DNA from: Acidobacteriota bacterium
GTDB lineage: Bacteria; Acidobacteriota; Thermoanaerobaculia; Gp7-AA8; JAHWKK01
Reading direction: 5' to 3'
DNA length: 64,000 bases
NCBI GenBank assembly: GCA_019347945.1
Contig: JAHWKK010000001.1
Coordinates: 255,299 to 319,298 of the forward strand
Positions 1 to 64,000 of the stretch are shown one piece after another. How positions within the stretch are numbered: position 1 is the first letter of the stretch; each line of letters opens with the position of its first letter. A program made the position numbers and the translations under genes. The notes beneath the pieces are model-generated. The model did not search any database. It was not told where the DNA came from and worked only from the letters and a program-made list of their open reading frames with translations.

Positions 1-179
1 GGAATGAGAAGCCGCGGCAGCGCCGCCCTCGGAGCCGGCACCCCGTAATCCGCGTTGGGCGGCTGCCCTGTTCGTTTCTGAAGTCATCGGCGGTGATTGC
101 GGCTCGTCGGGGAAGACCTCACGAGCTGCCGCGCCTCTCGGCGGCGAGTTTTGGGTTGTTTCCAAGGTTTGCCGAATCC

Positions 180-218
180 AAAAAAAGACCCGCTGAGGGC
201 TTATTCCCCAGCGGGTCT
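180..218 (-). terminator. Intrinsic terminator of the Oar-like receptor gene
   Basis: A perfect 10-bp stem (186-195 pairs with 209-218, arms AGACCCGCTG and CAGCGGGTCT) is followed, on the minus strand, by a run of seven T (180-186). It lies 25 bases past the stop of the receptor gene read on that strand. The stretch from 1 to about 180 holds no gene that I can support. Confidence 0.85.
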
Positions 219-243
219 CTTGCTGCACGCTTCCGCGTTAAGC

Positions 244-3216
244 TCAGAAGTTGATACGGGCTCCGAAGCGGATCACCCGCGGGCTCTGCAGCTCATTGAC
301 GCGATTGCCGGCTGCTCGAGGACCGGTATCGGTCGCGATCAGTCCCTGCCGCTGCATCACCGGACGCTCGTTGGTGACGTTGAAAGCATCCGCCGAGATT
401 GTCAGACCCACCGTGTCCGCGATCCGGAACTCCTTCGCGAGCCGGAGATCCAGATTGACGATGTCATCCAGGCGCCGCGCATCCGGCTCCGGCGACACCA
501 TGATCGTCTTGGTTCCCTCGGTACGCGTAGCGACTACATCGTGCCGGTACGGGACCGCATATCCTTCACGCATGGTGAGTGAGGCTCCGAAGTTGATCCC
601 GAAGGGGAACTGATAGAGCCCCGAGATGCTCGAGGACCAGCCGGCATTCATCCAGACTTCGCCCTTGTCGCCGCTGCCCGCCGAGCGCTGCACGACCTGC
701 GCATCGTCACAGGTGGTGCATCCGGTGGAATTCGAGAGTTGACGGGTCGGATCCCCGGCGGGGAAGCCCCCGGGACCGACATTCTGCCTGTGGTCGTTCC
801 AGGCGACGTTGCCGCGCAGCATCCAGCGGTTCGACAGACGCTTCGTGGCGACGAGCTCGACTCCGTCGAAGGTCTGGTCGTAGTCGGGGCGATTCGTCAG
901 CACTCCCCACAGCGGCCGGTCATTGCCTTCCCTGAGACCGAAGACCGGGACACTGTAGCTGGTGCCGTCCGGGAGCTGTCCAGTGGCCGTATCGACCTGC
1001 TCGTAATCCGCGGTCGAGTAGAAATCCCCCGCACCACGAGTCTTCTCGAACTGGGTCCAGACGAAGTCGTCCATGCGGCGATGGGTGTAGTTGAGGCCGA
1101 GAGTGAATTCCGGCATCAGCTCGTGCTCCACGCCGATGATGTACTCGGTGGTCTGCGGAGGATCCATATCGAAGTCGATGCGGGTAGTGGTTCCCGTTGC
1201 CCCGGTGGGATCCTCGGGATTGATGTAGTACGGCGCCAGCCACTGATTGGGGAACCCGAGGGTCGTCAGGTCCAGGGTTTCACCCGGGTCGAGACGCTTG
1301 TTCTGATCCCTGTCCTCGAACATCATCAGATACCCGGAGATCCAGGGGAATGGGTTCGCCGCCGTGATGGTGGCGGCGCTGAGCTGATCGACGTACTGAT
1401 TGTACGCCGCCCGGATCAGCGTCCGCCGCGTCGTCCCCAGCGCGTAGGTAGCACCGATTCTCGGCGAGATACTCGTCCACTCGAGACTCCGCTGGTCGCC
1501 CGGATAGGTCGCCTGCGGCAGAAGCTCGGGGAGAACCGGGTTCCCCGCCACGGTCGTGGCCAGGTTCTTTGATTCCTGAATATCGTAGCGTGCGCCCACC
1601 TGCAGGGTCAGGTTACCCACAAGAATGGTGTCGCCGACGTAGAAATCGGTGTAGTTGCTCTCGTAGTTCTGGTCGACGTTACGGCCCACAATCGCAAGGC
1701 CGCAATTTGCCGGATCGGCTCCAAGCGGAGCACAGAGGCTTCCGACAGTTCCGAAGAGAAGGACGTTGCCCCCACCCGGCCACAGTCCGATCGTATTCAC
1801 CGGCGTATCACGATAACCGAAGCCGAACTTCAGCTCGTGGTTCAATGCGGCAGTGTCGAAAAACGTCGAGCCGTCGAGGCGGTACTGATCCTGCGGGCGG
1901 GTCGTCTCGTAATGCAGGAAGCTGCCGCGCCAGATGCGATCGTGATCCCGCCATACCGGGGTATCGAGCCCTCCCTCCGGCGTGAGCTGGAATCCGCCAC
2001 CGACGTCCGAGATCATCCCGGTAAGGTAGAAGTTCGGTGAGAAGATGTGCGTGTCCTCGAGTTTCCAGATCGGAGTCGGACCCGACTGATTCCAGCCGGT
2101 TTCCTGCGGACGGAGGGGACCGACGCTACGGCCCGTCTTGATCTTGTCGCCGTAGTGGTAGAAACCGGTCGCGCTGTTGTTGCTCAGAATCTGCGCGTTG
2201 AGCTTCCCGGCATAATTCTCCAGGAGCGTGAAGTCCGACGCCTGCCGGGCACCGGCAGCGACGAGCAGGTCGATCTCGTTGCGGCCGTACGAGCCCCAGA
2301 ACCAGAGTCGGTCACGCACGACCGGTCCTCCGAACTCAGCGCCGTAGTCCTGGATGTTGTCGATCTGGTTGACGAACTGGAGGTAGCCACGAGCTTCCTC
2401 CGGAACCGTTGCATCCGCCTGGAACTCGGAATCGGTCCAGAGGAAACGCCCGGAACCGTCGAACTGGTTCGAGCCGCGCTTGGTGACCATATTGAGCTGC
2501 ACCCCTGGCGTCTGGATCGCCGGATCGCTGCCGCCGGTGGTCGCCTGCATCTCTTCGAAAGCGTCGAAGTCATAGTAGGTTGGCGAGGCACCCGTCGCGG
2601 CCATGTCCGTGATCGCGACGCCGTCGACATTCCATGTCGCCTGGCTGCGCGAGGAACCCTTGCCGATGAAGTTCGACTGCTGGCCACTCTCGTTGCCTCC
2701 GACGTTGATCCGATCGACCTGCACGCCCGGAACCTGCTGGAGAATGACCCACGGATCACGTGCGGTCGGAATCTCCTCGAGGTCCACACGCGTCATGGTG
2801 GCTCCCGTGCCCGTTTTGCGGACATCGAGCAGAGGCGTCTCGGCCGTGACCGTGATCGTCTGCTCGAGCGCCGGCGTGAGCCTCAGGTCGATGTTCGTGT
2901 TCCGTCCGAGGTTGACATCGACTCCCGTCCGAACCACGCTCCCGAATCCTGCCAGCTCCGCCGTCAGGGTGTAGCGTCCCGGCGAGAGACTGAGGAATCG
3001 AAATCTCCCTTCGGAATCGGTGATGAACACCTGCGTGGCGCCAATATCGCTCAGCGTCACGGTCACTCCGGGAAGCGCTCCGCCATCGGCGTCGAGGACT
3101 CGCCCGAAAAGATTCCCCGTCTGTGCCTGGGCCAACGCGCTCGTCGCAACCACGAACACGAGCATCGCCAATCCCAGGATGCGCGCCATACGCCATTGCT
3201 GCCTACTGCTATTCAT
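244..3216 (-). CDS. TonB-dependent receptor, Oar-like, with carboxypeptidase-regulatory-like domain
   Basis: A 990-residue outer-membrane receptor. A signal peptide (about residues 1-28, ending ALAQAQ) is followed by a carboxypeptidase-regulatory-like beta-sandwich (about 32-118), a plug domain (about 125-270, with VDGVAITDM and VTKRGSNQFDG) and a C-terminal beta-barrel ending in phenylalanine (ARINF), as barrels inserted by the BAM machinery do. The start at 3216 was chosen because AGGAG lies 6 bases upstream and the signal peptide follows directly; a TTG 18 bases earlier is possible. This family takes up large substrates with energy from TonB/ExbBD. The substrate cannot be read from the sequence and no SusD partner is present. 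A terminator follows. Confidence 0.9.
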   Translation of the reverse strand: MNSSRQQWRMARILGLAMLVFVVATSALAQAQTGNLFGRVLDADGGALPGVTVTLSDIGATQVFITDSEGRFRFLSLSPGRYTLTAELAGFGSVVRTGVDVNLGRNTNIDLRLTPALEQTITVTAETPLLDVRKTGTGATMTRVDLEEIPTARDPWVILQQVPGVQVDRINVGGNESGQQSNFIGKGSSRSQATWNVDGVAITDMAATGASPTYYDFDAFEEMQATTGGSDPAIQTPGVQLNMVTKRGSNQFDGSGRFLWTDSEFQADATVPEEARGYLQFVNQIDNIQDYGAEFGGPVVRDRLWFWGSYGRNEIDLLVAAGARQASDFTLLENYAGKLNAQILSNNSATGFYHYGDKIKTGRSVGPLRPQETGWNQSGPTPIWKLEDTHIFSPNFYLTGMISDVGGGFQLTPEGGLDTPVWRDHDRIWRGSFLHYETTRPQDQYRLDGSTFFDTAALNHELKFGFGYRDTPVNTIGLWPGGGNVLLFGTVGSLCAPLGADPANCGLAIVGRNVDQNYESNYTDFYVGDTILVGNLTLQVGARYDIQESKNLATTVAGNPVLPELLPQATYPGDQRSLEWTSISPRIGATYALGTTRRTLIRAAYNQYVDQLSAATITAANPFPWISGYLMMFEDRDQNKRLDPGETLDLTTLGFPNQWLAPYYINPEDPTGATGTTTRIDFDMDPPQTTEYIIGVEHELMPEFTLGLNYTHRRMDDFVWTQFEKTRGAGDFYSTADYEQVDTATGQLPDGTSYSVPVFGLREGNDRPLWGVLTNRPDYDQTFDGVELVATKRLSNRWMLRGNVAWNDHRQNVGPGGFPAGDPTRQLSNSTGCTTCDDAQVVQRSAGSGDKGEVWMNAGWSSSISGLYQFPFGINFGASLTMREGYAVPYRHDVVATRTEGTKTIMVSPEPDARRLDDIVNLDLRLAKEFRIADTVGLTISADAFNVTNERPVMQRQGLIATDTGPRAAGNRVNELQSPRVIRFGARINF

Positions 3217-3227
3217 AACAGCTCCTC

Positions 3228-3257
3228 TCTTCAATGGTTAAATCTTCAACGGTTAAA
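3228..3257 (-). repeat. Two tandem 15-bp repeats just upstream of the receptor start
   Basis: On the minus strand the units TTTAACCGTTGAAGA and TTTAACCATTGAAGA lie side by side with one mismatch, immediately before the Shine-Dalgarno of the receptor at 3216. They sit in the 5' untranslated region. A regulator binding site or RNA element is possible, but nothing shows which. Confidence 0.6.
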
Positions 3258-3670
3258 GTTTCCAATATTTACCTCTTCCTGAAAAAACGGGAACTCAAGA
3301 TGGAACTCAATAGTTCAGATGCCGTACCTGTTTCAATCGTGTTACTAACTTCATCATGAGCAGGCACTTATTTGAAAAATAAGCCCGACCGCACATCGTC
3401 CGGGCTCCAAACAAATGAAGTCTCGGTTCAAAAACTTGATCCCCATGACGCGGGCGATCTTACATTTCCGCGGCTGCTGTCGCACCCTTATTCCAGATTC
3501 CACGGCTGGAGTCAAGTTACTGTCAACACTGTATCACGCGACTGTGTCGGCGCATCCGATCCGCTCCGGTGTCCGGCGAGGAGAGGGATCTCGGTTCCGC
3601 TTCGCAGGTTCTCAAAAATGAGACCGTTGGTGCGATGTCTGCTCGGAATGCACGAGGTCGCTTGGACTTG
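3258..3670. other. Gene-free stretch with promoter of the receptor and a hairpin
   Basis: No credible gene here. The half nearest the receptor is AT-richer than its surroundings and should hold the receptor promoter. A palindrome CTTATTT-GAA-AAATAAG lies at 3367-3383. It overlaps a GC-rich hairpin (AGCCCG at 3382-3387 with CGGGCT at 3401-3406) that, on the minus strand, is followed by TTATTTTTC. It could act as a distant terminator for the gene at 3781-6216, or as an operator. Confidence 0.45.
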
Positions 3671-3762
3671 CGGGGTCGGGTCTGAACTTGGAACTTAACG
3701 CGCTGCGGTTCCGCGAGCTCCGCCGATATATGAGTTAAGTTCCAAGTTCAGACCCGACCCCG
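3671..3762. repeat. Long perfect inverted repeat, REP/BIME-like, copy 1
   Basis: Two 29-bp arms (3671-3699 and 3734-3762) are perfect reverse complements around a 34-base loop. The outer part of each arm carries GGGGTCGGGTCTGAACTTGG. The loop contains a smaller GCGG-TT-CCGC hairpin. The element lies 19 bases past the stop of the PKD protein gene. A related copy is at 48511-48599. Such elements are typical of REP sequences mobilised by Y1 (RAYT) transposases, but no such transposase is in this window. Confidence 0.85.
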
Positions 3763-3780
3763 TATGTCCGACACCGTCTC

Positions 3781-6216
3781 TCAGCGACGCCCGACCGCCC
3801 GACGCCGTGACGCCTCCTCCGCCGAGACCCTCACAGTCACCTGATCGCTGCTTCCGAGCGCGTCGGTGACCGTGAGCGTGACGAAGTATCTGCCGGGACT
3901 CGCGTAGGTGTGTGTCGGGTTCATCGCATTCGACTGAGTGCCGTCTCCGAAGTCCCACAGAAAGCGCAGCTCGTCGCCCTCCGGATCGCGCGAGCTCTCA
4001 CCCAGGCACACGAGGGATTGCCGGTTCTCGCCGGTGATCGTGACCTGCACCACCGCTTCCGGCGGCCGATTCTCGTAGTACGCGATCAGCGATTGCAGTG
4101 TCCCGTCGATGACGACGCTCCTCGACCGGTTTCCGCCATCGGACCAGCGGACGAAGCTGCGATGATTCTGGACCGCCGGCGCCGAGATCACCCGGGACCC
4201 TCCGACCGGAGGTTCGACGAAGAACGGCGTCGTGAGGCTCTCGCTGCCGTAAACGAGCTGAAGACCGCTCGGGTTCGTATCGAGGACCAGCGATCCTGTG
4301 CGCGGATGAATCGCCACCCGGTCGAACCCGGAAGCTCCTCCCTCGTCGGTCGCGGTCAGCGTCAGCTCGATCCAGGTATCGTCTCCGTGGTCGTCCAGTT
4401 CCATCGATGTGCTCCCGCCCTTTCCGCTGAAGTGGTCGGGATGAACGTGCGATGCGTGATGGAGCACGGCGTTCCATTCGAGCCGCTCTTCTCCGAGCTC
4501 TCCTTCTTCCGGATCGTTCGCGCGGCCTCGCAGCTCGATCTCGTCTCCGATCGAGAACGTGGTTCCGCGTTCGGGCGAGATGATTTCGGCCGTCGGCGAC
4601 GAGGCGCCCGCTCCGATCTCGATCTCGCTGCTTGCGGTCCCGCCGGACGGGTCCGAGACCGTCAACCGCACCCGATAGAAACGTGGCTCCACATAGGTGT
4701 GGACGGGATGGGGTTCGTGCGACGTCGTGCCGTCTCCGAGGTCCCAGAAAAATTCGAGCGGCTCTCCGTCGGGGTCGTCTGTTCCGTGCGAGGAAAAATG
4801 AACCTCCAGCGGCGGAGCACCGCTTCGCGGCGTCGCGTCGAGCACGATTTGGGGTGGACGGTTCGATCCGTTATACACGAGTCTCTGAATCGCGCCGGGA
4901 TAGATCGTCACGACGTAGAAGTTTTTGTCCGGCCCGGAGAGGATCTGGACCACCGCACCGAGATTGAAGGCGAATGGCCTCGCGCTCCAGGTGCCGTCGT
5001 CGTTCGCGACGAGCAGACGAATCCATTGGTCGTTGAAATCGGCGAAGAAGAGGGCATCGCGAAACTCCTTCGGCCAGGAGTCACCGGTGTAGAAATCTCC
5101 GAGAATGAGCGCGCCACCGCTCGGCGAACGCCGGTAATGATGAATCGGAGGCGTCGCGACATCCGATTCGTACAGTTCGGCGCAGGCCTCTGCCGTCTCG
5201 GTGTGATTCTGAAACGCCGGCTGCGGAAGCGGCCCTTCGAAGCACGGCCAGCCGAAGTTCTTGCCTCGGCCGGCGTCGATCTCCTCCCAGGAGTTCCACC
5301 CGACGTCGCCCGCGAAGAGCTCTCCGGTCTTCGGATGGAACGCAAGCCGGAACGGATTGCGAACACCGTAATTCCAGACCTTCGAGATGTTGTGAGTCGG
5401 ATTGCCGTCGAAGAACGGATTGTCCGGGAGGCCGTCGCCGGTCATCGGATCGACCCTCAAGATCTTTCCGGAGAGGCTGTCGAGATTCTGGGCACGGAGA
5501 GCTCGTTTGTCGAACGTGAGGGCGTTGGAGCCGTCACCGTGAGAGAACCAGAGAGCGCCGTCGGGACCGAAGGAGATCGAGTTAATTCCGTGCGAGTGAC
5601 TCTCCGATGGTGCGCAGTCGTCGATCGGACGACCGTTTCGCTCGCAGAGCGGCTGCAGGTCGTCCGGCCCGGCATCCCCGATCACCTCGAGTGTGCCGGC
5701 AGCGCCGAAGATCACCTCGAGGCTTCCCTCGACCATGGTCTCGTAATCGGTCGACGCGTTCGCGGTGACGCGGACGAGACGGCTGACGCGGCGCCCCTTG
5801 CCGTCGGGTCCGTCGGCCTCCCCCTCAGCGCCCGGCAGGTCGGGCGGGTCCCAGGAGAAAGAGAGATAGACGAACGGCTCGACGGGAAACTCCGGGTGTA
5901 CCGCAACTCCCGCAAGTCCTCTGTCGCCGAACTGATTGACCTCGCTCGATAGATCGACAAACGGCCGGGCGCGCAACTGGCCGTCGCGGATGACACGAAC
6001 CTTTCCACCTTTCTCGGCGATGTAGAGAAGATCGCCGCCGCCTTGAGCGAACGCAATGGAGGTGGGGAGGTCGAGACTGGACGTGATCACATCCTCGAGG
6101 GCGAACCCGTCGGAAAGGATGGCTTCGCCCGACGCGATCGGCGCACTGCCAGCCAGAGCAGAAAGAAGAATCGTCAGCCCCGCTACGGGCCATCGTCCGA
6201 GCTGCGCCGGATGCAT
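3781..6216 (-). CDS. Secreted glucose/sorbosone dehydrogenase-like protein with PKD domains
   Basis: An 811-residue exported protein. A signal peptide (about 1-30) precedes a six-bladed GSDH propeller (about 40-450). Family marks are LPTSIAF, GDRGLAGVAVHPEF, HGINSISFGPDGALWFSHGD, NYGVRNPFRLAFHPKTGEL and KNFGWPCFEG. Two PKD beta-sandwich domains follow, one straight after the propeller (FFWDLGDGTTSHEPHPVHTY) and one near the C-terminus (FLWDFGDGTQSNAMNPTHTY), with a spacer region between them. Members of this family are soluble PQQ-dependent aldose dehydrogenases, but many relatives have no known substrate. PKD domains usually mediate contacts at the cell surface. It probably acts outside the cytoplasm on a sugar or polysaccharide. 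Confidence 0.85.
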   Translation of the reverse strand: MHPAQLGRWPVAGLTILLSALAGSAPIASGEAILSDGFALEDVITSSLDLPTSIAFAQGGGDLLYIAEKGGKVRVIRDGQLRARPFVDLSSEVNQFGDRGLAGVAVHPEFPVEPFVYLSFSWDPPDLPGAEGEADGPDGKGRRVSRLVRVTANASTDYETMVEGSLEVIFGAAGTLEVIGDAGPDDLQPLCERNGRPIDDCAPSESHSHGINSISFGPDGALWFSHGDGSNALTFDKRALRAQNLDSLSGKILRVDPMTGDGLPDNPFFDGNPTHNISKVWNYGVRNPFRLAFHPKTGELFAGDVGWNSWEEIDAGRGKNFGWPCFEGPLPQPAFQNHTETAEACAELYESDVATPPIHHYRRSPSGGALILGDFYTGDSWPKEFRDALFFADFNDQWIRLLVANDDGTWSARPFAFNLGAVVQILSGPDKNFYVVTIYPGAIQRLVYNGSNRPPQIVLDATPRSGAPPLEVHFSSHGTDDPDGEPLEFFWDLGDGTTSHEPHPVHTYVEPRFYRVRLTVSDPSGGTASSEIEIGAGASSPTAEIISPERGTTFSIGDEIELRGRANDPEEGELGEERLEWNAVLHHASHVHPDHFSGKGGSTSMELDDHGDDTWIELTLTATDEGGASGFDRVAIHPRTGSLVLDTNPSGLQLVYGSESLTTPFFVEPPVGGSRVISAPAVQNHRSFVRWSDGGNRSRSVVIDGTLQSLIAYYENRPPEAVVQVTITGENRQSLVCLGESSRDPEGDELRFLWDFGDGTQSNAMNPTHTYASPGRYFVTLTVTDALGSSDQVTVRVSAEEASRRRAVGRR

Positions 6217-6295
6217 GCTCGGGAGCCGTTCATGAACCGTTCCCGGATACGACCTTTCGAAGACGGACCTTCACTGTGCTGAAGCCGATGGTCCG

Positions 6296-6760
6296 CTAAT
6301 CCGGGGACTCGCCCGACGAACTCTTCAGGGCCTCGAGCCGCCGAAGGTCGGGTAGATCCTTCTCCGGACGCCCGGCGGCCTTCTTCATTCGAATGAGCTC
6401 TTCCACGCCAGCGAAAGAGGTGGGAACGCCGAGAAACTCACCCTGCGACCGTCCCTCCCATACTTCGATCCAGTCTGCGCCCGGAACCCGACTGTGAACC
6501 TCGACGCGGAGGAGACCTCCGAACGAGAGAATGTCGCCCGCGATGAAGTCTTCAGCCTGATATTCCGGCTCGAAGTGTCCCCACCGGGCAACGGCTCGCC
6601 GGACTTTCGCGGCGTTTTCCAGAGAGGGTTCGATCAGGACGTCAAGGTCTCTGGTCGTCCGGTACGGGATGTGGGACAGCACCGCGATTCCCCCGATGAC
6701 GACATAGACCGCGCCTTCGCTGTTGAGTGATTCCAGGAAATCGGCAAAGTCCTTCGTCAT
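6296..6760 (-). CDS. Nucleotidyltransferase of the DUF6036/AbiEii-like superfamily
   Basis: A 154-residue protein with a Pol-beta-type nucleotidyltransferase core: VVIGGIAVLSH, then RTTRDLDVLIEPS, where the D-x-D pair would bind metal and nucleotide. The C-terminus has EELIRMKKAAGRPEKDLPD, usual in this family. The start at 6760 is set by AGGAG 8 bases upstream; an in-frame start at 6853 would add unrelated sequence. A short protein read in another frame overlaps its 5' end. Proteins of this type often occur in two-gene modules resembling toxin-antitoxin pairs. The substrate is unknown. Confidence 0.8.
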   Translation of the reverse strand: MTKDFADFLESLNSEGAVYVVIGGIAVLSHIPYRTTRDLDVLIEPSLENAAKVRRAVARWGHFEPEYQAEDFIAGDILSFGGLLRVEVHSRVPGADWIEVWEGRSQGEFLGVPTSFAGVEELIRMKKAAGRPEKDLPDLRRLEALKSSSGESPD

Positions 6761-6872
6761 CAGTGAGTCTCCTGGTGGACCAAAGCTCATAGACGCCGTC
6801 GAGCAGTGCAATGGCAGCTGCCATCCGTTCGGCCGGGGAGGCGTTTCGAGCATCCTCGACCTCCTGTTTCAT
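6642..6872 (-). CDS. Putative small partner of the nucleotidyltransferase
   Basis: A possible short protein starting MKQEVEDARNASPAERMAAA. It resembles the small helical proteins with a SPAER motif that often precede nucleotidyltransferases of this group. Only the first 40 or so residues look like a real protein. The rest overlaps the nucleotidyltransferase gene by 119 bases in another frame and looks like shadow sequence, so the C-terminal end may be frameshifted. A longer start at 6938, preceded by AAGAG, is possible. Confidence 0.4.
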   Translation of the reverse strand: MKQEVEDARNASPAERMAAAIALLDGVYELWSTRRLTDDEGLCRFPGITQQRRRGLCRHRGNRGAVPHPVPDDQRP

Positions 6873-7029
6873 GATCGATTCTTCAGACGAGTCGAGAGAT
6901 ATCCTGGTCGCCTGTCCTCTGAGTGTGATCCGCACCATCGCGCTCTTGAAAGATTATCTCATGCCGGAGCGATGGAGTGCCGCTTTGCAATCTTCAGAAT
7001 GGTACGGAACCGGCGAGGCGACATCCCGC

Positions 7030-8127
7030 TCAGTGACCCCCGGGATTGCTTCTCGAGCCGTCAGCCGAAGCCAGTTTCTCTCCGCGATCTTCGCTCGAGG
7101 CGTCGGGACTCGCTCCGGTGGCGTCCGATTGCGCGACGATCTTTTCCCGGCGGATCAGGTAGAGGCCGCTCGCGATGATGACTGCCGAGCCGACGAAAGT
7201 GATTGCCGTCGGAATCCTCCCCCAGATCATCAGGTCGATCCCGACGCCCCAGGCGATGGCGGTGTACTCGAACGGTGCGACGAAGGACGACTCCCCACGG
7301 CTGAACGCTTCGGTAATCGCCCACTGCCCGAGCGACCCGCTCACTGCGATCCCTCCGATCGCCGCGAGATCGGTTGCGCGAATCGGGGTCCATGCGGGAG
7401 CGGCGATCACGGCCGCGCCTGTCCCCATCAGCAGCATCAGCCAGAAGACCATGCTGACCGTGGAGTCGGTGCGCCCGAGGACTCGCACGGTGATGGCGGA
7501 GATCGCGTAGCCGGTCGCCGAGGCCAGGACTGCGAGTCCGGCGACGATATTGACGGAGGTCGCCCCCGGCCGGAGGACGATGAGGACGCCGCACAGACCG
7601 ACGACGATCGCCGTCCAGCGGCGCCAGCCGACTTTCTCTCCGAGAATCGGGACGGCGAAGGCCGTGATCAGAAGCGGCGCGACGAAAAAGATCGAATAAG
7701 CGGCCGACAGCGGGAGTGTTCTCAGCGAGAAGGCGAACGCGGCGAGCATCATGATTCCGAGCGCGCCTCTGAGAAGGTGGAGCGAGAAGCGGACTCGGAG
7801 CAGTTGCGCGAAGCCTCCGCTGAACGCCACCCAGAACAGTACGATGGGAAGCGAGGAGAGTCCGCGAATCGACGCGATCTGCACCGGTGCATAGTGGTTG
7901 CTGATCGCCTTGATGCACGCGTCCATCACCGAAAAAGACCCGACCGCGACGAGCATGTAGATCGCGGCGCGGACGTTTTGCGGCGCCTCCTCCGTGGCCG
8001 GCATGGCTTTCGGCGAGATGCCGGCGAGATCGTCGGAGACGCAGGTGCCTGGGAGTGCCGGCTCGGTCATGAGAGGCCGGAACAGCGGGGCATCCGGAAA
8101 ATGCCGAGCGGGCGATTTCGGTGTCAT
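7030..8127 (-). CDS. EamA/DMT-family transporter
   Basis: An inner-membrane protein of up to 365 residues with ten hydrophobic segments in two repeats, as in EamA (drug/metabolite) exporters. Marks are VGSFSVMDACIKAIS in the first helix and VAPFEYTAIAWGVGIDLMIWG near the last EamA repeat. An internal start at 8004 (MPATEEAP) would remove a poorly conserved N-terminal tail and is a good alternative. These carriers usually export amino acids or other small metabolites; the substrate is not readable here. It stands alone between the exonuclease and the nucleotidyltransferase genes. Confidence 0.82.
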   Translation of the reverse strand: MTPKSPARHFPDAPLFRPLMTEPALPGTCVSDDLAGISPKAMPATEEAPQNVRAAIYMLVAVGSFSVMDACIKAISNHYAPVQIASIRGLSSLPIVLFWVAFSGGFAQLLRVRFSLHLLRGALGIMMLAAFAFSLRTLPLSAAYSIFFVAPLLITAFAVPILGEKVGWRRWTAIVVGLCGVLIVLRPGATSVNIVAGLAVLASATGYAISAITVRVLGRTDSTVSMVFWLMLLMGTGAAVIAAPAWTPIRATDLAAIGGIAVSGSLGQWAITEAFSRGESSFVAPFEYTAIAWGVGIDLMIWGRIPTAITFVGSAVIIASGLYLIRREKIVAQSDATGASPDASSEDRGEKLASADGSRSNPGGH

Positions 8128-8174
8128 CTCTTACCGAGCGTTCAGGCGAAAGGACTCGATGTGCGAGAAACTGC

Positions 8175-8996
8175 CTAACCCGGGAGCTTCGCGATCCGTT
8201 CCAGCAGCGGTTCCGCGTCCATCTCCTTCGCGACCTTTGCAAAGGTTTTCTCCGGCCCCTTCCATTCGAGCTCGTCGGCCTTCTTGAAGAGCGGCGCATC
8301 CGTCCGCAGCGTCGCGAGATCCTTGAAGAGCAGCGCGTGCTCGATGTCCCGAATGGTCCCCTCGGGGAACTCTTCGATCGGGCCGTACTTCTCGATCAGC
8401 CGCGCCGCGGTTTTCGGCCCGCACCCCCGGATGCCCGGATATCCGTCCGCGGCGTCGCCGACGAGCGCGAGATAGTCGGGGATGTACTTCGGCGGCACGC
8501 CGAACTTTTCGAGGACGCCCGCCTCGTCGCGGATCTTTCCGCTCCGGCGGTCGGCCTGAACGACACGCGTTCCCCTGACGCACTGCGCGAGATCCTTGTC
8601 GGGTGTCCAGATGCTGACTTTCTCGACCCGCTCGTCCTTCTTCGCGAGATGCGCCGCCGAAGCGAGCGCATCGTCGGCCTCGAGCTCCACCATCGGCCAC
8701 GTGGCAACGCCCATCGAGATGAGCGCGGCCTCGAGCGGATGGAACTGCGCGAGGAGAGCCCGGTCGATTCCGGCGCCCGTCTTGTAGCCGGGCCACAGCT
8801 CGTTCCGGAACGATTCGATGACGTGATCGGTCGCGACGCCGAGGTGCGTCGCCCCCTGCTCGATCATCTGGATGACCGATCCGAGAACGCCCACGGCGGC
8901 GCCGTAAGGCTTCTCGCGGACCTTTTTCGGAGCCCTCTGCAGGCCGTAAAAATGGCGGAACAGCTCGTAGGTACCGTCGATCAGGTGAACGATCAC
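8175..8996 (-). CDS. Stand-alone 5'-3' exonuclease / FEN-like nuclease
   Basis: A 273-residue protein related to the 5'-nuclease domain of DNA polymerase I. The N-terminus MIVHLIDGTYELFRHFYG holds the first metal-binding Asp. ELEADDALAS and WTPDKDLAQCV supply the acidic cluster, and GDAADGYPGIRGCGPKTAARL is the helix-3-turn-helix DNA-binding loop. Free-standing forms remove RNA primers or flaps. It has its own promoter region (8997-9123), shared with the divergent metal-receptor pair. Confidence 0.85.
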   Translation of the reverse strand: MIVHLIDGTYELFRHFYGLQRAPKKVREKPYGAAVGVLGSVIQMIEQGATHLGVATDHVIESFRNELWPGYKTGAGIDRALLAQFHPLEAALISMGVATWPMVELEADDALASAAHLAKKDERVEKVSIWTPDKDLAQCVRGTRVVQADRRSGKIRDEAGVLEKFGVPPKYIPDYLALVGDAADGYPGIRGCGPKTAARLIEKYGPIEEFPEGTIRDIEHALLFKDLATLRTDAPLFKKADELEWKGPEKTFAKVAKEMDAEPLLERIAKLPG

Positions 8997-9081
8997 GCGG
9001 CGACTATAGACGATGGGGTGCTGTCAGCCTCGGTAGTTCTCGCTCGCCCCGAAACGAGCCGGTCGGAACCGTTCACCTTTT

Positions 9082-9095
9082 CGTAATGAAATACG
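9082..9095. promoter_or_regulatory. Candidate operator upstream of the metal receptor pair
   Basis: A short interrupted palindrome (CGTA, six bases, TACG) lies 28 bases before the start of the small secreted protein. Its position suits an operator for a metal-responsive repressor such as Zur. The match to any known box is weak and the assignment is a guess. Confidence 0.2.
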
Positions 9096-9123
9096 GTCGG
9101 CGAGGTCATAGATTGAAAGGGCG

Positions 9124-9381
9124 ATGGCGATGACTCGCAGACGGATCGCGGTGGTCCTTCTCGCGGCGCTGGCCGCGACGGTGCTGCTGCACCTGCACGT
9201 CGCTGCCGAGCCCGGGGCGGTTCACTGCAACGTCTGCATACAGCAGACACACGTCGTCGTCGCCGACGCGGTTGCCATCGACGAAGACGTCGATAGTCTC
9301 CCCGCGGAGCCACTCCGGACGTTTGTCCTTTTCGAGCCCGCGGTAAGCGATCGCGCCGCCCCCAGAGCTCCGCCTGCCTGA
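9124..9381 (+). CDS. Small exported protein with HCxxC motif
   Basis: An 85-residue protein. Its N-terminus is a signal sequence (RRR followed by VVLLAALAATVLLHLHVAAEPG). The short mature part has HCNVCIQQTH, a possible metal-binding cluster, then an acidic and proline-rich tail. It resembles in layout the small Cys-containing exported proteins (DUF2946 type) found beside heavy-metal transport genes, but I cannot assign a family. It lies 55 bases upstream of the His-rich TonB receptor on the same strand and is probably cotranscribed with it. Starts at 9124 or 9130 fit equally well. Confidence 0.6.
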   Translation: MAMTRRRIAVVLLAALAATVLLHLHVAAEPGAVHCNVCIQQTHVVVADAVAIDEDVDSLPAEPLRTFVLFEPAVSDRAAPRAPPA

Positions 9382-9436
9382 CTCGATTCACCGGTTCGGA
9401 ATCCGCAGTCTCGTGATTCGACAGGAGAATTGACTC

Positions 9437-11722
9437 ATGAAACGTATTTCCATCCGGGCGATCGTCGCCCTCTTCATTTTCGTGGTTCCGGTCCTTGCTC
9501 AGCAGGATCGGGGCTCCATTCGCGGCCGCCTCGAGACGGCCACCGGCCAGCCGATCACCCGAGCTGAGGTGAGCATCGTTGAGACGAGTGTCTCCACCCG
9601 CACTGATTCTGCCGGCACCTTCGCACTCATCAATCTCGCGCCGGGCACCTACACGCTACTGATCGAATCGAACCGTTTTGGCTCGCACGCGCGTTCGGTG
9701 GATGTCGTGGCGGGAGAGGAGACCGAGACCGTCATCACGATCGACGTCGGGGTCCACACCGAGGAGATCGTGGTCTCGGCCAGTCCCGACGCCAGGACGA
9801 GCTCCGAGGTGTATCAACCGATTGCGGTACTGAACGATCAGGATCTGCTGGAGAGATCGGAGGCCTCGCTCGGAGAGACGCTGAACAGCGAGCCGGGCGT
9901 GAGCTCGACCTATTTCGGCCCCGGTTCGAGCCGGCCGGTCATCCGCGGGCTCGGGGGCGACCGGATCCGGATTCTGGAGGACGGAATCGGAGGAGGAGAT
10001 GCCTCGAACATCAGCCCCGATCACGCGGTCACCAGCGATCCTCTATCGGCGGAACGGATCGAGATCGTACGAGGTCCGGCGACGCTGCTCTATGGCAGCG
10101 CAGCCGTTGGTGGCATCGTGAACGTCTTCGACGGATCGATTCCCGACACCCTGCCGGGCGAGAAAGTCACCGGAACGGTCGATCTGATCGCCGGCACGGT
10201 GGCAGACGAGACGACCGGATCGATCCGGCTGGAAGGGGGAGCGGGTGCGATCGCATGGCACGTCGACTACCTGAACCGACAGACCGGTGACTATGAAATC
10301 CCCGGACCGGCGGAGGCGGAGCACGAAGAAGAAGAGCACGAAGGAGAGGAGCACGAAGAAGAGGAGCACGAGGGATTTCTCGAGAACAGCTCTCTCGACA
10401 CCGAGACCGGGACCGTCGGGGCGTCGTGGATATTCAATAGAGGCTTTGCGGGAGTGGCGGTCAGCCGGTTCGAGACCAACTATGGAATCCCCGGCCACGC
10501 ACACGGGCATGAAGACGAAGAGGGCGAAGATGGCGACCACGAGGAGGAAGAGGGCGTGCGCGTCGACATGAACCAGACGAAGATCGACTTCCGCAGCAGA
10601 ATCGACGTCGGTGGTTTCATTCGAAACGTGAAGGTCCGCGCCGGGACGACCGATTACGAGCACGACGAGCTCGAAGGGGAAGAGATTGGAACCCATTTCG
10701 AGAACGACGGATGGGAAGCTCGTGTCGAGGCCGCGCACCGCGACATCGGCCCGTTCCGCGGAGCCTTCGGCGCCCAGGTGAGCCGCCGCGACTTCGTTGC
10801 CGTTGGCGAGGAAGCATTCGTCCCCCCGAACGAGACCGACATGAATGCGCTCTTCGTCTTCGAGGAGATGGAGCGGGGAGACTGGAACTTCCAGGCCGGA
10901 GCGAGATGGGAGCAGCAGGACGTCTCGACTCCGGGGGCGGAACTTCCGGACAGGTCATTCGATGGGGTCTCGGCATCGGTCGGTGCTTTGTGGAACGCGG
11001 CGGATACACCATGGTCGGTCGCCCTCTCCGTCGCCAGAACCGAGCGTCTCCCTACGGCAGAGGAGCTTTACTCGAACGGTCCCCACGTGGCGACGAGCAG
11101 CTTCGAGATCGGAGACCCGCTGCTGAACAAAGAAACAGCCCTCAGCGGTGATCTGACCTTCCGGGCGAGAGCGGACCGCTTCGAGGGGGAGATCACGATT
11201 TTCCGAACGGAGTTCAGCGACTTCATCTATCTGCAGCCGACGGGGCTGGAAGAGGACGAGCTCCCGGTGTTCACATACCTTCAGGACGACGCGGACTTCC
11301 ACGGTGTCGAGCTCATCGGCCACTACGATTTTCTTCACTGGGATCCGCACCACGTCGAGCTCGAGGTGGGAGGAGACTGGGTGGAAGGGTCGCTCGAGGA
11401 CGGGCGGAACCTTCCGCGCATCGCACCGATGCGAGTCTTCACGGCTCTGCTCTACGAAGCGGAAAGGCTCTTCGGCAGGTTCGAGGTCCGGCACGTGTTC
11501 GATCAGGACGATGTGGCCGAGCTCGAGGAGAGCACCGACGGATACACGTTCCTGAACGCGAACCTCGGATACCGGTTCATCGTCGCCGAGACCTCTCACA
11601 TGATCATGTTGCGAGGACGGAATCTGACCGATGAGCTGGCGAGATCCCACGTCTCGCCACTCAAGGATGTGGCTCCGCTTCCCGGGCGTGATGTGAGTCT
11701 GGCATATCGCATCATTTTCTGA
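9437..11722 (+). CDS. TonB-dependent receptor for a metal, ZnuD-like, with His/Glu-rich loops
   Basis: A 761-residue outer-membrane receptor: signal peptide (1-22), carboxypeptidase-regulatory-like domain (about 27-105), plug and barrel ending YRIIF. The plug carries RPVIRGLGGDRIRILEDG, SNISPDHAVTSDPLSAERIE and ERIEIVRGPATLLYG, as in the zinc receptor ZnuD. Two long loops are packed with His and Glu (about residues 291-315 and 352-373), a known way for ZnuD-type receptors to capture zinc. No periplasmic or inner-membrane zinc transporter lies nearby. Zinc is the best guess; copper or nickel cannot be excluded. Confidence 0.85.
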   Translation: MKRISIRAIVALFIFVVPVLAQQDRGSIRGRLETATGQPITRAEVSIVETSVSTRTDSAGTFALINLAPGTYTLLIESNRFGSHARSVDVVAGEETETVITIDVGVHTEEIVVSASPDARTSSEVYQPIAVLNDQDLLERSEASLGETLNSEPGVSSTYFGPGSSRPVIRGLGGDRIRILEDGIGGGDASNISPDHAVTSDPLSAERIEIVRGPATLLYGSAAVGGIVNVFDGSIPDTLPGEKVTGTVDLIAGTVADETTGSIRLEGGAGAIAWHVDYLNRQTGDYEIPGPAEAEHEEEEHEGEEHEEEEHEGFLENSSLDTETGTVGASWIFNRGFAGVAVSRFETNYGIPGHAHGHEDEEGEDGDHEEEEGVRVDMNQTKIDFRSRIDVGGFIRNVKVRAGTTDYEHDELEGEEIGTHFENDGWEARVEAAHRDIGPFRGAFGAQVSRRDFVAVGEEAFVPPNETDMNALFVFEEMERGDWNFQAGARWEQQDVSTPGAELPDRSFDGVSASVGALWNAADTPWSVALSVARTERLPTAEELYSNGPHVATSSFEIGDPLLNKETALSGDLTFRARADRFEGEITIFRTEFSDFIYLQPTGLEEDELPVFTYLQDDADFHGVELIGHYDFLHWDPHHVELEVGGDWVEGSLEDGRNLPRIAPMRVFTALLYEAERLFGRFEVRHVFDQDDVAELEESTDGYTFLNANLGYRFIVAETSHMIMLRGRNLTDELARSHVSPLKDVAPLPGRDVSLAYRIIF

Positions 11723-11767
11723 GCCAGAGGGGGCAGCGCAGAGAATTTCATATTGCGAGGCCGTGGA

Positions 11768-11812
11768 CGAGGTGCCCCGGAGGTGTCTAATGGACGCCTT
11801 CGGGGTCCCTCG
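11768..11812 (+). terminator. Long RNA hairpin after the metal receptor
   Basis: A 20-bp stem (11768-11787 with 11793-11812) closed by the loop TAATG, 45 bases past the receptor stop. Apart from one mismatch, all imperfect positions are G-U pairs when read as plus-strand RNA; on the other strand they would be A-C mismatches. The structure therefore fits a transcript made in the receptor direction. No T-run follows, so it may stabilise the 3' end rather than terminate. Confidence 0.6.
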
Positions 11813-11824
11813 TGAAGCGCCTCG

Positions 11825-12030
11825 TCACGCGGCGTAGCGTACGATCTCGACCTCGGCGCGGCGCGCGGCTGCATCCTCGGCTTGGCGAAGCAGTCGGCCG
11901 GCTACTTCTTCCTCGAGCCAATACTCGCCGCAGTTGCGGCAGATATCCGCGGGGACTCCTTTGACGATGACGGTAGTCTGCTCGCGCTCGAGAATGACCG
12001 ATATTTCACCCGAGCCTGCTTCTGAAAGGC
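11825..12030 (-). pseudogene. 3' remnant of a YgiT/MqsA-type zinc-finger antitoxin
   Basis: Reading the minus strand gives ILEREQTTVIVKGVPADIC, then CRNCGEYWLEEEVAGRLL and an ending EVEIVRYAA. This is the second half of a YgiT-type antitoxin, including its second CxxC. The first CxxC, the N-terminus and any start codon are missing. Its frame is shifted by one base from the toxin remnant just upstream, and the two overlap, as if a deletion had joined the front of the toxin to the back of the antitoxin. Confidence 0.7.
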
Positions 12031-12173
12031 TGGTCGTGAGGATACTCTTCGATGACTTCTCCTGTTCGGATGGCCTCGCGCACGTCTTCCGGGGAGATTT
12101 CGCGTTCGAACATCCTTTCGACGGCGTGACGACTGAATCGCAGATCGAGGCAGTTCCAGACTTGGTCGATCAT
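12006..12173 (-). pseudogene. 5' remnant of a DUF4258 toxin
   Basis: A 55-residue open frame begins MIDQVWNCLDLRFSRHAVER and continues with RMFEREISPEDVREAI and GEVIEEYPHDQPF. This is the N-terminal two thirds of a DUF4258 (RelE-superfamily-like) toxin. The expected C-terminal strand with a LHVV-type motif is absent; the frame stops after RSRLG and runs into the truncated YgiT antitoxin. DUF4258 and YgiT genes normally stand next to each other as a pair. The stretch from 12174 to 12321 holds no gene. Confidence 0.7.
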
Positions 12174-12321
12174 CGGTCTCTCAGGGATTTTACCGCGCTC
12201 CTCCGCCCCTCACACCGGCTCAGTATCGCCTGCAAGGAGTCGCATCCATCGGCCGTTCGAGAGGAAGCAGGACGAGGAGAGACGTGGGCGATGAAAGTGA
12301 TCCCTCGAACGTCCGCGGTCG

Positions 12322-13338
12322 TCAGTTCATCTGGTCCAGCAGTGCTTTCGCGTCGCTTGCCTCCGGGCTCTCCGGCGCGAGCTGGACCACCTTTTCGAAA
12401 TCGGCGCGCGCTTCGTTCATTTTCTCCATCTGGAGTGACGCGATCCCTCTGTAGTAATAGGGCTCGCCCTTGGTGGGATCGATCGACACGGCACGATCGG
12501 CGTAGCGGTGTGCCTCGTTCGCATTCCCCTGGTTCAGGAACAGAATCGCGACGTTGAGAAAAGCGGTCGGCTCGTGCAGCGCGCCGGCGGGGAGGGCATC
12601 GACCACTTCCCGCGCCCGCTCCAGATTGCCCTGCTCGGCGAGAAGATTCACCATGAGCATGGCGATCCCGACGTTCGAGGGCTCGACCTCGAGGACATCT
12701 TCCAGAAGAGCGACGGCCGCGTCGAGCTCACCCACCGCATAGTGAGAGCGCGCGAGCGCCTTCATGATCTCGACATGGTCGGGGATCAGCTCGTGGGCTT
12801 TCCGGAACTCGACGACTGCTGCCCGGTGAAGCTCGGCCAGCTCTTCGGGAGTCGGCGGACCGGCATCCGGGGTGAGACCGAGCGCTTCGAGGTCTTCCGG
12901 AGTCGCGGTTCCGGCGGCGCGTCGAAGCAGCCTCTCTCCGGCCTGAACCGCTGCGACTGCCTCTGGTGAAACCGAAGGCTCGGGAGTAGGCGGCTCTTCC
13001 GCGGGTGCGGGTGCAGCCTGGGGACGCGGCTCCATCGTGCTGTTCAGCGGAGGCATCCGGCCGGCTTCACTGACGTTGACGCTTCCGCGGAAAGTGAGGA
13101 AGCCCTCCTTCGAAATGTCGATGTTCCACGGGCCGCCCACCGGGAGGAGCGCCGCCCACCGGCCACGTTTGTCAGTCCGCATCGGCTGCATCTCCGGGAC
13201 GCGTTCGGAGGTCAGCTTCACCTCGGCGCCCGTCACCGGCTTCCCATCGGGATCGGTGACCTGTCCCGTCAGGCGGACCTGAGCGAAAAGGGGGGTCGTC
13301 AGAAGCAGAAAGGCAATAGTCGTCAGGATCGTTTTCAA
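12322..13338 (-). CDS. Exported TPR protein with N-terminal carboxypeptidase-regulatory-like domain
   Basis: A 338-residue exported protein. The TTG start at 13338 has AGAGGA 8 bases upstream and is followed directly by a signal peptide (TILTTIAFLLLTTPLFAQ). Residues about 20-110 form a carboxypeptidase-regulatory-like domain (VTDPDGKPVTGAEVKLTS, WNIDISKEGFLTFRG). A proline/alanine-rich linker follows, then about four TPR repeats (about 180-335) with FRKAHELIPDHVEIMKALA, AVALLEDVLEVEPSN and PYYYRGIASLQMEKMNEARA. It probably works in the periplasm or envelope as a protein-binding scaffold. It stands alone. Confidence 0.8.
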   Translation of the reverse strand: MKTILTTIAFLLLTTPLFAQVRLTGQVTDPDGKPVTGAEVKLTSERVPEMQPMRTDKRGRWAALLPVGGPWNIDISKEGFLTFRGSVNVSEAGRMPPLNSTMEPRPQAAPAPAEEPPTPEPSVSPEAVAAVQAGERLLRRAAGTATPEDLEALGLTPDAGPPTPEELAELHRAAVVEFRKAHELIPDHVEIMKALARSHYAVGELDAAVALLEDVLEVEPSNVGIAMLMVNLLAEQGNLERAREVVDALPAGALHEPTAFLNVAILFLNQGNANEAHRYADRAVSIDPTKGEPYYYRGIASLQMEKMNEARADFEKVVQLAPESPEASDAKALLDQMN

Positions 13339-13559
13339 TTCTGTTTTCCTCTTGTCGAATCGAATGGAATCGGGCCGTCTGGCCCGGGCTCGCAACTCCA
13401 CAAAAAAGGAAGCCTGCGGGGATAATTCCCCTGTGAAGAGGGGCACCGGGGAGTGTTCGTGCCGGACGGATGCTACAATCGCCCTCCCACTTCGGCGGAG
13501 AAAAGTTAGTGTGCGGAAAGTTCTGCCGTTTCACCGCTGCACAGACCGAGAGAAACCAG

Positions 13560-14027
13560 ATGAGCCGACTTGACATCCCGATCACGAGTTTCCTGATTCT
13601 TTTCGGACTCGCATGTTCCTCCGGAGCTCCCGACTCCCCCCCCTCCGAGATGAGCGAGCCGGAGATTCGCGTCCGTCAGCCCGAGGGGCAGTTCGAGGTG
13701 ATGGAGGTCGGCGATATCGACATCAATCTTCAGATCGATGTCTTCAACGGGTCGTCCGAAGAGATCACTCTGAAGCGCGTCGGGCTCCGGTCGATCCCGA
13801 CCTCGGACATTCAGTTCGCTTCGTCGGGCAGGAATCTGGACGAGGCGATTCCTCCCGGCAGCGTCAGGACCGTCGACGTCTGGGTGCGGGCGACGAACAG
13901 CAGCTCATCGCTCAGTCCTTCGATGACCGTTCGAGGCACGGCCGTCTTCGTCTACTCCGGAGGAACGTTCAGGACGATATTCACCGAATCTGTGGTCGAG
14001 TCCAATATGCAGTTCCGGCCGCGATGA
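13560..14027 (+). CDS. Hypothetical lipoprotein with an Ig-like fold
   Basis: A 155-residue protein. Starting at 13560 gives a typical lipoprotein signal with lipobox LFGLAC. The mature part (EVMEVGDIDINLQIDVFNGS and SVRTVDVWVRATNSSSS) alternates polar and hydrophobic residues like a late-embryogenesis (WHy)-type or Ig-like beta-sandwich. No function is known. It is convergent with hemG and separated from it by the 14.1-kb tandem array. Confidence 0.6.
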   Translation: MSRLDIPITSFLILFGLACSSGAPDSPPSEMSEPEIRVRQPEGQFEVMEVGDIDINLQIDVFNGSSEEITLKRVGLRSIPTSDIQFASSGRNLDEAIPPGSVRTVDVWVRATNSSSSLSPSMTVRGTAVFVYSGGTFRTIFTESVVESNMQFRPR

Positions 14028-14112
14028 TGTGGGTTTGAGGTTGGAGGTTGGAGGGGGCGGCTCGTGAGTGAAGGGTACGAGTACTGAGAAGGTACCTTCG
14101 CGGCGCCTTCTG

Positions 14113-14240
14113 TCACTCTTCACTCTGTCACTCTTCACTCTTCACTCTTCACTCTTCTTTTCACTCTTCACTCTTCACTCTTCACTCTTCACTCTTCACT
14201 CTTCACTCTTCACTCTTCACTCTTCACTCTTCACTCTTCT
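14113..14240. repeat. 7-bp tandem array (CACTCTT) reaching into the end of hemG
   Basis: About 17 mostly perfect CACTCTT units, broken by a few CTG or TTTT slips. On the minus strand the unit reads AAGAGTG. The array covers the stop codon of hemG and its last codons (VKSEE). The same unit, in the other orientation, lies at the 3' end of the GH94 gene near 44.3 kb, which ends in the same residues. Copy number in such arrays is usually variable. Confidence 0.9.
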
Positions 14241-15413
14241 CGCGACGTCCCAGGCTCGTTCGATCAGCGCCGGGAGTCCGATTCCGCGAAGGTAATTCCC
14301 GGCGAGGAACGTCCCGGGCGGCATTTCGATCCCCTTGCGCAGCATCCGCTCGAGGCGGAGGTCGTAATGCGGAAGGGCGTGTGGCCAGCGCTGCAGATAG
14401 ACCGCCGTAGGTTCGACCGCGCGCCCGTACACCGTCCGCCGATCGCGTGCGACGAGATCGATGAGCGCATCGTCATCGAGCGCCATCACGTCGCGGTCGA
14501 TCGCGCCGCCATAAATCCAGCTTTCCCCATGGCCATCGCCGCGACCTGGGAAAATGTTGGTGTTGAAGAGAACGCCGAGTGCCCTGACACCCTGCTCGCG
14601 CGGAAAGAGGATGCCGAATCCTCCGATCGTATGCTCGCTCGCTGGATAAAACGCGGTGACGCGAACCAGTGGCAGCATCTCGATCCGCTCGAGCTGTGCA
14701 GCGGACTCTGATGATCGCTGTCGAAGAAGCGGGACGGCGTCACTGGCCGACGTGGCGACGACGACAGGACCCTCGCGATCGATGGAGGCCGATTCGACTC
14801 CAGTCTCGATCTCGACTCCGAGCGAGAGCAGCTTCTGCTCGAGCGCATCGATGAGCTGGCTCATCCCGACTGGTGGCGCGACGAGCTCTCTCTTCGTCCC
14901 TCTTTCAGTCTTCTCCTTCTTTCCGAAGATCAGACTCGCGCTGAGCTCGCGCGGATCGCCGGCGTAGATCCCCTGCAACGCTGCTCCGACGAGGTATCGC
15001 GTCGCGCTCTCCCCGAGAACGCGGCCCGACCATTCGTGAACGGTCTCCCGCTCCCGGGGGGGGAACCGTCGTGCGAGGAGGTTTTTGGTCAGCTTTCCAG
15101 CGAGCCCGAGACTCTCGATCGGTCCGAGAGGCCAGCGCCGCGGGCCGTCGCGGTAGATATAGCGGGCGCGGCTTTCCTTCTTCGGCCCGATCAGCGGGAG
15201 ATCGAGCTCGGCGCAGAGGGTTTCGAGCTTAGCCGAGCTTCGGATGCTGTTCGCCGCGAGCTCCACCGGGCCATGCGGCGTTGCGAGGGTTCCGATCAGA
15301 CCTCCGAGGCGGTTGTCCTTCTCGATGAGCCTGACCGGCAGACCGAGCTTCGCGAGGTAGAAGGAGGTGACGAGTCCGGAGACCCCACCACCGACCACCG
15401 TGACCCGGTTCAT
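14217..15413 (-). CDS. hemG: Protoporphyrinogen IX oxidase, FAD-dependent (HemY type)
   Basis: A 398-residue flavoprotein that would convert protoporphyrinogen IX to protoporphyrin IX, the step before iron insertion. The N-terminal dinucleotide fold (VTVVGGGVSGLVTSFYLAKL, then LIEKDNRLGGLIGT) binds FAD. ALQGIYAGDPRELSASLIF and NYLRGIGLPALIERAWDVA match the oxygen-dependent family. It is shorter than the usual 450-470 residues. It is the last gene of the haem operon, with a 4-base ATGA overlap with hemN. Its final codons are made of the CACTCTT array, so its C-terminus may vary with copy number. Confidence 0.9.
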   Translation of the reverse strand: MNRVTVVGGGVSGLVTSFYLAKLGLPVRLIEKDNRLGGLIGTLATPHGPVELAANSIRSSAKLETLCAELDLPLIGPKKESRARYIYRDGPRRWPLGPIESLGLAGKLTKNLLARRFPPRERETVHEWSGRVLGESATRYLVGAALQGIYAGDPRELSASLIFGKKEKTERGTKRELVAPPVGMSQLIDALEQKLLSLGVEIETGVESASIDREGPVVVATSASDAVPLLRQRSSESAAQLERIEMLPLVRVTAFYPASEHTIGGFGILFPREQGVRALGVLFNTNIFPGRGDGHGESWIYGGAIDRDVMALDDDALIDLVARDRRTVYGRAVEPTAVYLQRWPHALPHYDLRLERMLRKGIEMPPGTFLAGNYLRGIGLPALIERAWDVARRVKSEE

Positions 15414-16780
15414 ATCGAGCTCGAGAAGATCGGCTGATCGGGAGCGGCGGCTCTCAGTCGCTGGTCGAAGAAGACCGTCGCGTTGCGGAGGAACGGTTTC
15501 CCTGATTCCGTGAGGACGAGCTCGTTGCCGTCAAAGTGAACGATCCCATCGTCGAACAGAGGCGACAGGTACGTGCGGGCGTCGTCGATCTGGGCGGGCT
15601 CGAGCGTCACGCGAAGCTTCGTCATGAACTCGAGGATCTGCTGGCGAAGCTTCTGGTCCTCTTTGGTCAGAAGGTGGCCGCGAAGCGTCGGAATCTCTCC
15701 CGCCTGTACGCGCCGCTCGTAAACGGGCATCACCTTTTCGTTCTGGTGGAAGCAGGTGGGCGTTTCCGAGATGGCGCTGACGCCGAGTCCGAGCAGGATG
15801 TCGGTTCTGAACTCGGTGTATCCCATGAAGTTCCGGTGGAGCTCGCCGTTCTCGCGCGCGGTGTTGAGCGAATCCTCCGGGAGTGCGAAGTGGTCCATTC
15901 CGATCTCGATGTAGCCGGCATCGATGAAGATGTCGTGCGCGATCTCGTAGAGCTGGCGCTTGTCCTGACCTTCCGGCAGATCTTCGTCCCGGAAGAGTCG
16001 CTGAGCCGGCTTGATCCAGGGGACTTTGGCGAAGCTGTAGAGCGCGATGCGGTCGGGTCTCAGACCTGCGGTCAGCTCTGCCGTTTTCCGCATCGATTGC
16101 GGGCTCTGTTTCGGCAGCCCGTAAATCAGGTCGTAGTTCACCGAGGTGTAGCCCATCGCCCGTGCGTCTTCGGTCAGTTTCTGCGTGACGTCGTACGGCT
16201 GGATGCGGTTGACGAGGTGCTGGACCACCGGATCGAAGTCCTGGACGCCCATCGAGACGCGCGTGAAGCCGGCGTCGTAGAGCGTGTTCAGATGTTCGGC
16301 GTTGGTCACGCGCGGATTGACCTCGACGGAAGCGTCGAAGGCATCCGCTCTGTAGCTCACCCGTTCGAGCAGAGGGGCGAGGAGCAGCTCGAGGCTCGCC
16401 GGTGAGAGAAACGTCGGGGTTCCTCCGCCGAGATGGAGCTGCCGCAGCGGTCGCTTCCCGAGATCGGGAACCGAGTCGAGATAGCGCGACCATTCGTCGT
16501 GAATCAGCCGGACGTACGGCTCTTCGCGTTGATGATTGCGCGTGATCACGGTGTTGCAGCCGCAGAACGTACAGAGGGTCTCGCAGAATGGGATGTGGAG
16601 GTAGACCGCCCAGGTGGCGTCCGGTTTCGCCGCTGCTTTCCGGAGCTCGTCGAGCCACTGTTCGGTCGTCGGACTGTCGGTCCAGTAGGGAACCGTCGGA
16701 TAGCTCGTGTACCGCGGCACCGCCACGTCGTACTTGTCGAGGATCCGTGAGGATGGTCTGGTCGTGCTCTTACGAGTCAT
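15410..16780 (-). CDS. hemN: Oxygen-independent coproporphyrinogen III oxidase
   Basis: A 456-residue radical SAM enzyme that turns coproporphyrinogen III into protoporphyrinogen IX without oxygen. The 4Fe-4S motif is C66-x3-C70-x2-C73, followed by the extra C75 typical of true HemN; HIPFCETLCTFCGCNT and LHLGGGTPTFL are clear. The length matches HemN, not the shorter HemW. The start at 16780 has GAGAGG upstream and overlaps the end of hemE by 11 bases. With hemG needing an electron acceptor, the pathway works at low or no oxygen up to this step. Confidence 0.93.
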   Translation of the reverse strand: MTRKSTTRPSSRILDKYDVAVPRYTSYPTVPYWTDSPTTEQWLDELRKAAAKPDATWAVYLHIPFCETLCTFCGCNTVITRNHQREEPYVRLIHDEWSRYLDSVPDLGKRPLRQLHLGGGTPTFLSPASLELLLAPLLERVSYRADAFDASVEVNPRVTNAEHLNTLYDAGFTRVSMGVQDFDPVVQHLVNRIQPYDVTQKLTEDARAMGYTSVNYDLIYGLPKQSPQSMRKTAELTAGLRPDRIALYSFAKVPWIKPAQRLFRDEDLPEGQDKRQLYEIAHDIFIDAGYIEIGMDHFALPEDSLNTARENGELHRNFMGYTEFRTDILLGLGVSAISETPTCFHQNEKVMPVYERRVQAGEIPTLRGHLLTKEDQKLRQQILEFMTKLRVTLEPAQIDDARTYLSPLFDDGIVHFDGNELVLTESGKPFLRNATVFFDQRLRAAAPDQPIFSSSI

Positions 16781-17804
16781 CAAAAACCTCTCGTACCGTT
16801 CGCACGAAGGTGCGGACATTCTCTTCTGGTGTGCGCGGCAGTACGCCGTGGCCGAGGCCACAGATCCAGCCGCGCCGCGCTTCCGGGCTGAGATCGGTCA
16901 ATGGTTGCAGGTAGACCCGGAGCTGCTTCTGAAACTCTTTCGTTTCCAGGAACAGAAGGCTCTGGTCAAAGTTTCCCTGAACGAATCCGATCTCGCGGCC
17001 GAGGGTGAAAGCTTCACGGATGTCCCACCTCCAGTCGACGCCGATTCCCGCGAGCGATCCGGATCCGAATCGCGGATCGCGAAGATGCGCGGGCTGAGTT
17101 CCTCGGGCGTAATAGCCGATTTTTCCGGGGAACGCCTCGAACAGACGTGCGAGATCACCGACGACGAACCGGTGATACCAGTCGGGAGCGAGCTCGCCGG
17201 CGGCAGTGTCGAAGATCATGACGGTTTCGGCCCCACCGTCGAGTTGCAGCCGGATGTTCTCGGTCAGCAGAGGGACGAGGCGATCGGAAAACGCTCTGAA
17301 CAGATCGGTGTCGGTTTTGACGTCGATCAGGTTTCCCTTGTGGCTCCCCTCGACGGCATAGACGAAGAGCGTCCACGGTCCACCGACGAATCCGATGACG
17401 CTTTTGTTCTGCGGGATTCGCTCGCGGGTCAGTTTCATCGCTTCGCGCTGGAACTCGAGATGAGGCAGTGCATCTTCGAGAGATCGAAGCTTTCGGAGTT
17501 GCGATCGATCGAGCTTCGGTTCGAGTGCCGGTCCGGAATCCCGGTACTCCAGCCCGAGCCCGAGCGCCTGCAGCGGGAAGAGAAGATCGCTGAAGAGAAT
17601 GGCGACATCGAAGTCGAAGTCGTCGACCGGACCGAATGCCACTTCGGAGGCCAGCTCCGGAATCCTGCAGAGCTCCATGAAGGAATGCCTCGCGCGGAGC
17701 GCCTGGTAATGTGCGTGGTAGCGTCCCGCCTGCCGCATGAACCAGACCGGCGGTACTGGTTGTGCGATCCGCTGCAGAGCGTTCTGGAATCTTTCAGACG
17801 CCAT
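16770..17804 (-). CDS. hemE: Uroporphyrinogen decarboxylase
   Basis: A 344-residue enzyme that removes four carboxylates from uroporphyrinogen III to give coproporphyrinogen III. The signature RQAGRYHAHYQALR lies at residues 24-37, and GFVGGPWTLFVYAVEG and WICGLGHGVLPRTPEENV are typical. The frame stays open upstream to 18140, but HemE homology begins at 17804, which overlaps the response regulator gene by 11 bases. Length is normal for the family. Confidence 0.95.
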   Translation of the reverse strand: MASERFQNALQRIAQPVPPVWFMRQAGRYHAHYQALRARHSFMELCRIPELASEVAFGPVDDFDFDVAILFSDLLFPLQALGLGLEYRDSGPALEPKLDRSQLRKLRSLEDALPHLEFQREAMKLTRERIPQNKSVIGFVGGPWTLFVYAVEGSHKGNLIDVKTDTDLFRAFSDRLVPLLTENIRLQLDGGAETVMIFDTAAGELAPDWYHRFVVGDLARLFEAFPGKIGYYARGTQPAHLRDPRFGSGSLAGIGVDWRWDIREAFTLGREIGFVQGNFDQSLLFLETKEFQKQLRVYLQPLTDLSPEARRGWICGLGHGVLPRTPEENVRTFVRTVREVFDDS

Positions 17805-18480
17805 CGTCGGTCCCTTCGACTCCGGCCCACTGATATCCGATGCCACGCACGGAGCGGATTGCGCTCGCGCCCGTTTCCCCGAGCGCCTGGCGGAGGCGGA
17901 GAATTGCGTTGTCGACCGTGCGCTGCGACGGGAACCGGTCCTCTCTCCAGACCCGGTCGAGAATCTCGTCGCGGCTGACGACGTTCGGTGCCGCCTCGAT
18001 GAGCAGCCGAAGCACCTGAAAGTCACGGGACTGCGGATACTCCCTCGTTCCGTGTTCGTCGATGATCGCCATCGCCTGCAGATCGATCGTTCTGTTGCCG
18101 ACCGAGACCCGCTCACGCGAAGCGTGGGTCTCGAGCACATGTCGGATTCTGATGAAGAGCTCCTTGAGGTGAAATGGTTTCGGAATGAACTCGTCCGCGC
18201 CGATCTCGAACCCTTCGAGCCGGTTCTCCGCCGAGCTCATCGCCGTCATGAACATGATCGGCGTCGACGAGACCGACTTGATTCTGCGGGCGAGGTCGAA
18301 CCCGGAGCCGTCAGGAAGCCCGACGTCGAGGATGACGACGTCCCACTTTTCCCGCTCGAATGCTCTCGTTGCATCGGCGAGGCTGGTCGTCCACGTCGTA
18401 TCGAAGCCCTCCTTGCGAAGGCGCTCGGTCAGAGTCGTCCCGAGCGATACGTCGTCTTCGAGGACGAGAACCCTGCTCAT
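17794..18480 (-). CDS. OmpR/PhoB-family response regulator inside the haem operon
   Basis: A 228-residue two-component regulator. The receiver domain (1-120) has the acidic pair E8-D9-D10, phospho-acceptor D52 (VVILDVGLPDGSG) and the KPF lysine. A winged-helix domain (about 130-225) has SRDEILDRVWREDRFPSQRT and DNAILRLRQALGE. It overlaps the histidine kinase gene by 4 bases and hemE by 11, so it is translated with the haem genes. It probably controls this operon or respiratory genes in response to the paired sensor. Confidence 0.92.
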   Translation of the reverse strand: MSRVLVLEDDVSLGTTLTERLRKEGFDTTWTTSLADATRAFEREKWDVVILDVGLPDGSGFDLARRIKSVSSTPIMFMTAMSSAENRLEGFEIGADEFIPKPFHLKELFIRIRHVLETHASRERVSVGNRTIDLQAMAIIDEHGTREYPQSRDFQVLRLLIEAAPNVVSRDEILDRVWREDRFPSQRTVDNAILRLRQALGETGASAIRSVRGIGYQWAGVEGTDDGV

Positions 18481-19367
18481 GCGCGCGCCTCCGGAATCTC
18501 GAGAGTTGCGACGAGGCCGCGACTCCCGCGGGAGAGAACGAGCGCCCCCTTCATCCGAATCAGCAGCTGCCGCGAGATGTAGAGCCCCACCCCGGTGCCG
18601 CTTCGCGAGGTCGGCCGGAAGAAAAGGCGTCCGAGCTCCGACGGGTCGGTCGCGGGACCGCTGCCGTTGTCCTCAACGATGATCCTGACGTTGGAGCCGG
18701 TTCCCTTCTCGACTCTGATGGTGACGGCATCGGCTCCGCCGTGCACCAGGGCGTTCTGGAAGAGGTTCCGGAGGACGCTCTCCAGCGCTCGTGCATCCGC
18801 GAGAATCATCGCGTCGTCCTCGATACGGACGTCGAGCTCGCTGAACTCCGACGCGATCGAATCGACCGTTCGTTTCAGCGAAAGGGGCTCGATGTAGAGA
18901 CGTCCCTTGTGGCGGTTCGCGTAGAAAAGTGAGTTGTCGAGCTGCAGCTGCAGACGGACCGAGTCCTTCAAGAGCCGCTCGAGAAGCGGATTCCGTTCGC
19001 CTTTTTCCGCGAAGTCTTCCTGGAGACTCTCCACCTGCAGTCTGAGGCTCGCCAGCGAGGTGCGGAGATCGTGGGTGAACGCGGCGAGAAACTCCTCGAC
19101 GGCTCGGTGACGGCGGCGCTCGCGGTGAGTCGCGTAGAGCAGAGCGGTTCCTCCCGCGACGAGCGAGGCGATCAGCACACTGCCTTCCCACAGAAGCATC
19201 CGGTGCGCAGCCGCAATCTCTACTGTGCGCGTCTGATCGACCGACCTGAGCATTTCGGTTTGGCGCAGACCGAAGATCAGCCACCAGCTCGCCAGCGAGA
19301 CGGTGAAAACGAGCCATAGGATTGCGAGAGCGATCTCGATCCGGTGTCTCTGCTCAGTTTCCATCAA
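18477..19367 (-). CDS. Sensor histidine kinase paired with the regulator
   Basis: A 296-residue membrane kinase. Two hydrophobic segments (about 12-34 and 60-80) enclose only some 25 periplasmic residues, so there is no sizeable external sensor domain; the signal may be sensed in the membrane. H99 in [19 protein letters not shown] is the phosphorylated histidine. The ATPase part has [11 protein letters not shown] (N box), EDNGSGP and [13 protein letters not shown]. It overlaps hemL by 14 bases and its regulator by 4. Membrane-intrinsic sensing of quinone redox state or haem is plausible but not shown. Confidence 0.9.
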
Positions 19368-20661
19368 TCATCTTCGCGGCTTTCTCGAGACCATCCGCCG
19401 CGATCTCGAGCGTTTCCTGATCGTGTGCAGCAGAAAGAAATCCTACCTCGTACGCGCTCGGGGCGAGATAGACGCCGTTGGCCAGAGCCGCATGGAAAAG
19501 GCTGGCGAAGCGATCGGCGTGAGTCTGCGAGATCCGGTCGACTCGCCGGATCGGTTCCCCGGATGCCGAATGAATCCAGATGAGCGAGCCGTATTGCGTG
19601 ACGTCGAATGGTGAGCCCGCTGCACGGAAGCGCGTTCGGAGCTCGGCCGCGAAGTCCTTCCCCCTCTCCTCCAGCATCTTCCAGACCCCGATCTCCTCCG
19701 CCTTTCGCAGCGTTGCGAGCCCGGCACGGACCCCGATGGGGTTCGCGCTCAGCGTACCCGCCTGATAGACGGGACCGGCCGGTGCAACGAGATCCATCAG
19801 ATCCCTCCGCCCCGCGTAGCAGCCGATCGGAAAGCCACCACCGATGACTTTTCCGTACGTGACGAGGTCGGGTTGAATTCCGAGAACTTCGGCCATCCCG
19901 CCGGCGGCGACGCGGAAACCGGAGATCACTTCGTCGAAGATCACGAGGGCGCCGTGGTTGCGGGCCGTCTTCACGACGTGGTCGAGGAACTCGCGACGCT
20001 GAATCAGTAGCCCATTGTTGGCGGGGAGCGGTTCGAGGATCACGGCCGCGATCTCACCATCGTATTGCTCGAAAGCGGCGGTCACCTCGTCCTCCGAGTC
20101 GAGAGAGGCGACGACGGTCTCGGCCGCGACCTCTTTCGAGACTCCAGCGCTCGAGCTCGTCACCGGTCCCGCGAGCCCGCTTCCCGCTTTCACCAGAAGC
20201 GAGTCGCTGTGGCCGTGATAGCAGCCGTCGAACTTCAGAATCCGGCGTCGTCCGGTGGCCGCGCGGGCAATCCGGGTCGCGCTCATCACCGCCTCGGTTC
20301 CGGATGAGACGAATCGGAGTTTCTCAGCCCACGGAATTCGTGCGTTGATCCATTCGGCGAGCTCGAGCGAGTAGGGCTCGCAGGTCCCGAAGGTCCAGGC
20401 GAGATCGAGAGTCTCCCGAACGACCGCATCGACATCCGGATCGCGATGTCCGAGGATCAGCGGTCCGAAGCTCTGGCAGAAATCGATGAAGGTCTCTCCG
20501 TCGACCGACGTGAGGCGCGCGCCGTCTCCGCTCCTGAAGAAAACGGGAGATCCTCCGACGCTTCGGAAGGACCGGACCGGGCTGTGGACGCCGCCGGGGG
20601 TCACCTCGAGCGCGCGTTCGAACAGCGGCGCGGAAGCGGGAGATTGGTAGTGTGTCGTCAT
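19354..20661 (-). CDS. hemL: Glutamate-1-semialdehyde 2,1-aminomutase
   Basis: A 435-residue PLP enzyme that makes 5-aminolevulinate from glutamate-1-semialdehyde. K271 in [14 protein letters not shown] forms the internal aldimine. [30 protein letters not shown] and [11 protein letters not shown] are family signatures. The frame is open upstream to 21330, but homology starts at 20661. The gap from hemB is 38 bases, the only real gap in the operon. Confidence 0.95.
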
Positions 20662-20699
20662 TGGTTGTTCTCGGACTCTTCGGGCCTGCAGGGCGTCGG

Positions 20700-21674
20700 T
20701 CAGTTTTGCACTTTCAGTCCGATCGCGGCTGCCCGTCGGGCGCCGTAGGTGATGATGTACTGCGCGCCGGCGCGCCGGAAGACATGCCACGTTTCGAGAA
20801 GCGCACGATCGAGGTCGGTCAATCCCTTTTCCGCCAGCAGAGCCAGGCCGGCGTACTCGCCACTGACCTGATAGGCGCCGACGGGCCGGTCGGTCAGTTC
20901 CCGGATCGGCAGGATGAGATCGATCGAGGTCATGCCCGGCTTCACCATCAGCAGATCGGCTCCTTCCTCCGCGCATCGGACGCTCGCCCGGATGGCGTCG
21001 GAGCGGTTTCGCGGGTCGATCTGGTAAGCCTTTCGATCGCCGAACTGCGGCGCGGAATCGGCAGCCTCGCGAAACGGCCCGTAGAAGCTGCTGGCGAACT
21101 TCGTCGAGTAGCTCATGATCGGAATCATCTCGTGTCCGGCCTCGTCGAGAGCCTGCCGGATCGCTCCTGTGCGTCCATCCATCATGTCGCTCGGACTGAC
21201 ACCGTCTGCGCCGGCATCGGCGAACGCGAGGGCAGATCGGCTGAGCTCCTCCAGCGTCGCGTCGAGATCGATCTCGTCGTCGTCCCCGAAGACGCAGCAG
21301 TGTCCATGCTCGGTCGAGGAACAGAGGCACGTATCGACCCAGAGAGTGAATGCCCTGCCGTGCGCCTTCCGAAGAGAGGAGATGACACCGGAGGTGAAGT
21401 CGTGATCGAAGTTCTTCGTCCCTTTGCCCGGGGGAACGGGAAAGAGGATGAAGTGGCGGACGCCGTTCTCGATGTCGGAACCGACCTGGCGGACCGCCGA
21501 CTCAATGTCCATCCGGTTGTTTCCGGTCAGGCCGGTGATCGGCTGCTCTCCCTTCACACCGTCGACGACGAAGAGCGGCTGGATCAGATGACTCGTCGTC
21601 AGCTCCACCTCGTCGCAGAGGTCGCGAAGCTGCTGCGTTTTCCGCAGCCGCATCAGGCGTTCGATCTCGCTCAT
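20700..21674 (-). CDS. hemB: Delta-aminolevulinic acid dehydratase (porphobilinogen synthase)
   Basis: A 324-residue enzyme that joins two 5-aminolevulinates into porphobilinogen. The Schiff-base lysines are K192 ([15 protein letters not shown]) and K245 ([10 protein letters not shown]). The cysteines at 116, 118 and 126 ([19 protein letters not shown]) indicate a zinc-dependent active site. The start at 21674 gives an ATGA overlap with hemCD; a longer start at 21695 is less likely. Confidence 0.95.
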
Positions 21675-23173
21675 TCCGTTACATCCTTGAGCCATTCATC
21701 GTGGCTCAGCCAGATGTCGATTCTCGCGTCGCTCCCCAGCCTGTCGCGAACGATTCCGTACGTGTTTCCCGGTCCGCAGCCGTGCCATCGATCCGCGATC
21801 TCCGGCTGGCGCTCGACGGCGTCGAGAAAGCGACTGCCGCTGGTCCAGAAGAAATGGGTGTACTGACTGAGATCGGGTTGTTCGTCGCCGGAGGAAATCA
21901 GCCGGTAGGTCGCCAGCCGCTCGAGCCGCCGCTCCGCCTCGGCGCGATCGTGTGTGAGCTTGATCCAGCGAATCGATCGACTGGCGATGATCTCGGTGCC
22001 CGGATTTTCGTCCTCACCGAGGCCTTCGGCGGAGCCGTTGACCCAGACTCCGCGCCGGGCGAGACTCCGCCAGGTTTGGAGTCCCGCGGTCCAGACCGGG
22101 CGGGACGACGAGACTCTCCAGGACTTCGGGAGCGCGTCCGCGCGTGCGACCCAGTAGCCGGCGTCGTCGTCGGGCTGCGCGACGTCGAGGGGCTCACGCA
22201 GCATCCGGTTCGCGCCACGCTCGACGGGCCAGATCCGGTTGCGGCTCGTTCGGGGTGTCCGCCGCTCCCGCTCCAGCTCGAACCGGTCGAGTGTTTCGCC
22301 GGCGTCGGTCCGGCCGCGCAGACTGATGATCGTACCGTATGGCCTCGTGAGTACCGTGACACCGATCTTCTGGTGACAACCGCCGCCGTAGGAGCGGAGG
22401 ATCTGTCGTTCGCGCTCGGCGTTACTGAACGTCGTTCGGTCGTTGAGTGATCCGACGAGCCGCGCGAGCTCCGGATTCTCTTGCGGAGCGATCTCCATCG
22501 CCAGCGCGCCCTGCGCAGCGCCCGTGGGGTTGTCGCTGATTGGAAGCACCATCCAGTGACAGAGCTCGAGATTGCGGCGAACTTCCTCGCGCGTCGCCGC
22601 GAATTCGCCGGCGGTCGATCCGAGGAGGCGATCGAGCGCCGCCTTCGCAACGACGAGCCCGTCCTGCTCCCCTTCGACGAGCTTGCGAACTCGGGTTGGA
22701 ACATTGCCGCGAATCGGAACGAACTCGATCTTCAGCCCGGTGACGGGGAGCGCCCACGCCAGGAACGATTCGAGATTGTGAGCCCGCCGCGGTGAAGAGC
22801 TCAGAAGCGTGATTCGTGCTCCCGGCTCTGCTCTCTCCCATCGATCCCGCCGCATCAGAAGAACGTCACGCGTGTCGGCGCGCGGCAGCGTTCCGGCGAC
22901 TTCGGTTCCTTCGCGCGGCTCGGTCGGAAGATCCTTCCACGAGTGAACCACGAGGTCAGTCTTCCCCGATCGCAGGTCCTCGACGAAGTCCTCGGTGAAC
23001 ACCCCTTTCTCCGGCATCGCCCAGAGGGGATCCTGCTGATTTTTGTCGCCGAGAGATTCGCGAAAGTGCGGGATGATCTCGATGTCCGGAACGGCTGAAC
23101 GGAAGGCGGCGGCGACCTGGTGAATTTGGATTCTGGATAAGTCGCTCGAGCGCCCGGAGACTCTCAGGCGCAC
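21671..23173 (-). CDS. hemC: Fused porphobilinogen deaminase / uroporphyrinogen-III synthase
   Basis: A 500-residue fusion doing two successive steps. Residues 1 to about 310 are HemC: the catalytic D81 in VVHSWKDLPTEP (usually HSLKDVP), LLSSSPRRAHNL, and C266 in GGGCHQKIG, which carries the dipyrromethane cofactor. Residues about 325-500 are a divergent HemD (VWVNGSAEGLGEDEN, FFWTSGSRFLDAVE, CGPGNTYGIVR). Fusion would hand the unstable hydroxymethylbilane straight to ring closure. It overlaps hemA by 10 bases and hemB by 4. Confidence 0.9.
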   Translation of the reverse strand: MRLRVSGRSSDLSRIQIHQVAAAFRSAVPDIEIIPHFRESLGDKNQQDPLWAMPEKGVFTEDFVEDLRSGKTDLVVHSWKDLPTEPREGTEVAGTLPRADTRDVLLMRRDRWERAEPGARITLLSSSPRRAHNLESFLAWALPVTGLKIEFVPIRGNVPTRVRKLVEGEQDGLVVAKAALDRLLGSTAGEFAATREEVRRNLELCHWMVLPISDNPTGAAQGALAMEIAPQENPELARLVGSLNDRTTFSNAERERQILRSYGGGCHQKIGVTVLTRPYGTIISLRGRTDAGETLDRFELERERRTPRTSRNRIWPVERGANRMLREPLDVAQPDDDAGYWVARADALPKSWRVSSSRPVWTAGLQTWRSLARRGVWVNGSAEGLGEDENPGTEIIASRSIRWIKLTHDRAEAERRLERLATYRLISSGDEQPDLSQYTHFFWTSGSRFLDAVERQPEIADRWHGCGPGNTYGIVRDRLGSDARIDIWLSHDEWLKDVTE

Positions 23174-24051
23174 AGATCCTCCCAGCCGAAGGGACGGACC
23201 TCGTAGCGCTGCCAGAAATCGGCGGCGCGGGCTCGGATCTCCGCACGAGCCTTTTCGACCTGCTCGTCCGCCGATCTCCGGTTCGCCTCGAGGCTCTCGA
23301 GGATCTCGGAGAAGTGGACGATCCTGGGGCCGGCAACGGTCAGCGTGTCGGTGCGTCCCTCACCGCGGAGATCGACGATCGTGTGGAAACGATGGCCGGT
23401 CCGCTCGATCCACTTGCGGATCTCGCCCGCGGTCATGGGCGCGGCGATGATGAGGCCGACGGGAGCGGAGAGATCGTCATCGAATGTGTCATCGATGCTG
23501 TGAACCGCGGCTTCCGGGTGGCGCTCGACGAGCTCGACCGCGGCTTCGGGCCGGCGGCAGAAGATCTCGACGCGGTGACCGACGAGAGAGGGGATCGTCT
23601 CCTGAACGAGATATCCCGCTCCGAGAATGACGATCGTGGGGCAGCCGGCGAGGTGACGCTGAGCGAGCTGGCCGTAGGAGCGCCCTCCGAGCCCAGTCAG
23701 ATGGTTGGTGCGAACTTTCTTGGCGTCCGCGATCAGGCGCTGCATCCAGGGCGCCGTGCAGCGGGCGGCGGGTCCGTTCGCCGCATGAACCGCGAAGTTC
23801 CTGAACTGTCCCATCACCTCGGTCTCGCCGACCAGCGGCGAGTGAAGACCGCAGATGACTTCGAGGAGAAACTGGTAGCCGTCCTGACGAACGTAAACGG
23901 CGTCATCCGGCCGGAGGTCCTCGCGGTTCAGCTTGTGCGAGTCGAGTATGGCGATCTCGCGGAGGCAGGTTTTCCAGACGAGCGCGTGCTCGAGCTGCGC
24001 ATCGAAGTTGCGTCCGGGCTGACCGTTTACGACCGCGAGTGATTCCGCCAC
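23164..24051 (-). CDS. hemA: Short, divergent glutamyl-tRNA reductase
   Basis: A 295-residue protein that would reduce glutamyl-tRNA(Glu) to glutamate-1-semialdehyde, the first committed step. C29 in VWKTCLREIAIL takes the place of the usual S-T-C-N-R catalytic motif, GETEVMGQFR matches the GE-x-x-I-L-GQ motif, and TIVILGAGYLVQE is the NADPH-binding fold. Usual enzymes have about 420 residues; the C-terminal dimerisation domain is largely missing. The start is GTG with no clear Shine-Dalgarno. First gene of the operon, divergent from hemH across 91 bases. Confidence 0.85.
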   Translation of the reverse strand: MAESLAVVNGQPGRNFDAQLEHALVWKTCLREIAILDSHKLNREDLRPDDAVYVRQDGYQFLLEVICGLHSPLVGETEVMGQFRNFAVHAANGPAARCTAPWMQRLIADAKKVRTNHLTGLGGRSYGQLAQRHLAGCPTIVILGAGYLVQETIPSLVGHRVEIFCRRPEAAVELVERHPEAAVHSIDDTFDDDLSAPVGLIIAAPMTAGEIRKWIERTGHRFHTIVDLRGEGRTDTLTVAGPRIVHFSEILESLEANRRSADEQVEKARAEIRARAADFWQRYEVRPFGWEDLCA

Positions 24052-24142
24052 GCGACGAATATAAGAAGGATCGGCGGGTGGTTTGTCACGGTTTTGTCCG
24101 GCGGGTGGATTTTTTTCGGTTTTCGAGGGATTTGGGCGCGTG
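24052..24142. promoter_or_regulatory. Divergent hemA/hemH promoter region
   Basis: The 91 bases between the divergent hemA and hemH starts must hold the promoters of both the nine-gene operon and hemH. A T/G-rich stretch (GGATTTTTTTCGG) lies in the middle. No clear -35/-10 pair or palindrome stands out, though the in-operon response regulator would be expected to bind here. Confidence 0.4.
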
Positions 24143-25141
24143 ATGCCGGAACGGATCGGTATTCTCGTCGCGCAGCTCGGTACTCCCGACGCCCCGACCG
24201 CATCCGCGGTTCGCCGCTACCTCCGCCAGTTTCTCAGCGACCGGCGCGTCGTCGACACCAATCCGGTCCTGTGGTGGCCGATCCTGAACGGCGTCGTCCT
24301 GATGACGCGACCGAGACAGTCGGCGGCGCTCTACCGGAACGTTTGGACCGAGAAGGGGTCTCCGCTGCTGCTGATCACCGAAGCTCAGTCGAAGGGGCTC
24401 GAGGAGACGCTTCGATCGTCGGTCGGCGGAGTCGAGATCCGTACGGAGGTGGCGATGCGCTATGGAAACCCGTCGACGGGTTCCGCGATTGACCGGCTGA
24501 TCGAGTGGGGCGCTCAAAAGATTCTCCTCTTTCCGATGTACCCGCAGTATTCGGCTGCCTCGACCGGGTCGGCCTACGACGAGGTCTTTGCCGAGCTTGG
24601 CAAGAAGCGATTCGTTCCGACGCTGCGAGTCGTCCCTCCGTATTACGTCGATCCTCTTTACATCGGAGCGCTGGCGGAATCGCTGAGGGAGAAGCTCGAC
24701 GCGATGGCCACGCCGCCGGAGAAGATCATGGTCTCGTTTCACAGCATTCCGCAGCGTTACGCGGATCTGGGAGATCCATACGCGGAGCATTGTCGCGCGA
24801 CGGCTGAGGCTCTTGCGCGGGAAATGGGGTGGGGAAGCGGCGACTATCTGCTGACCTTCCAGTCGCGCTTTGGCCGCGAGCCGTGGCTGCAGCCCTACAC
24901 GGACCAGATGCTGATGAAGCTCGGAGGGGACGGCGTCGAAAGCGTCCTGGTGATCTGCCCCGGATTCACCGCCGACTGTCTCGAGACGATCGACGAGATC
25001 GGAAACCTTGGTCGCGAGCAGTTCGAAGGGTCCGGTGGAGGAGAGCTTCACCTCGTGGCCTGCCTCAACGATCGACCGCGCTGGATCGACGCCATGGCCG
25101 CAATCGCAAGGCGCGAGCTCGCCGGCTGGCTGCAGCACTGA
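24143..25141 (+). CDS. hemH: Ferrochelatase
   Basis: A 332-residue enzyme that inserts iron into protoporphyrin IX. It starts MPERIGILVAQLGTPDAPT, typical of HemH. IMVSFHSIPQRYADLGDPY holds the catalytic His, and LLTFQSRFGREPWLQPYTD and VICPGFTADCLETIDEI are family signatures. Translation probably begins at 24143; an in-frame start at 24086 would add unrelated residues. Divergent from the haem operon, it completes haem synthesis. Confidence 0.95.
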   Translation: MPERIGILVAQLGTPDAPTASAVRRYLRQFLSDRRVVDTNPVLWWPILNGVVLMTRPRQSAALYRNVWTEKGSPLLLITEAQSKGLEETLRSSVGGVEIRTEVAMRYGNPSTGSAIDRLIEWGAQKILLFPMYPQYSAASTGSAYDEVFAELGKKRFVPTLRVVPPYYVDPLYIGALAESLREKLDAMATPPEKIMVSFHSIPQRYADLGDPYAEHCRATAEALAREMGWGSGDYLLTFQSRFGREPWLQPYTDQMLMKLGGDGVESVLVICPGFTADCLETIDEIGNLGREQFEGSGGGELHLVACLNDRPRWIDAMAAIARRELAGWLQH

Positions 25142-25208
25142 TCGCTTTCTGCCCGCGGCTTCTCCTCTCTCGCGCGGAAATTGCTTTGCATCCGGGGAGG
25201 AGGACACC

Positions 25209-25595
25209 ATGAAGCAAATATTGATGGTCCTGGCGAGCGCGATTGCGCTGATCGCTGCCGGCTGCGGATCGCTCTTCGACGACGACAGCGACGCAACGGC
25301 AAGACAGGAACAGTGCTGGGTGGAGATCTACGAGGACGCGCAGTTCGTTCGCGAGACGCCATGGACCCGCATCCAGGGTCCCACCGAGATGAGCAACGTC
25401 GACAATCTCGCCGGTCGGAACTGGAACGACAAGATCTCGAGCATTCGAGTCGGCCCTGACGCGGTGGTTCAGGTGTACGAGCATGCCGGATTCCGTGGCG
25501 AGGTTCGCGAGTACGATTACGGTCGTTACATCGACAACCTCGACAGCGATCGCCTGAATGATCGGATCAGCTCGCTCAAGATCCGCTGCAGGTAG
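25209..25595 (+). CDS. Lipoprotein with a beta/gamma-crystallin domain
   Basis: A 128-residue lipoprotein (lipobox LIAAGC). The mature part is one beta/gamma-crystallin domain made of two Greek-key motifs. Each ends in the calcium-binding signature N/D-N/D-x-I-S-S: NWNDKISSIRV and RLNDRISSLKI. Crystallin domains of this kind bind calcium and stabilise secreted proteins or coats. GGAGGAGG precedes the start at 25209. It lies 67 bases after hemH and may be read from the same transcript. Confidence 0.8.
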   Translation: MKQILMVLASAIALIAAGCGSLFDDDSDATARQEQCWVEIYEDAQFVRETPWTRIQGPTEMSNVDNLAGRNWNDKISSIRVGPDAVVQVYEHAGFRGEVREYDYGRYIDNLDSDRLNDRISSLKIRCR

Positions 25596-25648
25596 CGTTT
25601 TCCGGACCTGGATTCCCGGGCCCGGGCGTCCGGTTATCGAATGACGAG

Positions 25649-26029
25649 ATGGAACCAGTGCACGTCTACTACGACGGAGGATGCGGGTTGTGCAACCGCT
25701 CGGTGAATTGGCTGAAGCGGAAGGAGGATCGCGGACTGTTCGATCTTGCCACTCTCGAGAGTGAGAAGTTCGAAGAGCTCGCCGGCCGGACGAACCGGAC
25801 GTTTCCCGACAGCATCGTCGTCGAGACGGGCGACGGGACGATTCTGACCCGGTCGGCTGCCGTGATTCATCTGCTGAAACGTCTGGGAGGCGTCTGGAAG
25901 ATGGTCGGATGGCTGATGTGGATCGTTCCGCGGCCGTTGCGGGATGCGGTCTACGATCTGATCGCGCGGTTCCGCCATCGCCTTTTCCCTGGTCCCGACT
26001 CCTGCCCGATCGGTGCTCCTCGAGGCTGA
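25649..26029 (+). CDS. DCC-family thiol-disulfide oxidoreductase (DUF393)
   Basis: A 126-residue protein with YYDGGCGLCNRSVNWLKRKE at the N-terminus, the CxxC redox motif of the DCC (DUF393) family, a thioredoxin-fold relative. The middle has SAAVIHLLKRLGG, usual in this family. A hydrophobic stretch (MVGWLMWIVPRPLRDAVYDL) suggests membrane association. Its redox partner is not known. Confidence 0.85.
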   Translation: MEPVHVYYDGGCGLCNRSVNWLKRKEDRGLFDLATLESEKFEELAGRTNRTFPDSIVVETGDGTILTRSAAVIHLLKRLGGVWKMVGWLMWIVPRPLRDAVYDLIARFRHRLFPGPDSCPIGAPRG

Positions 26030-26112
26030 GGGCTGCGTCACTTCCTGAAAATCAGTTGACGTTGCAACGGGTGACGCGACAGACTTGCGCTTCGCGAAAC
26101 TCGAGGATCGAT

Positions 26113-28608
26113 TTGCCCCTTCCCATTTTCCAGAGTGATCTCAAGGACGTCCTGAAACGGCTTTCGGCGAAGGACTATCAGACCATCGAGGAGCGGGACG
26201 AGCTGCTGCAGAGGCTTGCCGCGCTGGACGGAATCAAGCCGCGCGACATCGTCTGGATGCTCTTCCGGCCAGACCGCGCGCTGCGCGATGCCGCGGTCGC
26301 CGTCCTCGCGCGCCTCAAGGCTCCCGAGACCGTCGACGTCATCGTCGCCGAGAGCAGCGGGAAGCCTGAAGCCGCTTTCAAGGCGGCCGTTTCCGTCCTC
26401 TTCCAGCTGGGGATTCCGGGTGCGGAGGCGCGGCTGATCCAGCTGATGAGCTCCGAGGACGAGCAGAAGGCGGCGACGGCAACGAAGATCCTCTTCGAGG
26501 CGCCGGTCACGCCCCAGATCGAGCAGCTCCTCTGGCAGATCGCGACCTCGGGAAGAGCCGAGCAGAAGGCTCCGGCGGTCGCGCGTCTCGCCTCGACGAT
26601 GGTAAGCGACAAGTCTCTGCCGAGATGGCAGAAGCTGGCGGCCGACGCTGACCGCACCATTCGAAACAAGGCGCTGGAGGTGCTCGCACGCGACGTTCCG
26701 GCCGAATCAGTCGACGTCCTCGTGAACCAACTGCCTACGGCCGAGTACACGACCCAGCAGGTGCTCGTCGAGGCGCTGACCCGCGCCTCGCAGGGAAAGG
26801 GCCCCGAGTTCGCCGACCGGATCATTCCGCTCATCGCCTCGGGTGATCCGGCAACCCGATCCGCGGTCCTCAAGATCCTGCTCGGAATGAGCCACCGGAA
26901 GGAGCTCATCCGGCGCTACATCATGTTCGCGAAGACCCTCGCTGGCTGGGCGCGGGATCGCGCGCTCGACTCGATGAAAGCGTTCGAGGGCGACCTGCTC
27001 GAGCCCGCCATCGAGCTTCTGTCCGACGAGGATTCGGAGATCCGATCCGCGGCGCTCGCGCTTGCGGGAAGTTTCGACGATCCGCGGATCGTACCGGCTG
27101 CGATCGGGCTTCTCTCCGACGAGGACTGGTGGATTCGGATCTCCGCGGTCGAAACGCTCGGCCGTCAACGCGATCCGCGCGCAGTCGAGCCGATTCTCGC
27201 GATCATCAACGATCCGGACGTTCGCTGGAGCGCGGTCGAGGCGCTCGGATCGATCGCGGACAACCGCGCGCTGCCGGCTCTCGGAAAGCTGCTTGGTGAT
27301 CCGAGTCCCGACGTCCGGATAGAAGTGCTGCAGGCGCTGAGACACTTCAATCATCCGAAGCTCCTTGACGCGATCCGGAACTCGGCCAGGAACGACGAGA
27401 ACCGCTCGGTGCGGATGCGTGCGGTGGACATCGCGGAGGAGATCGCTGCGCGCGACGCGAAGCCGATGGCAGATGCGAGCGAGCTGCGTGCGGCTGCGCT
27501 GACGGCGTCGATCGGGGCCAGCGAGCCGAAGCTCCACCAGATGCTCGTCGCGACGCGAAACCAGGGCGGGTCGGACTTCCACCTTTCGGTCGAACAGCCG
27601 CCGATGGTCCGGATCGCCTCGGAGCTCCTGCGCGCCCAGGGAGCCCCGTTCACCGCGCCGCAGACCGAGGCAATGCTGAAGGAGATCCTTCGCGAGGATC
27701 AGTGGCAGAGGCTCGAGGCGACCAAGCAGCTCGACTTCTGCTACTGGATCCCGCAGGCGGGACGGTATCGGGCGAACGTCTTTCTCGACCAGAAGGGCTA
27801 CAACGCAGTCTTTCGCGTGATCCCGGAAAAGCCGCCGACGATCGCGGAGATAGGGCTTCCGCCGCGCCTCGCGGAGATCGCGGGTTACCATCAGGGCCTG
27901 GTGCTGATCTGCGGGCCGACAGGGTCGGGCAAGTCGACCACGCTCGCGGCGCTCGTCAATCTCTTCAACGAGACCCGCAATGATCACGTGCTGACGCTCG
28001 AGGACCCGGTCGAGTTCGTCCATCCCTTCAGGAACTGTCTCGTCAACCAGCGTGAGGTCGGGACGCACACGACGTCGTTCGCGCGAGCACTCCGGGCGGC
28101 CCTTCGCGAGGATCCCGACGTCATCGTGATCGGCGAGATGCGCGACAACGAGACGATCGAGCTGGCGCTGACGGCCGCCGAGACAGGACACATCGTTCTC
28201 GGGACGATCAATTCGACGAGCGCCCCGAAGGCGATCGACCGGATCATTTCGAGCTTCCCGGTCGACGAGCAGGCCCAGATCCGGACCTCGCTGTCGGAGT
28301 CGCTCAAGTACGTGACGGCTCAGCGGCTGCTTCCGTCGAAGCAGAAGCACCGTCAGGTCGCCTGCTTCGAGATCCTCAAGGCCGACGGCTCGATCGCCAA
28401 TCTCATCCGCGACGAAAAGACGTATCAGATCTATTCGGCGATGCAGATCGGCCGCTCTCGCGGGATGCAGACCTTCGACGACGGGCTGAAGGATCTCCTC
28501 AAGCGGGGAGAGATCATGCCGGAGACGGCGTATCTCGCGGCCGAGAAGAAGGAAGACTTCGAGCCGCTCGTCTCCGCCGACTTCCTCGAATCGTTGACGA
28601 TGGTGTGA
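26113..28608 (+). CDS. PilT-like ATPase fused to N-terminal HEAT repeats
   Basis: An 831-residue protein starting at TTG 26113, with GAGG 6 bases upstream. Residues about 10-455 are HEAT/PBS-lyase-type helical repeats (for example VEPILAIINDPDVRWSAVEA and LGKLLGDPSPDVRIEVLQAL). Residues about 475-831 are a complete PilT-type ATPase: Walker A GPTGSGKST at 601-609, VIVIGEMRD as Walker B, and SIANLIRDEKTYQI, close to the AIRNLIRE motif of retraction ATPases. It ends one base before a second PilT gene. The HEAT part probably docks the hexamer to a partner. Confidence 0.88.
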   Translation: MPLPIFQSDLKDVLKRLSAKDYQTIEERDELLQRLAALDGIKPRDIVWMLFRPDRALRDAAVAVLARLKAPETVDVIVAESSGKPEAAFKAAVSVLFQLGIPGAEARLIQLMSSEDEQKAATATKILFEAPVTPQIEQLLWQIATSGRAEQKAPAVARLASTMVSDKSLPRWQKLAADADRTIRNKALEVLARDVPAESVDVLVNQLPTAEYTTQQVLVEALTRASQGKGPEFADRIIPLIASGDPATRSAVLKILLGMSHRKELIRRYIMFAKTLAGWARDRALDSMKAFEGDLLEPAIELLSDEDSEIRSAALALAGSFDDPRIVPAAIGLLSDEDWWIRISAVETLGRQRDPRAVEPILAIINDPDVRWSAVEALGSIADNRALPALGKLLGDPSPDVRIEVLQALRHFNHPKLLDAIRNSARNDENRSVRMRAVDIAEEIAARDAKPMADASELRAAALTASIGASEPKLHQMLVATRNQGGSDFHLSVEQPPMVRIASELLRAQGAPFTAPQTEAMLKEILREDQWQRLEATKQLDFCYWIPQAGRYRANVFLDQKGYNAVFRVIPEKPPTIAEIGLPPRLAEIAGYHQGLVLICGPTGSGKSTTLAALVNLFNETRNDHVLTLEDPVEFVHPFRNCLVNQREVGTHTTSFARALRAALREDPDVIVIGEMRDNETIELALTAAETGHIVLGTINSTSAPKAIDRIISSFPVDEQAQIRTSLSESLKYVTAQRLLPSKQKHRQVACFEILKADGSIANLIRDEKTYQIYSAMQIGRSRGMQTFDDGLKDLLKRGEIMPETAYLAAEKKEDFEPLVSADFLESLTMV

Positions 28609-28609
28609 G

Positions 28610-29701
28610 ATGAGCCAGCCGACGCAGAAGATCGACCGATTCCTCAAGCTGATGACTGACCGCGGCGCATCCGACTTTCATCTGACGGTCGGCCGCCCGC
28701 CGATGCTGCGAGTGTCGGGCTCGATGGAGCCGATCCGGTACCGGACCCTCACCGAGGGGGACTTCGTCGACATGGTCCGCCCGGTGACCCCCGACCGGCT
28801 CTGGAAGGAGTTCGAGGAGAGCGGCGATCTCGACTATTCGTACGAACTGCCGGGGGTCGCGCGCTACCGCGTGAACGTCTTCCGCCAGCAGCGCGGCAGC
28901 GGAGCGGTGTTCCGGATCATCCCGTCGAAGATCATGACGATCGATCAACTCGGCCTGCCGGCGCAGGTGAGGAGAATCGCGAAGCTGCGGAGCGGGCTCG
29001 TTCTCGTGACGGGGCCTACGGGCTCGGGCAAGTCGACCACGCTCGCGGCGATCATCGACCTCATCAACTCGACCCGGACGCTTCACATCATCACGATCGA
29101 GGACCCGATCGAGTTCGTCCATCCGGCGAAGAACTGTCTCATTCACCAGCGCGAGATCGGGACGCACGCGACGAGCTTCGCAGAGGCGCTGAGGGCTGCG
29201 GCGCGGGAAGATCCGGATCTGATCCTGGTCGGCGAGATGCGCGATCTCGAGACGATCTCGATGGCGCTCTCGGCCGCGGAGAAGGGGACGCTCGTCTTCG
29301 GGACCCTTCACACGAACAACGCGGCAAAGACGATGGACCGAATCATCAGCGTCTTTCCCTCGGGCGAGCAGGAGGGAATCCGCAACGTCCTCGGCGAGAC
29401 GATCCGGGCGGTCGTGGCGCAGCAGCTGCTGCCGAAGGTGGGCGGCGGGCGGGTGGCCTCGCTCGAGATCCTCTTCGGCTCCCCGGCGCTGGGGAACATC
29501 ATTCGCGAAGGGAAGACCTCGCAGATCACCTCGCTGATTCAGATGGGGACGAAGGAGGGGATGATCGACATGGACGGCTCGATCATGAAGCACCTCGAGG
29601 AGGGTCGCGTGTCGGCGCGCGCCGCCTACGACAAGGCGATCGACAAGGAACAGTTCAAGGACTACCTCGAGAAGGAAAAGGAATCGGCCGCGGGGGCGTG
29701 A
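28610..29701 (+). CDS. pilT: PilT-like twitching motility ATPase
   Basis: A 363-residue hexameric ATPase of the PilT/PilU type, which powers type IV pilus retraction. Walker A TGPTGSGKST is at residues 134-143, LILVGEMRDLETI is Walker B, and LGNIIREGKTSQITSLIQ is the C-terminal AIRNLIRE-like motif. It is translated directly after the HEAT-PilT fusion, so the two probably form mixed or alternating motors, like PilT with PilU. No pilin or assembly gene is in this window. Confidence 0.88.
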   Translation: MSQPTQKIDRFLKLMTDRGASDFHLTVGRPPMLRVSGSMEPIRYRTLTEGDFVDMVRPVTPDRLWKEFEESGDLDYSYELPGVARYRVNVFRQQRGSGAVFRIIPSKIMTIDQLGLPAQVRRIAKLRSGLVLVTGPTGSGKSTTLAAIIDLINSTRTLHIITIEDPIEFVHPAKNCLIHQREIGTHATSFAEALRAAAREDPDLILVGEMRDLETISMALSAAEKGTLVFGTLHTNNAAKTMDRIISVFPSGEQEGIRNVLGETIRAVVAQQLLPKVGGGRVASLEILFGSPALGNIIREGKTSQITSLIQMGTKEGMIDMDGSIMKHLEEGRVSARAAYDKAIDKEQFKDYLEKEKESAAGA

Positions 29702-29757
29702 GCCCTGATCTGAAAGCCTTCGAGAGTAGGTACGACGGGCGATCGAGGAGCACGAGG

Positions 29758-30021
29758 ATGAAATCCGCACAGCCTGGAACCGCCACTTCTCGAGCAGAAG
29801 TGACTAACATCTCGCCAAACGGAATCTGGCTTCTGCTCGACGAGCGAGAGCTTTTTCTTTCATTTACGGAGTTCCCGTGGTTCAGGGATGCTCCCGTCAG
29901 CAGGATTCTGGAAGTGGAAACGCCGAGCAGTGGGCATCTTTACTGGCCTGGCCTGGATATCGACCTCTCTGTCGAGTCCATCGACCATCCGGAGCGGTTT
30001 CCGCTGGTGGCACGTCCCTGA
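29758..30021 (+). CDS. DUF2442 protein
   Basis: An 87-residue protein. SRAEVTNISPNGIWLLLDER and FLSFTEFPWFRDAPVSRILEVE match DUF2442, often an antitoxin-like partner of DUF4160 proteins; no DUF4160 gene is next to it. The start at 29758 has GAGG next to it; an in-frame start at 29698 overlaps the pilT stop by 4 bases and cannot be excluded. Confidence 0.7.
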   Translation: MKSAQPGTATSRAEVTNISPNGIWLLLDERELFLSFTEFPWFRDAPVSRILEVETPSSGHLYWPGLDIDLSVESIDHPERFPLVARP

Positions 30022-30117
30022 CGACGACATCAGCAGCCAGACGCCTTCGCTCTGTCGGTTTTTTTGAGTGTCTTCCCGGACATCTGTGAAGAGAGCGATT
30101 TTCGTCGTGGTGAGGGC

Positions 30118-30147
30118 TTGACAGGGATTTCAGATGTGGGATAGGTT
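30118..30147 (+). promoter_or_regulatory. Promoter of the LacI-controlled glucan operon
   Basis: A perfect -35 TTGACA (30118-30123) and a weaker -10 TAGGTT (30142-30147) are 18 bases apart. The predicted transcription start, about 30154, falls right at the first of three LacI-type operators, so repressor binding would block transcription. Confidence 0.55.
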
Positions 30148-30154
30148 GGCTCAA

Positions 30155-30194
30155 TGTAAACGTTTTCAGTAACCGCTTACAGAAACCGGTTACA
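30155..30194 (+). promoter_or_regulatory. Three tandem LacI-type operators at 13-bp spacing
   Basis: Three 14-bp near-palindromes with central CG: TGTAAACGTTTTCA (30155-30168), AGTAACCGCTTACA (30168-30181) and AGAAACCGGTTACA (30181-30194). Their centres at 30161.5, 30174.5 and 30187.5 are exactly 13 bp apart. All fit the LacI-family consensus TGTAANCGNTTACA. They fill the space between the promoter and the lacI-type start codon, so the regulator should repress its own operon. Confidence 0.75.
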
Positions 30195-30198
30195 ACCG

Positions 30199-31290
30199 AT
30201 GAGCCAGACCAAGCAAGAGCGCTCCCCTCAGTCGAACGTGCGCAACGCGACCATCCGAGACGTCGCGGAGCGGGCCGGCGTCTCGGTCGCAACCGTCTCC
30301 CGGGTTCTCAACTCCACCTCACAGGTACGTGGTGAAACAGCCCAGCGTGTGCTCGAAGCCACCGAAGCGCTCGATTACGTCCCGCACGTCGGTGCGCGGA
30401 GTCTCTCGACTCGCCGGACCAGTACGGTCGGCGTGCTCCTCCCCGACCTCCACGGCGAGTTCTTCTCCGAGGTGATTCGAGGAATCGATTCGGCGGCGAG
30501 GCGAACCGGCTATCACCTCCTCGTGTCTGGTTCCCACAGCGACTGGACCGAGATGTCAGCCGTGCTGGGAGCGACGAGAGGTCGAGTCGACGGCATCATC
30601 GTGATGGCCCCCGACCGCGATGCGGAGGCGGTGCGGATTCATCTCCCGCGGGGAGTTCCGGCGGTTCTTCTGAATTGCCACGCCGACTCGATTCCGTCGA
30701 TCAGCGTCGACAACAAGGGAGGAAGTCGTGCGATGGTGAGGCATCTCGTCTCGCTGGGACACAAACGGATTGCGTTCATTCGCGGTCCGGAGGCGAACGC
30801 CGATGCGTGGGAGCGTCTGCAGGGTTACCGCACGGAGATGCGGCGGACGGGTGATCGGGACGAGGATCTCGAGCTCGCCGGGGATTTCACCGAAGAGGGG
30901 GGATTCGCGGCAGCAGGCGTCGCGCTCGCGCTCGACCCGAGGCCGACGGCGATCTTCGCGGCCAATGACGCGATGGCGGTCGGAGCGCTCGGTGCTCTGC
31001 GCGAGCAGGGAATCGACGTTCCAGGCGCGATGGCGGTCGCGGGATTCGACGACATCCCGATCGCACGATTCATGGCCCCTCCTCTGACGACCGTCGGGGT
31101 CGAGATCTCGGAGTTCGGCCGGCGTGCCTTCAATCTTCTCCAGGACGTTCTCTCGGGCGACGAGAGAGCTCTTCGCAGCGAAACGGTCTCGACAAGACTC
31201 GTGATCAGGGAATCGTGCGGGGGTGCTGTCGATCCCCGCCTGAAAGTCAACCAGAAACGAAAACCAGTAACGAAGAGGAGAGCAGAATGA
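30199..31290 (+). CDS. LacI-family transcriptional regulator
   Basis: A 363-residue repressor. The DNA-binding domain has ATIRDVAERAGVSVATVSRVLN at residues 17-38. The rest is a periplasmic-binding-protein-like sugar domain (VGVLLPDLHGEFFSEVIRGI, IFAANDAMAVGALGAL, VAGFDDIPIARFMAPPLTTV). It heads an operon of receptor, importer and glycosidases, so its inducer is probably an oligosaccharide from the same substrate. It overlaps the next gene by 4 bases. Confidence 0.93.
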   Translation: MSQTKQERSPQSNVRNATIRDVAERAGVSVATVSRVLNSTSQVRGETAQRVLEATEALDYVPHVGARSLSTRRTSTVGVLLPDLHGEFFSEVIRGIDSAARRTGYHLLVSGSHSDWTEMSAVLGATRGRVDGIIVMAPDRDAEAVRIHLPRGVPAVLLNCHADSIPSISVDNKGGSRAMVRHLVSLGHKRIAFIRGPEANADAWERLQGYRTEMRRTGDRDEDLELAGDFTEEGGFAAAGVALALDPRPTAIFAANDAMAVGALGALREQGIDVPGAMAVAGFDDIPIARFMAPPLTTVGVEISEFGRRAFNLLQDVLSGDERALRSETVSTRLVIRESCGGAVDPRLKVNQKRKPVTKRRAE

Positions 31291-34112
31291 GTGAGATACG
31301 AAAAAGGCCAGGGATCTTTGCGTGGTCGCTGACGTTGTTCCTCATCGCGATGTTCGCGGTGCCGGCGATGGGACAAACCACGACCTCGAGGATTCGGGGC
31401 TCGGTGGTCGATATGCAGGGCAACGCCGTCGGGTCGGCGGAGGTGAACGCCGTCAATGTCAACACCGGATTCGTCCAGACGGTCAGGACCCGCGGCGACG
31501 GGACCTTTACGGTGCCGGGTCTGATCCCCGGCGATTACACAGTGCTGGTCGCGTCGCCGGCGTTCCAGACGTACCAGAGGGAACTGACGCTGCTGGTAGG
31601 CCAGACGCTGACTCTCGATCTGGTTCTCACACCATCGACTGTTCTGGCCGAGGAGATCACGGTCGTCGCGGGCATTCCGGTCGATATGGACGCGACCGAG
31701 GTCACGACGAATGTCACGCGTGAGCAGATCGAATCGCTTCCGCAGAACGATCGCAATTTCCTGAACTTTGCGGTCCTCGCGCCGGGTGTGACCCTCAGCT
31801 CCGATCCGCAGAACAAACAGGTTCGTGGTGGCGCACAGACGGCGGCGGCGACCAATGTCTACATCGACGGAGTCAGTCTCAAAAACGACGTCATCCAGGG
31901 CGGCGTGATCGGACAGGACTCGAGCCGCGGGAATCCGTTCCCTCAGAATGCCGTGCAGGAGTTCCGCGTCATCACCCAGAACTACAGCGCGGAGTACCAG
32001 AAGGCTTCGAGCGCGATCATTACGGCAGTCACGAAGTCGGGCTCGAACCAGCTCAGGGGCAATGTGTTCGCCTATTACCAGGACAAGGATCTCGTCGACG
32101 ACGACCCGTTCTCCGAAGCGCGGAATCAGCCGAAGCCGGAGTATGAGCGCATGCAATGGGGGATGAGTCTGGGGGGACCGATCGTACAGGACAAGATGCA
32201 CTTCTTCATCTCCTACGAAGCAAACGATCAGGACCGACAGGAGCGAGTGACCTTCGGACCGAATCGCACCCGTCCGTTCGCACAGGAGTTCCTCCACCTG
32301 GAGGGAACGTTCACGCAGCCGTTCAGGGAAGACCTCGCGTTCGGGAAACTGAGTTTTCAGCCGAGCTCGAGCCAGATCTTCGACTGGAGTGCGATGTACC
32401 GTGACGAGTCGGACATCCGAAGCTTCGGAGGAGACCGGGCGTTCACGGCGGGAGAGAACGTGCTTCAGGAGGTCTGGGGCACGACGCTTCGTCACCAGTT
32501 GACCGCCGAGACCTGGCTGAACGAAGCGTCGCTCAGCTACAACGACTACGCCTGGAGTCCGACCCCGGTGACCGAGGAGCCGTCCCGTCTTTACTTCGGC
32601 TTCGGCTGGGTCGGAGGGCGCGGTGGCGAACAGGATATCGGCCAGCAGCGCCTTTCCTTCCGCGACGACCTCAGCTTCACGGGATTCGAGATGGCGGGCT
32701 GGCATATGTTCAAAGTCGGCGCGATCGCCGAGCTTCTCGAGTACAACGTCCGAAAGGACTTTTTCGGAAATCCGATCTTCATCTTCAATCCCGACGTCAG
32801 CACCGAGTTTCCGATCGAGGCGGAGTACGGCCTCGGCGATCCCGACCTTTCGGCGGACAACGAGCAGTTCGGCGTTTACGTCCAGGACGAGTGGGCAGTC
32901 AACGACCGGCTGATGGTGAACCTCGGGATTCGATGGGACTACGAGACGAACATGCTCGATCCCGATTACGTGACGCCGGCCAACATCCGAGAGACGTTCG
33001 AGGACATTCTCCCCGCCCGGTACTTCACGGACGGCACCCAGCGCGAGACGCCGAATGATCTGTTCGCGCCTCGCCTGGGTCTGGCGTACAACCTCTTCGA
33101 CGACGGGAGCACCGTGCTCTTCGGTGGGGCGGGTCGTTACTACGACCGTGTGCTGTTCAACGACATCCTCGACGTTCGGTTCCGTCAGCAGTACAGGCAG
33201 GGGCGCTTCCGATTTTCGGAGGATGGCCAGCCGCGAGACGGCTTCCAAACGGTCCAATGGGACGACCGTTACTTCACCGAAGAGGGATTGCAGGAAGTCA
33301 TCGCCGCGGGCGTGACCGGCAAGCCGGAAGCGTTCCTCATCGAGAACGATACGGAGACACCGTACTCGGACCAGTGGAACATCGGCGTGCGCCAGCAGTT
33401 CGGCAAGTTCCTGGCCTCGCTCAGCTACGCGAACATCCGAAGCTACAACGGATTGTCGTACATCTTCGGCAGCCGGAACCCGAATGGGACTTGCTGCGCG
33501 GTCGACCCGAGCTGGCCGTTCTCGAACGTGCTGATCTCGACCGACGACAAGAGGACGTGGTACGACGCGGTATATCTGACCCTCGACCGGCCCTTCACTG
33601 CGGCCTCGAACTGGGGATTCAACGTTGCGTACACCTGGAGTGATGCCGAGCAGATCGGTGGAGACCTCTTCAGCCTGGACGCTCCGACTGTGGAGGACTA
33701 TCCGCGTTACAGTGTCCCGGGTTCGCGCGAGCACGTTCTCGTTGCAAGCGGACTCGTCGGGATTCCATACGACATCCGTCTCGGTACGATCATCCAGTAC
33801 GGGTCTGGTGACGCGTTCAACGTCTTCGATGCATCCCGAGGGTTCGGACCGAACGAGTTCGTGATCCGGTGGGGAGAGGGCGAGGGCCGAAGCTACACGA
33901 CGGTCGATCTGCGCGCCGAGAAGGATTTCGTGATCGCAGGATCGAGCAGTATCGGCATCATCCTCGAGGCTTTCAACGTGTTCGGAGAGGACCGGTTCAC
34001 CGCGTACGAGTCGTTCATCCCGCCGCAGGGGAATCCGCGTTTCGGAGAGCCGAACGCGATCATCAGCGGATCACAGCGGCGCTTCCAAGTCGGTGTGAGA
34101 CTGGGCTTCTGA
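31287..34112 (+). CDS. TonB-dependent receptor of the glucan locus
   Basis: A 941-residue Oar-like receptor: signal peptide (LFLIAMFAVPAMGQ), carboxypeptidase-regulatory-like domain (about 32-110), plug with NVYIDGVSLKNDVIQGG and IITAVTKSGSNQLRGN, and a barrel ending GVRLGF. AGAGGAG precedes the start, which overlaps the regulator stop (ATGA). It probably brings oligosaccharides across the outer membrane. There is no SusD-like lipoprotein beside it, so it differs from Bacteroidetes SusCD systems. Confidence 0.9.
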   Translation: MSEIRKRPGIFAWSLTLFLIAMFAVPAMGQTTTSRIRGSVVDMQGNAVGSAEVNAVNVNTGFVQTVRTRGDGTFTVPGLIPGDYTVLVASPAFQTYQRELTLLVGQTLTLDLVLTPSTVLAEEITVVAGIPVDMDATEVTTNVTREQIESLPQNDRNFLNFAVLAPGVTLSSDPQNKQVRGGAQTAAATNVYIDGVSLKNDVIQGGVIGQDSSRGNPFPQNAVQEFRVITQNYSAEYQKASSAIITAVTKSGSNQLRGNVFAYYQDKDLVDDDPFSEARNQPKPEYERMQWGMSLGGPIVQDKMHFFISYEANDQDRQERVTFGPNRTRPFAQEFLHLEGTFTQPFREDLAFGKLSFQPSSSQIFDWSAMYRDESDIRSFGGDRAFTAGENVLQEVWGTTLRHQLTAETWLNEASLSYNDYAWSPTPVTEEPSRLYFGFGWVGGRGGEQDIGQQRLSFRDDLSFTGFEMAGWHMFKVGAIAELLEYNVRKDFFGNPIFIFNPDVSTEFPIEAEYGLGDPDLSADNEQFGVYVQDEWAVNDRLMVNLGIRWDYETNMLDPDYVTPANIRETFEDILPARYFTDGTQRETPNDLFAPRLGLAYNLFDDGSTVLFGGAGRYYDRVLFNDILDVRFRQQYRQGRFRFSEDGQPRDGFQTVQWDDRYFTEEGLQEVIAAGVTGKPEAFLIENDTETPYSDQWNIGVRQQFGKFLASLSYANIRSYNGLSYIFGSRNPNGTCCAVDPSWPFSNVLISTDDKRTWYDAVYLTLDRPFTAASNWGFNVAYTWSDAEQIGGDLFSLDAPTVEDYPRYSVPGSREHVLVASGLVGIPYDIRLGTIIQYGSGDAFNVFDASRGFGPNEFVIRWGEGEGRSYTTVDLRAEKDFVIAGSSSIGIILEAFNVFGEDRFTAYESFIPPQGNPRFGEPNAIISGSQRRFQVGVRLGF

Positions 34113-34242
34113 TCGATTCAACACCGGTCGGAGGGCGGCGGATCATGCCGTCGCTCTCCCCGGTGGTCTCGACCGGTACTGACATTCTGACGAACAACCT
34201 CTGTATGAATGCTGCCTGCGGTTTGCGATGCTGGAGGTGACG

Positions 34243-35745
34243 ATGTTCCCGAACAAGGCTACGGGTGTTAGGAAAGCTGCAAGACGCCGGATGGCACTGA
34301 CGCTTCTGATCCTGGTTCTGGCGAGCTGCCAGACGAGCCCGCCTGCGGGCGATCTCGAAGCATCGGGAACAGACGATCAAGTCCGGAGGCGCGCGGTCAG
34401 CCGGCCGGACGCCACGGCCATCACCCCGTTCGTCAACGATCTCCAGAAGCGGTCATTCGGCTACTTTTGGGATCTGACCAACGAAGAGAACGGCCTCACG
34501 CCCGATCGCTGGCCCCGGGAAAGCTTTTCGAGCATCGCAGCAGTGGGATTCGCGCTGCCGGTCTATGCGGTAGGAGTCGAGCGGGGATGGATCAGCCGCG
34601 AGCAGGCGCGCGAGCGGGTCCTCACGACACTCGAGTTCTTCATGAATGCGCGGATGGGCCCGGAGGCGAGGGGCAACACCGGCTATCAGGGTTTCTACTA
34701 CCACTTTCTCGACATGGATACCGGGGAGCGATTCGCGGACACCGAGCTCTCGAGCATCGATACGACGCTTTTGCTCGCCGGCGTCCTCTTCTCGCAGAGC
34801 TACTTCGACCAGAATCATCCGGACGAAGCCCGGATCCGCCAGCTGGCCGAGGATCTCTATCTCCGGGCGGACTGGACGTACTTCCTGACGCGGCCTCCGC
34901 TCGTGTCGATGGCGTGGCGGCCGGAGCGAGGGTTTGGCCGGGCGGACTGGCGCGGATTGAACGAGGCGGCTGTCCTCTATTTTCTCGCGCTCGGATCGCC
35001 GACCCATCCGGTCGATCCCGAGGCGTGGGACGCGTGGGCGAGCACGTACCAGTGGCGCGACTTCTACGGATACGAGCATTTCAATTTCGCTCCGCTCTTC
35101 GGCCACCAGTACTCGCACATCTTCGTCGATTTTCGCGGAATCCAGGACGAGTATCTGCGCGAAAAGGGGATCGATCTGTTCGAGAACTCCCGCCGCGCGG
35201 TCCTCTCGCAGCGCGAGTATGCGATCGACAATCCGGTGGGGTGGCGCGGATACGACTCCGAGATCTGGGGGCTGACCGCGTGTGATGGCCCGGGTGACGG
35301 GCAGATGGTCGTCAACGGCGAGACGCGTCAGTTCTGGTCCTATCACGCGCGAGGGGCGGCGGCGACCGAGATTCGCGACGACGGAACGATCGCTCCGACC
35401 GCGGCCGCGGCGTCGATCCCATTCGCGCCGGAGGTCGTCATACCCGCCATCGAGGCGATGAACCGTCGTTACGGACGAATTCTGTACCAGAAGTATGGCT
35501 TCCTCGATTCGTTCAATCCGACGATCACCAGCAATCCGTCGTTCGAGCTGAAGCATGGAAGGATCGATCCGGAGCTCGGGTGGGTCGACGGTGACTATCT
35601 CGGGATCGACCAGGGTCCGATCGTTCTGATGATCGAGAATTACCGAACGGGACTCGTCTGGGAGGTCATGAAGAAGAACCCGCACCTCGTTCGTGGACTG
35701 AAGCGGGCGGGCTTCTCGGGCGGATGGCTCGACGAGACCGAATGA
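34243..35745 (+). CDS. Glycoamylase-like lipoprotein (PF10091, GH144-type)
   Basis: A 500-residue lipoprotein (lipobox LVLASC) with a glycoamylase-like alpha/alpha-barrel: FVNDLQKRSFGYFWDLTNEE, RGNTGYQGFYYHFLDMDTG, WGLTACDGPGDGQM and YQKYGFLDSFNP. Characterised members of this family (GH144) are beta-1,2-glucanases and sophorohydrolases, so a beta-glucan is the likely substrate. GGAGGTGACG before the start at 34243 is an excellent ribosome site. The 130-base gap before it may allow separate control. It overlaps the binding-protein gene by 4 bases. Confidence 0.85.
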   Translation: MFPNKATGVRKAARRRMALTLLILVLASCQTSPPAGDLEASGTDDQVRRRAVSRPDATAITPFVNDLQKRSFGYFWDLTNEENGLTPDRWPRESFSSIAAVGFALPVYAVGVERGWISREQARERVLTTLEFFMNARMGPEARGNTGYQGFYYHFLDMDTGERFADTELSSIDTTLLLAGVLFSQSYFDQNHPDEARIRQLAEDLYLRADWTYFLTRPPLVSMAWRPERGFGRADWRGLNEAAVLYFLALGSPTHPVDPEAWDAWASTYQWRDFYGYEHFNFAPLFGHQYSHIFVDFRGIQDEYLREKGIDLFENSRRAVLSQREYAIDNPVGWRGYDSEIWGLTACDGPGDGQMVVNGETRQFWSYHARGAAATEIRDDGTIAPTAAAASIPFAPEVVIPAIEAMNRRYGRILYQKYGFLDSFNPTITSNPSFELKHGRIDPELGWVDGDYLGIDQGPIVLMIENYRTGLVWEVMKKNPHLVRGLKRAGFSGGWLDETE

Positions 35746-37046
35746 CGGCGCGGCAGCGCATGCGGATCGTTCCGCGACTCGGGGCGGCGCTCGTGCTTTT
35801 CGGCGGGCTCCTCGCGGGGATCGCATCGTGCTCGTTCAGGAGCGGTGCGGACGTCACGGTGATCGAGTTCTGGGGGCTCGGCCGTGAAGGAGAAGTCGTC
35901 GCCGAGCTCGTGCCGGAGTTCGAGCGGCTGAACCCCGGCATTCGCGTCGAAGTCCAGCAGATCCCGTGGACCGCGGCGCACGAGAAACTTCTCACCGCCC
36001 ACGTCGGAGAGTCGCTTCCCGACCTCGCCCAGATGGGCAACACCTGGATTCCCGAGTTCCATCTGGTCGGAGCTCTCGAGAATCTCTCCTCCCGCATGGA
36101 TGCCTCGGACATCGTCGTCCAATCCGATTATTTTCAGGGAATCTGGGACACGAATCTGATCGGGAACGATCCGTTCGGCATCCCGTGGTACGTCGACACG
36201 CGCGTTCTCTTCTACCGAAAGGACATTCTGCAGGAAGCGGGATTCGATCATCCCCCGCGGACGTGGAGCGAGTGGATGCGAATGTGCGAGCGGCTGAAAG
36301 CGAACAGCGATCGCGAGAGCTTTTATCCGCTGCTCCTTCCGACCAACGAGTGGCCGCAGCCGGTCGTCCTGGCGCTCCAGACCGAAGCCCCGTTCGTCAG
36401 CGAAGACGCGAACGCGCAGTTTCATGATCCTCGCTTCCTCGAGGCCTTCGATTTTTACCTCGAGTTCTTCCGACGGGGACACGCCCCGGTGATCAGCGGC
36501 AGCCAGATCGCGAATCTCTACCAGCAGTTCGGCGAAGGAGAGTTCGCGATGTTCATCACGGGCCCGTGGAACGTCGGCGAGCTGCGGCGCCGTCTTCCGG
36601 AGCACCTCCAGTCGAGCTGGACGACGGCGCCGATGCCCGCCCCCGACGGCGAGCCGTACCCCGGCGCGTCTCTGGCCGGGGGGTCGAGTCTCGTATTGTT
36701 CCGGGGCTCGGAGAACCCCGACGCGGCGTGGAAATTCATCGAGTTTCTCTCCGAACCGGCGCAGCAGGCGCGCTTCTACAAGCTCACCGGAGATCTTCCC
36801 GCGCGAAAGTCCGCGTGGGATGTTCCGGTCCTCGCGGAAGATCAGGAGATTCAGGCGTTCCGGACTCAGCTCGAGAACACCGTGGCGCTTCCGCGGATCC
36901 CGGAATGGGAACGGATCGCCACGATGATCTTCGAGGAGGGGGAGCTTGCCGCTCGGGGCCGGTTCACGACCGAGCAGGCGGCCGACCGGCTCGATTCGAG
37001 AGTCGACGAGGTCCTCGTGAAGCGCCGCTGGGTGATGACGCAATGA
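35742..37046 (+). CDS. Sugar ABC transporter substrate-binding lipoprotein
   Basis: A 434-residue extracellular solute-binding protein, family 1. The start at 35742 overlaps the previous stop. The signal ends with lipobox GIASC. VTVIEFWGLGREGEVVAELV, PGIRVEVQQIPWTAAHEKLL and GEFAMFITGPWNVGELRR are typical of oligosaccharide-binding proteins such as those for maltose or cellobiose. It delivers sugar in the periplasm to the two permeases that follow with ATGA overlaps. Confidence 0.93.
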   Translation: MTARQRMRIVPRLGAALVLFGGLLAGIASCSFRSGADVTVIEFWGLGREGEVVAELVPEFERLNPGIRVEVQQIPWTAAHEKLLTAHVGESLPDLAQMGNTWIPEFHLVGALENLSSRMDASDIVVQSDYFQGIWDTNLIGNDPFGIPWYVDTRVLFYRKDILQEAGFDHPPRTWSEWMRMCERLKANSDRESFYPLLLPTNEWPQPVVLALQTEAPFVSEDANAQFHDPRFLEAFDFYLEFFRRGHAPVISGSQIANLYQQFGEGEFAMFITGPWNVGELRRRLPEHLQSSWTTAPMPAPDGEPYPGASLAGGSSLVLFRGSENPDAAWKFIEFLSEPAQQARFYKLTGDLPARKSAWDVPVLAEDQEIQAFRTQLENTVALPRIPEWERIATMIFEEGELAARGRFTTEQAADRLDSRVDEVLVKRRWVMTQ

Positions 37047-37942
37047 GGATGTGGAAACCGAGCGGCTCCGAGGCGCGAGCGGGCGTGCTGTTCGTGCTGC
37101 CGGCGCTGACGCTGATCGGGGTCTTCTTCTTTCTCCCTGTTGCCGCGGGTCTGCTGCTCAGTCTGACCGATTTCGACATTTACTCCCTCGGCAATGCAGA
37201 ACACACCAGGTTCGTCGGTGGGGGAAACTATCTCGAGCTGGTCCGCAGTCAGATTTTCTGGAAGGCGCTGTGGAACACGCTCTACTTCTCGCTCGTGGCG
37301 GGACCGCTGACGATTCTCCTCGCGCTCGGTACGGCGCTGCTCCTCAACGCGAAGCTGGGACGGTTCAGGACCTTCTTCAGGACGGTTTACTTCGCGCCGG
37401 TCGTGACCACGCTGGTCGCGGTCGCCGTGGTCTGGCGCTACCTCTACCACCCGCGCGTCGGACTGATCAATCGCTTCCTCGGGCTTTTCGGAATCGAGCA
37501 GATCGACTGGCTGGGCGATCCGGCGTGGGCAATGCCGGCGATCATTCTGCTGGCCATCTGGAAGAACTTCGGTTACGGAGCAATCATCTTTCTCGCCGGA
37601 TTGCAGAATGCCCCGGAGGATCTCTACGAAGCGGCGCGGATCGACGGAGCAGGACCGCTGCGGCAGTTCTGGCACGTGACGCTGCCGGCGCTCGCCCCGA
37701 CATTCGTCTTCGTCGCGCTGATCACGGCGATCGGCTACGTGCAGATTTTCGCGGAGCCGTACGTGATGACCCCCGAGGGTGGGCCGCTCAACAGCACGTT
37801 GACGATCGTGCTGCTTATGTATCGGGAAGGGTTCCGCTGGTGGAACATGGGCTTCGCCGCGGCGATCGCCTTCATTCTGTTCGTTCTGGTCGTGAGCGGC
37901 GCGGTGGCGATGGCGTTTGCGAGACGGAGACTGGCGAAATGA
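37043..37942 (+). CDS. Sugar ABC transporter permease, MalF/UgpA type
   Basis: A 299-residue inner-membrane permease with six helices. The EAA loop that contacts the ATPase reads EDLYEAARIDGAGPLRQFWHV. FVLPALTLIGVFFFLPVAAG is the first helix, and IGYVQIFAEPYVMTPEGGP precedes the last. It overlaps its neighbours by 4 bases on both sides and pairs with the next permease. Confidence 0.93.
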   Translation: MRMWKPSGSEARAGVLFVLPALTLIGVFFFLPVAAGLLLSLTDFDIYSLGNAEHTRFVGGGNYLELVRSQIFWKALWNTLYFSLVAGPLTILLALGTALLLNAKLGRFRTFFRTVYFAPVVTTLVAVAVVWRYLYHPRVGLINRFLGLFGIEQIDWLGDPAWAMPAIILLAIWKNFGYGAIIFLAGLQNAPEDLYEAARIDGAGPLRQFWHVTLPALAPTFVFVALITAIGYVQIFAEPYVMTPEGGPLNSTLTIVLLMYREGFRWWNMGFAAAIAFILFVLVVSGAVAMAFARRRLAK

Positions 37943-38769
37943 CGAAAGCACGCCGCCTCGCTTCATCCGTTGCCATCAATGGAATGCTGATTCTCGGCGG
38001 ATTTCTCACGGTAATTCCCCTCCTCTGGATGGTGTCGGCTTCCCTGATGCCGGCGGGTGAAGCGACGGCGTTTCCGCCGCGGCTGCTTCCGAGCCGTGTG
38101 ACGTTCGAGCACTATTACGATCTCTTCGCGCGACTCGATCTCGGGAAGGCGCTGTTCAGCAGCGCGGTGATCTCGATCGTCTCGACGCTCTGCTCGCTTC
38201 TGTTCAGCTCGATGGCGGGCTACGCCTTTGCGAAGCTGCGATGGGGCGGGAGGGACAGAGTGTTCGCCTTTCTCGTCGCCGCGCTCGCGATTCCGGCGCA
38301 GGTCACCATGCTCCCCCTCTTTCTGATGCTGAAGTCGATGGGGCTGGTCAACACGTACGTCGGTGCGATGATCCCGTTTCTGGCGACGATCTTCGGGATC
38401 TTTCTCGTTAGACAGTTCATGCTGTCGGTCCCGGACGATCTGATTGCGGCGGCGAGGATGGACGGAGCCAACGAGTGGCAGATCTACTGGTCGATCATTC
38501 TGCCGCTCGCGCGACCGGTGCTCGCGACGCTCGCCATCTTCACCTTCATGTCGGCATGGAACGACTTCATGTGGCCGCTGATCATCCTCACCGATGATGA
38601 CCGCTACACGCTTCCCGTCGCGGTGGCGAATCTTCTCGGCGAGCATGTGCAGGATCTCGAGCTGATGATGGCGTCGTCGGTGCTGACGATCATTCCGGTC
38701 CTGGCAGTATTCGTCATTCTGCAGAAGCAGTACATCGCCGGACTCATGGCGGGGAGCGTGAAGGGATGA
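37939..38769 (+). CDS. Sugar ABC transporter permease, MalG/UgpE type
   Basis: A 276-residue inner-membrane permease. The EAA loop is DDLIAAARMDGANEWQIYWS. The family C-terminus ending LQKQYIAGLMAGSVKG is complete. It forms the membrane channel together with the preceding permease. Overlaps of 4 bases on both sides imply tight co-expression with the glycosidase gene that follows. Confidence 0.93.
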   Translation: MTKARRLASSVAINGMLILGGFLTVIPLLWMVSASLMPAGEATAFPPRLLPSRVTFEHYYDLFARLDLGKALFSSAVISIVSTLCSLLFSSMAGYAFAKLRWGGRDRVFAFLVAALAIPAQVTMLPLFLMLKSMGLVNTYVGAMIPFLATIFGIFLVRQFMLSVPDDLIAAARMDGANEWQIYWSIILPLARPVLATLAIFTFMSAWNDFMWPLIILTDDDRYTLPVAVANLLGEHVQDLELMMASSVLTIIPVLAVFVILQKQYIAGLMAGSVKG

Positions 38770-41700
38770 GACCGGCGATCGGCGCTTCCTTCCTCCTGGC
38801 GATCCCCTTCTTCGCTTTCGGCACGAACGCGGTTGTCCAGCCACGCACGCTGGACGATTTCTCCTCGGTGGAACGATGGGAAGCCGATCCCTCTCCGGGA
38901 GTTGAGATGGAAATCTCGAGGGGAGAGGGCCGGACCGGGGCGGCGCTGAGGGTCGATTTCGATTTCGGCGGCGGTGGTGGTTATGCGATCTCGCGGCTGC
39001 CGGTCGATATCGATCTGCCGGAAAATTACGAGCTGTCGTTTCTCATACGAGGCGAGACTCCCGTCAATACGCTCGAGGTCAAGTTTCTCGACGAGTCCCG
39101 CGAGAACGTCTGGTGGAGCGTCAAACGTCGCTATCGATTCCCGACCGACTGGACGCGTCTCCGCTACAAAAAGCGGCATCTCGACTTTGCGTGGGGGCCG
39201 CAGGGTGGCGGAGAAATCAAGAAGCTTTCCGCAATCGAGATCGTCGTGGTTGCCGCGGAGGGAGGAAAGGGAACGATCTGGGTCGACGACCTGACGTTCA
39301 CTCCGCTCGAGCCGGAAAGACCGTACGATCTGACCCCGTCGCTGAGCGCCTCGTCCACGCTTTCGCCCAACGCTCCAGTTTACGCGCTCGACGGCAGCGA
39401 AGCGACGGCGTGGCGGAGCGGCCGCGGAGGCGAGCAGCATATCGAGATCGACTTCCTCCGTCGCCGCGAGATCGGAGGACTGATCATCGACTGGGCCGAA
39501 GGAAGCTTCGCGAGCGACTATGACGTCGTTCTTTCGGTCGATGACAGCTCCCGGGACACCGTCTGGCGAACGCGCGGAGGCGACGGAGGCCGGGATTGGA
39601 TCGTGTTGCCCGAAGCCGAGGCGAGCTATGTGCGTCTGGTTTTCCTGCGCGGTCCCGGAGCGGGATACGGCATCCGCGAGATCGACGTGCTGGAGCCGCA
39701 GGCGTCCGAAACGAAGAGTGCGATGTGGGAGCGGATCGCCGCGGAGTCCCCCGCCGGATCGTTTCCTAAGTATCTCTCGGGACGGCAGTCCTACTGGACG
39801 GTGATCGGCGCCGCGGGAGACCGGGGCGAGGCGCTGATCAACGAGGAGGGGACGATCGACATCGATCCGATCCGCTTCTCGCTCGATCCCTTCCTCCGCG
39901 TGAAAGGGGACAACGAGGCGCTCCTCACATGGACGGACGCGAAGACGATCACACAATCGCTTGCCGGCGGTGATCTGCCGATTCCGACGGTGGTTCGGGA
40001 TCATGGCGATCTCGAGCTCTCGATCACGGCATTCGCGCGCGGAGAGGCGGGTCATTCGGTGCTGTGGGTGCGGTATCGAGTGGCCAACAGCAGCCGGACT
40101 CAAAAGGATGTGACGCTGCATCTCGCAATCCGGCCGCTTCAGGTCAACCCTTCGTGGCAGTTCCTGGCGATGCCGGGAGGAACGACGGACATCGTTTCGC
40201 TTCAGCGCAAGGGCGCGCGAATCGTTGTCAACGATACGACCAGCGTCATTGCTGTGACCCGGCTCGATTCATTTGGCGCGATGCGATTCTCGGAAGGGGA
40301 GATTGTCGATCGTCTGCACTCGAATGCGATCCCGGAAACGCCGGCCGTCGAAGATCCCCTCGCCTCAGCCTCGGGAGTGATGTCGTGGTCGTTCGCCATT
40401 CCGCCCGGCTCGGCTCGCGACGCCGTCGTCGCCGTCCCCTTTCACGAGCGCCCCGCCGGTTTTGACGGCGGGCTTTCGATGGCGAGCGCCGCCGCAGCCG
40501 CGGAGCGCGAGCTGGAAGTGGCACGGGCCGACTGGGAGAATCGTCTCGGACGGGTCGGGATTCATCTCCCGGAGGTGGCCAGTCATGTCGGCAGGGCGAT
40601 CCGGAGCAATCTCGCATACATCCTGATCAACAGGGATGGCCCTTCGATTCAGCCGGGCTCCCGATCCTACGACCGGTCGTGGATTCGCGACGGCTCGCTG
40701 ACTTCGGCGGCTCTTCTCCGGCTCGCGCATCCGGAAGAAGTGAAGGACTTCATCGAGTGGTATGCCCTTCATCAGCGGGACGACGGCTACGTTCCCTGCT
40801 GCGTAGGCGAGCGTGGCGCTGATCCCGTGCCGGAGAACGACAGTCACGGCCAGTTCATCTACCTCATCCGGGAGTACTACGACTTCACCGGCGACCGGGC
40901 GCTTCTCGAAAGGATGTGGCCGCACGTGCTCGGGGCCGTCGAGTACATGGACGAGCTCCGCCATCAGCGGATGACCGACGAGTATCGCGAAGAGGAGAAG
41001 CGAGCCTTTTTCGGGCTGATGCCGGAGTCGATCAGTCATGAAGGCTATTCAGCGAAACCGATGCACTCGTTCTGGGATGACTTCTTCGCGCTGAAGGGGT
41101 TCGAGGACGCGGCCCGGATCGCCGCGGCTCTCGGAGAGGAAGAGAAGAGAGAAGAGATCGCCGCGATCCGCGACGAGTTTCGCCGCGACCTCCATGCATC
41201 GATCGATCGCACGATGGCGATGCACGGAATCGACTACATCCCGGGATCGGTCGAGCTCGGAGATTTCGATGCGACCTCGACGACGATCGCGATCAATCCG
41301 GGCGACGAGCTCCGGAGGCTTCCAGAGGATGCGCTCGAGTACACGTTCGATCGCTACTGGCGGGAAATCGTCGCACGGCGTGACGGCGAGGTCGAGTGGG
41401 AGGCTTACACGCCGTACGAGTGGAGGACGGTCGGCACGTTCATCCGGACGGGGCAGCCGGAGCGCGCGAAGGCGCTCATCGACTGGTTCTTCACCCACTC
41501 GAGGCCGCCTGCGTGGAACCACTGGGCGGAGGTAGTGTTTCGCGACGAGACGACCCCGAAGTTCATCGGCGACATGCCGCACACGTGGGTCGGATCGGAC
41601 TTCATCCGGTCGATCCTCGACATGTTCGCCTGGGAGCGGGACGATGCGCTCGTCATCGGAGCCGCGTTGCCGCTCGACTGGGTCACGAGCGAGAACGGAG

Positions 41701-41912
41701 TTGCGATCGACATGCTCAGAACCCGGTACGGCCCGCTCAGCTGGACGTTGAAGCGCGAAGGCGCGGAGATCGTCGCGGAGATCGGGGAAGGAGTGGAGAT
41801 GCCGGCGGGGGGAATCGTCGTCGTGTCGCCGATCGACCGGAGCGAGACGATCGTCCGGGAAGTACCGGCGCGGGTGTCACTCGGACGACTGAACGAAGGG
41901 GTGAGACGTTGA
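38766..41912 (+). CDS. Large multidomain six-hairpin glycosidase-like protein with discoidin domain
   Basis: A 1048-residue exported protein with a signal-like N-terminus. Residues about 25-180 are a beta-sandwich like a carbohydrate-binding module (RTLDDFSSVERWEADPSPGV). About 190-320 are an F5/8-type C (discoidin) domain (YALDGSEATAWRSGRGGEQH, GYGIREIDV). About 340-1000 are an alpha/alpha six-hairpin barrel with SYDRSWIRDGSLTSAALLRL, GYVPCCVGERGADPVPENDS and WEAYTPYEWRTVGTFI. The family is uncharacterised to my knowledge. Its place between importer and GH94 genes suggests it cuts the same glucan in the periplasm. Confidence 0.8.
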   Translation: MRPAIGASFLLAIPFFAFGTNAVVQPRTLDDFSSVERWEADPSPGVEMEISRGEGRTGAALRVDFDFGGGGGYAISRLPVDIDLPENYELSFLIRGETPVNTLEVKFLDESRENVWWSVKRRYRFPTDWTRLRYKKRHLDFAWGPQGGGEIKKLSAIEIVVVAAEGGKGTIWVDDLTFTPLEPERPYDLTPSLSASSTLSPNAPVYALDGSEATAWRSGRGGEQHIEIDFLRRREIGGLIIDWAEGSFASDYDVVLSVDDSSRDTVWRTRGGDGGRDWIVLPEAEASYVRLVFLRGPGAGYGIREIDVLEPQASETKSAMWERIAAESPAGSFPKYLSGRQSYWTVIGAAGDRGEALINEEGTIDIDPIRFSLDPFLRVKGDNEALLTWTDAKTITQSLAGGDLPIPTVVRDHGDLELSITAFARGEAGHSVLWVRYRVANSSRTQKDVTLHLAIRPLQVNPSWQFLAMPGGTTDIVSLQRKGARIVVNDTTSVIAVTRLDSFGAMRFSEGEIVDRLHSNAIPETPAVEDPLASASGVMSWSFAIPPGSARDAVVAVPFHERPAGFDGGLSMASAAAAAERELEVARADWENRLGRVGIHLPEVASHVGRAIRSNLAYILINRDGPSIQPGSRSYDRSWIRDGSLTSAALLRLAHPEEVKDFIEWYALHQRDDGYVPCCVGERGADPVPENDSHGQFIYLIREYYDFTGDRALLERMWPHVLGAVEYMDELRHQRMTDEYREEEKRAFFGLMPESISHEGYSAKPMHSFWDDFFALKGFEDAARIAAALGEEEKREEIAAIRDEFRRDLHASIDRTMAMHGIDYIPGSVELGDFDATSTTIAINPGDELRRLPEDALEYTFDRYWREIVARRDGEVEWEAYTPYEWRTVGTFIRTGQPERAKALIDWFFTHSRPPAWNHWAEVVFRDETTPKFIGDMPHTWVGSDFIRSILDMFAWERDDALVIGAALPLDWVTSENGVAIDMLRTRYGPLSWTLKREGAEIVAEIGEGVEMPAGGIVVVSPIDRSETIVREVPARVSLGRLNEGVRR

Positions 41913-44281
41913 AACCCGAATCGGGGGAATCCGGTTATGGCCACTTTTCCGGCGACGGTCTCGAATACGTCGTCACGAATCCGCGCACGCCGCGCCCCTG
42001 GTCGAACATCATCTCGAACCAGCGCGTGGGACTCGCGGTCAGTCAGTCGGGGAGCGGCTTCACGTGGATCGACAATTCGCAACTCGCGGTCATCACGGCC
42101 TGGCAGCAGGACTTCGCCAGCGACACCTCGGGCAAGTTTCTCTTCGTTCGCGATAGGGAGTCGGGAGAGGTCTGGTCGCTCTCGCCCGCGCCGGTCTGGA
42201 GGGATCCGGAGTCATACCGGTGTCGTCACGGCATCGGGTACACGACGTTCGAAGCGGAGAATCACGAGATTGCGAGCGAGTGGACGCTGTTCGTTCATCG
42301 GCACGATCCGGTCGAGCTGTGGCTCGTCACGCTCCGGAATCTCGGGTCGAGACCTCGTCGCCTCGCGCTGACCTCGTACCTCGAGTGGTGCTGCGGGGTT
42401 GCGCCCGCGCCGCGGCGCGAATTTCACAAACTCTTCCTCGAGAACGCCTTCGATCCATCGCACCGCGCGGTCCTCGGGTGGAATCACATGTGGGACGTGC
42501 CGTCGAAACGGTACGGGCACTGGAACGCTGATTTTCCCTATGTCGCGGCGTTCGCGACGACGGAAGCGGTCACGGCCGCGGAGGGGGAAAAGGTGGCGTT
42601 TCTCGGACGGTACGGGACGCTTCGCGATCCGTGCGCTCTCCGGCAGGAAACGTGGGAGGGGCGGTTCGGACGCCACGTCGATCCGGTCGGTGCGATGCGG
42701 TCGGCGGTCGAGCTCGCACCGGGTGGTGAGATGCAGATCGGATTTTCGCTGACGATGGACGTCTCGCCGGAGTCCGCTCTCCGCTCCTCGACGGCATGGA
42801 GCAAACCGGCGTCGATCGAGCGCGAGCTGAACGAGGTCCGAAAGAGCTGGCGAAGCCTGCTTGCGACGCACCGACTGGAGACCGGTGACGATCGCTTCGA
42901 CGGGCTGATCAACGACTGGGTGCGCTATCAGGCGATCTCGGCCAGGTTGTGGGGACGCTGTGGTTACTACCAGCAGAGCGGCGCGTTCGGATTCCGTGAC
43001 CAGCTGCAGGACTCGCAGGTCTGGCTGACGATCGAGCCGGAGCATTGCAGGGAGCAGATCAACCTTCATGCGGAGCACCAGTTCGCCGACGGATCGGTCT
43101 ATCACTGGTGGCACCCCCTCACGGAGCAGGGGCTCGTGACGACGATGACCGACGATCTGCTCTGGCTTCCGTTCGTGACTGCCAATTACATCCGGGAGAC
43201 CGGGGACTACGCCATTCTCGAGGATCAGGTCCCGTTCCTCGATCAGAGGGAGCGCTCGCCGCTTCACGAGCACGTTCGCCGCGCTTTCGAACGCGTCTTT
43301 CTCCGGACGAGCGAGCGCGGACTTCCCCACATCGGGGCGGGCGACTGGAATGACGGGCTGTCGGCGGCCGGCCTCCAGGAGCGTGGAGAGTCGGTCTGGC
43401 TGGGCCATTTCCTCGCGGGGCTTCTGGCCGACTGGAGGGAGATCGGCCGGCGAGGAGGTCATGCGCCCTTCGCCGCGGACTACGCCGACCGGCGGGCCGC
43501 ACTCGTCGCGGCGATCAACGAGCACGGCTGGGACGGAAGCTGGTACTGGCGCGCGAGCCTGGACGACGGGTCGAAGATCGGCAGCGCGGAAAACGACCGG
43601 GGCTCGATCTTCCTCAACGCGCAGACGTGGGCGATTCTCAACGACGTCGCCCCGCCCGATCGTGCCCGAACCGCCTGGGCCGCGGTGTGCGAGAGGCTCG
43701 TGACGAACGTCGGCGCGCTGCTTCTCAGTCCCGCTTACGACGAGCCGGTTGCTCCAATCGGATACATCACCCGCTATGCGCCGGGTCTCCGGGAGAATGG
43801 CGGGGTCTATACGCATGCCGCGACGTGGGCGATCGCGGCCGCCGCGAAGATGAAGGATGCCGGGACGGTCGGCAGACTGCTCGAAGCAATCGATCCGACC
43901 AACAAGGACCCGGAGCGTTACTGGGCGGAGCCGTACGTGCTGCCGGGCAATGTCGACGGACCGGAGTCACCGCTGTTCGGCCGGGCGGGATGGACCTGGT
44001 ATACGGGATCGGCTGCGTGGCTTCATCGCGTCGTCTCCGAGTGGGTGTTCGGGATTCGTCCCGACTGGAACGGGCTGAAGGTTGATCCCTGCCTTCCTCC
44101 GTCCTGGTCGTCGGTGCGGATGACGCGACCGTGGCAGGACAGCCTCTTCGAAATTCAAATCGAGCGCGGGCAAAAGCCGCAAATCGAGCTCGACGGTCGT
44201 GAGCTTTCGGGCAACGTCATCGAGCCGCTCCCCCGGGGCGGCACGCACCGGGTGAAGGTAGTGGTGAAGAGTGAAGAGTAA
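41909..44281 (+). CDS. GH94 glycoside phosphorylase
   Basis: A 790-residue enzyme starting at TTG within a TTGA overlap. The N-terminal domain (YGHFSGDGLEYVVTNPRTPR) and the alpha/alpha-barrel with HIGAGDWNDGLSAAG are typical of GH94; D482 in WNDG is the proton donor. The enzyme cleaves beta-glucosides with phosphate to give glucose 1-phosphate. Size suits cellobiose, laminaribiose or related disaccharide phosphorylases; sophorose-type oligomers are also known in GH94. There is no signal peptide, so it acts in the cytoplasm. Its last codons (VVKSEE) lie in a tandem array. Confidence 0.9.
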   Translation: MKPESGESGYGHFSGDGLEYVVTNPRTPRPWSNIISNQRVGLAVSQSGSGFTWIDNSQLAVITAWQQDFASDTSGKFLFVRDRESGEVWSLSPAPVWRDPESYRCRHGIGYTTFEAENHEIASEWTLFVHRHDPVELWLVTLRNLGSRPRRLALTSYLEWCCGVAPAPRREFHKLFLENAFDPSHRAVLGWNHMWDVPSKRYGHWNADFPYVAAFATTEAVTAAEGEKVAFLGRYGTLRDPCALRQETWEGRFGRHVDPVGAMRSAVELAPGGEMQIGFSLTMDVSPESALRSSTAWSKPASIERELNEVRKSWRSLLATHRLETGDDRFDGLINDWVRYQAISARLWGRCGYYQQSGAFGFRDQLQDSQVWLTIEPEHCREQINLHAEHQFADGSVYHWWHPLTEQGLVTTMTDDLLWLPFVTANYIRETGDYAILEDQVPFLDQRERSPLHEHVRRAFERVFLRTSERGLPHIGAGDWNDGLSAAGLQERGESVWLGHFLAGLLADWREIGRRGGHAPFAADYADRRAALVAAINEHGWDGSWYWRASLDDGSKIGSAENDRGSIFLNAQTWAILNDVAPPDRARTAWAAVCERLVTNVGALLLSPAYDEPVAPIGYITRYAPGLRENGGVYTHAATWAIAAAAKMKDAGTVGRLLEAIDPTNKDPERYWAEPYVLPGNVDGPESPLFGRAGWTWYTGSAAWLHRVVSEWVFGIRPDWNGLKVDPCLPPSWSSVRMTRPWQDSLFEIQIERGQKPQIELDGRELSGNVIEPLPRGGTHRVKVVVKSEE

Positions 44282-44339
44282 AAGAAGAGTGAAGAGTGAA
44301 AGAAGAGTGAAGAGTGAAGAGTGAAGAGTGAAAGAAGAG
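44263..44339. repeat. GTGAAGA tandem array at the 3' end of the GH94 gene
   Basis: Degenerate 7-bp units of GTGAAGA with AAA interruptions. The array begins inside the last GH94 codons and includes its stop. It is the same unit, in opposite orientation, as the hemG array at 14.1 kb. Confidence 0.85.
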
Positions 44340-44397
44340 ACGCCGCGAAGATAACCTCTCGATATTCTCACCTTCTTTTACAACCAAACCCCAGAAA

Positions 44398-44429
44398 CCT
44401 TCGCCGTCCTTCGGCGGCTCAGGATGACG
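44398..44429. repeat. Dispersed hairpin repeat (TCATCCTGAG type), copy 1
   Basis: Contains CGCCGTCCTTCGGCGGCTCA followed by GGATGACG, with an internal CGCCG/CGGCG hairpin. The same sequence in the opposite orientation is at 57038-57072, and a variant is at 56936-56973. Confidence 0.8.
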
Positions 44430-44450
44430 ATGTGAGAGATCCATCGCCTT

Positions 44451-44490
44451 TCCTGATCCCTGATCCCTGATCCCTAATCCCTTCCCCTGA
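44451..44490. repeat. CCCTGAT tandem array reaching into the end of the GH1 gene
   Basis: About five degenerate TCCCTGA/TCCCTAA units. The array covers the stop and the last codons (IRGRD) of the minus-strand GH1 gene, where it reads GGGATCA on the coding strand. Confidence 0.8.
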
Positions 44491-45811
44491 TCACATCGGC
44501 CACGAACCGGCCGCTCCGCTTCATCGTTCGCTTCTGCGTCTGGTAGTTGACGTGGACGATGCCGAGCCGCTGGGAGAAGCCGTGGGCCCACTCGAAGTTG
44601 TCGAGCAGCGACCAGATGAAGTAGCCGCGGAGGTCGACTCCCTGCTTGATGGCGTCGAGAGCCGCCCGGAAGTGCGCGCGGAGATAGTCGACTCGAAGCG
44701 GATCCTCGAGAATGTCCCCCTCGACGGCGGGCGGGTCGTAGAAGGCGGCGCCGTTCTCGGTCACATAGAGCGGAATCCGGCCATAGCGCTCGGTGACCCA
44801 GACGAGCGTGTCGCGCAGTCCCGCGGCGTAGACCTCCCATCCTGTCGTCATGTGCGTCGCGTGAGGCTGCCGGACTCGCTCCGCCCGCTCGATCGGCTCG
44901 TTCGGATCGTCCCGGACGACGGCGCGCGTGTAGTAGTTGATCCCGAGAAAGTCGATCGGCTGGCGGATGAGCTGGAGGTCCTCGTCCGGCCAGGCGGGGA
45001 AGGCTTCGCCGAACATCTCGGTCATCTCCTCCGGATACGAGCCGAGCAGAGCGGGATCGAGGTACTGCCGGTTCATGTAGGCGTCGGCGCGACGCGTCGC
45101 AGCGAGGTCGGCTTCGCTATCCGAGGCGGGGTACTTCGGCTCGATGTTGACGACGAGTCCGATCTTCCCTTTGCCGGTCGATCGGTACGCCTGGACCGCG
45201 GCCCCGTGAGCCCGGAGCAGATTGTGCGAAGCGATGGGTGCCTCGAAACGGTTGGCGTGACCCGGAGCGAGGACGCCGTGGAGGTAGCCGCCGTCGGAGA
45301 CCACCCACGGCTCGTTGAGCGTGACCCAGAGCGGATTCCGGTCGTCCAGCGCTCGGAATGCGACCGAGGCGTATTCGGCGAACCAGTCCGCAATGTCGCG
45401 ATTCAGCCAGCCCCCGCGGTCATCCAGAGCGGCCGGGAGATCCCAGTGATAGAGCGTGATCATCGGGCGGATGCCGGCGTCGAGGAGTCCGTCGACGAGC
45501 CGGCGATAGAAGTCGAGCCCCTTTTCGTTGACTGCTCCGGTGCCTGCAGGAAGGATCCGTCCCCACGCGATGCTGAATCTGTAGGCCCCCAGGCCGAGCT
45601 CGCGCATGAGGGCGATGTCATCGCGCCAGCGGTTGTAATGATCGCAGGCGACGTCACCCGTATCGCCGTTCGCGACTTTGCCTTTCGTGTGGCTGAAGCG
45701 GTGCCAGATCGACGCCCCCGCGCCGTCGGCGAGAGGCGCCCCCTCGATCTGATACGCGGAGGTCGCGGCACCCCAGAGAAACCGCTCGGGAAACTTCAGA
45801 CGATGTGACAT
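44474..45811 (-). CDS. GH1 beta-glucosidase
   Basis: A 445-residue family 1 glycoside hydrolase. It starts MSHRLKFPERFLWGAATSAYQ. E167 in TLNEPWVV is the acid/base and E352 in YVTENGAAF is the nucleophile. There is no signal peptide, so it would hydrolyse imported beta-linked glucose disaccharides in the cytoplasm. A longer start at 45916 exists but adds unrelated residues. It is convergent with the GH94 gene and divergent from the ABC ATPase gene. Confidence 0.93.
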   Translation of the reverse strand: MSHRLKFPERFLWGAATSAYQIEGAPLADGAGASIWHRFSHTKGKVANGDTGDVACDHYNRWRDDIALMRELGLGAYRFSIAWGRILPAGTGAVNEKGLDFYRRLVDGLLDAGIRPMITLYHWDLPAALDDRGGWLNRDIADWFAEYASVAFRALDDRNPLWVTLNEPWVVSDGGYLHGVLAPGHANRFEAPIASHNLLRAHGAAVQAYRSTGKGKIGLVVNIEPKYPASDSEADLAATRRADAYMNRQYLDPALLGSYPEEMTEMFGEAFPAWPDEDLQLIRQPIDFLGINYYTRAVVRDDPNEPIERAERVRQPHATHMTTGWEVYAAGLRDTLVWVTERYGRIPLYVTENGAAFYDPPAVEGDILEDPLRVDYLRAHFRAALDAIKQGVDLRGYFIWSLLDNFEWAHGFSQRLGIVHVNYQTQKRTMKRSGRFVADVIRGRD

Positions 45812-45902
45812 CGTCGCGAATCTTACTTTCAAAGCCCCGGGGCGTGGAGTCAGCCCCACAGAACCTCGTGGACATGCTCGCGTCCCCGGTAGAGAATGGA
45901 TC

Positions 45903-46967
45903 ATGGCCAACGTCACGCTCGATCGGGTTCGGAAGGTCTACGACGGCGATTACGTGGCCATCGAGGAGGCGACATTCGAGGCGAAAGACGGTGAGCTGCT
46001 CGTCTTCGTCGGCCCCTCCGGCTGCGGCAAGAGCACGCTGCTGCGAATGATTGCCGGGCTGGAGGAGATCACCTCCGGCACGATCAGGATCGGGGACCGG
46101 ATCGTCAACGACGTCGCACCGCAGGCTCGCGACGTCGCGATGGTGTTCCAGACGTATGCGCTCTATCCGCACATGACGGTGCGGAAGAACCTCGCCTTCG
46201 GTCTGAAGCTGCGGAAGGCGAGCAAAGAGGAGATCGATCGGCGCGTCGGAATCGCCGCGGACCTTCTCGAGCTCGGCCCGCTTCTCGACCGGAAACCGAA
46301 GCAGCTCTCGGGGGGTCAGAGGCAGCGCGTCGCGCTCGGGCGGGCGCTCGTCCGGGAGCCGGCCGTCTTTCTGCTCGACGAGCCGCTCTCGAATCTCGAT
46401 GCGAAGCTCCGTCTGCAGATGCGGACAGAGATCGCGAAGCTCCACCGGCGGCTAGGAACGACGATGATCTACGTCACGCATGACCAGATCGAGGCGATGA
46501 CCCTCGGAGACCGGATCGTCGTGCTCAACGACGGCCGCATCCAGCAGATCGATACACCGATGAATCTCTATCTGAAGCCAAAGAATCTCTTCGTAGCGGG
46601 ATTCATCGGAAGCCCGGCGATGAACTTCATCCGCGGGCGGGTGGAAGTGGATCCGTCGATGAGCTTCATTTCGCGGGACGGCGCGCTGAGGGTCCCGCTC
46701 GATGAGCGATCTCCAGGGGGGAGCCGGGAGGCGATTCTCGGCGTTCGCCCCGAGGATCTCGACATCGACGGGCGGGGCGGGGAGACGGTGCTCGAGCTGG
46801 TCGAGCCGGTGGGAAACGAGACGTTCGTCTACGCTCGCGCGGGGGAGACGCAGCTCGTCGCGCGAGTCGCGCCGACCGACCTGCCGAAACCGGACAGCCG
46901 CATCGGGCTCCGCTTCGACCCCGAGAAGCTTCACCTGTTCGATCCGTCGGACGGAGCACGCCTGTAG
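45903..46967 (+). CDS. Sugar ABC transporter ATPase, MalK/UgpC/MsmK type
   Basis: A 354-residue ATPase. Walker A GPSGCGKST is at 37-45, LSGGQRQR at 135-142, and FLLDEPLSNLD includes Walker B. A C-terminal TOBE domain (about 235-354; ILGVRPEDLDIDGRG, RIGLRFDPEKLHLFD) is typical of carbohydrate importers. The two permeases at 37-38.8 kb lack an ATPase of their own, so this one most likely drives them. Having a separate promoter, it may also serve other importers. Confidence 0.92.
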   Translation: MANVTLDRVRKVYDGDYVAIEEATFEAKDGELLVFVGPSGCGKSTLLRMIAGLEEITSGTIRIGDRIVNDVAPQARDVAMVFQTYALYPHMTVRKNLAFGLKLRKASKEEIDRRVGIAADLLELGPLLDRKPKQLSGGQRQRVALGRALVREPAVFLLDEPLSNLDAKLRLQMRTEIAKLHRRLGTTMIYVTHDQIEAMTLGDRIVVLNDGRIQQIDTPMNLYLKPKNLFVAGFIGSPAMNFIRGRVEVDPSMSFISRDGALRVPLDERSPGGSREAILGVRPEDLDIDGRGGETVLELVEPVGNETFVYARAGETQLVARVAPTDLPKPDSRIGLRFDPEKLHLFDPSDGARL

Positions 46968-46975
46968 CTCAATGC

Positions 46976-47310
46976 CCGGGAGGGCGAGCCTCTGGCGAGC
47001 CGCGATCCTCGAAAATCTCTCCTGAAACCTGTGACCTTCCTGAACCCGGAGGGCGAGAGTCCTGCCGAGCCGCACCGTCAGGAGGCGCGAGGAACGTTTG
47101 ACCGGGAGGCCGAGCCTCTGGCGAGCCGCGATTCTCGAAAATCTCTCCTGAAACCCGCGGCCTTCCCTGAACCCCGGAGAAGGGTGAGATCCTCGGTTTC
47201 AGGATGCGAATCGCAAGGCCGTGGCTCGCCGGAGGCTCGCCCCTCCCGGGTTAGATCCTCGGTTTCAGGATTCGAATCGCAAGCTCGCGGCTCGCCGGAG
47301 GCTTGCCCTC
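46976..47310. repeat. Cluster of four related repeats, two per orientation
   Basis: Two direct copies (46976-47029 and 47104-47155) with CGAGCCTCTGGCGAGCCGCG and CTCTCCTGAAACC, then two copies in reverse (47186-47248 and 47251-47310) with TCCTCGGTTTCAGGAT and GGCTCGCCGGAGGCT. A shorter GGAGGGCGAG-TCCTGCCGAGCCG hairpin lies between (about 47049-47075). The gap between the ATPase and asparaginase genes (46968-47359) consists mostly of this cluster and holds no gene. It looks like a BIME-type arrangement of REP-like elements. Confidence 0.8.
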
Positions 47311-47359
47311 CCAAGCCAGATGCGATGTCTTGCCGGGCGCGACCGAATACAATCGCCGG

Positions 47360-48409
47360 GTGAGCAGAACGATCGATTGGCAGCCCCTCGTCGAGTACCG
47401 TCGCAACGGCGTCGCCGAGAACACCGTTCACGGCGCCGTCTCCTGGGTGTCGGGGAAGAACCTCGTCCACTCGTTCGGAGGCAACGTCGAGGTCTACGGA
47501 CGTTCGATGGCGAAGCCGCTCATGATGAAGGTATTCGCCGCGGACTTCGAGTCGGCGCTGACGCCCGAGCAGAAGGCGATCGCGGTCTCGTCGCACAACG
47601 GCGACACCGAGCACGTCCGCGTCGTGAAGTCGATCCTCGCCGAGGGGGAGTGGGGGCTGATGCAGGCCCCGCGGGACGTGCCGCTGATCCAGTTCGGACG
47701 CCAGGTCCGGCGCCCGCGGCGGTGGTACCACACATGTTCGGGCGAGCACGCCGCGATCCTCTACGGCTGCCGGCTCAGAGGCTGGAGCCGCGTCGGCTAC
47801 GTCTGGCCCCACCATCCCTTCTTCCAGGCGTACCTCGGGTATCTCCGCGATGTCCTCGAGGGAGAGTGGCAGGACGGCGTCATCGCAAAGGACGGCTGCG
47901 GGCTTCCGACCGTCTCGATGACCGTGACCGATCTCGCACGGCTCTTCGCGAATCTCGTCACCGAGAAGCACGACGACTGGATCTGGAGCTCGATGACCGA
48001 CTTTCCCGATCTCATCGGCGGCTTCAACCGGCTCGATTCCACCATCCTCAAGGCCTGCGGCGGACGCGTCATCGCCAAGGAAGGCGCCGACGGGCTTCTC
48101 GGAATGGCGATCGAGCACCCCGACTACCCCGACGGCCTCGGGATCGTCGTCAAGATCGCGCACGGATGGAACCCGCAGGCAACCTGGTACATCGCGCGGT
48201 TCATTCTCGGCGTGCTCGGGTTCGAGTTCCGCAACCCGTACAAGCTCCACCGCCAGAAGGCCTTCATCGTTCCGGAAGTGATCCCGCCGCACCTCCAGTC
48301 GCGGATCGGTTCGATCGTGCCGTGGGACTCGTGGGACCCCGACATCGACCGCTGGGAGTTCGATCCGGAGGAGTTCTCGACCGACCAGAGAGTCAGGAGT
48401 GAAAGGTAA
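47360..48409 (+). CDS. Type II-like L-asparaginase (Asparaginase_II, PF06089)
   Basis: A 349-residue protein of the AnsA-like family known from rhizobia, unrelated in fold to the common E. coli asparaginases. Conserved blocks are AVSSHNGDTEHVRVVKSILA, HTCSGEHAAILYGCRLRGW, KDGCGLPTVSM and AKEGADGLLGMAIEHP. It would release ammonia and aspartate from asparagine in the cytoplasm. The GTG at 47360 begins the conserved part. Its 3' end runs into the array at 48.4 kb. Confidence 0.8.
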   Translation: MSRTIDWQPLVEYRRNGVAENTVHGAVSWVSGKNLVHSFGGNVEVYGRSMAKPLMMKVFAADFESALTPEQKAIAVSSHNGDTEHVRVVKSILAEGEWGLMQAPRDVPLIQFGRQVRRPRRWYHTCSGEHAAILYGCRLRGWSRVGYVWPHHPFFQAYLGYLRDVLEGEWQDGVIAKDGCGLPTVSMTVTDLARLFANLVTEKHDDWIWSSMTDFPDLIGGFNRLDSTILKACGGRVIAKEGADGLLGMAIEHPDYPDGLGIVVKIAHGWNPQATWYIARFILGVLGFEFRNPYKLHRQKAFIVPEVIPPHLQSRIGSIVPWDSWDPDIDRWEFDPEEFSTDQRVRSER

Positions 48410-48475
48410 GAGTGAGAAGTAAGAAGTAAGAGTAAAACTCTTGGGTAAGAATAAGCCCATAAAAGTAAGAGTCAT
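48391..48475. repeat. Degenerate GTAAGA array after the asparaginase gene
   Basis: Repeated GTAAGAG, GAAGTAAG and GAGTAA units begin within the last asparaginase codons (RVRSER) and continue past its stop. Similar units in reverse (CTCTTACC) lie at 50.2 kb, on the other side of the aldehyde dehydrogenase gene. Confidence 0.65.
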
Positions 48476-48510
48476 GTTACTCAGGCCCACAGGCGACGTC
48501 GCGGGGACGA

Positions 48511-48599
48511 GGGGTCGGGTCTGGAGTTGGCAACTTAACCCGGCGAACGTCAGAGCTCGCGAGATCAGGGCGTTAAGTTCCAAGTTCAGACCCGACCCC
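48511..48599. repeat. Long inverted repeat, REP/BIME-like, copy 2
   Basis: The right arm (48572-48599) is identical to the right arm of the copy at 3671-3762. The left arm (48511-48539) has two substitutions and one inserted base, and the loop is different. It lies 24 bases before the aldehyde dehydrogenase start, so it is in its 5' untranslated region or promoter. Confidence 0.85.
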
Positions 48600-48622
48600 G
48601 TCTTCCTCGAGAGAACGAATTC

Positions 48623-50083
48623 ATGAGCAGAGACTCCGACATCGAAATCCTCAACTTCATCGACGGAGAGCTCGGTTCGGCCAGCTCGGGCGCGACGCTC
48701 GATCTGTTCGAGCCCGCGACCGGTGAGCGGGTGGGTCGTGTCGCCGCGAGCGACGCGACAGACGTCGACCGCGCCGTGGCCGCCGCGAAGAGGGCGTTTC
48801 CCGGATGGAGCCGGACGCCGGCGGCCGAGCGTTCCCGGCTTCTTCTCCGGCTGGCCGATCTGATCGAAGGAGACTTCGAGAATCTCATCGAGATGGAGTC
48901 CCGCGATACCGGGAAGAGCATCTCGCTCGCGCGGAAGCTCGACATCCCGAGGGCCGTGCTCAATTTCAGATTCTTCGCGACGGCGATTCTCCACGAGCAG
49001 GCGGAGTCGCACGCCACCGATCAGGCCGCGGTCAATTACACGCTGAGGCAGCCTCTCGGCGTCGCTGGCCTGATCTCGCCATGGAATCTTCCGCTCTATC
49101 TCCTCTCCTGGAAGATTGCTCCCGCGATCGCCACGGGCAACACGTGCGTCGCCAAACCGTCGGAGCTGACTCCGCGGACGGCGATGCGGCTCTCGGAGCT
49201 CGTCGCAGAGGCGGAGATTCCTCGGGGAGTCATCAACATCGTGCATGGCCGGGGGCCGGAGGCAGGCGCGGCCATCTCGGGGCACCCCGAGGTGCCGCTG
49301 ATCTCGTTCACCGGCGGAACCGCAACCGGCGAGATCGTCGCGCGAACCGCCGCCCCGATGTTCAAGAAGCTTTCGCTCGAGCTCGGAGGAAAAAACCCCA
49401 ACGTGATCTTCGCGGATGCTGATCTCGACGAGGCGATCGCCGGGACGCTCCGTTCGAGCTTCTGGAATCAGGGTGAGATCTGCCTATGCGGATCCCGCAT
49501 TCTCGTCGAGAGGTCGATCTTCGACGAATTCATGAAGAGATTCGTCGAGGAAACCGAAAAGCTCGTCGTCGGCGATCCTCTCGACGACGCGACCGACGTC
49601 GGAGCGCTGATCAGCCGCGAGCATCTCGACAAGGTCCTCGGATACGTCGAGCTCGCCCGGGAGGAAGGGGGCGAGATCGTGAGCGGCGGAAAGCGGCCCG
49701 GATCGCTTCCCCCGCGGATCGCGAACGGCTGGTTTCTCGAGCCGACGATCATCACCGGGCTCGGCAGCGAGTGCCGTACGTTTCAGGAAGAGATCTTCGG
49801 CCCGGTCGTCACGGTGACGCCGTTCGATGACGAGGATGAGGCAGTCCGGCTCGCGAACGACGTCCGCTACGGACTCTCGGCGTCGGTCTGGACCAGCAAT
49901 CTCGGCCGGGCTCATCGCGTGGCTGCGCGAATCGATTCCGGAACCGTGTGGGTGAACACCTGGCTGCTTCGCGATCTGCGCACAGCGTTCGGCGGGATGA
50001 AAGCGAGCGGGGTCGGGCGCGAAGGTGGCCGCTGGTCGCTCGAGTTCTTCACCGAGCCGAAGACAGTGTGTGTGAAGCTGTAG
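48623..50083 (+). CDS. Aldehyde dehydrogenase, 2-aminomuconate/ALDH8-like
   Basis: A 486-residue NAD-dependent dehydrogenase. N155 in SPWNLPLYL stabilises the oxyanion, E253 in LELGGKNPN is the general base, and C287 in NQGEICLCGSRILVERSIF is the nucleophile. The ICLC context with a second cysteine is typical of ALDH8A1 and bacterial 2-aminomuconate/2-hydroxymuconate-6-semialdehyde dehydrogenases, which act after ring cleavage in tryptophan or aromatic breakdown. The other genes of that pathway are not present here. Confidence 0.85.
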   Translation: MSRDSDIEILNFIDGELGSASSGATLDLFEPATGERVGRVAASDATDVDRAVAAAKRAFPGWSRTPAAERSRLLLRLADLIEGDFENLIEMESRDTGKSISLARKLDIPRAVLNFRFFATAILHEQAESHATDQAAVNYTLRQPLGVAGLISPWNLPLYLLSWKIAPAIATGNTCVAKPSELTPRTAMRLSELVAEAEIPRGVINIVHGRGPEAGAAISGHPEVPLISFTGGTATGEIVARTAAPMFKKLSLELGGKNPNVIFADADLDEAIAGTLRSSFWNQGEICLCGSRILVERSIFDEFMKRFVEETEKLVVGDPLDDATDVGALISREHLDKVLGYVELAREEGGEIVSGGKRPGSLPPRIANGWFLEPTIITGLGSECRTFQEEIFGPVVTVTPFDDEDEAVRLANDVRYGLSASVWTSNLGRAHRVAARIDSGTVWVNTWLLRDLRTAFGGMKASGVGREGGRWSLEFFTEPKTVCVKL

Positions 50084-50084
50084 G

Positions 50085-50293
50085 GAGCAGGAGCCAGGAT
50101 CCAGGATTCAGGATGCAGAGAGTGTAGGGCCGCGAGGGGCGAGCGGCGATGTTCCCTGTCAGGAGATTGTTTGATCGCGCGTAGCGCGCATATTGCCTGT
50201 CTCTTACCTCTCATCCGTACGTCTTACCTACCGTCTTCATCTCTTACCCATCACATTATCTCTTACATCTTCTCACCGCCGCTTACCTCTCGT
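50085..50293. repeat. Repeat-rich gap: CAGGA array, then CTCTTACC array
   Basis: Directly after the dehydrogenase stop come CCAGGAT/TTCAGGAT units (50085-50120), then a hairpin-prone GC-rich stretch (GCGCGTAGCGCGC), then at 50201-50293 six or so degenerate CTCTTAC units. No gene is visible. Confidence 0.65.
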
Positions 50294-50325
50294 CTCTGGC
50301 CGCTCGCCGCTCATCGAGTTAGAGT

Positions 50326-51117
50326 ATGGGGATGGGGCAGCGACGAATGCCGGCGGTCTTCATCGGGCATGGCAATCCGATGCATGCGATCACGGAGAAC
50401 GTGTGGGCGACCGCCTGGCACGAGCTCGGGGCGACGATTCCGAAACCGCGAGGGATCGTGTCGATCTCGGCGCACTGGTTCATCCGCGAGACTGCCGTGA
50501 CCGCGATGGAGAAGCCGGGGACGATTCACGACTTCGGAGGCTTTCCCCGGGAGCTGTTCGCGGTCGAGTACCCGGCGCCCGGAGATCCGAAGCTGGCCGC
50601 AGAGGTCTGCGAGCTGATCACAGAGGCGGCCGAATGCAGAATGAGCGAGGACTGGGGCCTCGATCACGGAACGTGGGCGGTGCTGCGTCACATGTTCCCC
50701 GACGCCGAAGTACCGGTCGTTCAGCTGTCGATCGATCGGACGAGATCAGGCCGGGATCATTTCGACATCGGAACGGCTCTCAGACCTCTCCGTGAGGATG
50801 GCGTCCTGATCCTCGGAAGCGGCAACGTCGTCCACAATCTCCACGCAGCGAGCTGGGGCAACGACGAAGTTCATCCGTGGGCAGTGTCGTTCGAGGAGCG
50901 GGTGCGCAGAGCAATCACCGATCGCGAGTTCCAGCCGCTCATCGAATACGAAGACTTCGGCAACGAAGGCCGGCTCGCCATCCCGACCCCCGATCACTAT
51001 CTGCCGTTGCTCTATGTCCTCGGAGTCGCGCGCGCCGACGACGACGTTGAGTTTCCCACCGGCGGTATCGATCTCGGTTCGGTCTCGATGCTCTCGGTCG
51101 TGTTCACGAATTCTTAG
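50326..51117 (+). CDS. ygiD: 4,5-DOPA dioxygenase-like extradiol dioxygenase (YgiD)
   Basis: A protein of up to 263 residues of the DODA/LigB-type class III extradiol dioxygenases, very like E. coli YgiD. MPAVFIGHGNPMHAI, SISAHWFIRETAVTAME, TIHDFGGFPRELF and GSGNVVHNLHAASWG hold the metal-binding histidines and the catalytic site. The family opens catechol rings such as DOPA. Translation could begin at 50326 or at 50347, where the conserved part starts. Confidence 0.88.
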   Translation: MGMGQRRMPAVFIGHGNPMHAITENVWATAWHELGATIPKPRGIVSISAHWFIRETAVTAMEKPGTIHDFGGFPRELFAVEYPAPGDPKLAAEVCELITEAAECRMSEDWGLDHGTWAVLRHMFPDAEVPVVQLSIDRTRSGRDHFDIGTALRPLREDGVLILGSGNVVHNLHAASWGNDEVHPWAVSFEERVRRAITDREFQPLIEYEDFGNEGRLAIPTPDHYLPLLYVLGVARADDDVEFPTGGIDLGSVSMLSVVFTNS

Positions 51118-51135
51118 TGCCTGTTGAAAACCCCG

Positions 51136-51900
51136 CTAGGAAAACCACGAGCCGCCATTGACGTCGATGGTCGCGCCGTTGAGATACGAGGCGAGGGGCG
51201 AAGCGAGAAAGAGAATCACGCCGGCGACGTCGGCCGGAATGCCGAGGCGCCCCAGGGGAACCTCGGCGCGAAGCTCGTCACCGCGTCGGGCGACCTCGTC
51301 GGCGGCCATGTCGGTATCGATGAAGCCGGGCGTGATGGCGTTGGATGTGATCCCGTCCTTCGCGCACGCTCGCGCGATCGAGCGGGTCAGATTGAGCAGC
51401 GCCGCCTTCGATGCGCCGTAGGAGATGTACTCGGTCTCGCCGCGCGTCGATGCGCGGGATGCGACATTGATCACGGTGCCACCGCCGTGCTCGCGCATCG
51501 ACCGCATCGCGAGCCACGTGAGTTGCGCGGTTCCGAAGAGGTTGACGTCGAATACCGTTCGCCATCCCTCGACCCACTCCTCGAAGCTCTCTCCGTCGAA
51601 CGGATGATGCGTGAAAATCGCCGCATTGTTGACCAAGACGTCGATTCGTCCGAAGCGCTCGATCGCCGACCCCGCGAGCGCCTGAATGTCATCGTTCGAG
51701 GCGAGATCGGCCTGGACCGCGACCGATCGTTCGGGGCCGATCGTCCGGACGACCTCTTCGGCGGCGGACCGCTGCGAACCGTAGTGGACGACGACGCGCG
51801 CGCCGGCTCGCCCGATGAGCTCCGCGGCGGCTCGTCCGATTCCGCGCGATGCTCCCGTGATCAGTACGGTGCGATCCGATAGATCGATCTCGACGCTCAT
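51136..51900 (-). CDS. SDR-family oxidoreductase, FabG-like
   Basis: A 254-residue short-chain dehydrogenase. TGASRGIG at 15-22 binds NAD(P), NNAA lies at 91-94, and the catalytic S148, Y161 and K165 are in place (VASRAS, YISYGASK). ITPGFIDTDMAADEV and SYLNGATIDVNGGSWFS are standard for 3-oxoacyl-ACP reductase-like members. The substrate cannot be told. Confidence 0.9.
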   Translation of the reverse strand: MSVEIDLSDRTVLITGASRGIGRAAAELIGRAGARVVVHYGSQRSAAEEVVRTIGPERSVAVQADLASNDDIQALAGSAIERFGRIDVLVNNAAIFTHHPFDGESFEEWVEGWRTVFDVNLFGTAQLTWLAMRSMREHGGGTVINVASRASTRGETEYISYGASKAALLNLTRSIARACAKDGITSNAITPGFIDTDMAADEVARRGDELRAEVPLGRLGIPADVAGVILFLASPLASYLNGATIDVNGGSWFS

Positions 51901-51917
51901 GGGAGGGATGTTAGCCG

Positions 51918-52132
51918 ATGGAGCACCGGGAACGGCCCGTCACCGAGCGACCCGTGCTGCTCGGTCTCGCCGGGTTCCTCTTCGGTTCTCCAGTGACCCC
52001 GGCGGTTCCTGGTCGTGCCGGAGACGACATTCTGAGGGTGATTCCCGGTCATCTGGAGCTCGGAGCCGCTGACCACGTCGTACACATCCTCCTCGGGGCC
52101 ATCTACCTCGTGGGCGGATTCATGACGCGTAT
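51918..52132 (+). pseudogene. Fragment of a small membrane protein
   Basis: Reads VTERPVLLGLAGFLFGSP, then DDILRVIPGHLELGAADHVV and HILLGAIYLVGGFM. This looks like the end of a DUF4383-like membrane protein, with two hydrophobic helices. The N-terminal helices are missing, and the frame then runs on into the FRG gene as shadow sequence. I read it as a decayed remnant. The rest of the gap to 52219 shows nothing. Confidence 0.4.
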
Positions 52133-52219
52133 TGTCGGAACCCGACCTCCGGAAACGACGGCGTCTGAACGGGATAAGACCGGATCGCCTCGGTCACATT
52201 TGTTGCACGGCACGAAGAG

Positions 52220-52999
52220 GTGGATGAGATTCGTGTGGACAGCTGGCCGAGGCTCCACGAGGAGCTCTTCGCCGGATCGTGGCTGCCGGAGATCGGGCGC
52301 CATCGTTCACCATTCGTGTTTCGTGGGTCCGATTCCGCGCCGCACACGCTGAGAAGCTCCCTGCAGAAGGGTGGATTCGAGAAGTACGAACATCATCTGC
52401 TCAAACACTTCCGGAAATACTCCCGCCGAGGAACCAACGCGAGTGAATCGGCGTGGGACTGGCTTGCGCTCGCGAAGCATCACGGCCTTCCGACGCGCAT
52501 GCTCGACTGGACCTATTCGCCCTACATCGCGCTCCATTTCGCGACGGCGGATCTGGAACGTTTCGATCAGGACGGCGTCATCTGGTGCATTGATTTCGCT
52601 GCCGCTCACCGGCTCCTCCCTCCGCGGATCCGTCAATCGCTCGATGAAGAGGAAGCTCGCATCTTCACCGGTGAGATGCTGAGCGGACTCGCTTCCACAA
52701 TGCACGAGTTCGATACGCTGGCTGCCGAGTCGGAATTCATCCTGTTCTTCGAGCCACCCTCGCTCGATGACCGGATCGTGAACCAGTTCGCACTCTTCTC
52801 GGTCCCCTCCAGCGCCCGTCTCGAAGTCGAGGACTTCCTCGCCGCGCATCCTCACATTCTTCGCCGGATCGTCTTCCCGTCGTCACTGAAGTGGGAGATC
52901 CGCGACCACCTGGACCAGGCGAACATCACGGAGCGGGTTCTTTTCCCCGGGCTCGATGGACTGGCGTCATGGCTCAAGCGTTATTACACGAGTCGCTGA
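52220..52999 (+). CDS. FRG-domain protein
   Basis: A 259-residue protein with the FRG motif in PFVFRGSDSAPHTLRSSLQK, then WLALAKHHGLPTRMLDWTYS and PYIALHFATADLE, matching the FRG domain (PF08867). The biochemical role of the domain is unknown; it occurs in phage and mobile regions as well as in single chromosomal genes. Translation starts at GTG; an ATG four bases on is out of frame. It is followed by the DUF2071 gene after 39 bases. Confidence 0.8.
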   Translation: MDEIRVDSWPRLHEELFAGSWLPEIGRHRSPFVFRGSDSAPHTLRSSLQKGGFEKYEHHLLKHFRKYSRRGTNASESAWDWLALAKHHGLPTRMLDWTYSPYIALHFATADLERFDQDGVIWCIDFAAAHRLLPPRIRQSLDEEEARIFTGEMLSGLASTMHEFDTLAAESEFILFFEPPSLDDRIVNQFALFSVPSSARLEVEDFLAAHPHILRRIVFPSSLKWEIRDHLDQANITERVLFPGLDGLASWLKRYYTSR

Positions 53000-53038
53000 T
53001 CGGTCCCGTGGTACGTCTCCTGCTTCGAGTCGGCGGCA

Positions 53039-53830
53039 ATGCCGTTTGCCGTGGGATTCCAGCGTTGGGAGCACCTTCTGTTCCTTCACTGGGAGGTGAA
53101 GCAGGAGCTGATTCAGCGCCGGCTGCCGGAGGGAGTGAGGGTCGATACCTTCGAAGGAAGCGCCTACGTGAGCATTCTTCCGTTCCGGATTCCGGAGTCC
53201 CGGCCCCTCCTGTTCCCGCGCAAACTCTCTCCGCTGCTTCCGGGCTCATCCCTCATCGAGCTCAACTTCCGGACCTACGTTCGGGGGCCGGGCGATGAGC
53301 CTGCAATCTGGTTCTTCAGTGTCGACGCTTCGAGCCCTGCGGCGGTTGCCGGGGCGCGGCTGATCTACCGGTTGCCCTATTTCCGGGCAGACATGTCTCA
53401 CACGATCGAGAACGAAACCTTCCACTTCAAATCGGTTCGCCGCACCGGTGCACCGGCGCGATGCGCGGTGTCGTACCGGCCATCCGGTACGGCGGCTCCC
53501 GCGATGCCGGGAACTCTCGACCACTTCCTCGCCGAGCGTTACGTTCTCTTCGCCGGATCCGGACGCCGGCTGCTCCGGGCACGGGTCGAACACGCTCCTT
53601 ATCCTCTGCGCCGAGCGGAGGTGGGACATCTGGAGGAGAACCTCATCGAGCTGGAAGGATTCGAATCCGCCAGGAGACTTCCGGTCAATCACTATGCGGC
53701 CGGACTGGACGTGAAGATCTCTGCGCCGGAACTGGTCCGGGCAGAAGACAGGAGCCAGGAATCAGGAGACAGGATTCAGGAAAAGCCTGGGAAAGACAGA
53801 GGTTTCGTCGCCGGCTTCTCTAATCGTTGA
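53039..53830 (+). CDS. DUF2071 protein (YqjF-like)
   Basis: A 263-residue protein. WEHLLFLHWEVKQELIQRRL, YVSILPFRIPESRP, ELNFRTYVRGP and PAIWFFSVDASSPAAVAGAR match DUF2071 (COG3361), related to the acetoacetate decarboxylase fold. Its function is unknown. The last 25 or so residues (AEDRSQESGDRIQEK) are encoded by a CAGGA array and are not part of the family. Confidence 0.82.
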   Translation: MPFAVGFQRWEHLLFLHWEVKQELIQRRLPEGVRVDTFEGSAYVSILPFRIPESRPLLFPRKLSPLLPGSSLIELNFRTYVRGPGDEPAIWFFSVDASSPAAVAGARLIYRLPYFRADMSHTIENETFHFKSVRRTGAPARCAVSYRPSGTAAPAMPGTLDHFLAERYVLFAGSGRRLLRARVEHAPYPLRRAEVGHLEENLIELEGFESARRLPVNHYAAGLDVKISAPELVRAEDRSQESGDRIQEKPGKDRGFVAGFSNR

Positions 53831-53938
53831 CGATATTGTCTGAAGCAGCGACCAGAGTTCCTGAGTCTTGCTTCCAGGTGCGTAGTTCGCTCCTGATTCC
53901 TGTCTCCTGATTCCTGTCTCCTGATCCCTGATCCCTGC
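53747..53938. repeat. Inverted pair of short tandem arrays after DUF2071
   Basis: A purine-rich array (53747-53780; units of CAGGAGACAGGAATCAGG type) lies inside the 3' end of the DUF2071 gene. Its reverse (53891-53938; TCCTGATTCCTGTCTCCTGA units) lies past the stop. At least 15 bases (AATCAGGAGACAGGA) pair perfectly. The transcript could fold into a long hairpin between this gene and dedA. Confidence 0.75.
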
Positions 53939-53973
53939 TTTTTTCCGGCCCGCTTCCGGCATCCCGGGCCGGC

Positions 53974-54609
53974 ATGGACTCGTGGATCGTCGACATGGTG
54001 AAGGCGATGGGGCTCTGGGGCGTAGCTCTCCTGATGTTTGTCGAGAACGTCTTCCCCCCGATCCCCTCCGAGCTCATCATGCCACTCGCCGGATATCTGA
54101 CGATCGCCGGTGACCTTCGCGTCTGGCCCGCGATCCTCGCCGGAAGCTTCGGGTCGCTCGCCGGCGCGTCACTCTGGTACTTCCTCGCGAAGCGATATTC
54201 GAAGGGACGATTCCGGTCATTCATCGAAAGGCGCGGTGTGTGGTTCGCGATGGATCTCGACGATCTCGACCGGGCACAGTCGTGGTTCGAACGCCATGGG
54301 AAAACCGCGGTATTCGTCGGCAGGCTCGTTCCGGGAATCCGCACGCTGATCTCGGTGCCGGCGGGACTGAGCGGCATGGGAATCGCGCCGTTCCTTCTCT
54401 GGTCGGCGCTCGGAACATTCGTCTGGACGGCTTTTCTGACGTTCGCGGGGCGATTTCTGGGCCAGCAGTTCGAACAGCTCGAACAGTGGATCGGCCCGAT
54501 CTCCTGGGTGGTACTCGGCGGCATGCTGGTCTGGTACGTGGTGGGTGTGGTGCGAAAGATGAGGAAGAGCAAGAGGGGCGAGCGAGGAGCGATGAGAGAC
54601 GAGCGATGA
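53974..54609 (+). CDS. DedA-family membrane protein
   Basis: A 211-residue inner-membrane protein with two family motifs: FVENVFPPIPSELIMPLAG near the N-terminus and GRLVPGIRTLISVPAGLSGM in the middle (SNARE-associated domain, PF09335). DedA proteins act as lipid flippases or support envelope homeostasis. The last residues (RGERGAMRDER) come from a GAGCGATGA array and are probably not functional. Confidence 0.9.
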   Translation: MDSWIVDMVKAMGLWGVALLMFVENVFPPIPSELIMPLAGYLTIAGDLRVWPAILAGSFGSLAGASLWYFLAKRYSKGRFRSFIERRGVWFAMDLDDLDRAQSWFERHGKTAVFVGRLVPGIRTLISVPAGLSGMGIAPFLLWSALGTFVWTAFLTFAGRFLGQQFEQLEQWIGPISWVVLGGMLVWYVVGVVRKMRKSKRGERGAMRDER

Positions 54610-54631
54610 GTGACGAGCGACGAGCGATGAG
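54566..54631. repeat. GAGCGATGA-type array at the end of dedA
   Basis: Degenerate units of GAGCGA, GATGAGA and GACGAGC begin in the last dedA codons and continue past its stop, like the arrays after hemG, GH94, GH1, asparaginase, the dehydrogenase and DUF2071. Confidence 0.65.
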
Positions 54632-54826
54632 GAACCGAGAAACGAGCTCCGTCTGATTCCCGATTCGTTCGGTCCTCCGAGAGGCAGGTCCCCTTTTTGT
54701 TTGGTGTGACTCCAACAACCCGTACGAGCTCGTCCGCTTTGCCGCCGCATCATTCCCAAAAGTTATTCGGCGTGTATCTTGCTACTTATTATTAGACACA
54801 TTCACCAAACGAAAGGAGAGCGAGAC

Positions 54827-55429
54827 ATGGGCTACGAAAGCAACAGACCAATCGGTACAACGAGATCCTCCGAGCTCGAGAGTGGAGGGGACGGCCGCAA
54901 CCGCACGCGGGAGGCGGCTGAGCAGGTCCGCGAAACGGCGCAGGATCTCAAGGGACAGGCGAAACAGAAAGCCCGGGCCAAAGGCGAGGAACAGAAGGCG
55001 CGCGCGACCGACGAGATCCAGATGCTCGCTACGGCGCTCCACGAGGCCGGTTCGAAACTGGATCGTGAAGAGATGGCCTCGGGAGGTTTCATTCATGCGG
55101 CCGCTGATCGGCTCGACGACCTTTCGACTCGACTCGACCGTCGCGACATCGATGGGCTGATTCGCGAAGGGCGCCAGTGGGCCCGCCGCCACCCGACGGC
55201 CTTCCTCGGAAGCGCGGTCGCAGCAGGATTCCTCGCTTCCCGCTTTCTCAAGGCTTCCGCCGACGACTCCGAGTGGGACGACGACTCTCACAGCGAGATC
55301 ACGAGCGGTCGGCCGGGATATGAGAGTGGCGTCGGAGCGGGACGATCGATGACCGCACCGGAAACCACCCGGCCCCGGACAACGACTCCCGCTATGGGAT
55401 CCCTTGCCGACAACGAAAGAAGGCCGTAA
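54827..55429 (+). CDS. DUF883/YqjD-like membrane-anchored protein
   Basis: A 200-residue protein. A charged helical stretch (about 20-110: REAAEQVRETAQDLKGQAKQ) is followed by ARRHPTAFLGSAVAAGFLAS, the single C-terminal helix of YqjD/ElaB-type proteins, then a polar Thr/Pro-rich tail. Such proteins are tail-anchored in the inner membrane, and some bind ribosomes in stationary phase. AAGGAG precedes the start. It heads a three-gene operon. Confidence 0.75.
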   Translation: MGYESNRPIGTTRSSELESGGDGRNRTREAAEQVRETAQDLKGQAKQKARAKGEEQKARATDEIQMLATALHEAGSKLDREEMASGGFIHAAADRLDDLSTRLDRRDIDGLIREGRQWARRHPTAFLGSAVAAGFLASRFLKASADDSEWDDDSHSEITSGRPGYESGVGAGRSMTAPETTRPRTTTPAMGSLADNERRP

Positions 55430-55833
55430 TGGAAGCGCACGATCGAAGATACGCCGAAGAGCACACCCTCGGCGAGCTCTTCTCGGAGCTGACGACTGAC
55501 GCCAGGACGCTCGTTCGCCAGGAACTGGAGCTCGCAAAAACGGAAATGCGCGAGAAGGCAGCGAAGGTCGGAAAGGACGCCGGCCTGATTGCGCTGGGCG
55601 GAGTGCTTCTCTACGTGGGAACGCTGGTGCTCATTGCGGCGGCCGTCATCGGCCTCGGCCATCTGATCGGGTACGGCCTGTCGGCACTCCTGATCGGAGT
55701 GGTGGTCGCCGGAACGGGGGCCGCGATCGCACTCGGTGCGAAGAAAGACCTCCAGAAGAGCACTCTGACTCCCGAGGAAACGAAAAAGACGATGAAGGAG
55801 ACGAAGACGTGGATCAGGTCACAGGTGCACTGA
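55429..55833 (+). CDS. DUF1469 (phage holin superfamily III-like, YqjE)
   Basis: A 134-residue inner-membrane protein. LFSELTTDARTLVRQELELA is the standard start of DUF1469, and two hydrophobic helices follow (GLIALGGVLLYVGTLVLIAA and LSALLIGVVVAGTGAAIALG). Despite the holin name it is a chromosomal envelope protein usually encoded beside YqjD-like genes. It overlaps the previous stop by one base. Confidence 0.85.
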   Translation: MEAHDRRYAEEHTLGELFSELTTDARTLVRQELELAKTEMREKAAKVGKDAGLIALGGVLLYVGTLVLIAAAVIGLGHLIGYGLSALLIGVVVAGTGAAIALGAKKDLQKSTLTPEETKKTMKETKTWIRSQVH

Positions 55834-56711
55834 ACAAAGAGGACGATGATCGCCGCTCTCGCGAGAGAAGCGTCGAGGACATCGAGCGCGACATTCACCG
55901 AACACAGAACGAGATGAGCCGGACGATCGATTCGATCCAGTACCGGCTCTCTCCCGACTACCTGAAAACGAGAGCGAGGATGCGAATGAAAGACACTTCG
56001 AGAGGAATCATGGACAGAATCAAGGAGAATCCGGGGGCCTCGGCCATCACCGGTCTCGGACTCTTCATGCTGCTTCGCGGCGGCAGTTCTTCGGAAAACG
56101 GCCGCGACGAGAATGAGGACTTCGCCTACGTCATGATGTGTGACACCTGTGGAGTCCCTGTGTACGAGCATCAGGGACGCAACCACGGATTCACCGAGCG
56201 GATGCAGGAGCGCGGCAGCGACTTCAAGGCGACCGCTCGTGAGAAGGGGAGCGACCTCAAGCACAAGGCGGCCGATGCGGCGCATTCGGTCGAAGAGAAG
56301 GCCAGTGATGTGAAGGACCGGGTTCAGGAATCAGCGGAACGGATGGGCGAGCGAGCTCATTCGGCGAAGACGCGCGTTCAGCAGACGGCTCGCAGGGCCG
56401 GACGCAGGACGCAGCGGAAATTCGAAGAAGATCCTCTCCTGATGGGAGCCATCGGAATCGCCGCCGGAGCGCTACTCGGCGCCCTGATCCCGGAGACCGA
56501 CCGCGAGCGCGAGCTGATGGGTGAGACCAGAGATGATCTGATGCGTCGCTCGAAGAAATTCGCGCGTGAGAAGGGCGAGCAGGTCAAACAGGTCGCCGAG
56601 CACGCCAAAGACGCCGCGGTCGACGAAGCGAAGAAGGAATCGAAGCGGCAGAACCTGACCGGCGCTGGGAAAGATCAGCAGCGACAGAGTCAGAGCGCGC
56701 CGACGATCTGA
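55809..56711 (+). CDS. DUF3618 protein with an inserted CxxC segment
   Basis: A 300-residue protein starting at GTG 55809. RSVEDIERDIHRTQNEMSRT is the DUF3618 signature. A hydrophobic patch (ASAITGLGLFMLL) and an unusual CDTCGVPVYEHQG segment follow, with two Cys and a nearby His that could bind metal. Next comes a long charged coiled region (KATAREKGSDLKHKAADAAH), then a membrane helix (LLMGAIGIAAGALLGALIP). It overlaps the DUF1469 gene by 25 bases and closes the operon. Confidence 0.78.
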   Translation: MDQVTGALNKEDDDRRSRERSVEDIERDIHRTQNEMSRTIDSIQYRLSPDYLKTRARMRMKDTSRGIMDRIKENPGASAITGLGLFMLLRGGSSSENGRDENEDFAYVMMCDTCGVPVYEHQGRNHGFTERMQERGSDFKATAREKGSDLKHKAADAAHSVEEKASDVKDRVQESAERMGERAHSAKTRVQQTARRAGRRTQRKFEEDPLLMGAIGIAAGALLGALIPETDRERELMGETRDDLMRRSKKFAREKGEQVKQVAEHAKDAAVDEAKKESKRQNLTGAGKDQQRQSQSAPTI

Positions 56712-56732
56712 ACGACGAAGATTTGAATGACG

Positions 56733-56776
56733 GGCACCGCTGGAGATGAACCTCCGGCGGTGCCATTACTTTTTTG
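56733..56776 (+). terminator. Intrinsic terminator of the DUF883 operon
   Basis: A 13-bp stem (GGCACCGCTGGAG with CTCCGGCGGTGCC, one imperfect pair) with a five-base loop is followed by ATTACTTTTTTG. It lies 21 bases past the DUF3618 stop. Confidence 0.9.
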
Positions 56777-56935
56777 TGGCTCGATTAACCGGTCCAGTGA
56801 GGGGTCGAGAGCTCGAGTCGTGCTGACCTGCAGCGCAGATCACCGGAATGCTCGAGCTCGCTACGCCTTGGGGTGGCGACGATCACGCCGATCACGCGGG
56901 CACACTCTGCAACGGTGAATCACGAGCCCCCGCCC

Positions 56936-57072
56936 AGATTCTTCGCCCGCGCTCCGCCGGGCTCAGAATGACGAATGTTGTGTTTGCGCGAAGCGACGAT
57001 CATGGACGAATGTTTGCTCTCGCGAAACCCAAACACTCGTCATCCTGAGCCGCCGAAGGACGGCGAAGGATC
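56936..57072. repeat. Inverted pair of the TCATCCTGAG hairpin repeat
   Basis: Copy at 57038-57072 (CGTCATCCTGAGCCGCCGAA, then GGACGGCGAAGGATCT) matches, in reverse, the copy at 44398-44429 over 32 bases. A diverged copy at 56936-56973 (AGATTCTTCGCC, then GGGCTCAGAATGACG) faces it. The whole gap 56777-57163 has no gene besides this pair. Confidence 0.8.
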
Positions 57073-57163
57073 TGACGGCAGGCCGTGAAAAAAGTGACGA
57101 GTGACGTTCAGCGCATAACATCCCCTGTAACCTGTTGATGCGCCTGCGAGGTATACTTTCTCC

Positions 57164-57382
57164 ATGGGTAAGCTGCTGGAGAAAGCAATCGAGGAGGCGA
57201 CCAGGCTTCCCGAAAATGAGCAGGAAGCCGTGGGGGCATGGCTTCTCGCCGAGCTGGAGTCCGAGCGGCGCTGGGACGAGCTTTTCAGTCGCTCAGGATC
57301 CGCGATCGAAAAGCTGGCGGAAGAAGCGATCCGGGAGCACGAAGCGGGGCATACCGAACCGCTCGACCCGGACAAGATGTGA
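57164..57382 (+). CDS. Antitoxin of a RelE/ParE-type pair
   Basis: A 72-residue acidic protein: MGKLLEKAIEEATRLPENEQ, EAVGAWLLAELESERRWDEL and a charged tail ending EPLDPDKM. This layout matches short antitoxins that precede RelE/ParE toxins. It shares a GTGA overlap with the toxin gene. A TATACT hexamer only 6 bases before the start hints at a very short leader. Confidence 0.75.
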   Translation: MGKLLEKAIEEATRLPENEQEAVGAWLLAELESERRWDELFSRSGSAIEKLAEEAIREHEAGHTEPLDPDKM

Positions 57383-57651
57383 GATCGCGAACAACCCGGG
57401 CATTCTGGAAGCAATTCAGGGAACTTCCACGCGAAGTGCAACGGCAGGCCGCCACTGCCTATCGGCATTTTCTCGAGAATCCCCGCCATCCGAGCCTTCG
57501 CTTCAAAAGGATTCATGGTTCCGACCGACTCGTTTCAGTGCGGGTAAGTCTGGACTACCGCGCAGTCGGAGTACGAAACAATTCCGATGAGATTCTCTGG
57601 TTCTGGATTGGACCGCACGACGAATACGAGAGACTGCTATCGGGCGCGTAA
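57379..57651 (+). CDS. RelE/ParE-family toxin
   Basis: A 90-residue basic protein starting at GTG. FWKQFRELPREVQRQAATAY, PSLRFKRIHGSDRLVSVRV, DYRAVGVRNNSDEILWFWIG and HDEYERLL match RelE-fold mRNA interferases or gyrase poisons. It is translationally coupled to the antitoxin. Confidence 0.82.
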   Translation: MRSRTTRAFWKQFRELPREVQRQAATAYRHFLENPRHPSLRFKRIHGSDRLVSVRVSLDYRAVGVRNNSDEILWFWIGPHDEYERLLSGA

Positions 57652-57689
57652 TGGGCGAGGGTGTGGCCGACGAACACGGATTAGATATT

Positions 57690-57914
57690 TCACCGATTGC
57701 GGAGACGCTCTGCTACTTCGGTCCAGGAGGACTCGGAGTCCGGATTCTGTTGACGATCTTCCAGCCGTCGATCCAACTCGCGGCGATGCTCGTTGGATAC
57801 AGGAAGCAACGCGGCGCTGGCGTCCTCGGCGACGGTGTCCCAAATCCCAGTGACGAGCTCGAGCCGCTCCTCGACAGTCAGCCGTTTCGCCTCTTCGAGA
57901 AGTTCAGGACTCAT
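57690..57914 (-). CDS. Orphan antitoxin of the addiction-module family
   Basis: A 74-residue protein. MSPELLEEAKRLTVEERLEL, VTGIWDTVAEDA and RRLEDRQQNPDSESSWTEV match the addiction-module antitoxin family (PF09720), which normally precedes a RelE/ParE toxin on the same strand. Downstream on that strand lies the opposite-strand toxin gene, so its own toxin is missing. Confidence 0.7.
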   Translation of the reverse strand: MSPELLEEAKRLTVEERLELVTGIWDTVAEDASAALLPVSNEHRRELDRRLEDRQQNPDSESSWTEVAERLRNR

Positions 57915-57964
57915 GGTTCAATCCTACCTCGGAACCGAATAGGCGCATAACGATCGAGGGGGTT

Positions 57965-58951
57965 TCAAGGGCGAATCTCAACAGCGGTACCGTCATCCAC
58001 GGCAGCCCAGATTTGGTCCATTTCCTTGTTGGTTACCGCGATGCAGCCGTCCGTCCAGTTCACGAGGCGATGAAGTCGCCCGAGAAAGGGAGCACGATTC
58101 GGGAGGCCGTGGATCATGATCAGGCCACCAGGATCAACGCCGGATCGCGCCGCACGATCGATATCCTCCGCGTTCGGATAAGAAATGTGGAGCGCACGGT
58201 GAAACGAGCTGTCCGGCTTCCGGTAGTCGACTACGTAGATGCCTTCGGGTGTTCGTTCATCGCCTTCCCGCTGTTTGTGGCCGACCGGATTCGCGCCGAG
58301 GGAAACCGGATACATCCGCAGCACCTGACCATTCCGAAGGAGAGCGAGACTCTGGTCGGATTTACTGATCACCACGCGGTCGGCCTCCACGTGCTCGTCA
58401 AGCGAATCGGCCGGCCAGTTCGCCCAAACGAGCACTCCGGCAACAACGATGAGAATCCCGACTGCGAAGAGGCGAAAGCTCTTCACTTTTTCCGTGCGGT
58501 ACGAGTCGCTAACGACTCGGGCATTCAGCGGCCCCGCAGCCGATGCAATCCAACCGAGACCTCCGCAGAAGCAAACGATCGATTCACGAAGATGTTCGGG
58601 TAGATCGTTAGCAAGACCCGACCCGTCGCAGAACTCACAGGTTTGGGCATCATCCGGGCGCTTCGGCAAGAGGTCCGTCAGCTCAGGATAGCGCTTTGCC
58701 CCCTGACACAGAGCCATGTTGATGATCCGCTGATCCTCCTCGATCGAGATCTCGTCAGGCTCGTCCCAGGAGAAGGAAACGATCGTCGAGTCCGGCCGCA
58801 ACGCGTAACAGCCTCCCATATCCAGAAACACCGGAAGGGCTTTCAACACCGCCGCTTGATCGCGAAGGTTCAGGGGAGGATCGGTAATCTGGATGACGTC
58901 AGCCTCATCTGAAGAAACGTATTTCTCCAATACTTTCTCGATAACATTCAT
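57965..58951 (-). CDS. L,D-transpeptidase (YafK-like) fused to a zinc-finger-like cytoplasmic domain
   Basis: A 328-residue protein. Residues 1-100 are an unassigned domain. C105-x2-C108 and C127-x-C129 (TCEFCDGSG, CFCGGLGW) look like half of a DnaJ-type zinc finger. One membrane helix follows (about 159-177, FRLFAVGILIVVAGVLVWAN), then a YkuD catalytic domain (190-328) with H281 (MIHGLPNRAPF) and C303 (NWTDGCIAVTN). This motif resembles YafK/DpaA more than classical cross-linking enzymes. The enzyme should act on peptidoglycan peptides in the periplasm. The fusion is unusual. Confidence 0.8.
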   Translation of the reverse strand: MNVIEKVLEKYVSSDEADVIQITDPPLNLRDQAAVLKALPVFLDMGGCYALRPDSTIVSFSWDEPDEISIEEDQRIINMALCQGAKRYPELTDLLPKRPDDAQTCEFCDGSGLANDLPEHLRESIVCFCGGLGWIASAAGPLNARVVSDSYRTEKVKSFRLFAVGILIVVAGVLVWANWPADSLDEHVEADRVVISKSDQSLALLRNGQVLRMYPVSLGANPVGHKQREGDERTPEGIYVVDYRKPDSSFHRALHISYPNAEDIDRAARSGVDPGGLIMIHGLPNRAPFLGRLHRLVNWTDGCIAVTNKEMDQIWAAVDDGTAVEIRP

Positions 58952-59011
58952 GCGGCAACCTTGAATTCAGAGTAGCAGAACACAAGGTTGCAGTCCGCTC
59001 GATCGCGTTTG

Positions 59012-59320
59012 TCATGCGCCCCGGCGGACGGCTGATGCCAGCGCCTTCTCGACAACCCTGGGCGCACGGGATGCAACGAGGAGCAGCGCGCGCGCAGGCC
59101 CCTCCGGTTGACGGCGACCTTGCTCCCAGTTCTGAAGAGTGGCGACGCTCACGCCGATCATGCGAGCAAACTCCGCCTGCGATTTCTTGAGTTTCGCCCG
59201 GATCGTTCGAACATCTTCGGGATCGAAGACAAACTGGCGTGAGGCCTTTGCCTTTCCACGATGGATCTTTCCCGCCTCCTTAACGCTCGCGGTGAGCTCA
59301 TCGAATAGCTCTTTCTTCAT
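59012..59320 (-). CDS. HTH antitoxin (HigA/NadS-like)
   Basis: A 102-residue protein. ASRQFVFDPEDVRTIRAKLK leads into a helix-turn-helix (KKSQAEFARMIGVSVATLQN, WEQGRRQPEGPARAL). It is encoded after its toxin with an ATGA overlap, the order seen in HigBA modules. It probably neutralises the toxin and represses the pair. Confidence 0.85.
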   Translation of the reverse strand: MKKELFDELTASVKEAGKIHRGKAKASRQFVFDPEDVRTIRAKLKKSQAEFARMIGVSVATLQNWEQGRRQPEGPARALLLVASRAPRVVEKALASAVRRGA

Positions 59321-59643
59321 CGGAACTCCTCCTTGACCAGCTGGCGAAGAATCCTCTTCTCCTTCGCCGAAAGATCATCACGCTCGCCTTTCGAATACGC
59401 GAGCAGCATGTAAATCACGTCGTCAGCTTGGTACCAGTAGTAGATGACCCGCGCGCCGCCCCTTTTTCCCTTTCCCCTTCCGGAATGTCCCCACCGGACC
59501 TTCCTGAGACCGCCCGTACTCTGGATGACAACGCCAAGCTCGGGTCGAAATACGAGAGCGGCCTGCAGTTCCGCGTACTCTTCGTCATCAAGGATTGAGG
59601 TGATCTGACGAGTGAACACCGACGTCTCGATGAAGCGAATCAC
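59317..59643 (-). CDS. RelE/HigB-type toxin
   Basis: A 108-residue protein. MIRFIETSVFTRQITSILDD, GGLRKVRWGHSGRGKGKRGG and ARVIYYWYQADDVIYMLLAY, then KKGE-like YSKGERDDLS, match HigB2/RelE-type mRNA interferases. The basic stretch RWGHSGRGKGKRGG is the usual RNA-contacting loop. It precedes its HTH antitoxin. Confidence 0.85.
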   Translation of the reverse strand: MIRFIETSVFTRQITSILDDEEYAELQAALVFRPELGVVIQSTGGLRKVRWGHSGRGKGKRGGARVIYYWYQADDVIYMLLAYSKGERDDLSAKEKRILRQLVKEEFR

Positions 59644-59784
59644 GAGTCAACGCTATCCGCCAATGACGTACTTGTCAACGGGCTCCGGGGATCGTGAATT
59701 CCGGCAAATGACGATCGAGGGTGGGTGGCCAGCGAACGCACGGGTCGCGTAACCACCGGGACCGGCCGGTCGTCGAGAGACGTC

Positions 59785-60660
59785 TCAGGGATTCTGGGGC
59801 GGGGCGGTTTCGCGACCGATTCGCTCGATCTCGCCGCGGAGCTGCTGGAGCACGGCGCGCTCCCCGGGGTGAGTCGCCATCGCCTCGTCGATGATGGCGA
59901 GCGCGCGCTCGGTCTGTCCCGTCTGGACGAGCGCGATCGAGAGATGAATCTGCGTCTCCAGATCGGAGGGATCGAGCGCGGCCGAACGCTCCAGCATCTC
60001 GATCGCAACGCCGGTCTGCCCCATCGCCATCCGGACCACCGCCTCGAGCCCGAGCGCGCGAGGATGCTCCGGCTGACGCGCAAGCACTTCCTGCGTCTGC
60101 TCGAACACGCCCACCAGGTCCCGCTGCGCCATCAACGCCTCGGCGAGAGCGATCCGCGCCGAAATGTCGTCCGGCCGCGAACCGACCGTCATTCGCAGAG
60201 CCGTCAGCTGGCTCTCCGGAGTCCTCTGGTTCATTTCGGTTTCCGGGATCGAGCCGGTGAGGCCTTCTCCCTCTTCGCGCGGATTCATCGACTGCCATGT
60301 CGCAAACGCGAGCCCGACGACGGCGAGCGTAACGATGACGCCGGTCGCGAAGCTGAGAAGCTGCGGCTTTGGACGGGCCGGCTCTTCTTCGATCGGTTCG
60401 CTCTCGTCGGGCAGCGCTTCGAGTTGGCCGAGCAGCGAGGCGAGCTCGGTCTCGAGCCGCGCCCTTTCCTCCGGCTCGCGTCCGAGGTCGACCTGCTCCT
60501 GAAGGCTGCGGGCGACCCGGTTGGCGTCGGCGCGCAGCCGGGCGGCTTCACCCGATTGCGCGGGAGTGAGCCGGCGGCTCCGGACGACGAGGACGATTCC
60601 GGCGGCCACCGCGAGAAAGGCGGTGATGATGGCCGGCCACCAGTTGATCGTTTCATTCAC
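59785..60660 (-). CDS. ccmI: Cytochrome c maturation TPR protein CcmI
   Basis: A 291-residue protein starting at GTG. It has an N-terminal membrane helix (WWPAIITAFLAVAAGIVLVV), a coiled region (about 35-75) and a second helix (LLSFATGVIVTLAVVGLAFA). The periplasmic TPR domain follows (about 130-285; ALAEALMAQRDLVGVFEQTQ, LETQIHLSIALVQTGQTERA). CcmI brings apocytochrome c to the haem ligation complex. It overlaps ccmH by 8 bases. The gap 59644-59784 shows no feature. Confidence 0.88.
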   Translation of the reverse strand: MNETINWWPAIITAFLAVAAGIVLVVRSRRLTPAQSGEAARLRADANRVARSLQEQVDLGREPEERARLETELASLLGQLEALPDESEPIEEEPARPKPQLLSFATGVIVTLAVVGLAFATWQSMNPREEGEGLTGSIPETEMNQRTPESQLTALRMTVGSRPDDISARIALAEALMAQRDLVGVFEQTQEVLARQPEHPRALGLEAVVRMAMGQTGVAIEMLERSAALDPSDLETQIHLSIALVQTGQTERALAIIDEAMATHPGERAVLQQLRGEIERIGRETAPPQNP

Positions 60661-61180
60661 CTTCCGAGACTCCTTCACCGATTGCACGCGCGCGCAGTAG
60701 CAGCGGGTCGGTTTCCCCGGCGGGCTCGGTTGCCGCCTCGGCCGGCGGTTCCGCGCGGCGGCGGATTGCGCGCATCAGAATCGCTGCGCCCGCGAGAAGG
60801 ATGATCAGCGGAGCGATCCAGACGATCCAGTTCACGCCGCGCCGCGGAGGATCGAGCAGCACGAACTCGCCGTACGACGTCGCGAAGTACTGGAGGATCT
60901 GCTCCTTCGAATAGCCGGCATGAACCATCTCGCGAACGACGCCGCGCATCTCGACCGCCATCTGCGAAGGGGAGTCGGCTATCGAGAGACCCTGACAGAC
61001 GGGACATCGGACGACCGCCGAGGTCTCTTCGATGATCTGTTCCGCGCTTTCGCCGGTCTGCGGAGCGGATGCCGGATCTCCGATGACCTCGCGGACTTCG
61101 GGCATCGCCGGCGTGATCGGTTGCGCGACGAGCGGGACGGAAAGCGCGGCGAGAGCGATTGCGGGGATCAGCGCTTTCAT
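60653..61180 (-). CDS. ccmH: Cytochrome c maturation protein CcmH
   Basis: A 175-residue exported and membrane-anchored thiol protein. A signal peptide (MKALIPAIALAALSVPLVAQ) precedes the R-C59-P-V-C62 motif in VVRCPVCQGLSIADSPSQMA, and one membrane helix follows (WIVWIAPLIILLAGAAILMR). It reduces the CxxCH cysteines of apocytochrome c before haem attachment. The frame is open upstream to 61501 but homology starts at 61180, where it overlaps the last base of ccmG. Confidence 0.93.
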   Translation of the reverse strand: MKALIPAIALAALSVPLVAQPITPAMPEVREVIGDPASAPQTGESAEQIIEETSAVVRCPVCQGLSIADSPSQMAVEMRGVVREMVHAGYSKEQILQYFATSYGEFVLLDPPRRGVNWIVWIAPLIILLAGAAILMRAIRRRAEPPAEAATEPAGETDPLLLRARAIGEGVSEGE

Positions 61181-61713
61181 TACGGTCTTCCGAGCTCGAG
61201 TCCCGCCTGCTCGAGGTAATCGCGGAGAGATTCGGGGTCGAGCGGTCCGACGTGCTTCGCGACGATGTTCCCCGAGGAGTCGAGGATGAAGCTTTCCGGA
61301 ACGCCGTAGACGCCGAACCGGATGGCGGTTCGACCATGTTCGTCGATGAGGCTCGGATAGGCGGAACCGAACCTCGCGAGAAATCTCCGGGCGTTCTCCT
61401 CCTCGTCCTGATAGATGATGCCGATGAAGTTCACCGATGGCGAAAGCTCGCGAGCGGCCGAGACGAGCACGCGATGCTCGGCGAAACAGGGGACACACCA
61501 CGACGCCCAGAAGTTGAGGACGGTCGGTTTGCCGGCGAGGTCGGCCGAGGAGATCGAGCCGTCGGAATCGAGCACCGGAAGATCGAACGTCGGCGAGCGA
61601 GTCCCGACCAGCGGCGATTCGATCTGGTTCGGGTCACGGGTCAGGCCGAATGCGAGGACGCCGAGCAGAGGAAGCGTGACCAGCGAGCCGAGGATGAGGA
61701 CTCTCCGATTCAC
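61180..61713 (-). CDS. ccmG: Thiol:disulfide interchange protein CcmG/DsbE
   Basis: A 177-residue thioredoxin-fold protein anchored by an N-terminal helix (RRVLILGSLVTLPLLGVLAF). The active site is W72-C73-V-P-C76 (NFWASWCVPCFAEH), and GVYGVPESFILDSSG holds the cis-proline loop. It passes reducing power to CcmH and apocytochrome c in the periplasm. It overlaps ccmF by 4 bases. Confidence 0.93.
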   Translation of the reverse strand: MNRRVLILGSLVTLPLLGVLAFGLTRDPNQIESPLVGTRSPTFDLPVLDSDGSISSADLAGKPTVLNFWASWCVPCFAEHRVLVSAARELSPSVNFIGIIYQDEEENARRFLARFGSAYPSLIDEHGRTAIRFGVYGVPESFILDSSGNIVAKHVGPLDPESLRDYLEQAGLELGRP

Positions 61714-63707
61714 GCGCTCAGCTCCCCTGCGAGTGAAGGCTCGACGGCGCTCGAGTCGTGCGCACGCGAGCGGATGACGGCTCGCGGGAGCGCGGCGAAG
61801 AGCCCGCCGAGCGCGATGAGAAACGTTGCGCCCCAGATCCAGGCGACCGCCGGATTGATGATGGCGAGCAGGCCGACTCGCTGAGCGCCGGGATCGATCG
61901 ACATCGTCGAGAGGTAGAGGTCGTGTGTCAGCCGCGTGTAGACGTCGGGGGTGCCGACGGGATCGCGCTGCGTTTCATACTGGTTCATGCGGGGGCTCAT
62001 GACGCCGAGAAGCCGCCCTTCTTCGTAAACGCGAACCCTCGCGATGCTCGCGAGCCGGTGCGGCTCACGAACAACGTCGACTCGAAGCAGCTCGAGCGTG
62101 TAGTGGCCGATCTGCATCGTCGACTCCTGATCGAGCATCGCTTCGCTCCGTGTGCTCTGTGTGCTCGAGATCGCGATCGCGACGAAGACGAGCACGGTTC
62201 CCGCGTGGGCGAGATAGGCGCCGGTACGTCGCCGGCCGCGCTCGATCAGGCCGCGCCGGAACGCCGCGCCCCAGCTCTCGTGAAGCGACCGCGCACGCTG
62301 TCGTACGGGGACGCTGATCTCTGCGAGCGTGACCCACATCGTGAACGCCGCGCCACCGATGACGACCACGGTCCAGAAGTTGCGGATACCGAAGACTGCA
62401 GCCAGCAGGGCCGCGACGATTCCGGCCGCGAGCGGGGCTAGGAGCCGCCGCAGGATCGAGCTGCGTGATTCGATCCGTCCCCACGGCAGCACGGGTCCGA
62501 TCCCCATCAGGAAGAGGAGCGCGAACCCGATCGGGACGGCCATGCGGTCGAAGTAGGGGCGGCCGACGCTCATCTGTGTTCCGCGGATTGCTTCGACGAG
62601 CAGCGGAAAGACCGTTCCGATCAAGATCGTGAGCGTCAGAACCGCGAGGAGGAGATTGTTGGTGAGGAATCCGACCTCGCGGGCTCCCTGACCTCCCTGC
62701 TCGTCGGTGGTTCGCGGCTCGATCGCGAGGAGGCCGACCGAGAAGAGAATCGCGACGGCGAGGAAGCCGAGGATCGTCGGCCCGATCTCGCTCTGCGTGA
62801 ACGAGTGGACCGAGTTGAACACCCCCGATCGCGTCATGAACGTTCCGAGGATCGTGAGCAGAAACGAAACGAGAACGAGCGTCATCGACCAGGCGCGAAG
62901 CCGTCCTCGGCGTTCGAAGATGATGATCGAATGAAGAGCGGCCGTCGCGGTGAGCCAGGGGAGAAATGATGCGTTCTCGACCGGGTCCCACGCCCAGTAG
63001 CCGCCCCATCCGAGAACCTCGTACGCCCACCATCCGCCGAGCATGATTGCGACGGTGAGGAAGCACCATGCGGCCAGAAGGCTTCGCCGAATGAATGCGA
63101 TGATCTGTGCGCCGCTCTCGCGTGTCATGAGAGCCGCCGCGGCGAAGCCGAATGGAATCGTCATCCCGACATATCCGAGGTAGAGCATCGGTGGGTGGAC
63201 GGCCATCAGGATGTGATTCTGGAGGAGCGGATTCGGGCCCGGACCATCAGGAGGAACGGGGGAGACCGTTCCGAAGGGCTGCGCCGGTGCCGCGATGAGA
63301 AACGAGAAGAACCCCGCGCAGCCGAGCCAGACTCCGATCGACCGCAGCTCGATCTCGGCGGGAAGCGCGCGCGCGTATCGGGTCGCGACGAGAATGTAGA
63401 TTGCGAGAACGAGTCCCCAGAAGAGAATCGAGCCCTCGAGCGAGGACCAGAGACTGACGAAGGCGACCCAGTCCGGCTGATTGATGGCGCCGACCTGTGC
63501 GACGTACCCGACGGAGAAGTCGCGGCCGAGAAGCGCGGCGATCATCAGCAGATTCGCGGCGATCATTGCGTACGCGAAGGTGTCGGAGAGCCGCCGGGCG
63601 AGCCGGACCGTTTTATGAGCCGGTTTTCCTCCGAACGCGACGAGCGCTCCGGCGACCGCGGCGAAGAGTGCGACGAGGATCAGCGTACGGCCGAGAAGCG
63701 CAGTCAT
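61710..63707 (-). CDS. ccmF: Haem lyase subunit CcmF
   Basis: A 665-residue inner-membrane protein with about 14-15 helices. The WWD haem-handling motif reads GWGGYWAWDPVENASFLPWL, and NHILMAVHPPMLYLGYVGM is a conserved His-containing loop. CcmF joins haem from CcmE to apocytochrome c. It shares one base with ccmE and overlaps ccmG by 4. Confidence 0.95.
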   Translation of the reverse strand: MTALLGRTLILVALFAAVAGALVAFGGKPAHKTVRLARRLSDTFAYAMIAANLLMIAALLGRDFSVGYVAQVGAINQPDWVAFVSLWSSLEGSILFWGLVLAIYILVATRYARALPAEIELRSIGVWLGCAGFFSFLIAAPAQPFGTVSPVPPDGPGPNPLLQNHILMAVHPPMLYLGYVGMTIPFGFAAAALMTRESGAQIIAFIRRSLLAAWCFLTVAIMLGGWWAYEVLGWGGYWAWDPVENASFLPWLTATAALHSIIIFERRGRLRAWSMTLVLVSFLLTILGTFMTRSGVFNSVHSFTQSEIGPTILGFLAVAILFSVGLLAIEPRTTDEQGGQGAREVGFLTNNLLLAVLTLTILIGTVFPLLVEAIRGTQMSVGRPYFDRMAVPIGFALLFLMGIGPVLPWGRIESRSSILRRLLAPLAAGIVAALLAAVFGIRNFWTVVVIGGAAFTMWVTLAEISVPVRQRARSLHESWGAAFRRGLIERGRRRTGAYLAHAGTVLVFVAIAISSTQSTRSEAMLDQESTMQIGHYTLELLRVDVVREPHRLASIARVRVYEEGRLLGVMSPRMNQYETQRDPVGTPDVYTRLTHDLYLSTMSIDPGAQRVGLLAIINPAVAWIWGATFLIALGGLFAALPRAVIRSRAHDSSAVEPSLAGELSA

Positions 63708-64000
63708 CAGCTTTCGGGCCCGAGTCCCTTCGTCGATTCGATCAGCTCACGCGTGTCGGTCTCGGTGCCCGGCTCGGGTGCGCGGTATTCGTTGTCGTGG
63801 GATACCAGGAGCCGGTCGCTCTCGAACCAGCCCGAGCGATCGAGCGTTCCTTCGACGACGACGCCGACGCCTTCACGAAACATCTGCGGCGGGAGACCGG
63901 TGCTGTGCACTTTCGCGATCGCCCGGTTCTCGCGGTCGGTGACCTCGAAACGGAGCTCCGAGGACTGGCCGTCCCACTGGACCGAGCCGGGGACGACGAG
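63707..64000 (-). CDS. ccmE: Haem chaperone CcmE, 5' end outside the window
   Basis: The last 97 residues of CcmE. The OB-fold part reads WDGQSSELRFEVTD, then LPPQMFREGVGVVVEGTLDR. LLVSHDNEYRAPEPG contains the His that binds haem covalently and the usual H-x-x-x-Y motif. The gene runs past the right edge of the window, so its start and membrane anchor are not seen. Confidence 0.88.
   Translation of the reverse strand, partial: LVVPGSVQWDGQSSELRFEVTDRENRAIAKVHSTGLPPQMFREGVGVVVEGTLDRSGWFESDRLLVSHDNEYRAPEPGTETDTRELIESTKGLGPES

Follow-up and report, generated by a model that had tools for sequence, protein, structure and literature searches.

A GH15-related protein family of bacterial beta-1,2-glucan gene clusters that may cleave an alpha bond beyond the reach of GH144

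A 64,000-nucleotide stretch of Acidobacteriota DNA (the window) carries a beta-1,2-glucan operon, one gene of which encodes a 1048-residue protein, P0001. In our reading, P0001 may stand for an undescribed and widespread family of GH15-related extracytoplasmic hydrolases serving beta-1,2-glucan use and probably cutting an alpha bond beyond GH144. Taken as a whole, we consider this reading evenly poised.

The gene, its domains and its operon

The P0001 frame is stop-free and single-copy (Table 1). Its ATG start shares an ATGA with the stop of the preceding permease gene, and at its other end the stop codon runs into the TTG with which the GH94 gene begins, an arrangement of translational coupling to both neighbours. 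Relatives were found in 34 of the 149 genomes of its own class (Thermoanaerobaculia) and in at least 587 stretches of GTDB genome contigs, and 24 aligned class sequences are 34-67% identical to the window protein. This conservation rules out a chance ORF.

AlphaFold2 (AF2) modelled the two N-terminal domains with a pLDDT of 94.3, and residues 323-1048 with a pLDDT of 89.6 and a pTM of 0.91 as a beta supersandwich, then an all-helical barrel, with a beta domain at the C-terminus. By VIA, the first domain resembles 6r3m (Z 18.6, rmsd 3.5, 161 residues aligned) and 1v0a (Z 18.5, rmsd 2.9, 156 aligned); Pfam CBM_11 (PF03425) has no match in P0001 and weak ones in 3 of 27 relatives (best 2.5e-5). 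Residues 193-304 pass Pfam PF00754 (F5_F8_type_C; E 1.3e-10, 41.9 bits against a gathering score of 28.2), a domain present in 27/27 family members, and resemble the chitosanase/glucanase module 4zz5 (VIA: Z 18.4, rmsd 1.4, 120 aligned). All three folds of the original prediction, beta-sandwich, discoidin and six-hairpin barrel, are thus present in one protein. The prediction needs one correction: two distinct binding-type domains stand at the N-terminus, CBM11-like and CBM32-like, and a third beta domain follows them, a supersandwich of the GH15/GH94 type. The signal-peptide-like N-terminus indicates that P0001 is probably secreted or extracytoplasmic.

The surrounding operon had been described as one of known glucan enzymes, which is borne out and can be sharpened to beta-1,2-glucan by the best relatives of three of its products. 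For the GH144 protein, the best PDB match is 8xul (XCC2207, or XcSGL; E 4.5e-176), a characterised beta-1,2-glucanase with narrow specificity for beta-1,2-glucan. The solute-binding protein matches 3uor (E 5e-121) and 5ysb (E 8e-66) best, the latter being the sophorooligosaccharide-binding protein Lin1841, and the GH94 protein matches 8rf9 (E 7e-140) and resembles the CGS phosphorylase domain.

Table 1. Features of P0001 and its operon, in window positions.
Feature	Position	Strand	Basis or remark
LacI-family regulator, cluster head	30199..31290	+	Pfam
TonB-dependent-receptor-type outer membrane protein	31215..34112	+	Pfam PF25183/PF13620; true start probably downstream of ORF start
GH144-type beta-1,2-glucanase, lipoprotein-like N-terminus (LASC)	34228..35745	+	PF10091, E 3e-82
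ABC solute-binding protein, lipobox (IASC)	35724..37046	+	PDB matches
ABC permease 1 (start approximate)	37043..37942	+	ORF; kept beside P0001 relatives
ABC permease 2	37939..38769	+	Pfam PF00528; Met at 37939; stop codon shared in part with start of P0001
P0001, GH15-like protein, probably extracytoplasmic, 1048 aa	38766..41912	+	ORF, class alignment, contig search, AF2
Probable signal peptide MRPAIGASFLLAIPFFAFGTNAVV, without lipobox	38766..38837	+	Read from sequence
N-terminal beta-sandwich, CBM11-like, residues about 23-188	38832..39329	+	AF2, VIA, weak Pfam CBM_11
F5/8 type C (discoidin, CBM32-like), residues 193-304	39342..39677	+	Pfam PF00754, VIA
Beta supersandwich, residues about 344-558	39795..40439	+	DSSP on AF2 model; inside GH15 and GH94 alignments
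(alpha/alpha)6 barrel, residues about 603-954	40572..41627	+	AF2; hhalign to GH15 barrel
-1 subsite signature Y635-x3-W639-x-R641-D642 (WIRDG)	40668..40691	+	GH15 alignment, conservation
D692 of ENDSHGQF, invariant	40839..40841	+	Profile alignment; not a catalytic position
E759 (SISHEGY), predicted general acid	41040..41042	+	Profile alignment
E922 (WAEVV), predicted general base	41529..41531	+	Profile alignment
C-terminal beta domain, residues about 955-1041	41628..41888	+	AF2 model
GH94 gene, TTG start	41909..44281	+	Pfam; PDB 8rf9; start read from sequence
GH1 beta-glucosidase, no signal peptide seen	44474..45916	-	Accompanies P0001 in 15-16/80 loci
MsmX-type ABC ATPase	45903..46967	+	Sequence; matches in 18/80 loci

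Relationship to known glycoside hydrolase families

No NCBIfam model reaches its cut-off in the catalytic half of P0001, and a single-sequence search of the PDB matched only the F5/8C domain, leaving the catalytic half without a sequence relative. The one Pfam model near its cut-off there is Bac_rhamnosid6H (PF17389, GH78), with 24.4 bits for full-length and 25.3 bits for trimmed P0001 against a gathering score of 24.5, in a partial match to positions 64-207 of 339. Both GH15 (PF00723; 13.3 bits against 22) and GDE_C (PF06202; 15.2-16.1 bits against 21) stay below their gathering scores, the GH94 models PF17167 and PF06165 gave no match at E up to 1, and GH144 (PF10091) did not match. Among the 24 family members, E values of 0.01 or better were reached by PF00723 in 5 (best 4.3e-4) and by TIGR01577 in 20 (best 1.4e-11, far under cut-off). 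A search of 101 class genomes found no member of GH65 (PF03632) and one strong member only of GH78. In the open-access literature, we found neither a description of the P0001 family nor a paper pairing discoidin with GH144.

Profile-profile comparison places the barrel closest to GH15. With the barrel only, hhalign returned GH15 at 94.6% (E 7e-8), GDE_C at 45%, GH94 at 21% and GH144 at 0.4%; with subsets of GH15 the local probability drops to 29-47%, and P0001 and GH15 sequences are about 10-17% identical. At full length, GH94, whose members act on beta bonds, reaches 91.3%, nearly level with GH15, and Foldseek ranks GH94 first for the P0001 model. On these two results GH94 was at first favoured as the closest relative, a preference that the barrel-only comparison removed; the case for alpha specificity therefore comes from the barrel and the -1 motif. 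In VIA comparisons of the AF2 model, matches include the GH15 dextran dextrinase 9ju0 (Z 32.4, rmsd 3.5, 565 aligned), isomaltose glucohydrolase 5z3a (Z 30.0, rmsd 2.9, 313 aligned), 1lf6 and 1ug9 (Z 29.2-29.4), GH65 FjGH65A (Z 29.0, rmsd 4.6, 557 aligned) and the GDE-type 7vma (Z 27.7, rmsd 4.5, 526 aligned). The modelled barrel with an N-terminal supersandwich is the build of bacterial GH15 members. The earlier failure to recognise the barrel as a defined family is borne out insofar as no NCBIfam cut-off is reached and the PDB yields no sequence relative, but the barrel is recognisably GH15-like, though under the Pfam GH15 cut-off.

Each related family agrees with P0001 in part. GH15 (glucoamylase, glucodextranase, isomaltose glucohydrolase, dextran dextrinase) shares the supersandwich and barrel, the Tyr, Trp and Arg-Asp of the -1 site, and alignable acid and base glutamates. 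Unlike GH15, P0001 has Val and not Gln after the base and two N-terminal CBM-like domains, occurs mostly in beta-1,2-glucan clusters, and scores below the Pfam cut-off. The GH94/SOGP phosphorylases have the same build and a shared operon, whereas P0001 lacks their conserved acid and phosphate-site motifs and is probably secreted. GH144 (XcSGL) has the (alpha/alpha)6 fold class, pathway and operon in common with P0001, yet its active site differs and profile similarity is 0.4%. FjGH65A, an alpha-1,2-glucosidase of clan GH-L, matches in fold, and GH65 shares its catalytic machinery with GH15 (PMC8626586); P0001 differs in having no reported sequence-level GH65 match and in its linkage context. 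Finally, GDE_C (amylo-alpha-1,6-glucosidase) aligns at the RD motif and both glutamates with lower confidence (45%), but P0001 falls below its Pfam cut-off and the role of GDE_C lies in glycogen.

The predicted active site

In the barrel alignment, Y635, W639, R641 and D642 fall on GH15 Y279, W283, R285 and D286. All four are invariant, in 24/24 class sequences and 81/81 of a wider set, and the Y635-D642 spacing of 7 equals that of TtGA (Y337-D344) and AgGD (Y326-D333). Residue roles in GH15 were taken from PMC8626586 and PMC12446779; the Arg and Asp of the -1 motif hold O4 and O6 of the sugar (PMC12446779). The WIRDGSL segment, put forward as an active-site candidate, thus does belong to the active site, as the sugar-binding motif and not as a catalytic acid. 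ENDSHGQF, the second candidate, fared less well: it is largely invariant, yet aligns with no GH15 catalytic residue, its D692 meeting the Asp of GH15 QLDVYG in some hhalign runs.

E759 aligns with the GH15 acid (E410 of L112, IWE), though it meets a gap with one of the three subsets of GH15. In all runs that were not degenerate, E922 falls on the GH15 base (E575 of L112, LSE). E759 is invariant in 24/24 class sequences and E922 in these and in 81/81 of the wider set. The predicted catalytic pair, E759 and E922, therefore lies outside WIRDGSL and ENDSHGQF. The SHEGY and HSYWD columns are invariant in the unselected 24-sequence set; in the 80-locus set they were selected by pattern, so that invariance there is not independent. 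D771 (HSYWDD) was tried as the acid and dropped, as it aligns with a GH15 Ser. The residue after E922 is Val in 21/24 sequences and otherwise Ile or Gly; the Gln that follows the base in known inverting GH15 enzymes is absent from these 24 sequences (V923 in P0001), as it is from the GH15 enzyme DDase.

The position of the GH94 acid (Asp of DWND) is E754 in P0001, kept in only 20/24 and 61/81 sequences, and the phosphate-site motifs YTHA and WYTG are replaced by YTPY and HTWVG. A glycoside phosphorylase like the GH94 neighbour, suggested by the common supersandwich-barrel build, is accordingly the least probable reading of all, given also a conserved Glu at the general-base position (compare GH65 hydrolases with GH65 phosphorylases; PMC8626586) and a signal-peptide-like N-terminus that points to the periplasm, an unlikely site for phosphorolysis. 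More weight is due to an exo-acting beta-1,2-glucan hydrolase that frees glucose or sophorose from non-reducing ends beside the endo-acting GH144, with a GH94-type sugar orientation. All well-placed neighbours act on beta-1,2 links, the full-length profile and Foldseek results fit this proposal, a GH144 homologue releasing Sop2 is cited as a precedent in PMC8861115, and Opitutia clusters, which have SOGP and no GH144, would gain a depolymerising step. We nevertheless hold it doubtful, in view of the barrel-only result for GH94, the variable E754, and a GH15 -1 Tyr and Trp without GH94 counterpart.

GH15 inverting chemistry is for alpha-glucosides. We think it likely that P0001 is an active GH15-like hydrolase and, with somewhat less assurance, that it is alpha-acting; beta-glucan activity would fit the pathway, but the bond cut by P0001 itself is more likely alpha. 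In the scheme that we propose, where localisation, catalytic roles, inversion, alpha specificity and linkage are all predicted, the TonB-dependent receptor would carry (cyclic) beta-1,2-glucan to the periplasm, the GH144 lipoprotein would cleave beta-1,2 bonds there, and P0001 would cleave the bond beyond its reach. The ABC transporter would then take up sophorooligosaccharides, and cytoplasmic GH94 and GH1 would complete the breakdown. The P0001 barrel would use the GH15 inverting mechanism, R641 and D642 gripping O4/O6 of the -1 glucose, E759 donating a proton to the glycosidic oxygen, and E922, positioned by Y635, activating the attacking water.

Genomic context, substrate and significance

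GH144, SOGP or GH94 lie near P0001 relatives in 68 of 80 loci (GH35 in 19), and in 35 of the 38 loci flanked on each side by 4.5 kb or more, over several phyla. The window gene order recurs in Stenotrophomonas and Luteimonas (L088, L093, L106); SOGP clusters without GH144 also contain a relative (L090), as in Opitutia, and one Bacteroidales locus unites GH144, a P0001 relative, MFS, GH35 and SOGP. In the class, strong PF10091 matches occur in 30/34 genomes with P0001 against 4/115 others (Fisher p 7e-23, phylogeny ignored). Carriers comprise Acidobacteriota, Gemmatimonadota, Bacteroidota/Ignavibacteria, Calditrichota, Competibacteraceae, Xanthomonadaceae and Opitutia; a scan of a viral contig set found no relatives. 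Since many bacteria keep the family beside genes for consuming beta-1,2-glucan, a rare polymer, it probably supplies a missing pathway step, and membership of P0001 in the beta-1,2-glucan pathway is very likely. Were P0001 instead a standard alpha-glucan enzyme of the glucoamylase, trehalase or debranching type, present in the cluster by chance, this would agree with the best weak family names (oligosaccharide amylase, trehalase, GDE); the linkage in fully flanked loci, together with two separate true GH15 genes elsewhere in the same genome, makes such a reading very unlikely.

Gene context can mislead on the exact substrate, as a GH35 from a Bacteroides GH144 cluster acts on beta-1,2-galactosides (PMC11739564). 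This non-glucan precedent, the GH15-like active site and the weak similarity in Pfam to barrels of rhamnosidase and GDE would suit an enzyme that removes an alpha-linked decoration, or cuts another sugar, borne by natural beta-1,2-glucans or by polymers related to them. We regard such a role as unlikely: the -1 motif is of the glucose-specific GH15 type, and our search of the open-access literature found no alpha-glucosyl decoration besides the alpha-1,6 closure.

Beta-1,2-glucans cyclised by an alpha-1,6 bond occur in Xanthomonas, Ralstonia and Cereibacter. For an alpha-acting P0001, this closure is our leading guess as target, and a tentative one. Against this target, a GH15-type -1 pocket is exo-acting, yet the alpha-1,6 glucose of the ring bears a 2-O-glucosyl substituent; the Val after E922 and the lack of GH144 in Opitutia clusters also count against our main reading. 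Slightly less probable still is that these proteins supply the missing enzyme of ring opening or debranching, derived from GH15, accepting a 2-O-glucosylated glucose at -1 and cutting the single alpha-1,6 bond.

Beta-1,2-glucan enzymology grew from gene clusters, family by family (GH144, GH162, GH186, GH189 and GH192-194). P0001 represents a large, conserved and nameless family in the core of such clusters over several phyla, and would probably become the basis of a new GH family. It makes bacterial cleavage of the alpha-1,6 bond in cyclised beta-1,2-glucans testable. If the ring-opening reading is true, osmoregulated periplasmic glucans, one of which serves Xanthomonas against plant immunity, could be consumed by many environmental bacteria.

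Domain architecture and fold of P0001

The 1048-residue protein P0001 was covered by two AlphaFold2 models, of residues 22-328 (pLDDT 94.3) and 323-1048 (pLDDT 89.6, pTM 0.91). Domain 1 (~23-188) matches CBM11 in VIA (Z 18.6, rmsd 3.5, 161 residues aligned to 6r3m), and domain 2 (193-304) is an F5/8C domain in Pfam (E 1.3e-10) whose model resembles binding modules of chitosanases and glucanases (Z 18.4, rmsd 1.4, 120 aligned). C-terminal to these lie a supersandwich and, after a linker helix, an (alpha/alpha)6 barrel, with a small beta domain last. Hence, the models and domain matches confirm, and slightly extend, the beta-sandwich, discoidin domain and barrel of the original prediction.

Features with coordinates in the window and at two related loci
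Feature	Position	Strand	Remarks
P0001 ORF	38766-41912	+	1048 codons, open throughout
PilT-family ATPase (Pfam)	25909-28608		Long N-terminal HEAT-repeat region
Adjacent PilT-family ATPase (Pfam)	28610-29701		
GH125-like protein	L090:14586-16511		Between two GH3 genes; Opitutia SOGP cluster with a P0001 relative
Competibacteraceae locus, one scanned of its set	L044:12253-15669		Two supersandwich stretches

VIA-align ranked GH15 dextran dextrinase first for the P0001 model (Z 32.4, rmsd 3.5, 565 aligned) and isomaltose glucohydrolase second (Z 30.0, rmsd 2.9, 313 aligned). Next, at Z 29.2-29.4, came bacterial glucoamylase and glucodextranase, with GH65, GH116 and GH125 close behind the GH15 enzymes; Foldseek placed GH94 at the top. 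Full-length hhalign did not separate GH15 (92.1%) from GH94 (91.3%). When the barrel was compared by itself, GH15 (94.6%) was set apart from GDE_C (45%), GH94 (21%) and GH144 (0.4%), the local score dropping to 29-47% with either GH15 subset alone.

Active-site residues

In nearly all hhalign settings, the GH15 Tyr, Trp, Arg, Asp, acid Glu and base Glu are matched, in that order, by Y635, W639, R641, D642, E759 and E922; with one of the three GH15 subsets, E759 has no aligned partner. The six positions show no variation among 24 unselected sequences, nor in a wider set of 81, whose SHEGY and HSYWD columns were selected by the scan. The predicted catalytic residues E759 and E922 thus lie outside WIRDGSL and ENDSHGQF, the motifs earlier proposed as candidates for the active site. 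In GH15, the Arg and Asp bind the -1 sugar at O4 and O6, and the base is bonded by the Tyr (PMC8626586, PMC12446779). The Tyr-Asp spacing of P0001 is seven, as in TtGA and AgGD. The barrel carries the GH15 -1 signature and lacks the Gln after the base. Unlike GH94 enzymes, P0001 is missing the conserved acid (E754 at that position varies) and the phosphate-site motifs. Altogether, the barrel is GH15-like.

Gene context and distribution

P0001 is single copy in its own genome. Its start codon falls inside the stop of the permease gene (ATGA at 38766), and at the other end its stop shares bases with a TTG start of GH94 (41909); given these overlaps on both sides, the three genes appear to be translationally coupled. 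P0001 begins with what reads as a signal peptide lacking a lipobox, whereas GH144 (LASC) and the binding protein (IASC) have one.

The cluster runs LacI, TonB-type receptor, GH144, solute-binding protein (SBP), two permeases, P0001 and GH94, beyond which lie an oppositely oriented GH1 and an MsmX-type ATPase. The closest match of GH144 is XCC2207 (E 4.5e-176), that is, XcSGL, an enzyme shown to be narrowly specific in hydrolysing beta-1,2-glucan (PMC12102758). The SBP resembles 3uor and Lin1841, the latter a binder of sophorooligosaccharides (PMC12369401).

Relatives of P0001 occur in 34 of the 149 genomes of the class Thermoanaerobaculia. A genome-contig scan confirmed at least 587 stretches, from which 80 loci were kept, including Gemmatimonadota, Competibacteraceae, Ignavibacteria, Bacteroidota, Calditrichota, KSB1, Eisenbacteria, Acidobacteriota, Opitutia, Phycisphaerae, Stenotrophomonas, Luteimonas and others. 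The relative at L013 has an internal in-frame TGA, perhaps reflecting a pseudogene or an assembly error. GH144, SOGP or GH94 is nearby in 68 of the 80 loci, and in 35 of the 38 whose flanks reach at least 4.5 kb on each side; none of the three was found near L071, L080 and L107 despite 6-10 kb flanks on both sides. The operon is glucan-related, as the original prediction held. A match to PF10091 of at least 190 bits was counted as strong and was present in 30 of the 34 carrier genomes, against 4 of the 115 that lack the gene (Fisher p 7e-23, related genomes not being independent).

In a Bacteroidales locus, GH144, the P0001 relative, MFS, GH35 and SOGP are consecutive; an Opitutia locus has SOGP, MFS, the relative and GH3, without GH144. 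Five Competibacteraceae loci (L044, L038, L041, L045, L047) gave no GH144 match; a GH94 protein lies immediately downstream of the relative or at most a few kb away. At the Ignavibacteria and related loci L055, L056, L058, L060, L061, L072, L085 and L101, the relative is followed by a GH35 gene akin to the one at L084, as in clusters of the type that holds the Ignavibacterium beta-1,2-glucosyltransferase.

A serious rival to an alpha-acting enzyme is that P0001 is an exo beta-1,2-glucanase. Reading a substrate from context alone calls for caution, since a GH35 from a Bacteroides GH144 cluster acts on beta-1,2-galactosides instead (PMC11739564).

Family status and candidate substrate

The catalytic half gave partial matches only in Pfam. 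Bac_rhamnosid6H lies at threshold (24.4 bits for full P0001 and 25.3 trimmed, vs 24.5), and the GDE_C and GH15 models were below theirs. In NCBIfam, P0001 scored 27 bits against TIGR01577 (oligosaccharide amylase), far below the cut-off of 821, a match also shown by 20 of 24 relatives. No PDB sequence relative of this half was better than E 0.008. In Pfam, NCBIfam and the PDB the family is unnamed, as had been proposed.

The substrates of GH15, GH65 and GH133 are alpha-glucosides; those of GH94 are beta-glucosides. Xanthomonas, Ralstonia and Cereibacter make alpha-1,6-cyclised beta-1,2-glucans with a single alpha-1,6 bond (PMC11228985, PMC11842490). If an enzyme of beta-1,2-glucan breakdown were dedicated to alpha linkages, this bond would be its one obvious natural target. 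P0001 is not filed as GH15, because it does not pass the family model and lacks the Gln after the base. Its mode of action is probably that of a GH15 enzyme, and its family is likely to be a new glycoside hydrolase family once activity is shown.

Follow-up and report, generated by a model that had tools for sequence, protein, structure and literature searches.

Convergent heptamer arrays at gene edges in an Acidobacteriota genome, including an inverted pair between a DUF2071 gene and a VTT-domain gene

Introduction

The closest described counterparts of the repeats reported here are the heptamers GGGAATC and GGGGA(C/T)T of Xanthomonas and Nostoc, which are mostly intergenic (Rehm et al. 2015, PMC4692102; this and the other papers cited are represented by the portions consulted). 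In Xanthomonas they form convergent pairs, with 70 and 75 cases in two genomes, and divergent gaps are under-represented. Within 50 bases after stops the G-rich strand is mostly the coding strand, and within 50 bases before starts it is mostly the non-coding one. Some copies overlap the stop codon, and no function was found. The Xanthomonas and Nostoc units have three or four G in a row and fold into quadruplexes in vitro. The same paper cites a suggestion that traces heptamers to slippage of the polymerase over a 7-nt contact.

Three other kinds of repeat invite comparison. The TAACTGA heptamers of Beggiatoaceae occur as intergenic arrays in distant phyla (MacGregor 2015, PMC4679880). A survey of inverted repeats found them enriched after bacterial stop codons, with a peak at 50-80 bases and spacers mostly of 4-5 bases (PMC13155455). 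The GTAG- and CGTC-tagged REPs are extragenic single palindromes of 20-40 bp (PMC3733652). Among the literature matches listed, none dealt with long repeat words of the CAGGAGT or GAGTGAA type, which may be in print elsewhere.

The DUF2071–VTT locus

The window, that is, the whole stretch of 64,000 nucleotides analyzed, contains an inverted pair of arrays between a gene of the DUF2071 family and a VTT-domain gene. Its parts are as follows.

53039-53830, + strand: DUF2071 gene (profile match to PF09844 over residues 8-224)
53749-53781, + strand: purine arm, five CAGGANN units by sequence, inside the 3' end of the DUF2071 ORF
53782-53890, + strand: spacer of 109 bases, an imperfect palindrome, with the TGA that ends the DUF2071 ORF
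53891-53937, - strand (pyrimidine on the + strand): pyrimidine arm, five NNTCCTG units (53891-53923) and two degenerate units
53938-53944, + strand: CTTTTTT (C-T6) immediately 3' of the pyrimidine arm, a hairpin and T-run layout by sequence
53974-54609, + strand: downstream VTT-domain gene (PF09335, E 4.8e-22)

A weaker unit, CAGAAGA, lies ahead of the purine arm at 53742. The preliminary description had proposed that the CAGGA array can pair with an inverse array about 110 bases on, and this was confirmed, the two arms having five units each and the spacer 109 bases. A three-unit inverted pattern with a gap of 85-115 bases occurs once in the window and not at all in 100 dinucleotide shuffles. 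RNA folding of the gap likewise bore the proposal out: the region 53730-53960 folds at -114.2 kcal/mol against a shuffle mean of -76.8 (z -7.2), and 53742-53944 gives z -9.1. The spacer by itself (z -2.5) is a weaker palindrome.

The same description saw no classical terminator in this gap. A scan of positions 49900-54800, which admits loops of 3-8 only, is indeed empty there, but the C-T6 tract had gone unmentioned. With it the locus has two features of an intrinsic terminator, a stable hairpin after the gene end and a T-run; the short loop (3-8) is absent, its place being taken by the 109-base spacer. To judge from the sequence, the hairpin and T6 could still terminate transcription. No known RNA family was matched in the window at Rfam gathering scores, and the start-facing flank of the locus has no -10-like match.

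Two other repeats lie nearby. A GC-rich inverted repeat at 53945-53973 ends just before the VTT start codon and folds no better than shuffles, and CGAGCGA heptads at 54579-54647 cover the 3' end of the VTT gene, at the next gap downstream.

The final 27 or so codons of the DUF2071 ORF come from the array and the spacer. Of 20 homologues from other genomes we translated 11 (the closest 12 minus L037) from the start of the match; counted from there, nine of them stop after 227-234 amino acids. Here array-encoded sequence sets in near residue 237 of 263, and thus the array appears to have taken over the native stop. Presumably the array overran that stop codon and the protein now bears a repeat-encoded tail. 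In relative G002 (locus L038) the homologue extends to 254 and closes with a GAGTGAY array. In relative G009 (L043) the frame stays open to 430, far beyond the homologous end, meeting a GTGAAGA hairpin array about 600 bases farther along. Both belong to order-level relatives, and both have heptads of other sequence near the homologue: a short-loop hairpin at L043 2768-2870 (z -8.3) and an array at L038 2255-2420 that by eye also forms a short-loop hairpin. In the stretches around the DUF2071 homologues (L032-L051) tblastn gave no VTT or FRG match by which the orthologous gap might be recognized.

A like layout had been reported in the window at 50085-50293.

50088-50118, + strand: purine array of four complete CAGGANN units, 4 nt past the stop of an ALDH gene
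50200-50312, - strand: irregular pyrimidine-rich stretch, TCTTACC-like, before a ygiD-like gene

The layout stands, a purine array being followed by a pyrimidine-rich stretch before the ygiD-like gene, but the fold does not: the RNA folds no better than shuffles (z +0.84) and the two parts do not fold together. Within the pyrimidine stretch only 50277-50312 registers as a 7-nt array, and with the lowest score.

Heptamer arrays across the genome

The source genome (3.72 Mb, 49 contigs) contains 423 matches to three CAGGANN units, 243 forward and 180 reverse, and none to the reversed control pattern. A stricter CAGGANN pattern marks 80 array edges, and GAGTGAAGAGTGAAGAG has 167 forward and 201 reverse matches. 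The DUF2071–VTT gap is one among dozens of array-lined gaps in this genome.

For a sample not chosen by its arrays we took 20 position-fixed stretches of at most 20 kb together with the window, 464 kb in all and 86% coding according to a purpose-made hexamer-based gene caller. Self-match at lag 7 defines 31 intergenic and two coding segments. Lags 4-6 and 8-13 give zero or one intergenic segment each; lags 14, 21 and 28 repeat the lag-7 signal, and lags 15, 18, 19, 22, 25, 26, 29 and 30 give 1-4 segments. Arrays are present in 19 of the 260 called gaps and belong to widely unlike families: CAGGANN, CAGGGAT/TAGGGAT, GAGTGAA, GAGCGAC, GGTTGGA and GGTTGCC. Elsewhere in the window, at 47182-47312, a 66-base tandem unit stands in two copies just upstream of a called gene start.

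The G-richer strand is directed away from the nearer gene in 29 of 30 gap arrays of this sample (p 6e-8). For the CAGGANN family we fetched 40 stretches around listed edges, leaving out two edges on contig C49; with the window these hold 101 CAGGA arrays. Opposite-strand neighbours within 1.1 kb are purine-then-pyrimidine in 36 cases and in the other order in three, each of the three having a called gene in between, so that within one called gap the purine array comes first in 36 of 36. The spacers of these 36 pairs measure 61 to 982 bases and have no common core. A palindrome, GTCATyCTGAG, occurs in 15 of them, and in 18 copies in the 464 kb sample. It may be of the CGTC-tagged REP type (PMC3733652); the REPs too are extragenic palindromes, but single ones and not tandem arrays.

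The arrays detected on the two sides of a gap need not be of one family. Unlike heptads face each other at window positions 14032/14128 and 44302/44452 and at L104 3722/4412, where single partner-like units are possible. The first of these gaps (14032-14239) is convergent and combines two heptad families, with GGTTGGA units at its left and, at its right, a long TCACTCT array running into the right gene's end. At 44264-44482 a GAGTGAA array covers one gene's end and a CCTGATC array lies at the next gene's end, with the palindrome piece CTCAGGATGAC between them. By eye, some gaps contain nested arrays.

In layout the arrays are of the same kind as the convergent heptamer pairs of Rehm et al. 2015, already known in Xanthomonas. 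The two share the period of seven, the convergent pairs within a gap and the polarity at gene edges. They differ in that CAGGANN has GG only, that several families occur in one genome, that divergent gaps are not avoided, and that the arrays here end within a few nt of stops and close to -10-like boxes. The TAACTGA heptamers resemble the present ones in being intergenic arrays spread over distant phyla, but those described in PMC4679880 are direct repeats, most of them just upstream of starts, with a single inverted repeat. Terminator-type repeats (PMC13155455) are also inverted and also follow stops, whereas ours have tandem-repeat arms and spacers of 61-982 bases and for the most part follow the stop by 1-9 nt.

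Stretches of three or more G, as quadruplexes require, are by reading absent from CAGGANN, which has GG only, and from GAGTGAA, which has no GG; the CAGGGAT/TAGGGAT family does contain runs of three G. We reject the quadruplex as a common cause, since heptads with GG only, and G-poor ones, occupy the positions that the CAGGGAT family occupies.

Outer edges of the arrays

Edges were counted for the CAGGA arrays of the 40 loci and the window, omitting eight arrays inside called ORFs and one without a neighbour. Stop-facing edges lie 1-9 nt after the called stop codon in 31 of 45 cases, and start-facing edges within 9 nt in five of 47. One far stop-facing case (471 nt) proves to be an array that starts at the 3' end of a tRNA-Leu gene; at L055 1703-1793 the heptads begin at the final two bases of that gene.

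In start-facing flanks of 10-60 nt a TATAAT-like hexamer agreeing in five or six of six places occurs in nine of 19 (control mean 2.1), and one agreeing in four or more places in 12 of 19 (control mean 5.5). For the control, pieces of equal length were drawn 2000 times from 145 upstream regions unscreened for arrays, and p was printed as 0.000 at both thresholds. Convergent gaps with at least two arrays leave a median of 6 bases outside the arrays, against 57 in 43 array-free convergent gaps, a comparison which with n=3 is too small to lean on.

Relatives and other phyla

We compared 59 relatives, all from outside the family of the source genome. Three CAGGANN units were found in 10 of them, mostly as CAGGACT, and the reversed control matches the CAGGACT cases as well. 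In stretches of 20-90 kb from eight relatives, heptad segments numbered 35 in G001, 7 in G002 and 17 in G012, with none in G005, G008, G022, G058 and G059; some are short-loop inverted pairs near genes. The polarity was not seen in these order-level relatives (for and against: 14 and 11 in G001, 4 and 2 in G002, 3 and 9 in G012). Unlike the source genome, G002 also has 8- and 9-base periods (L117-L120), and G005 an 8-base period (L124-L125).

Searched for the inverted arrangement, named genomes yielded 106 stretches. Among the 80 listed, the labels include Acidobacteria, Planctomycetota, a cyanobacterium, Prevotella, Alcanivorax, Gemmatimonadaceae, Armatimonadetes and Verrucomicrobia. With gene ends taken from the longest ORFs, 37 of 68 stop-facing distances in 81 elements fall at 0-13 nt and 10 more overlap the ORF end; of 77 start-facing distances 10 fall at 0-13 nt. 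Two ties aside, 25 of 30 arrays of other heptads in these loci keep to the polarity.

Repeat growth, hairpins and other explanations

Given the arrays observed, their dominant 7-nt period, their polarity in the source genome, their tight edges, their folding potential and the lack of a gene-context bias, we lean, with middling confidence, to regarding them as 7-nt repeats that expand within limits set by selection, the hairpin and any termination being secondary. Arrays of 7-base units from a few families would expand at gap edges, the G-rich strand running inward from each gene, and expansion would stop at sequence that cannot be lost: a stop codon, a tRNA end or a -10 box. Convergent arrays would then yield an imperfect palindrome as a by-product. 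The driver would be mutational, a gain of repeats in 7-nt steps as earlier literature proposed for heptamers, while purifying selection would set the outer edges and any effect on transcript ends would be incidental.

One might instead suppose that the paired arrays are selected hairpins which stop transcription from both directions or shield 3' ends from exonucleases, like terminators or BIMEs. We think this rather unlikely. In its favour, each of the 32 CAGGA pairs with a spacer below 400 nt has half or more of its shorter arm paired with the other in the minimum-energy fold, the DUF2071–VTT element folds far better than its shuffles and ends in T6, the 3' arm is the pyrimidine arm on both strands, and a relative has the short-loop heptad hairpin of L043. 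At least four T occur among the first eight bases outside 21 of 98 edges; TTTT itself lies outside only eight of the 98 (one of 49 stop-facing and seven of 49 start-facing). Over the inner 33 bases of the 36 pairs, an arm pairs with its own partner at -41.6 kcal/mol and with a swapped one at -40.7, so that arms are not significantly matched by locus (p 0.11). The sharing of free dinucleotides between own arms is slightly higher (p 0.07), and the two small differences leave room for weak co-evolution. Unlike heptads face each other across some gaps, and the locus near 50 kb has no fold.

A transcript-ending device should favour convergent and avoid divergent gaps, and the paired elements show no such bias, which counts against termination: 20 are tandem, nine convergent and six divergent (n=35, one more pair having a neighbour unknown), against 152, 50 and 58 among 260 gaps (p 0.60 over all contexts, p 0.20 against gaps above 100 bases). 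Neither were convergent gaps enriched or divergent ones lost among the 64 named loci with both neighbours, 13 of which are convergent and 14 divergent. The terminator-like hairpin put forward in the preliminary description keeps its folding potential, but a barrier to transcription or RNA decay is not supported as the arrays' reason, in view of the absent context bias, the arms not significantly matched by locus, the uncommon T-runs and the unlike heptads in some gaps. Where the arrays lie agrees better with repeats that grow as far as useful sequence allows than with a dedicated transcription stop.

A protein that binds the heptads might use the arrays as gene-edge marks, insulators or a -35-like part of promoters, in which case pairing would be irrelevant. 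The CAGGA core is kept while the dinucleotide is free, the polarity is set relative to the nearer gene, and -10-like boxes lie just outside arrays, all of which would suit such a protein. Several unlike heptads occupy the same position, however, and we consider this explanation quite improbable.

Poorer still are the prospects of miniature mobile elements that a transposase inserted and whose ends are arrays, an explanation which we hold very improbable. They would account for dispersed families, for the nested arrays and for the palindrome recurring in spacers, and the genome has eight Y1_Tnp matches. Against them, the flanks carry no target-site repeat (mean longest match 3.97 for own and 3.96 for permuted flanks, p 0.48; 36 pairs, 25-base flanks) and the spacers lack a common core. 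An element with a conserved core is rejected on these two grounds. A link to the transposases is likewise rejected, as four of the eight Y1_Tnp loci were examined and showed neither a heptad array nor GTCATyCTGAG within the stretch examined.

Telomere-like addition of repeats to DNA 3' ends at breaks in the gap, inward from both sides and with filler captured between, would fit the inward G-rich polarity on both sides, the not clearly matched arms and the filler with its other repeats, but it seems extremely unlikely, as we know of no bacterial enzyme that acts so, and reverse-transcriptase-templated addition is rejected because the genome has no PF00078 match at E 0.001 (3 of 14 control genomes were positive).

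Significance of the arrays

By itself, slippage leaves unaccounted for the strand polarity, the way a few families recur at many loci, and the presence of the CAGGANN family in many phyla, and it is the polarity and the same-family recurrence that hold the interest. Repeat growth as an explanation also has against it that order-level relatives lack the polarity and that the DUF2071–VTT locus has no -10-like match in its start-facing flank. It is conceivable, though we would give it a small chance only, that many phyla share a process which adds G-rich 7-nt repeats at gene edges with fixed inward polarity, largely regardless of sequence, and that the outer limits of the arrays map stop codons, RNA ends and -10 boxes.

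Heptamers are abundant in bacteria, and the source genome separates features that were mixed in earlier cases. The period of seven and the polarity persist without GGG, without clearly matched arms and across different sequences, so that quadruplexes or terminator hairpins alone are insufficient to explain them. The edges of the arrays might serve as a natural map of where gaps cease to tolerate change.
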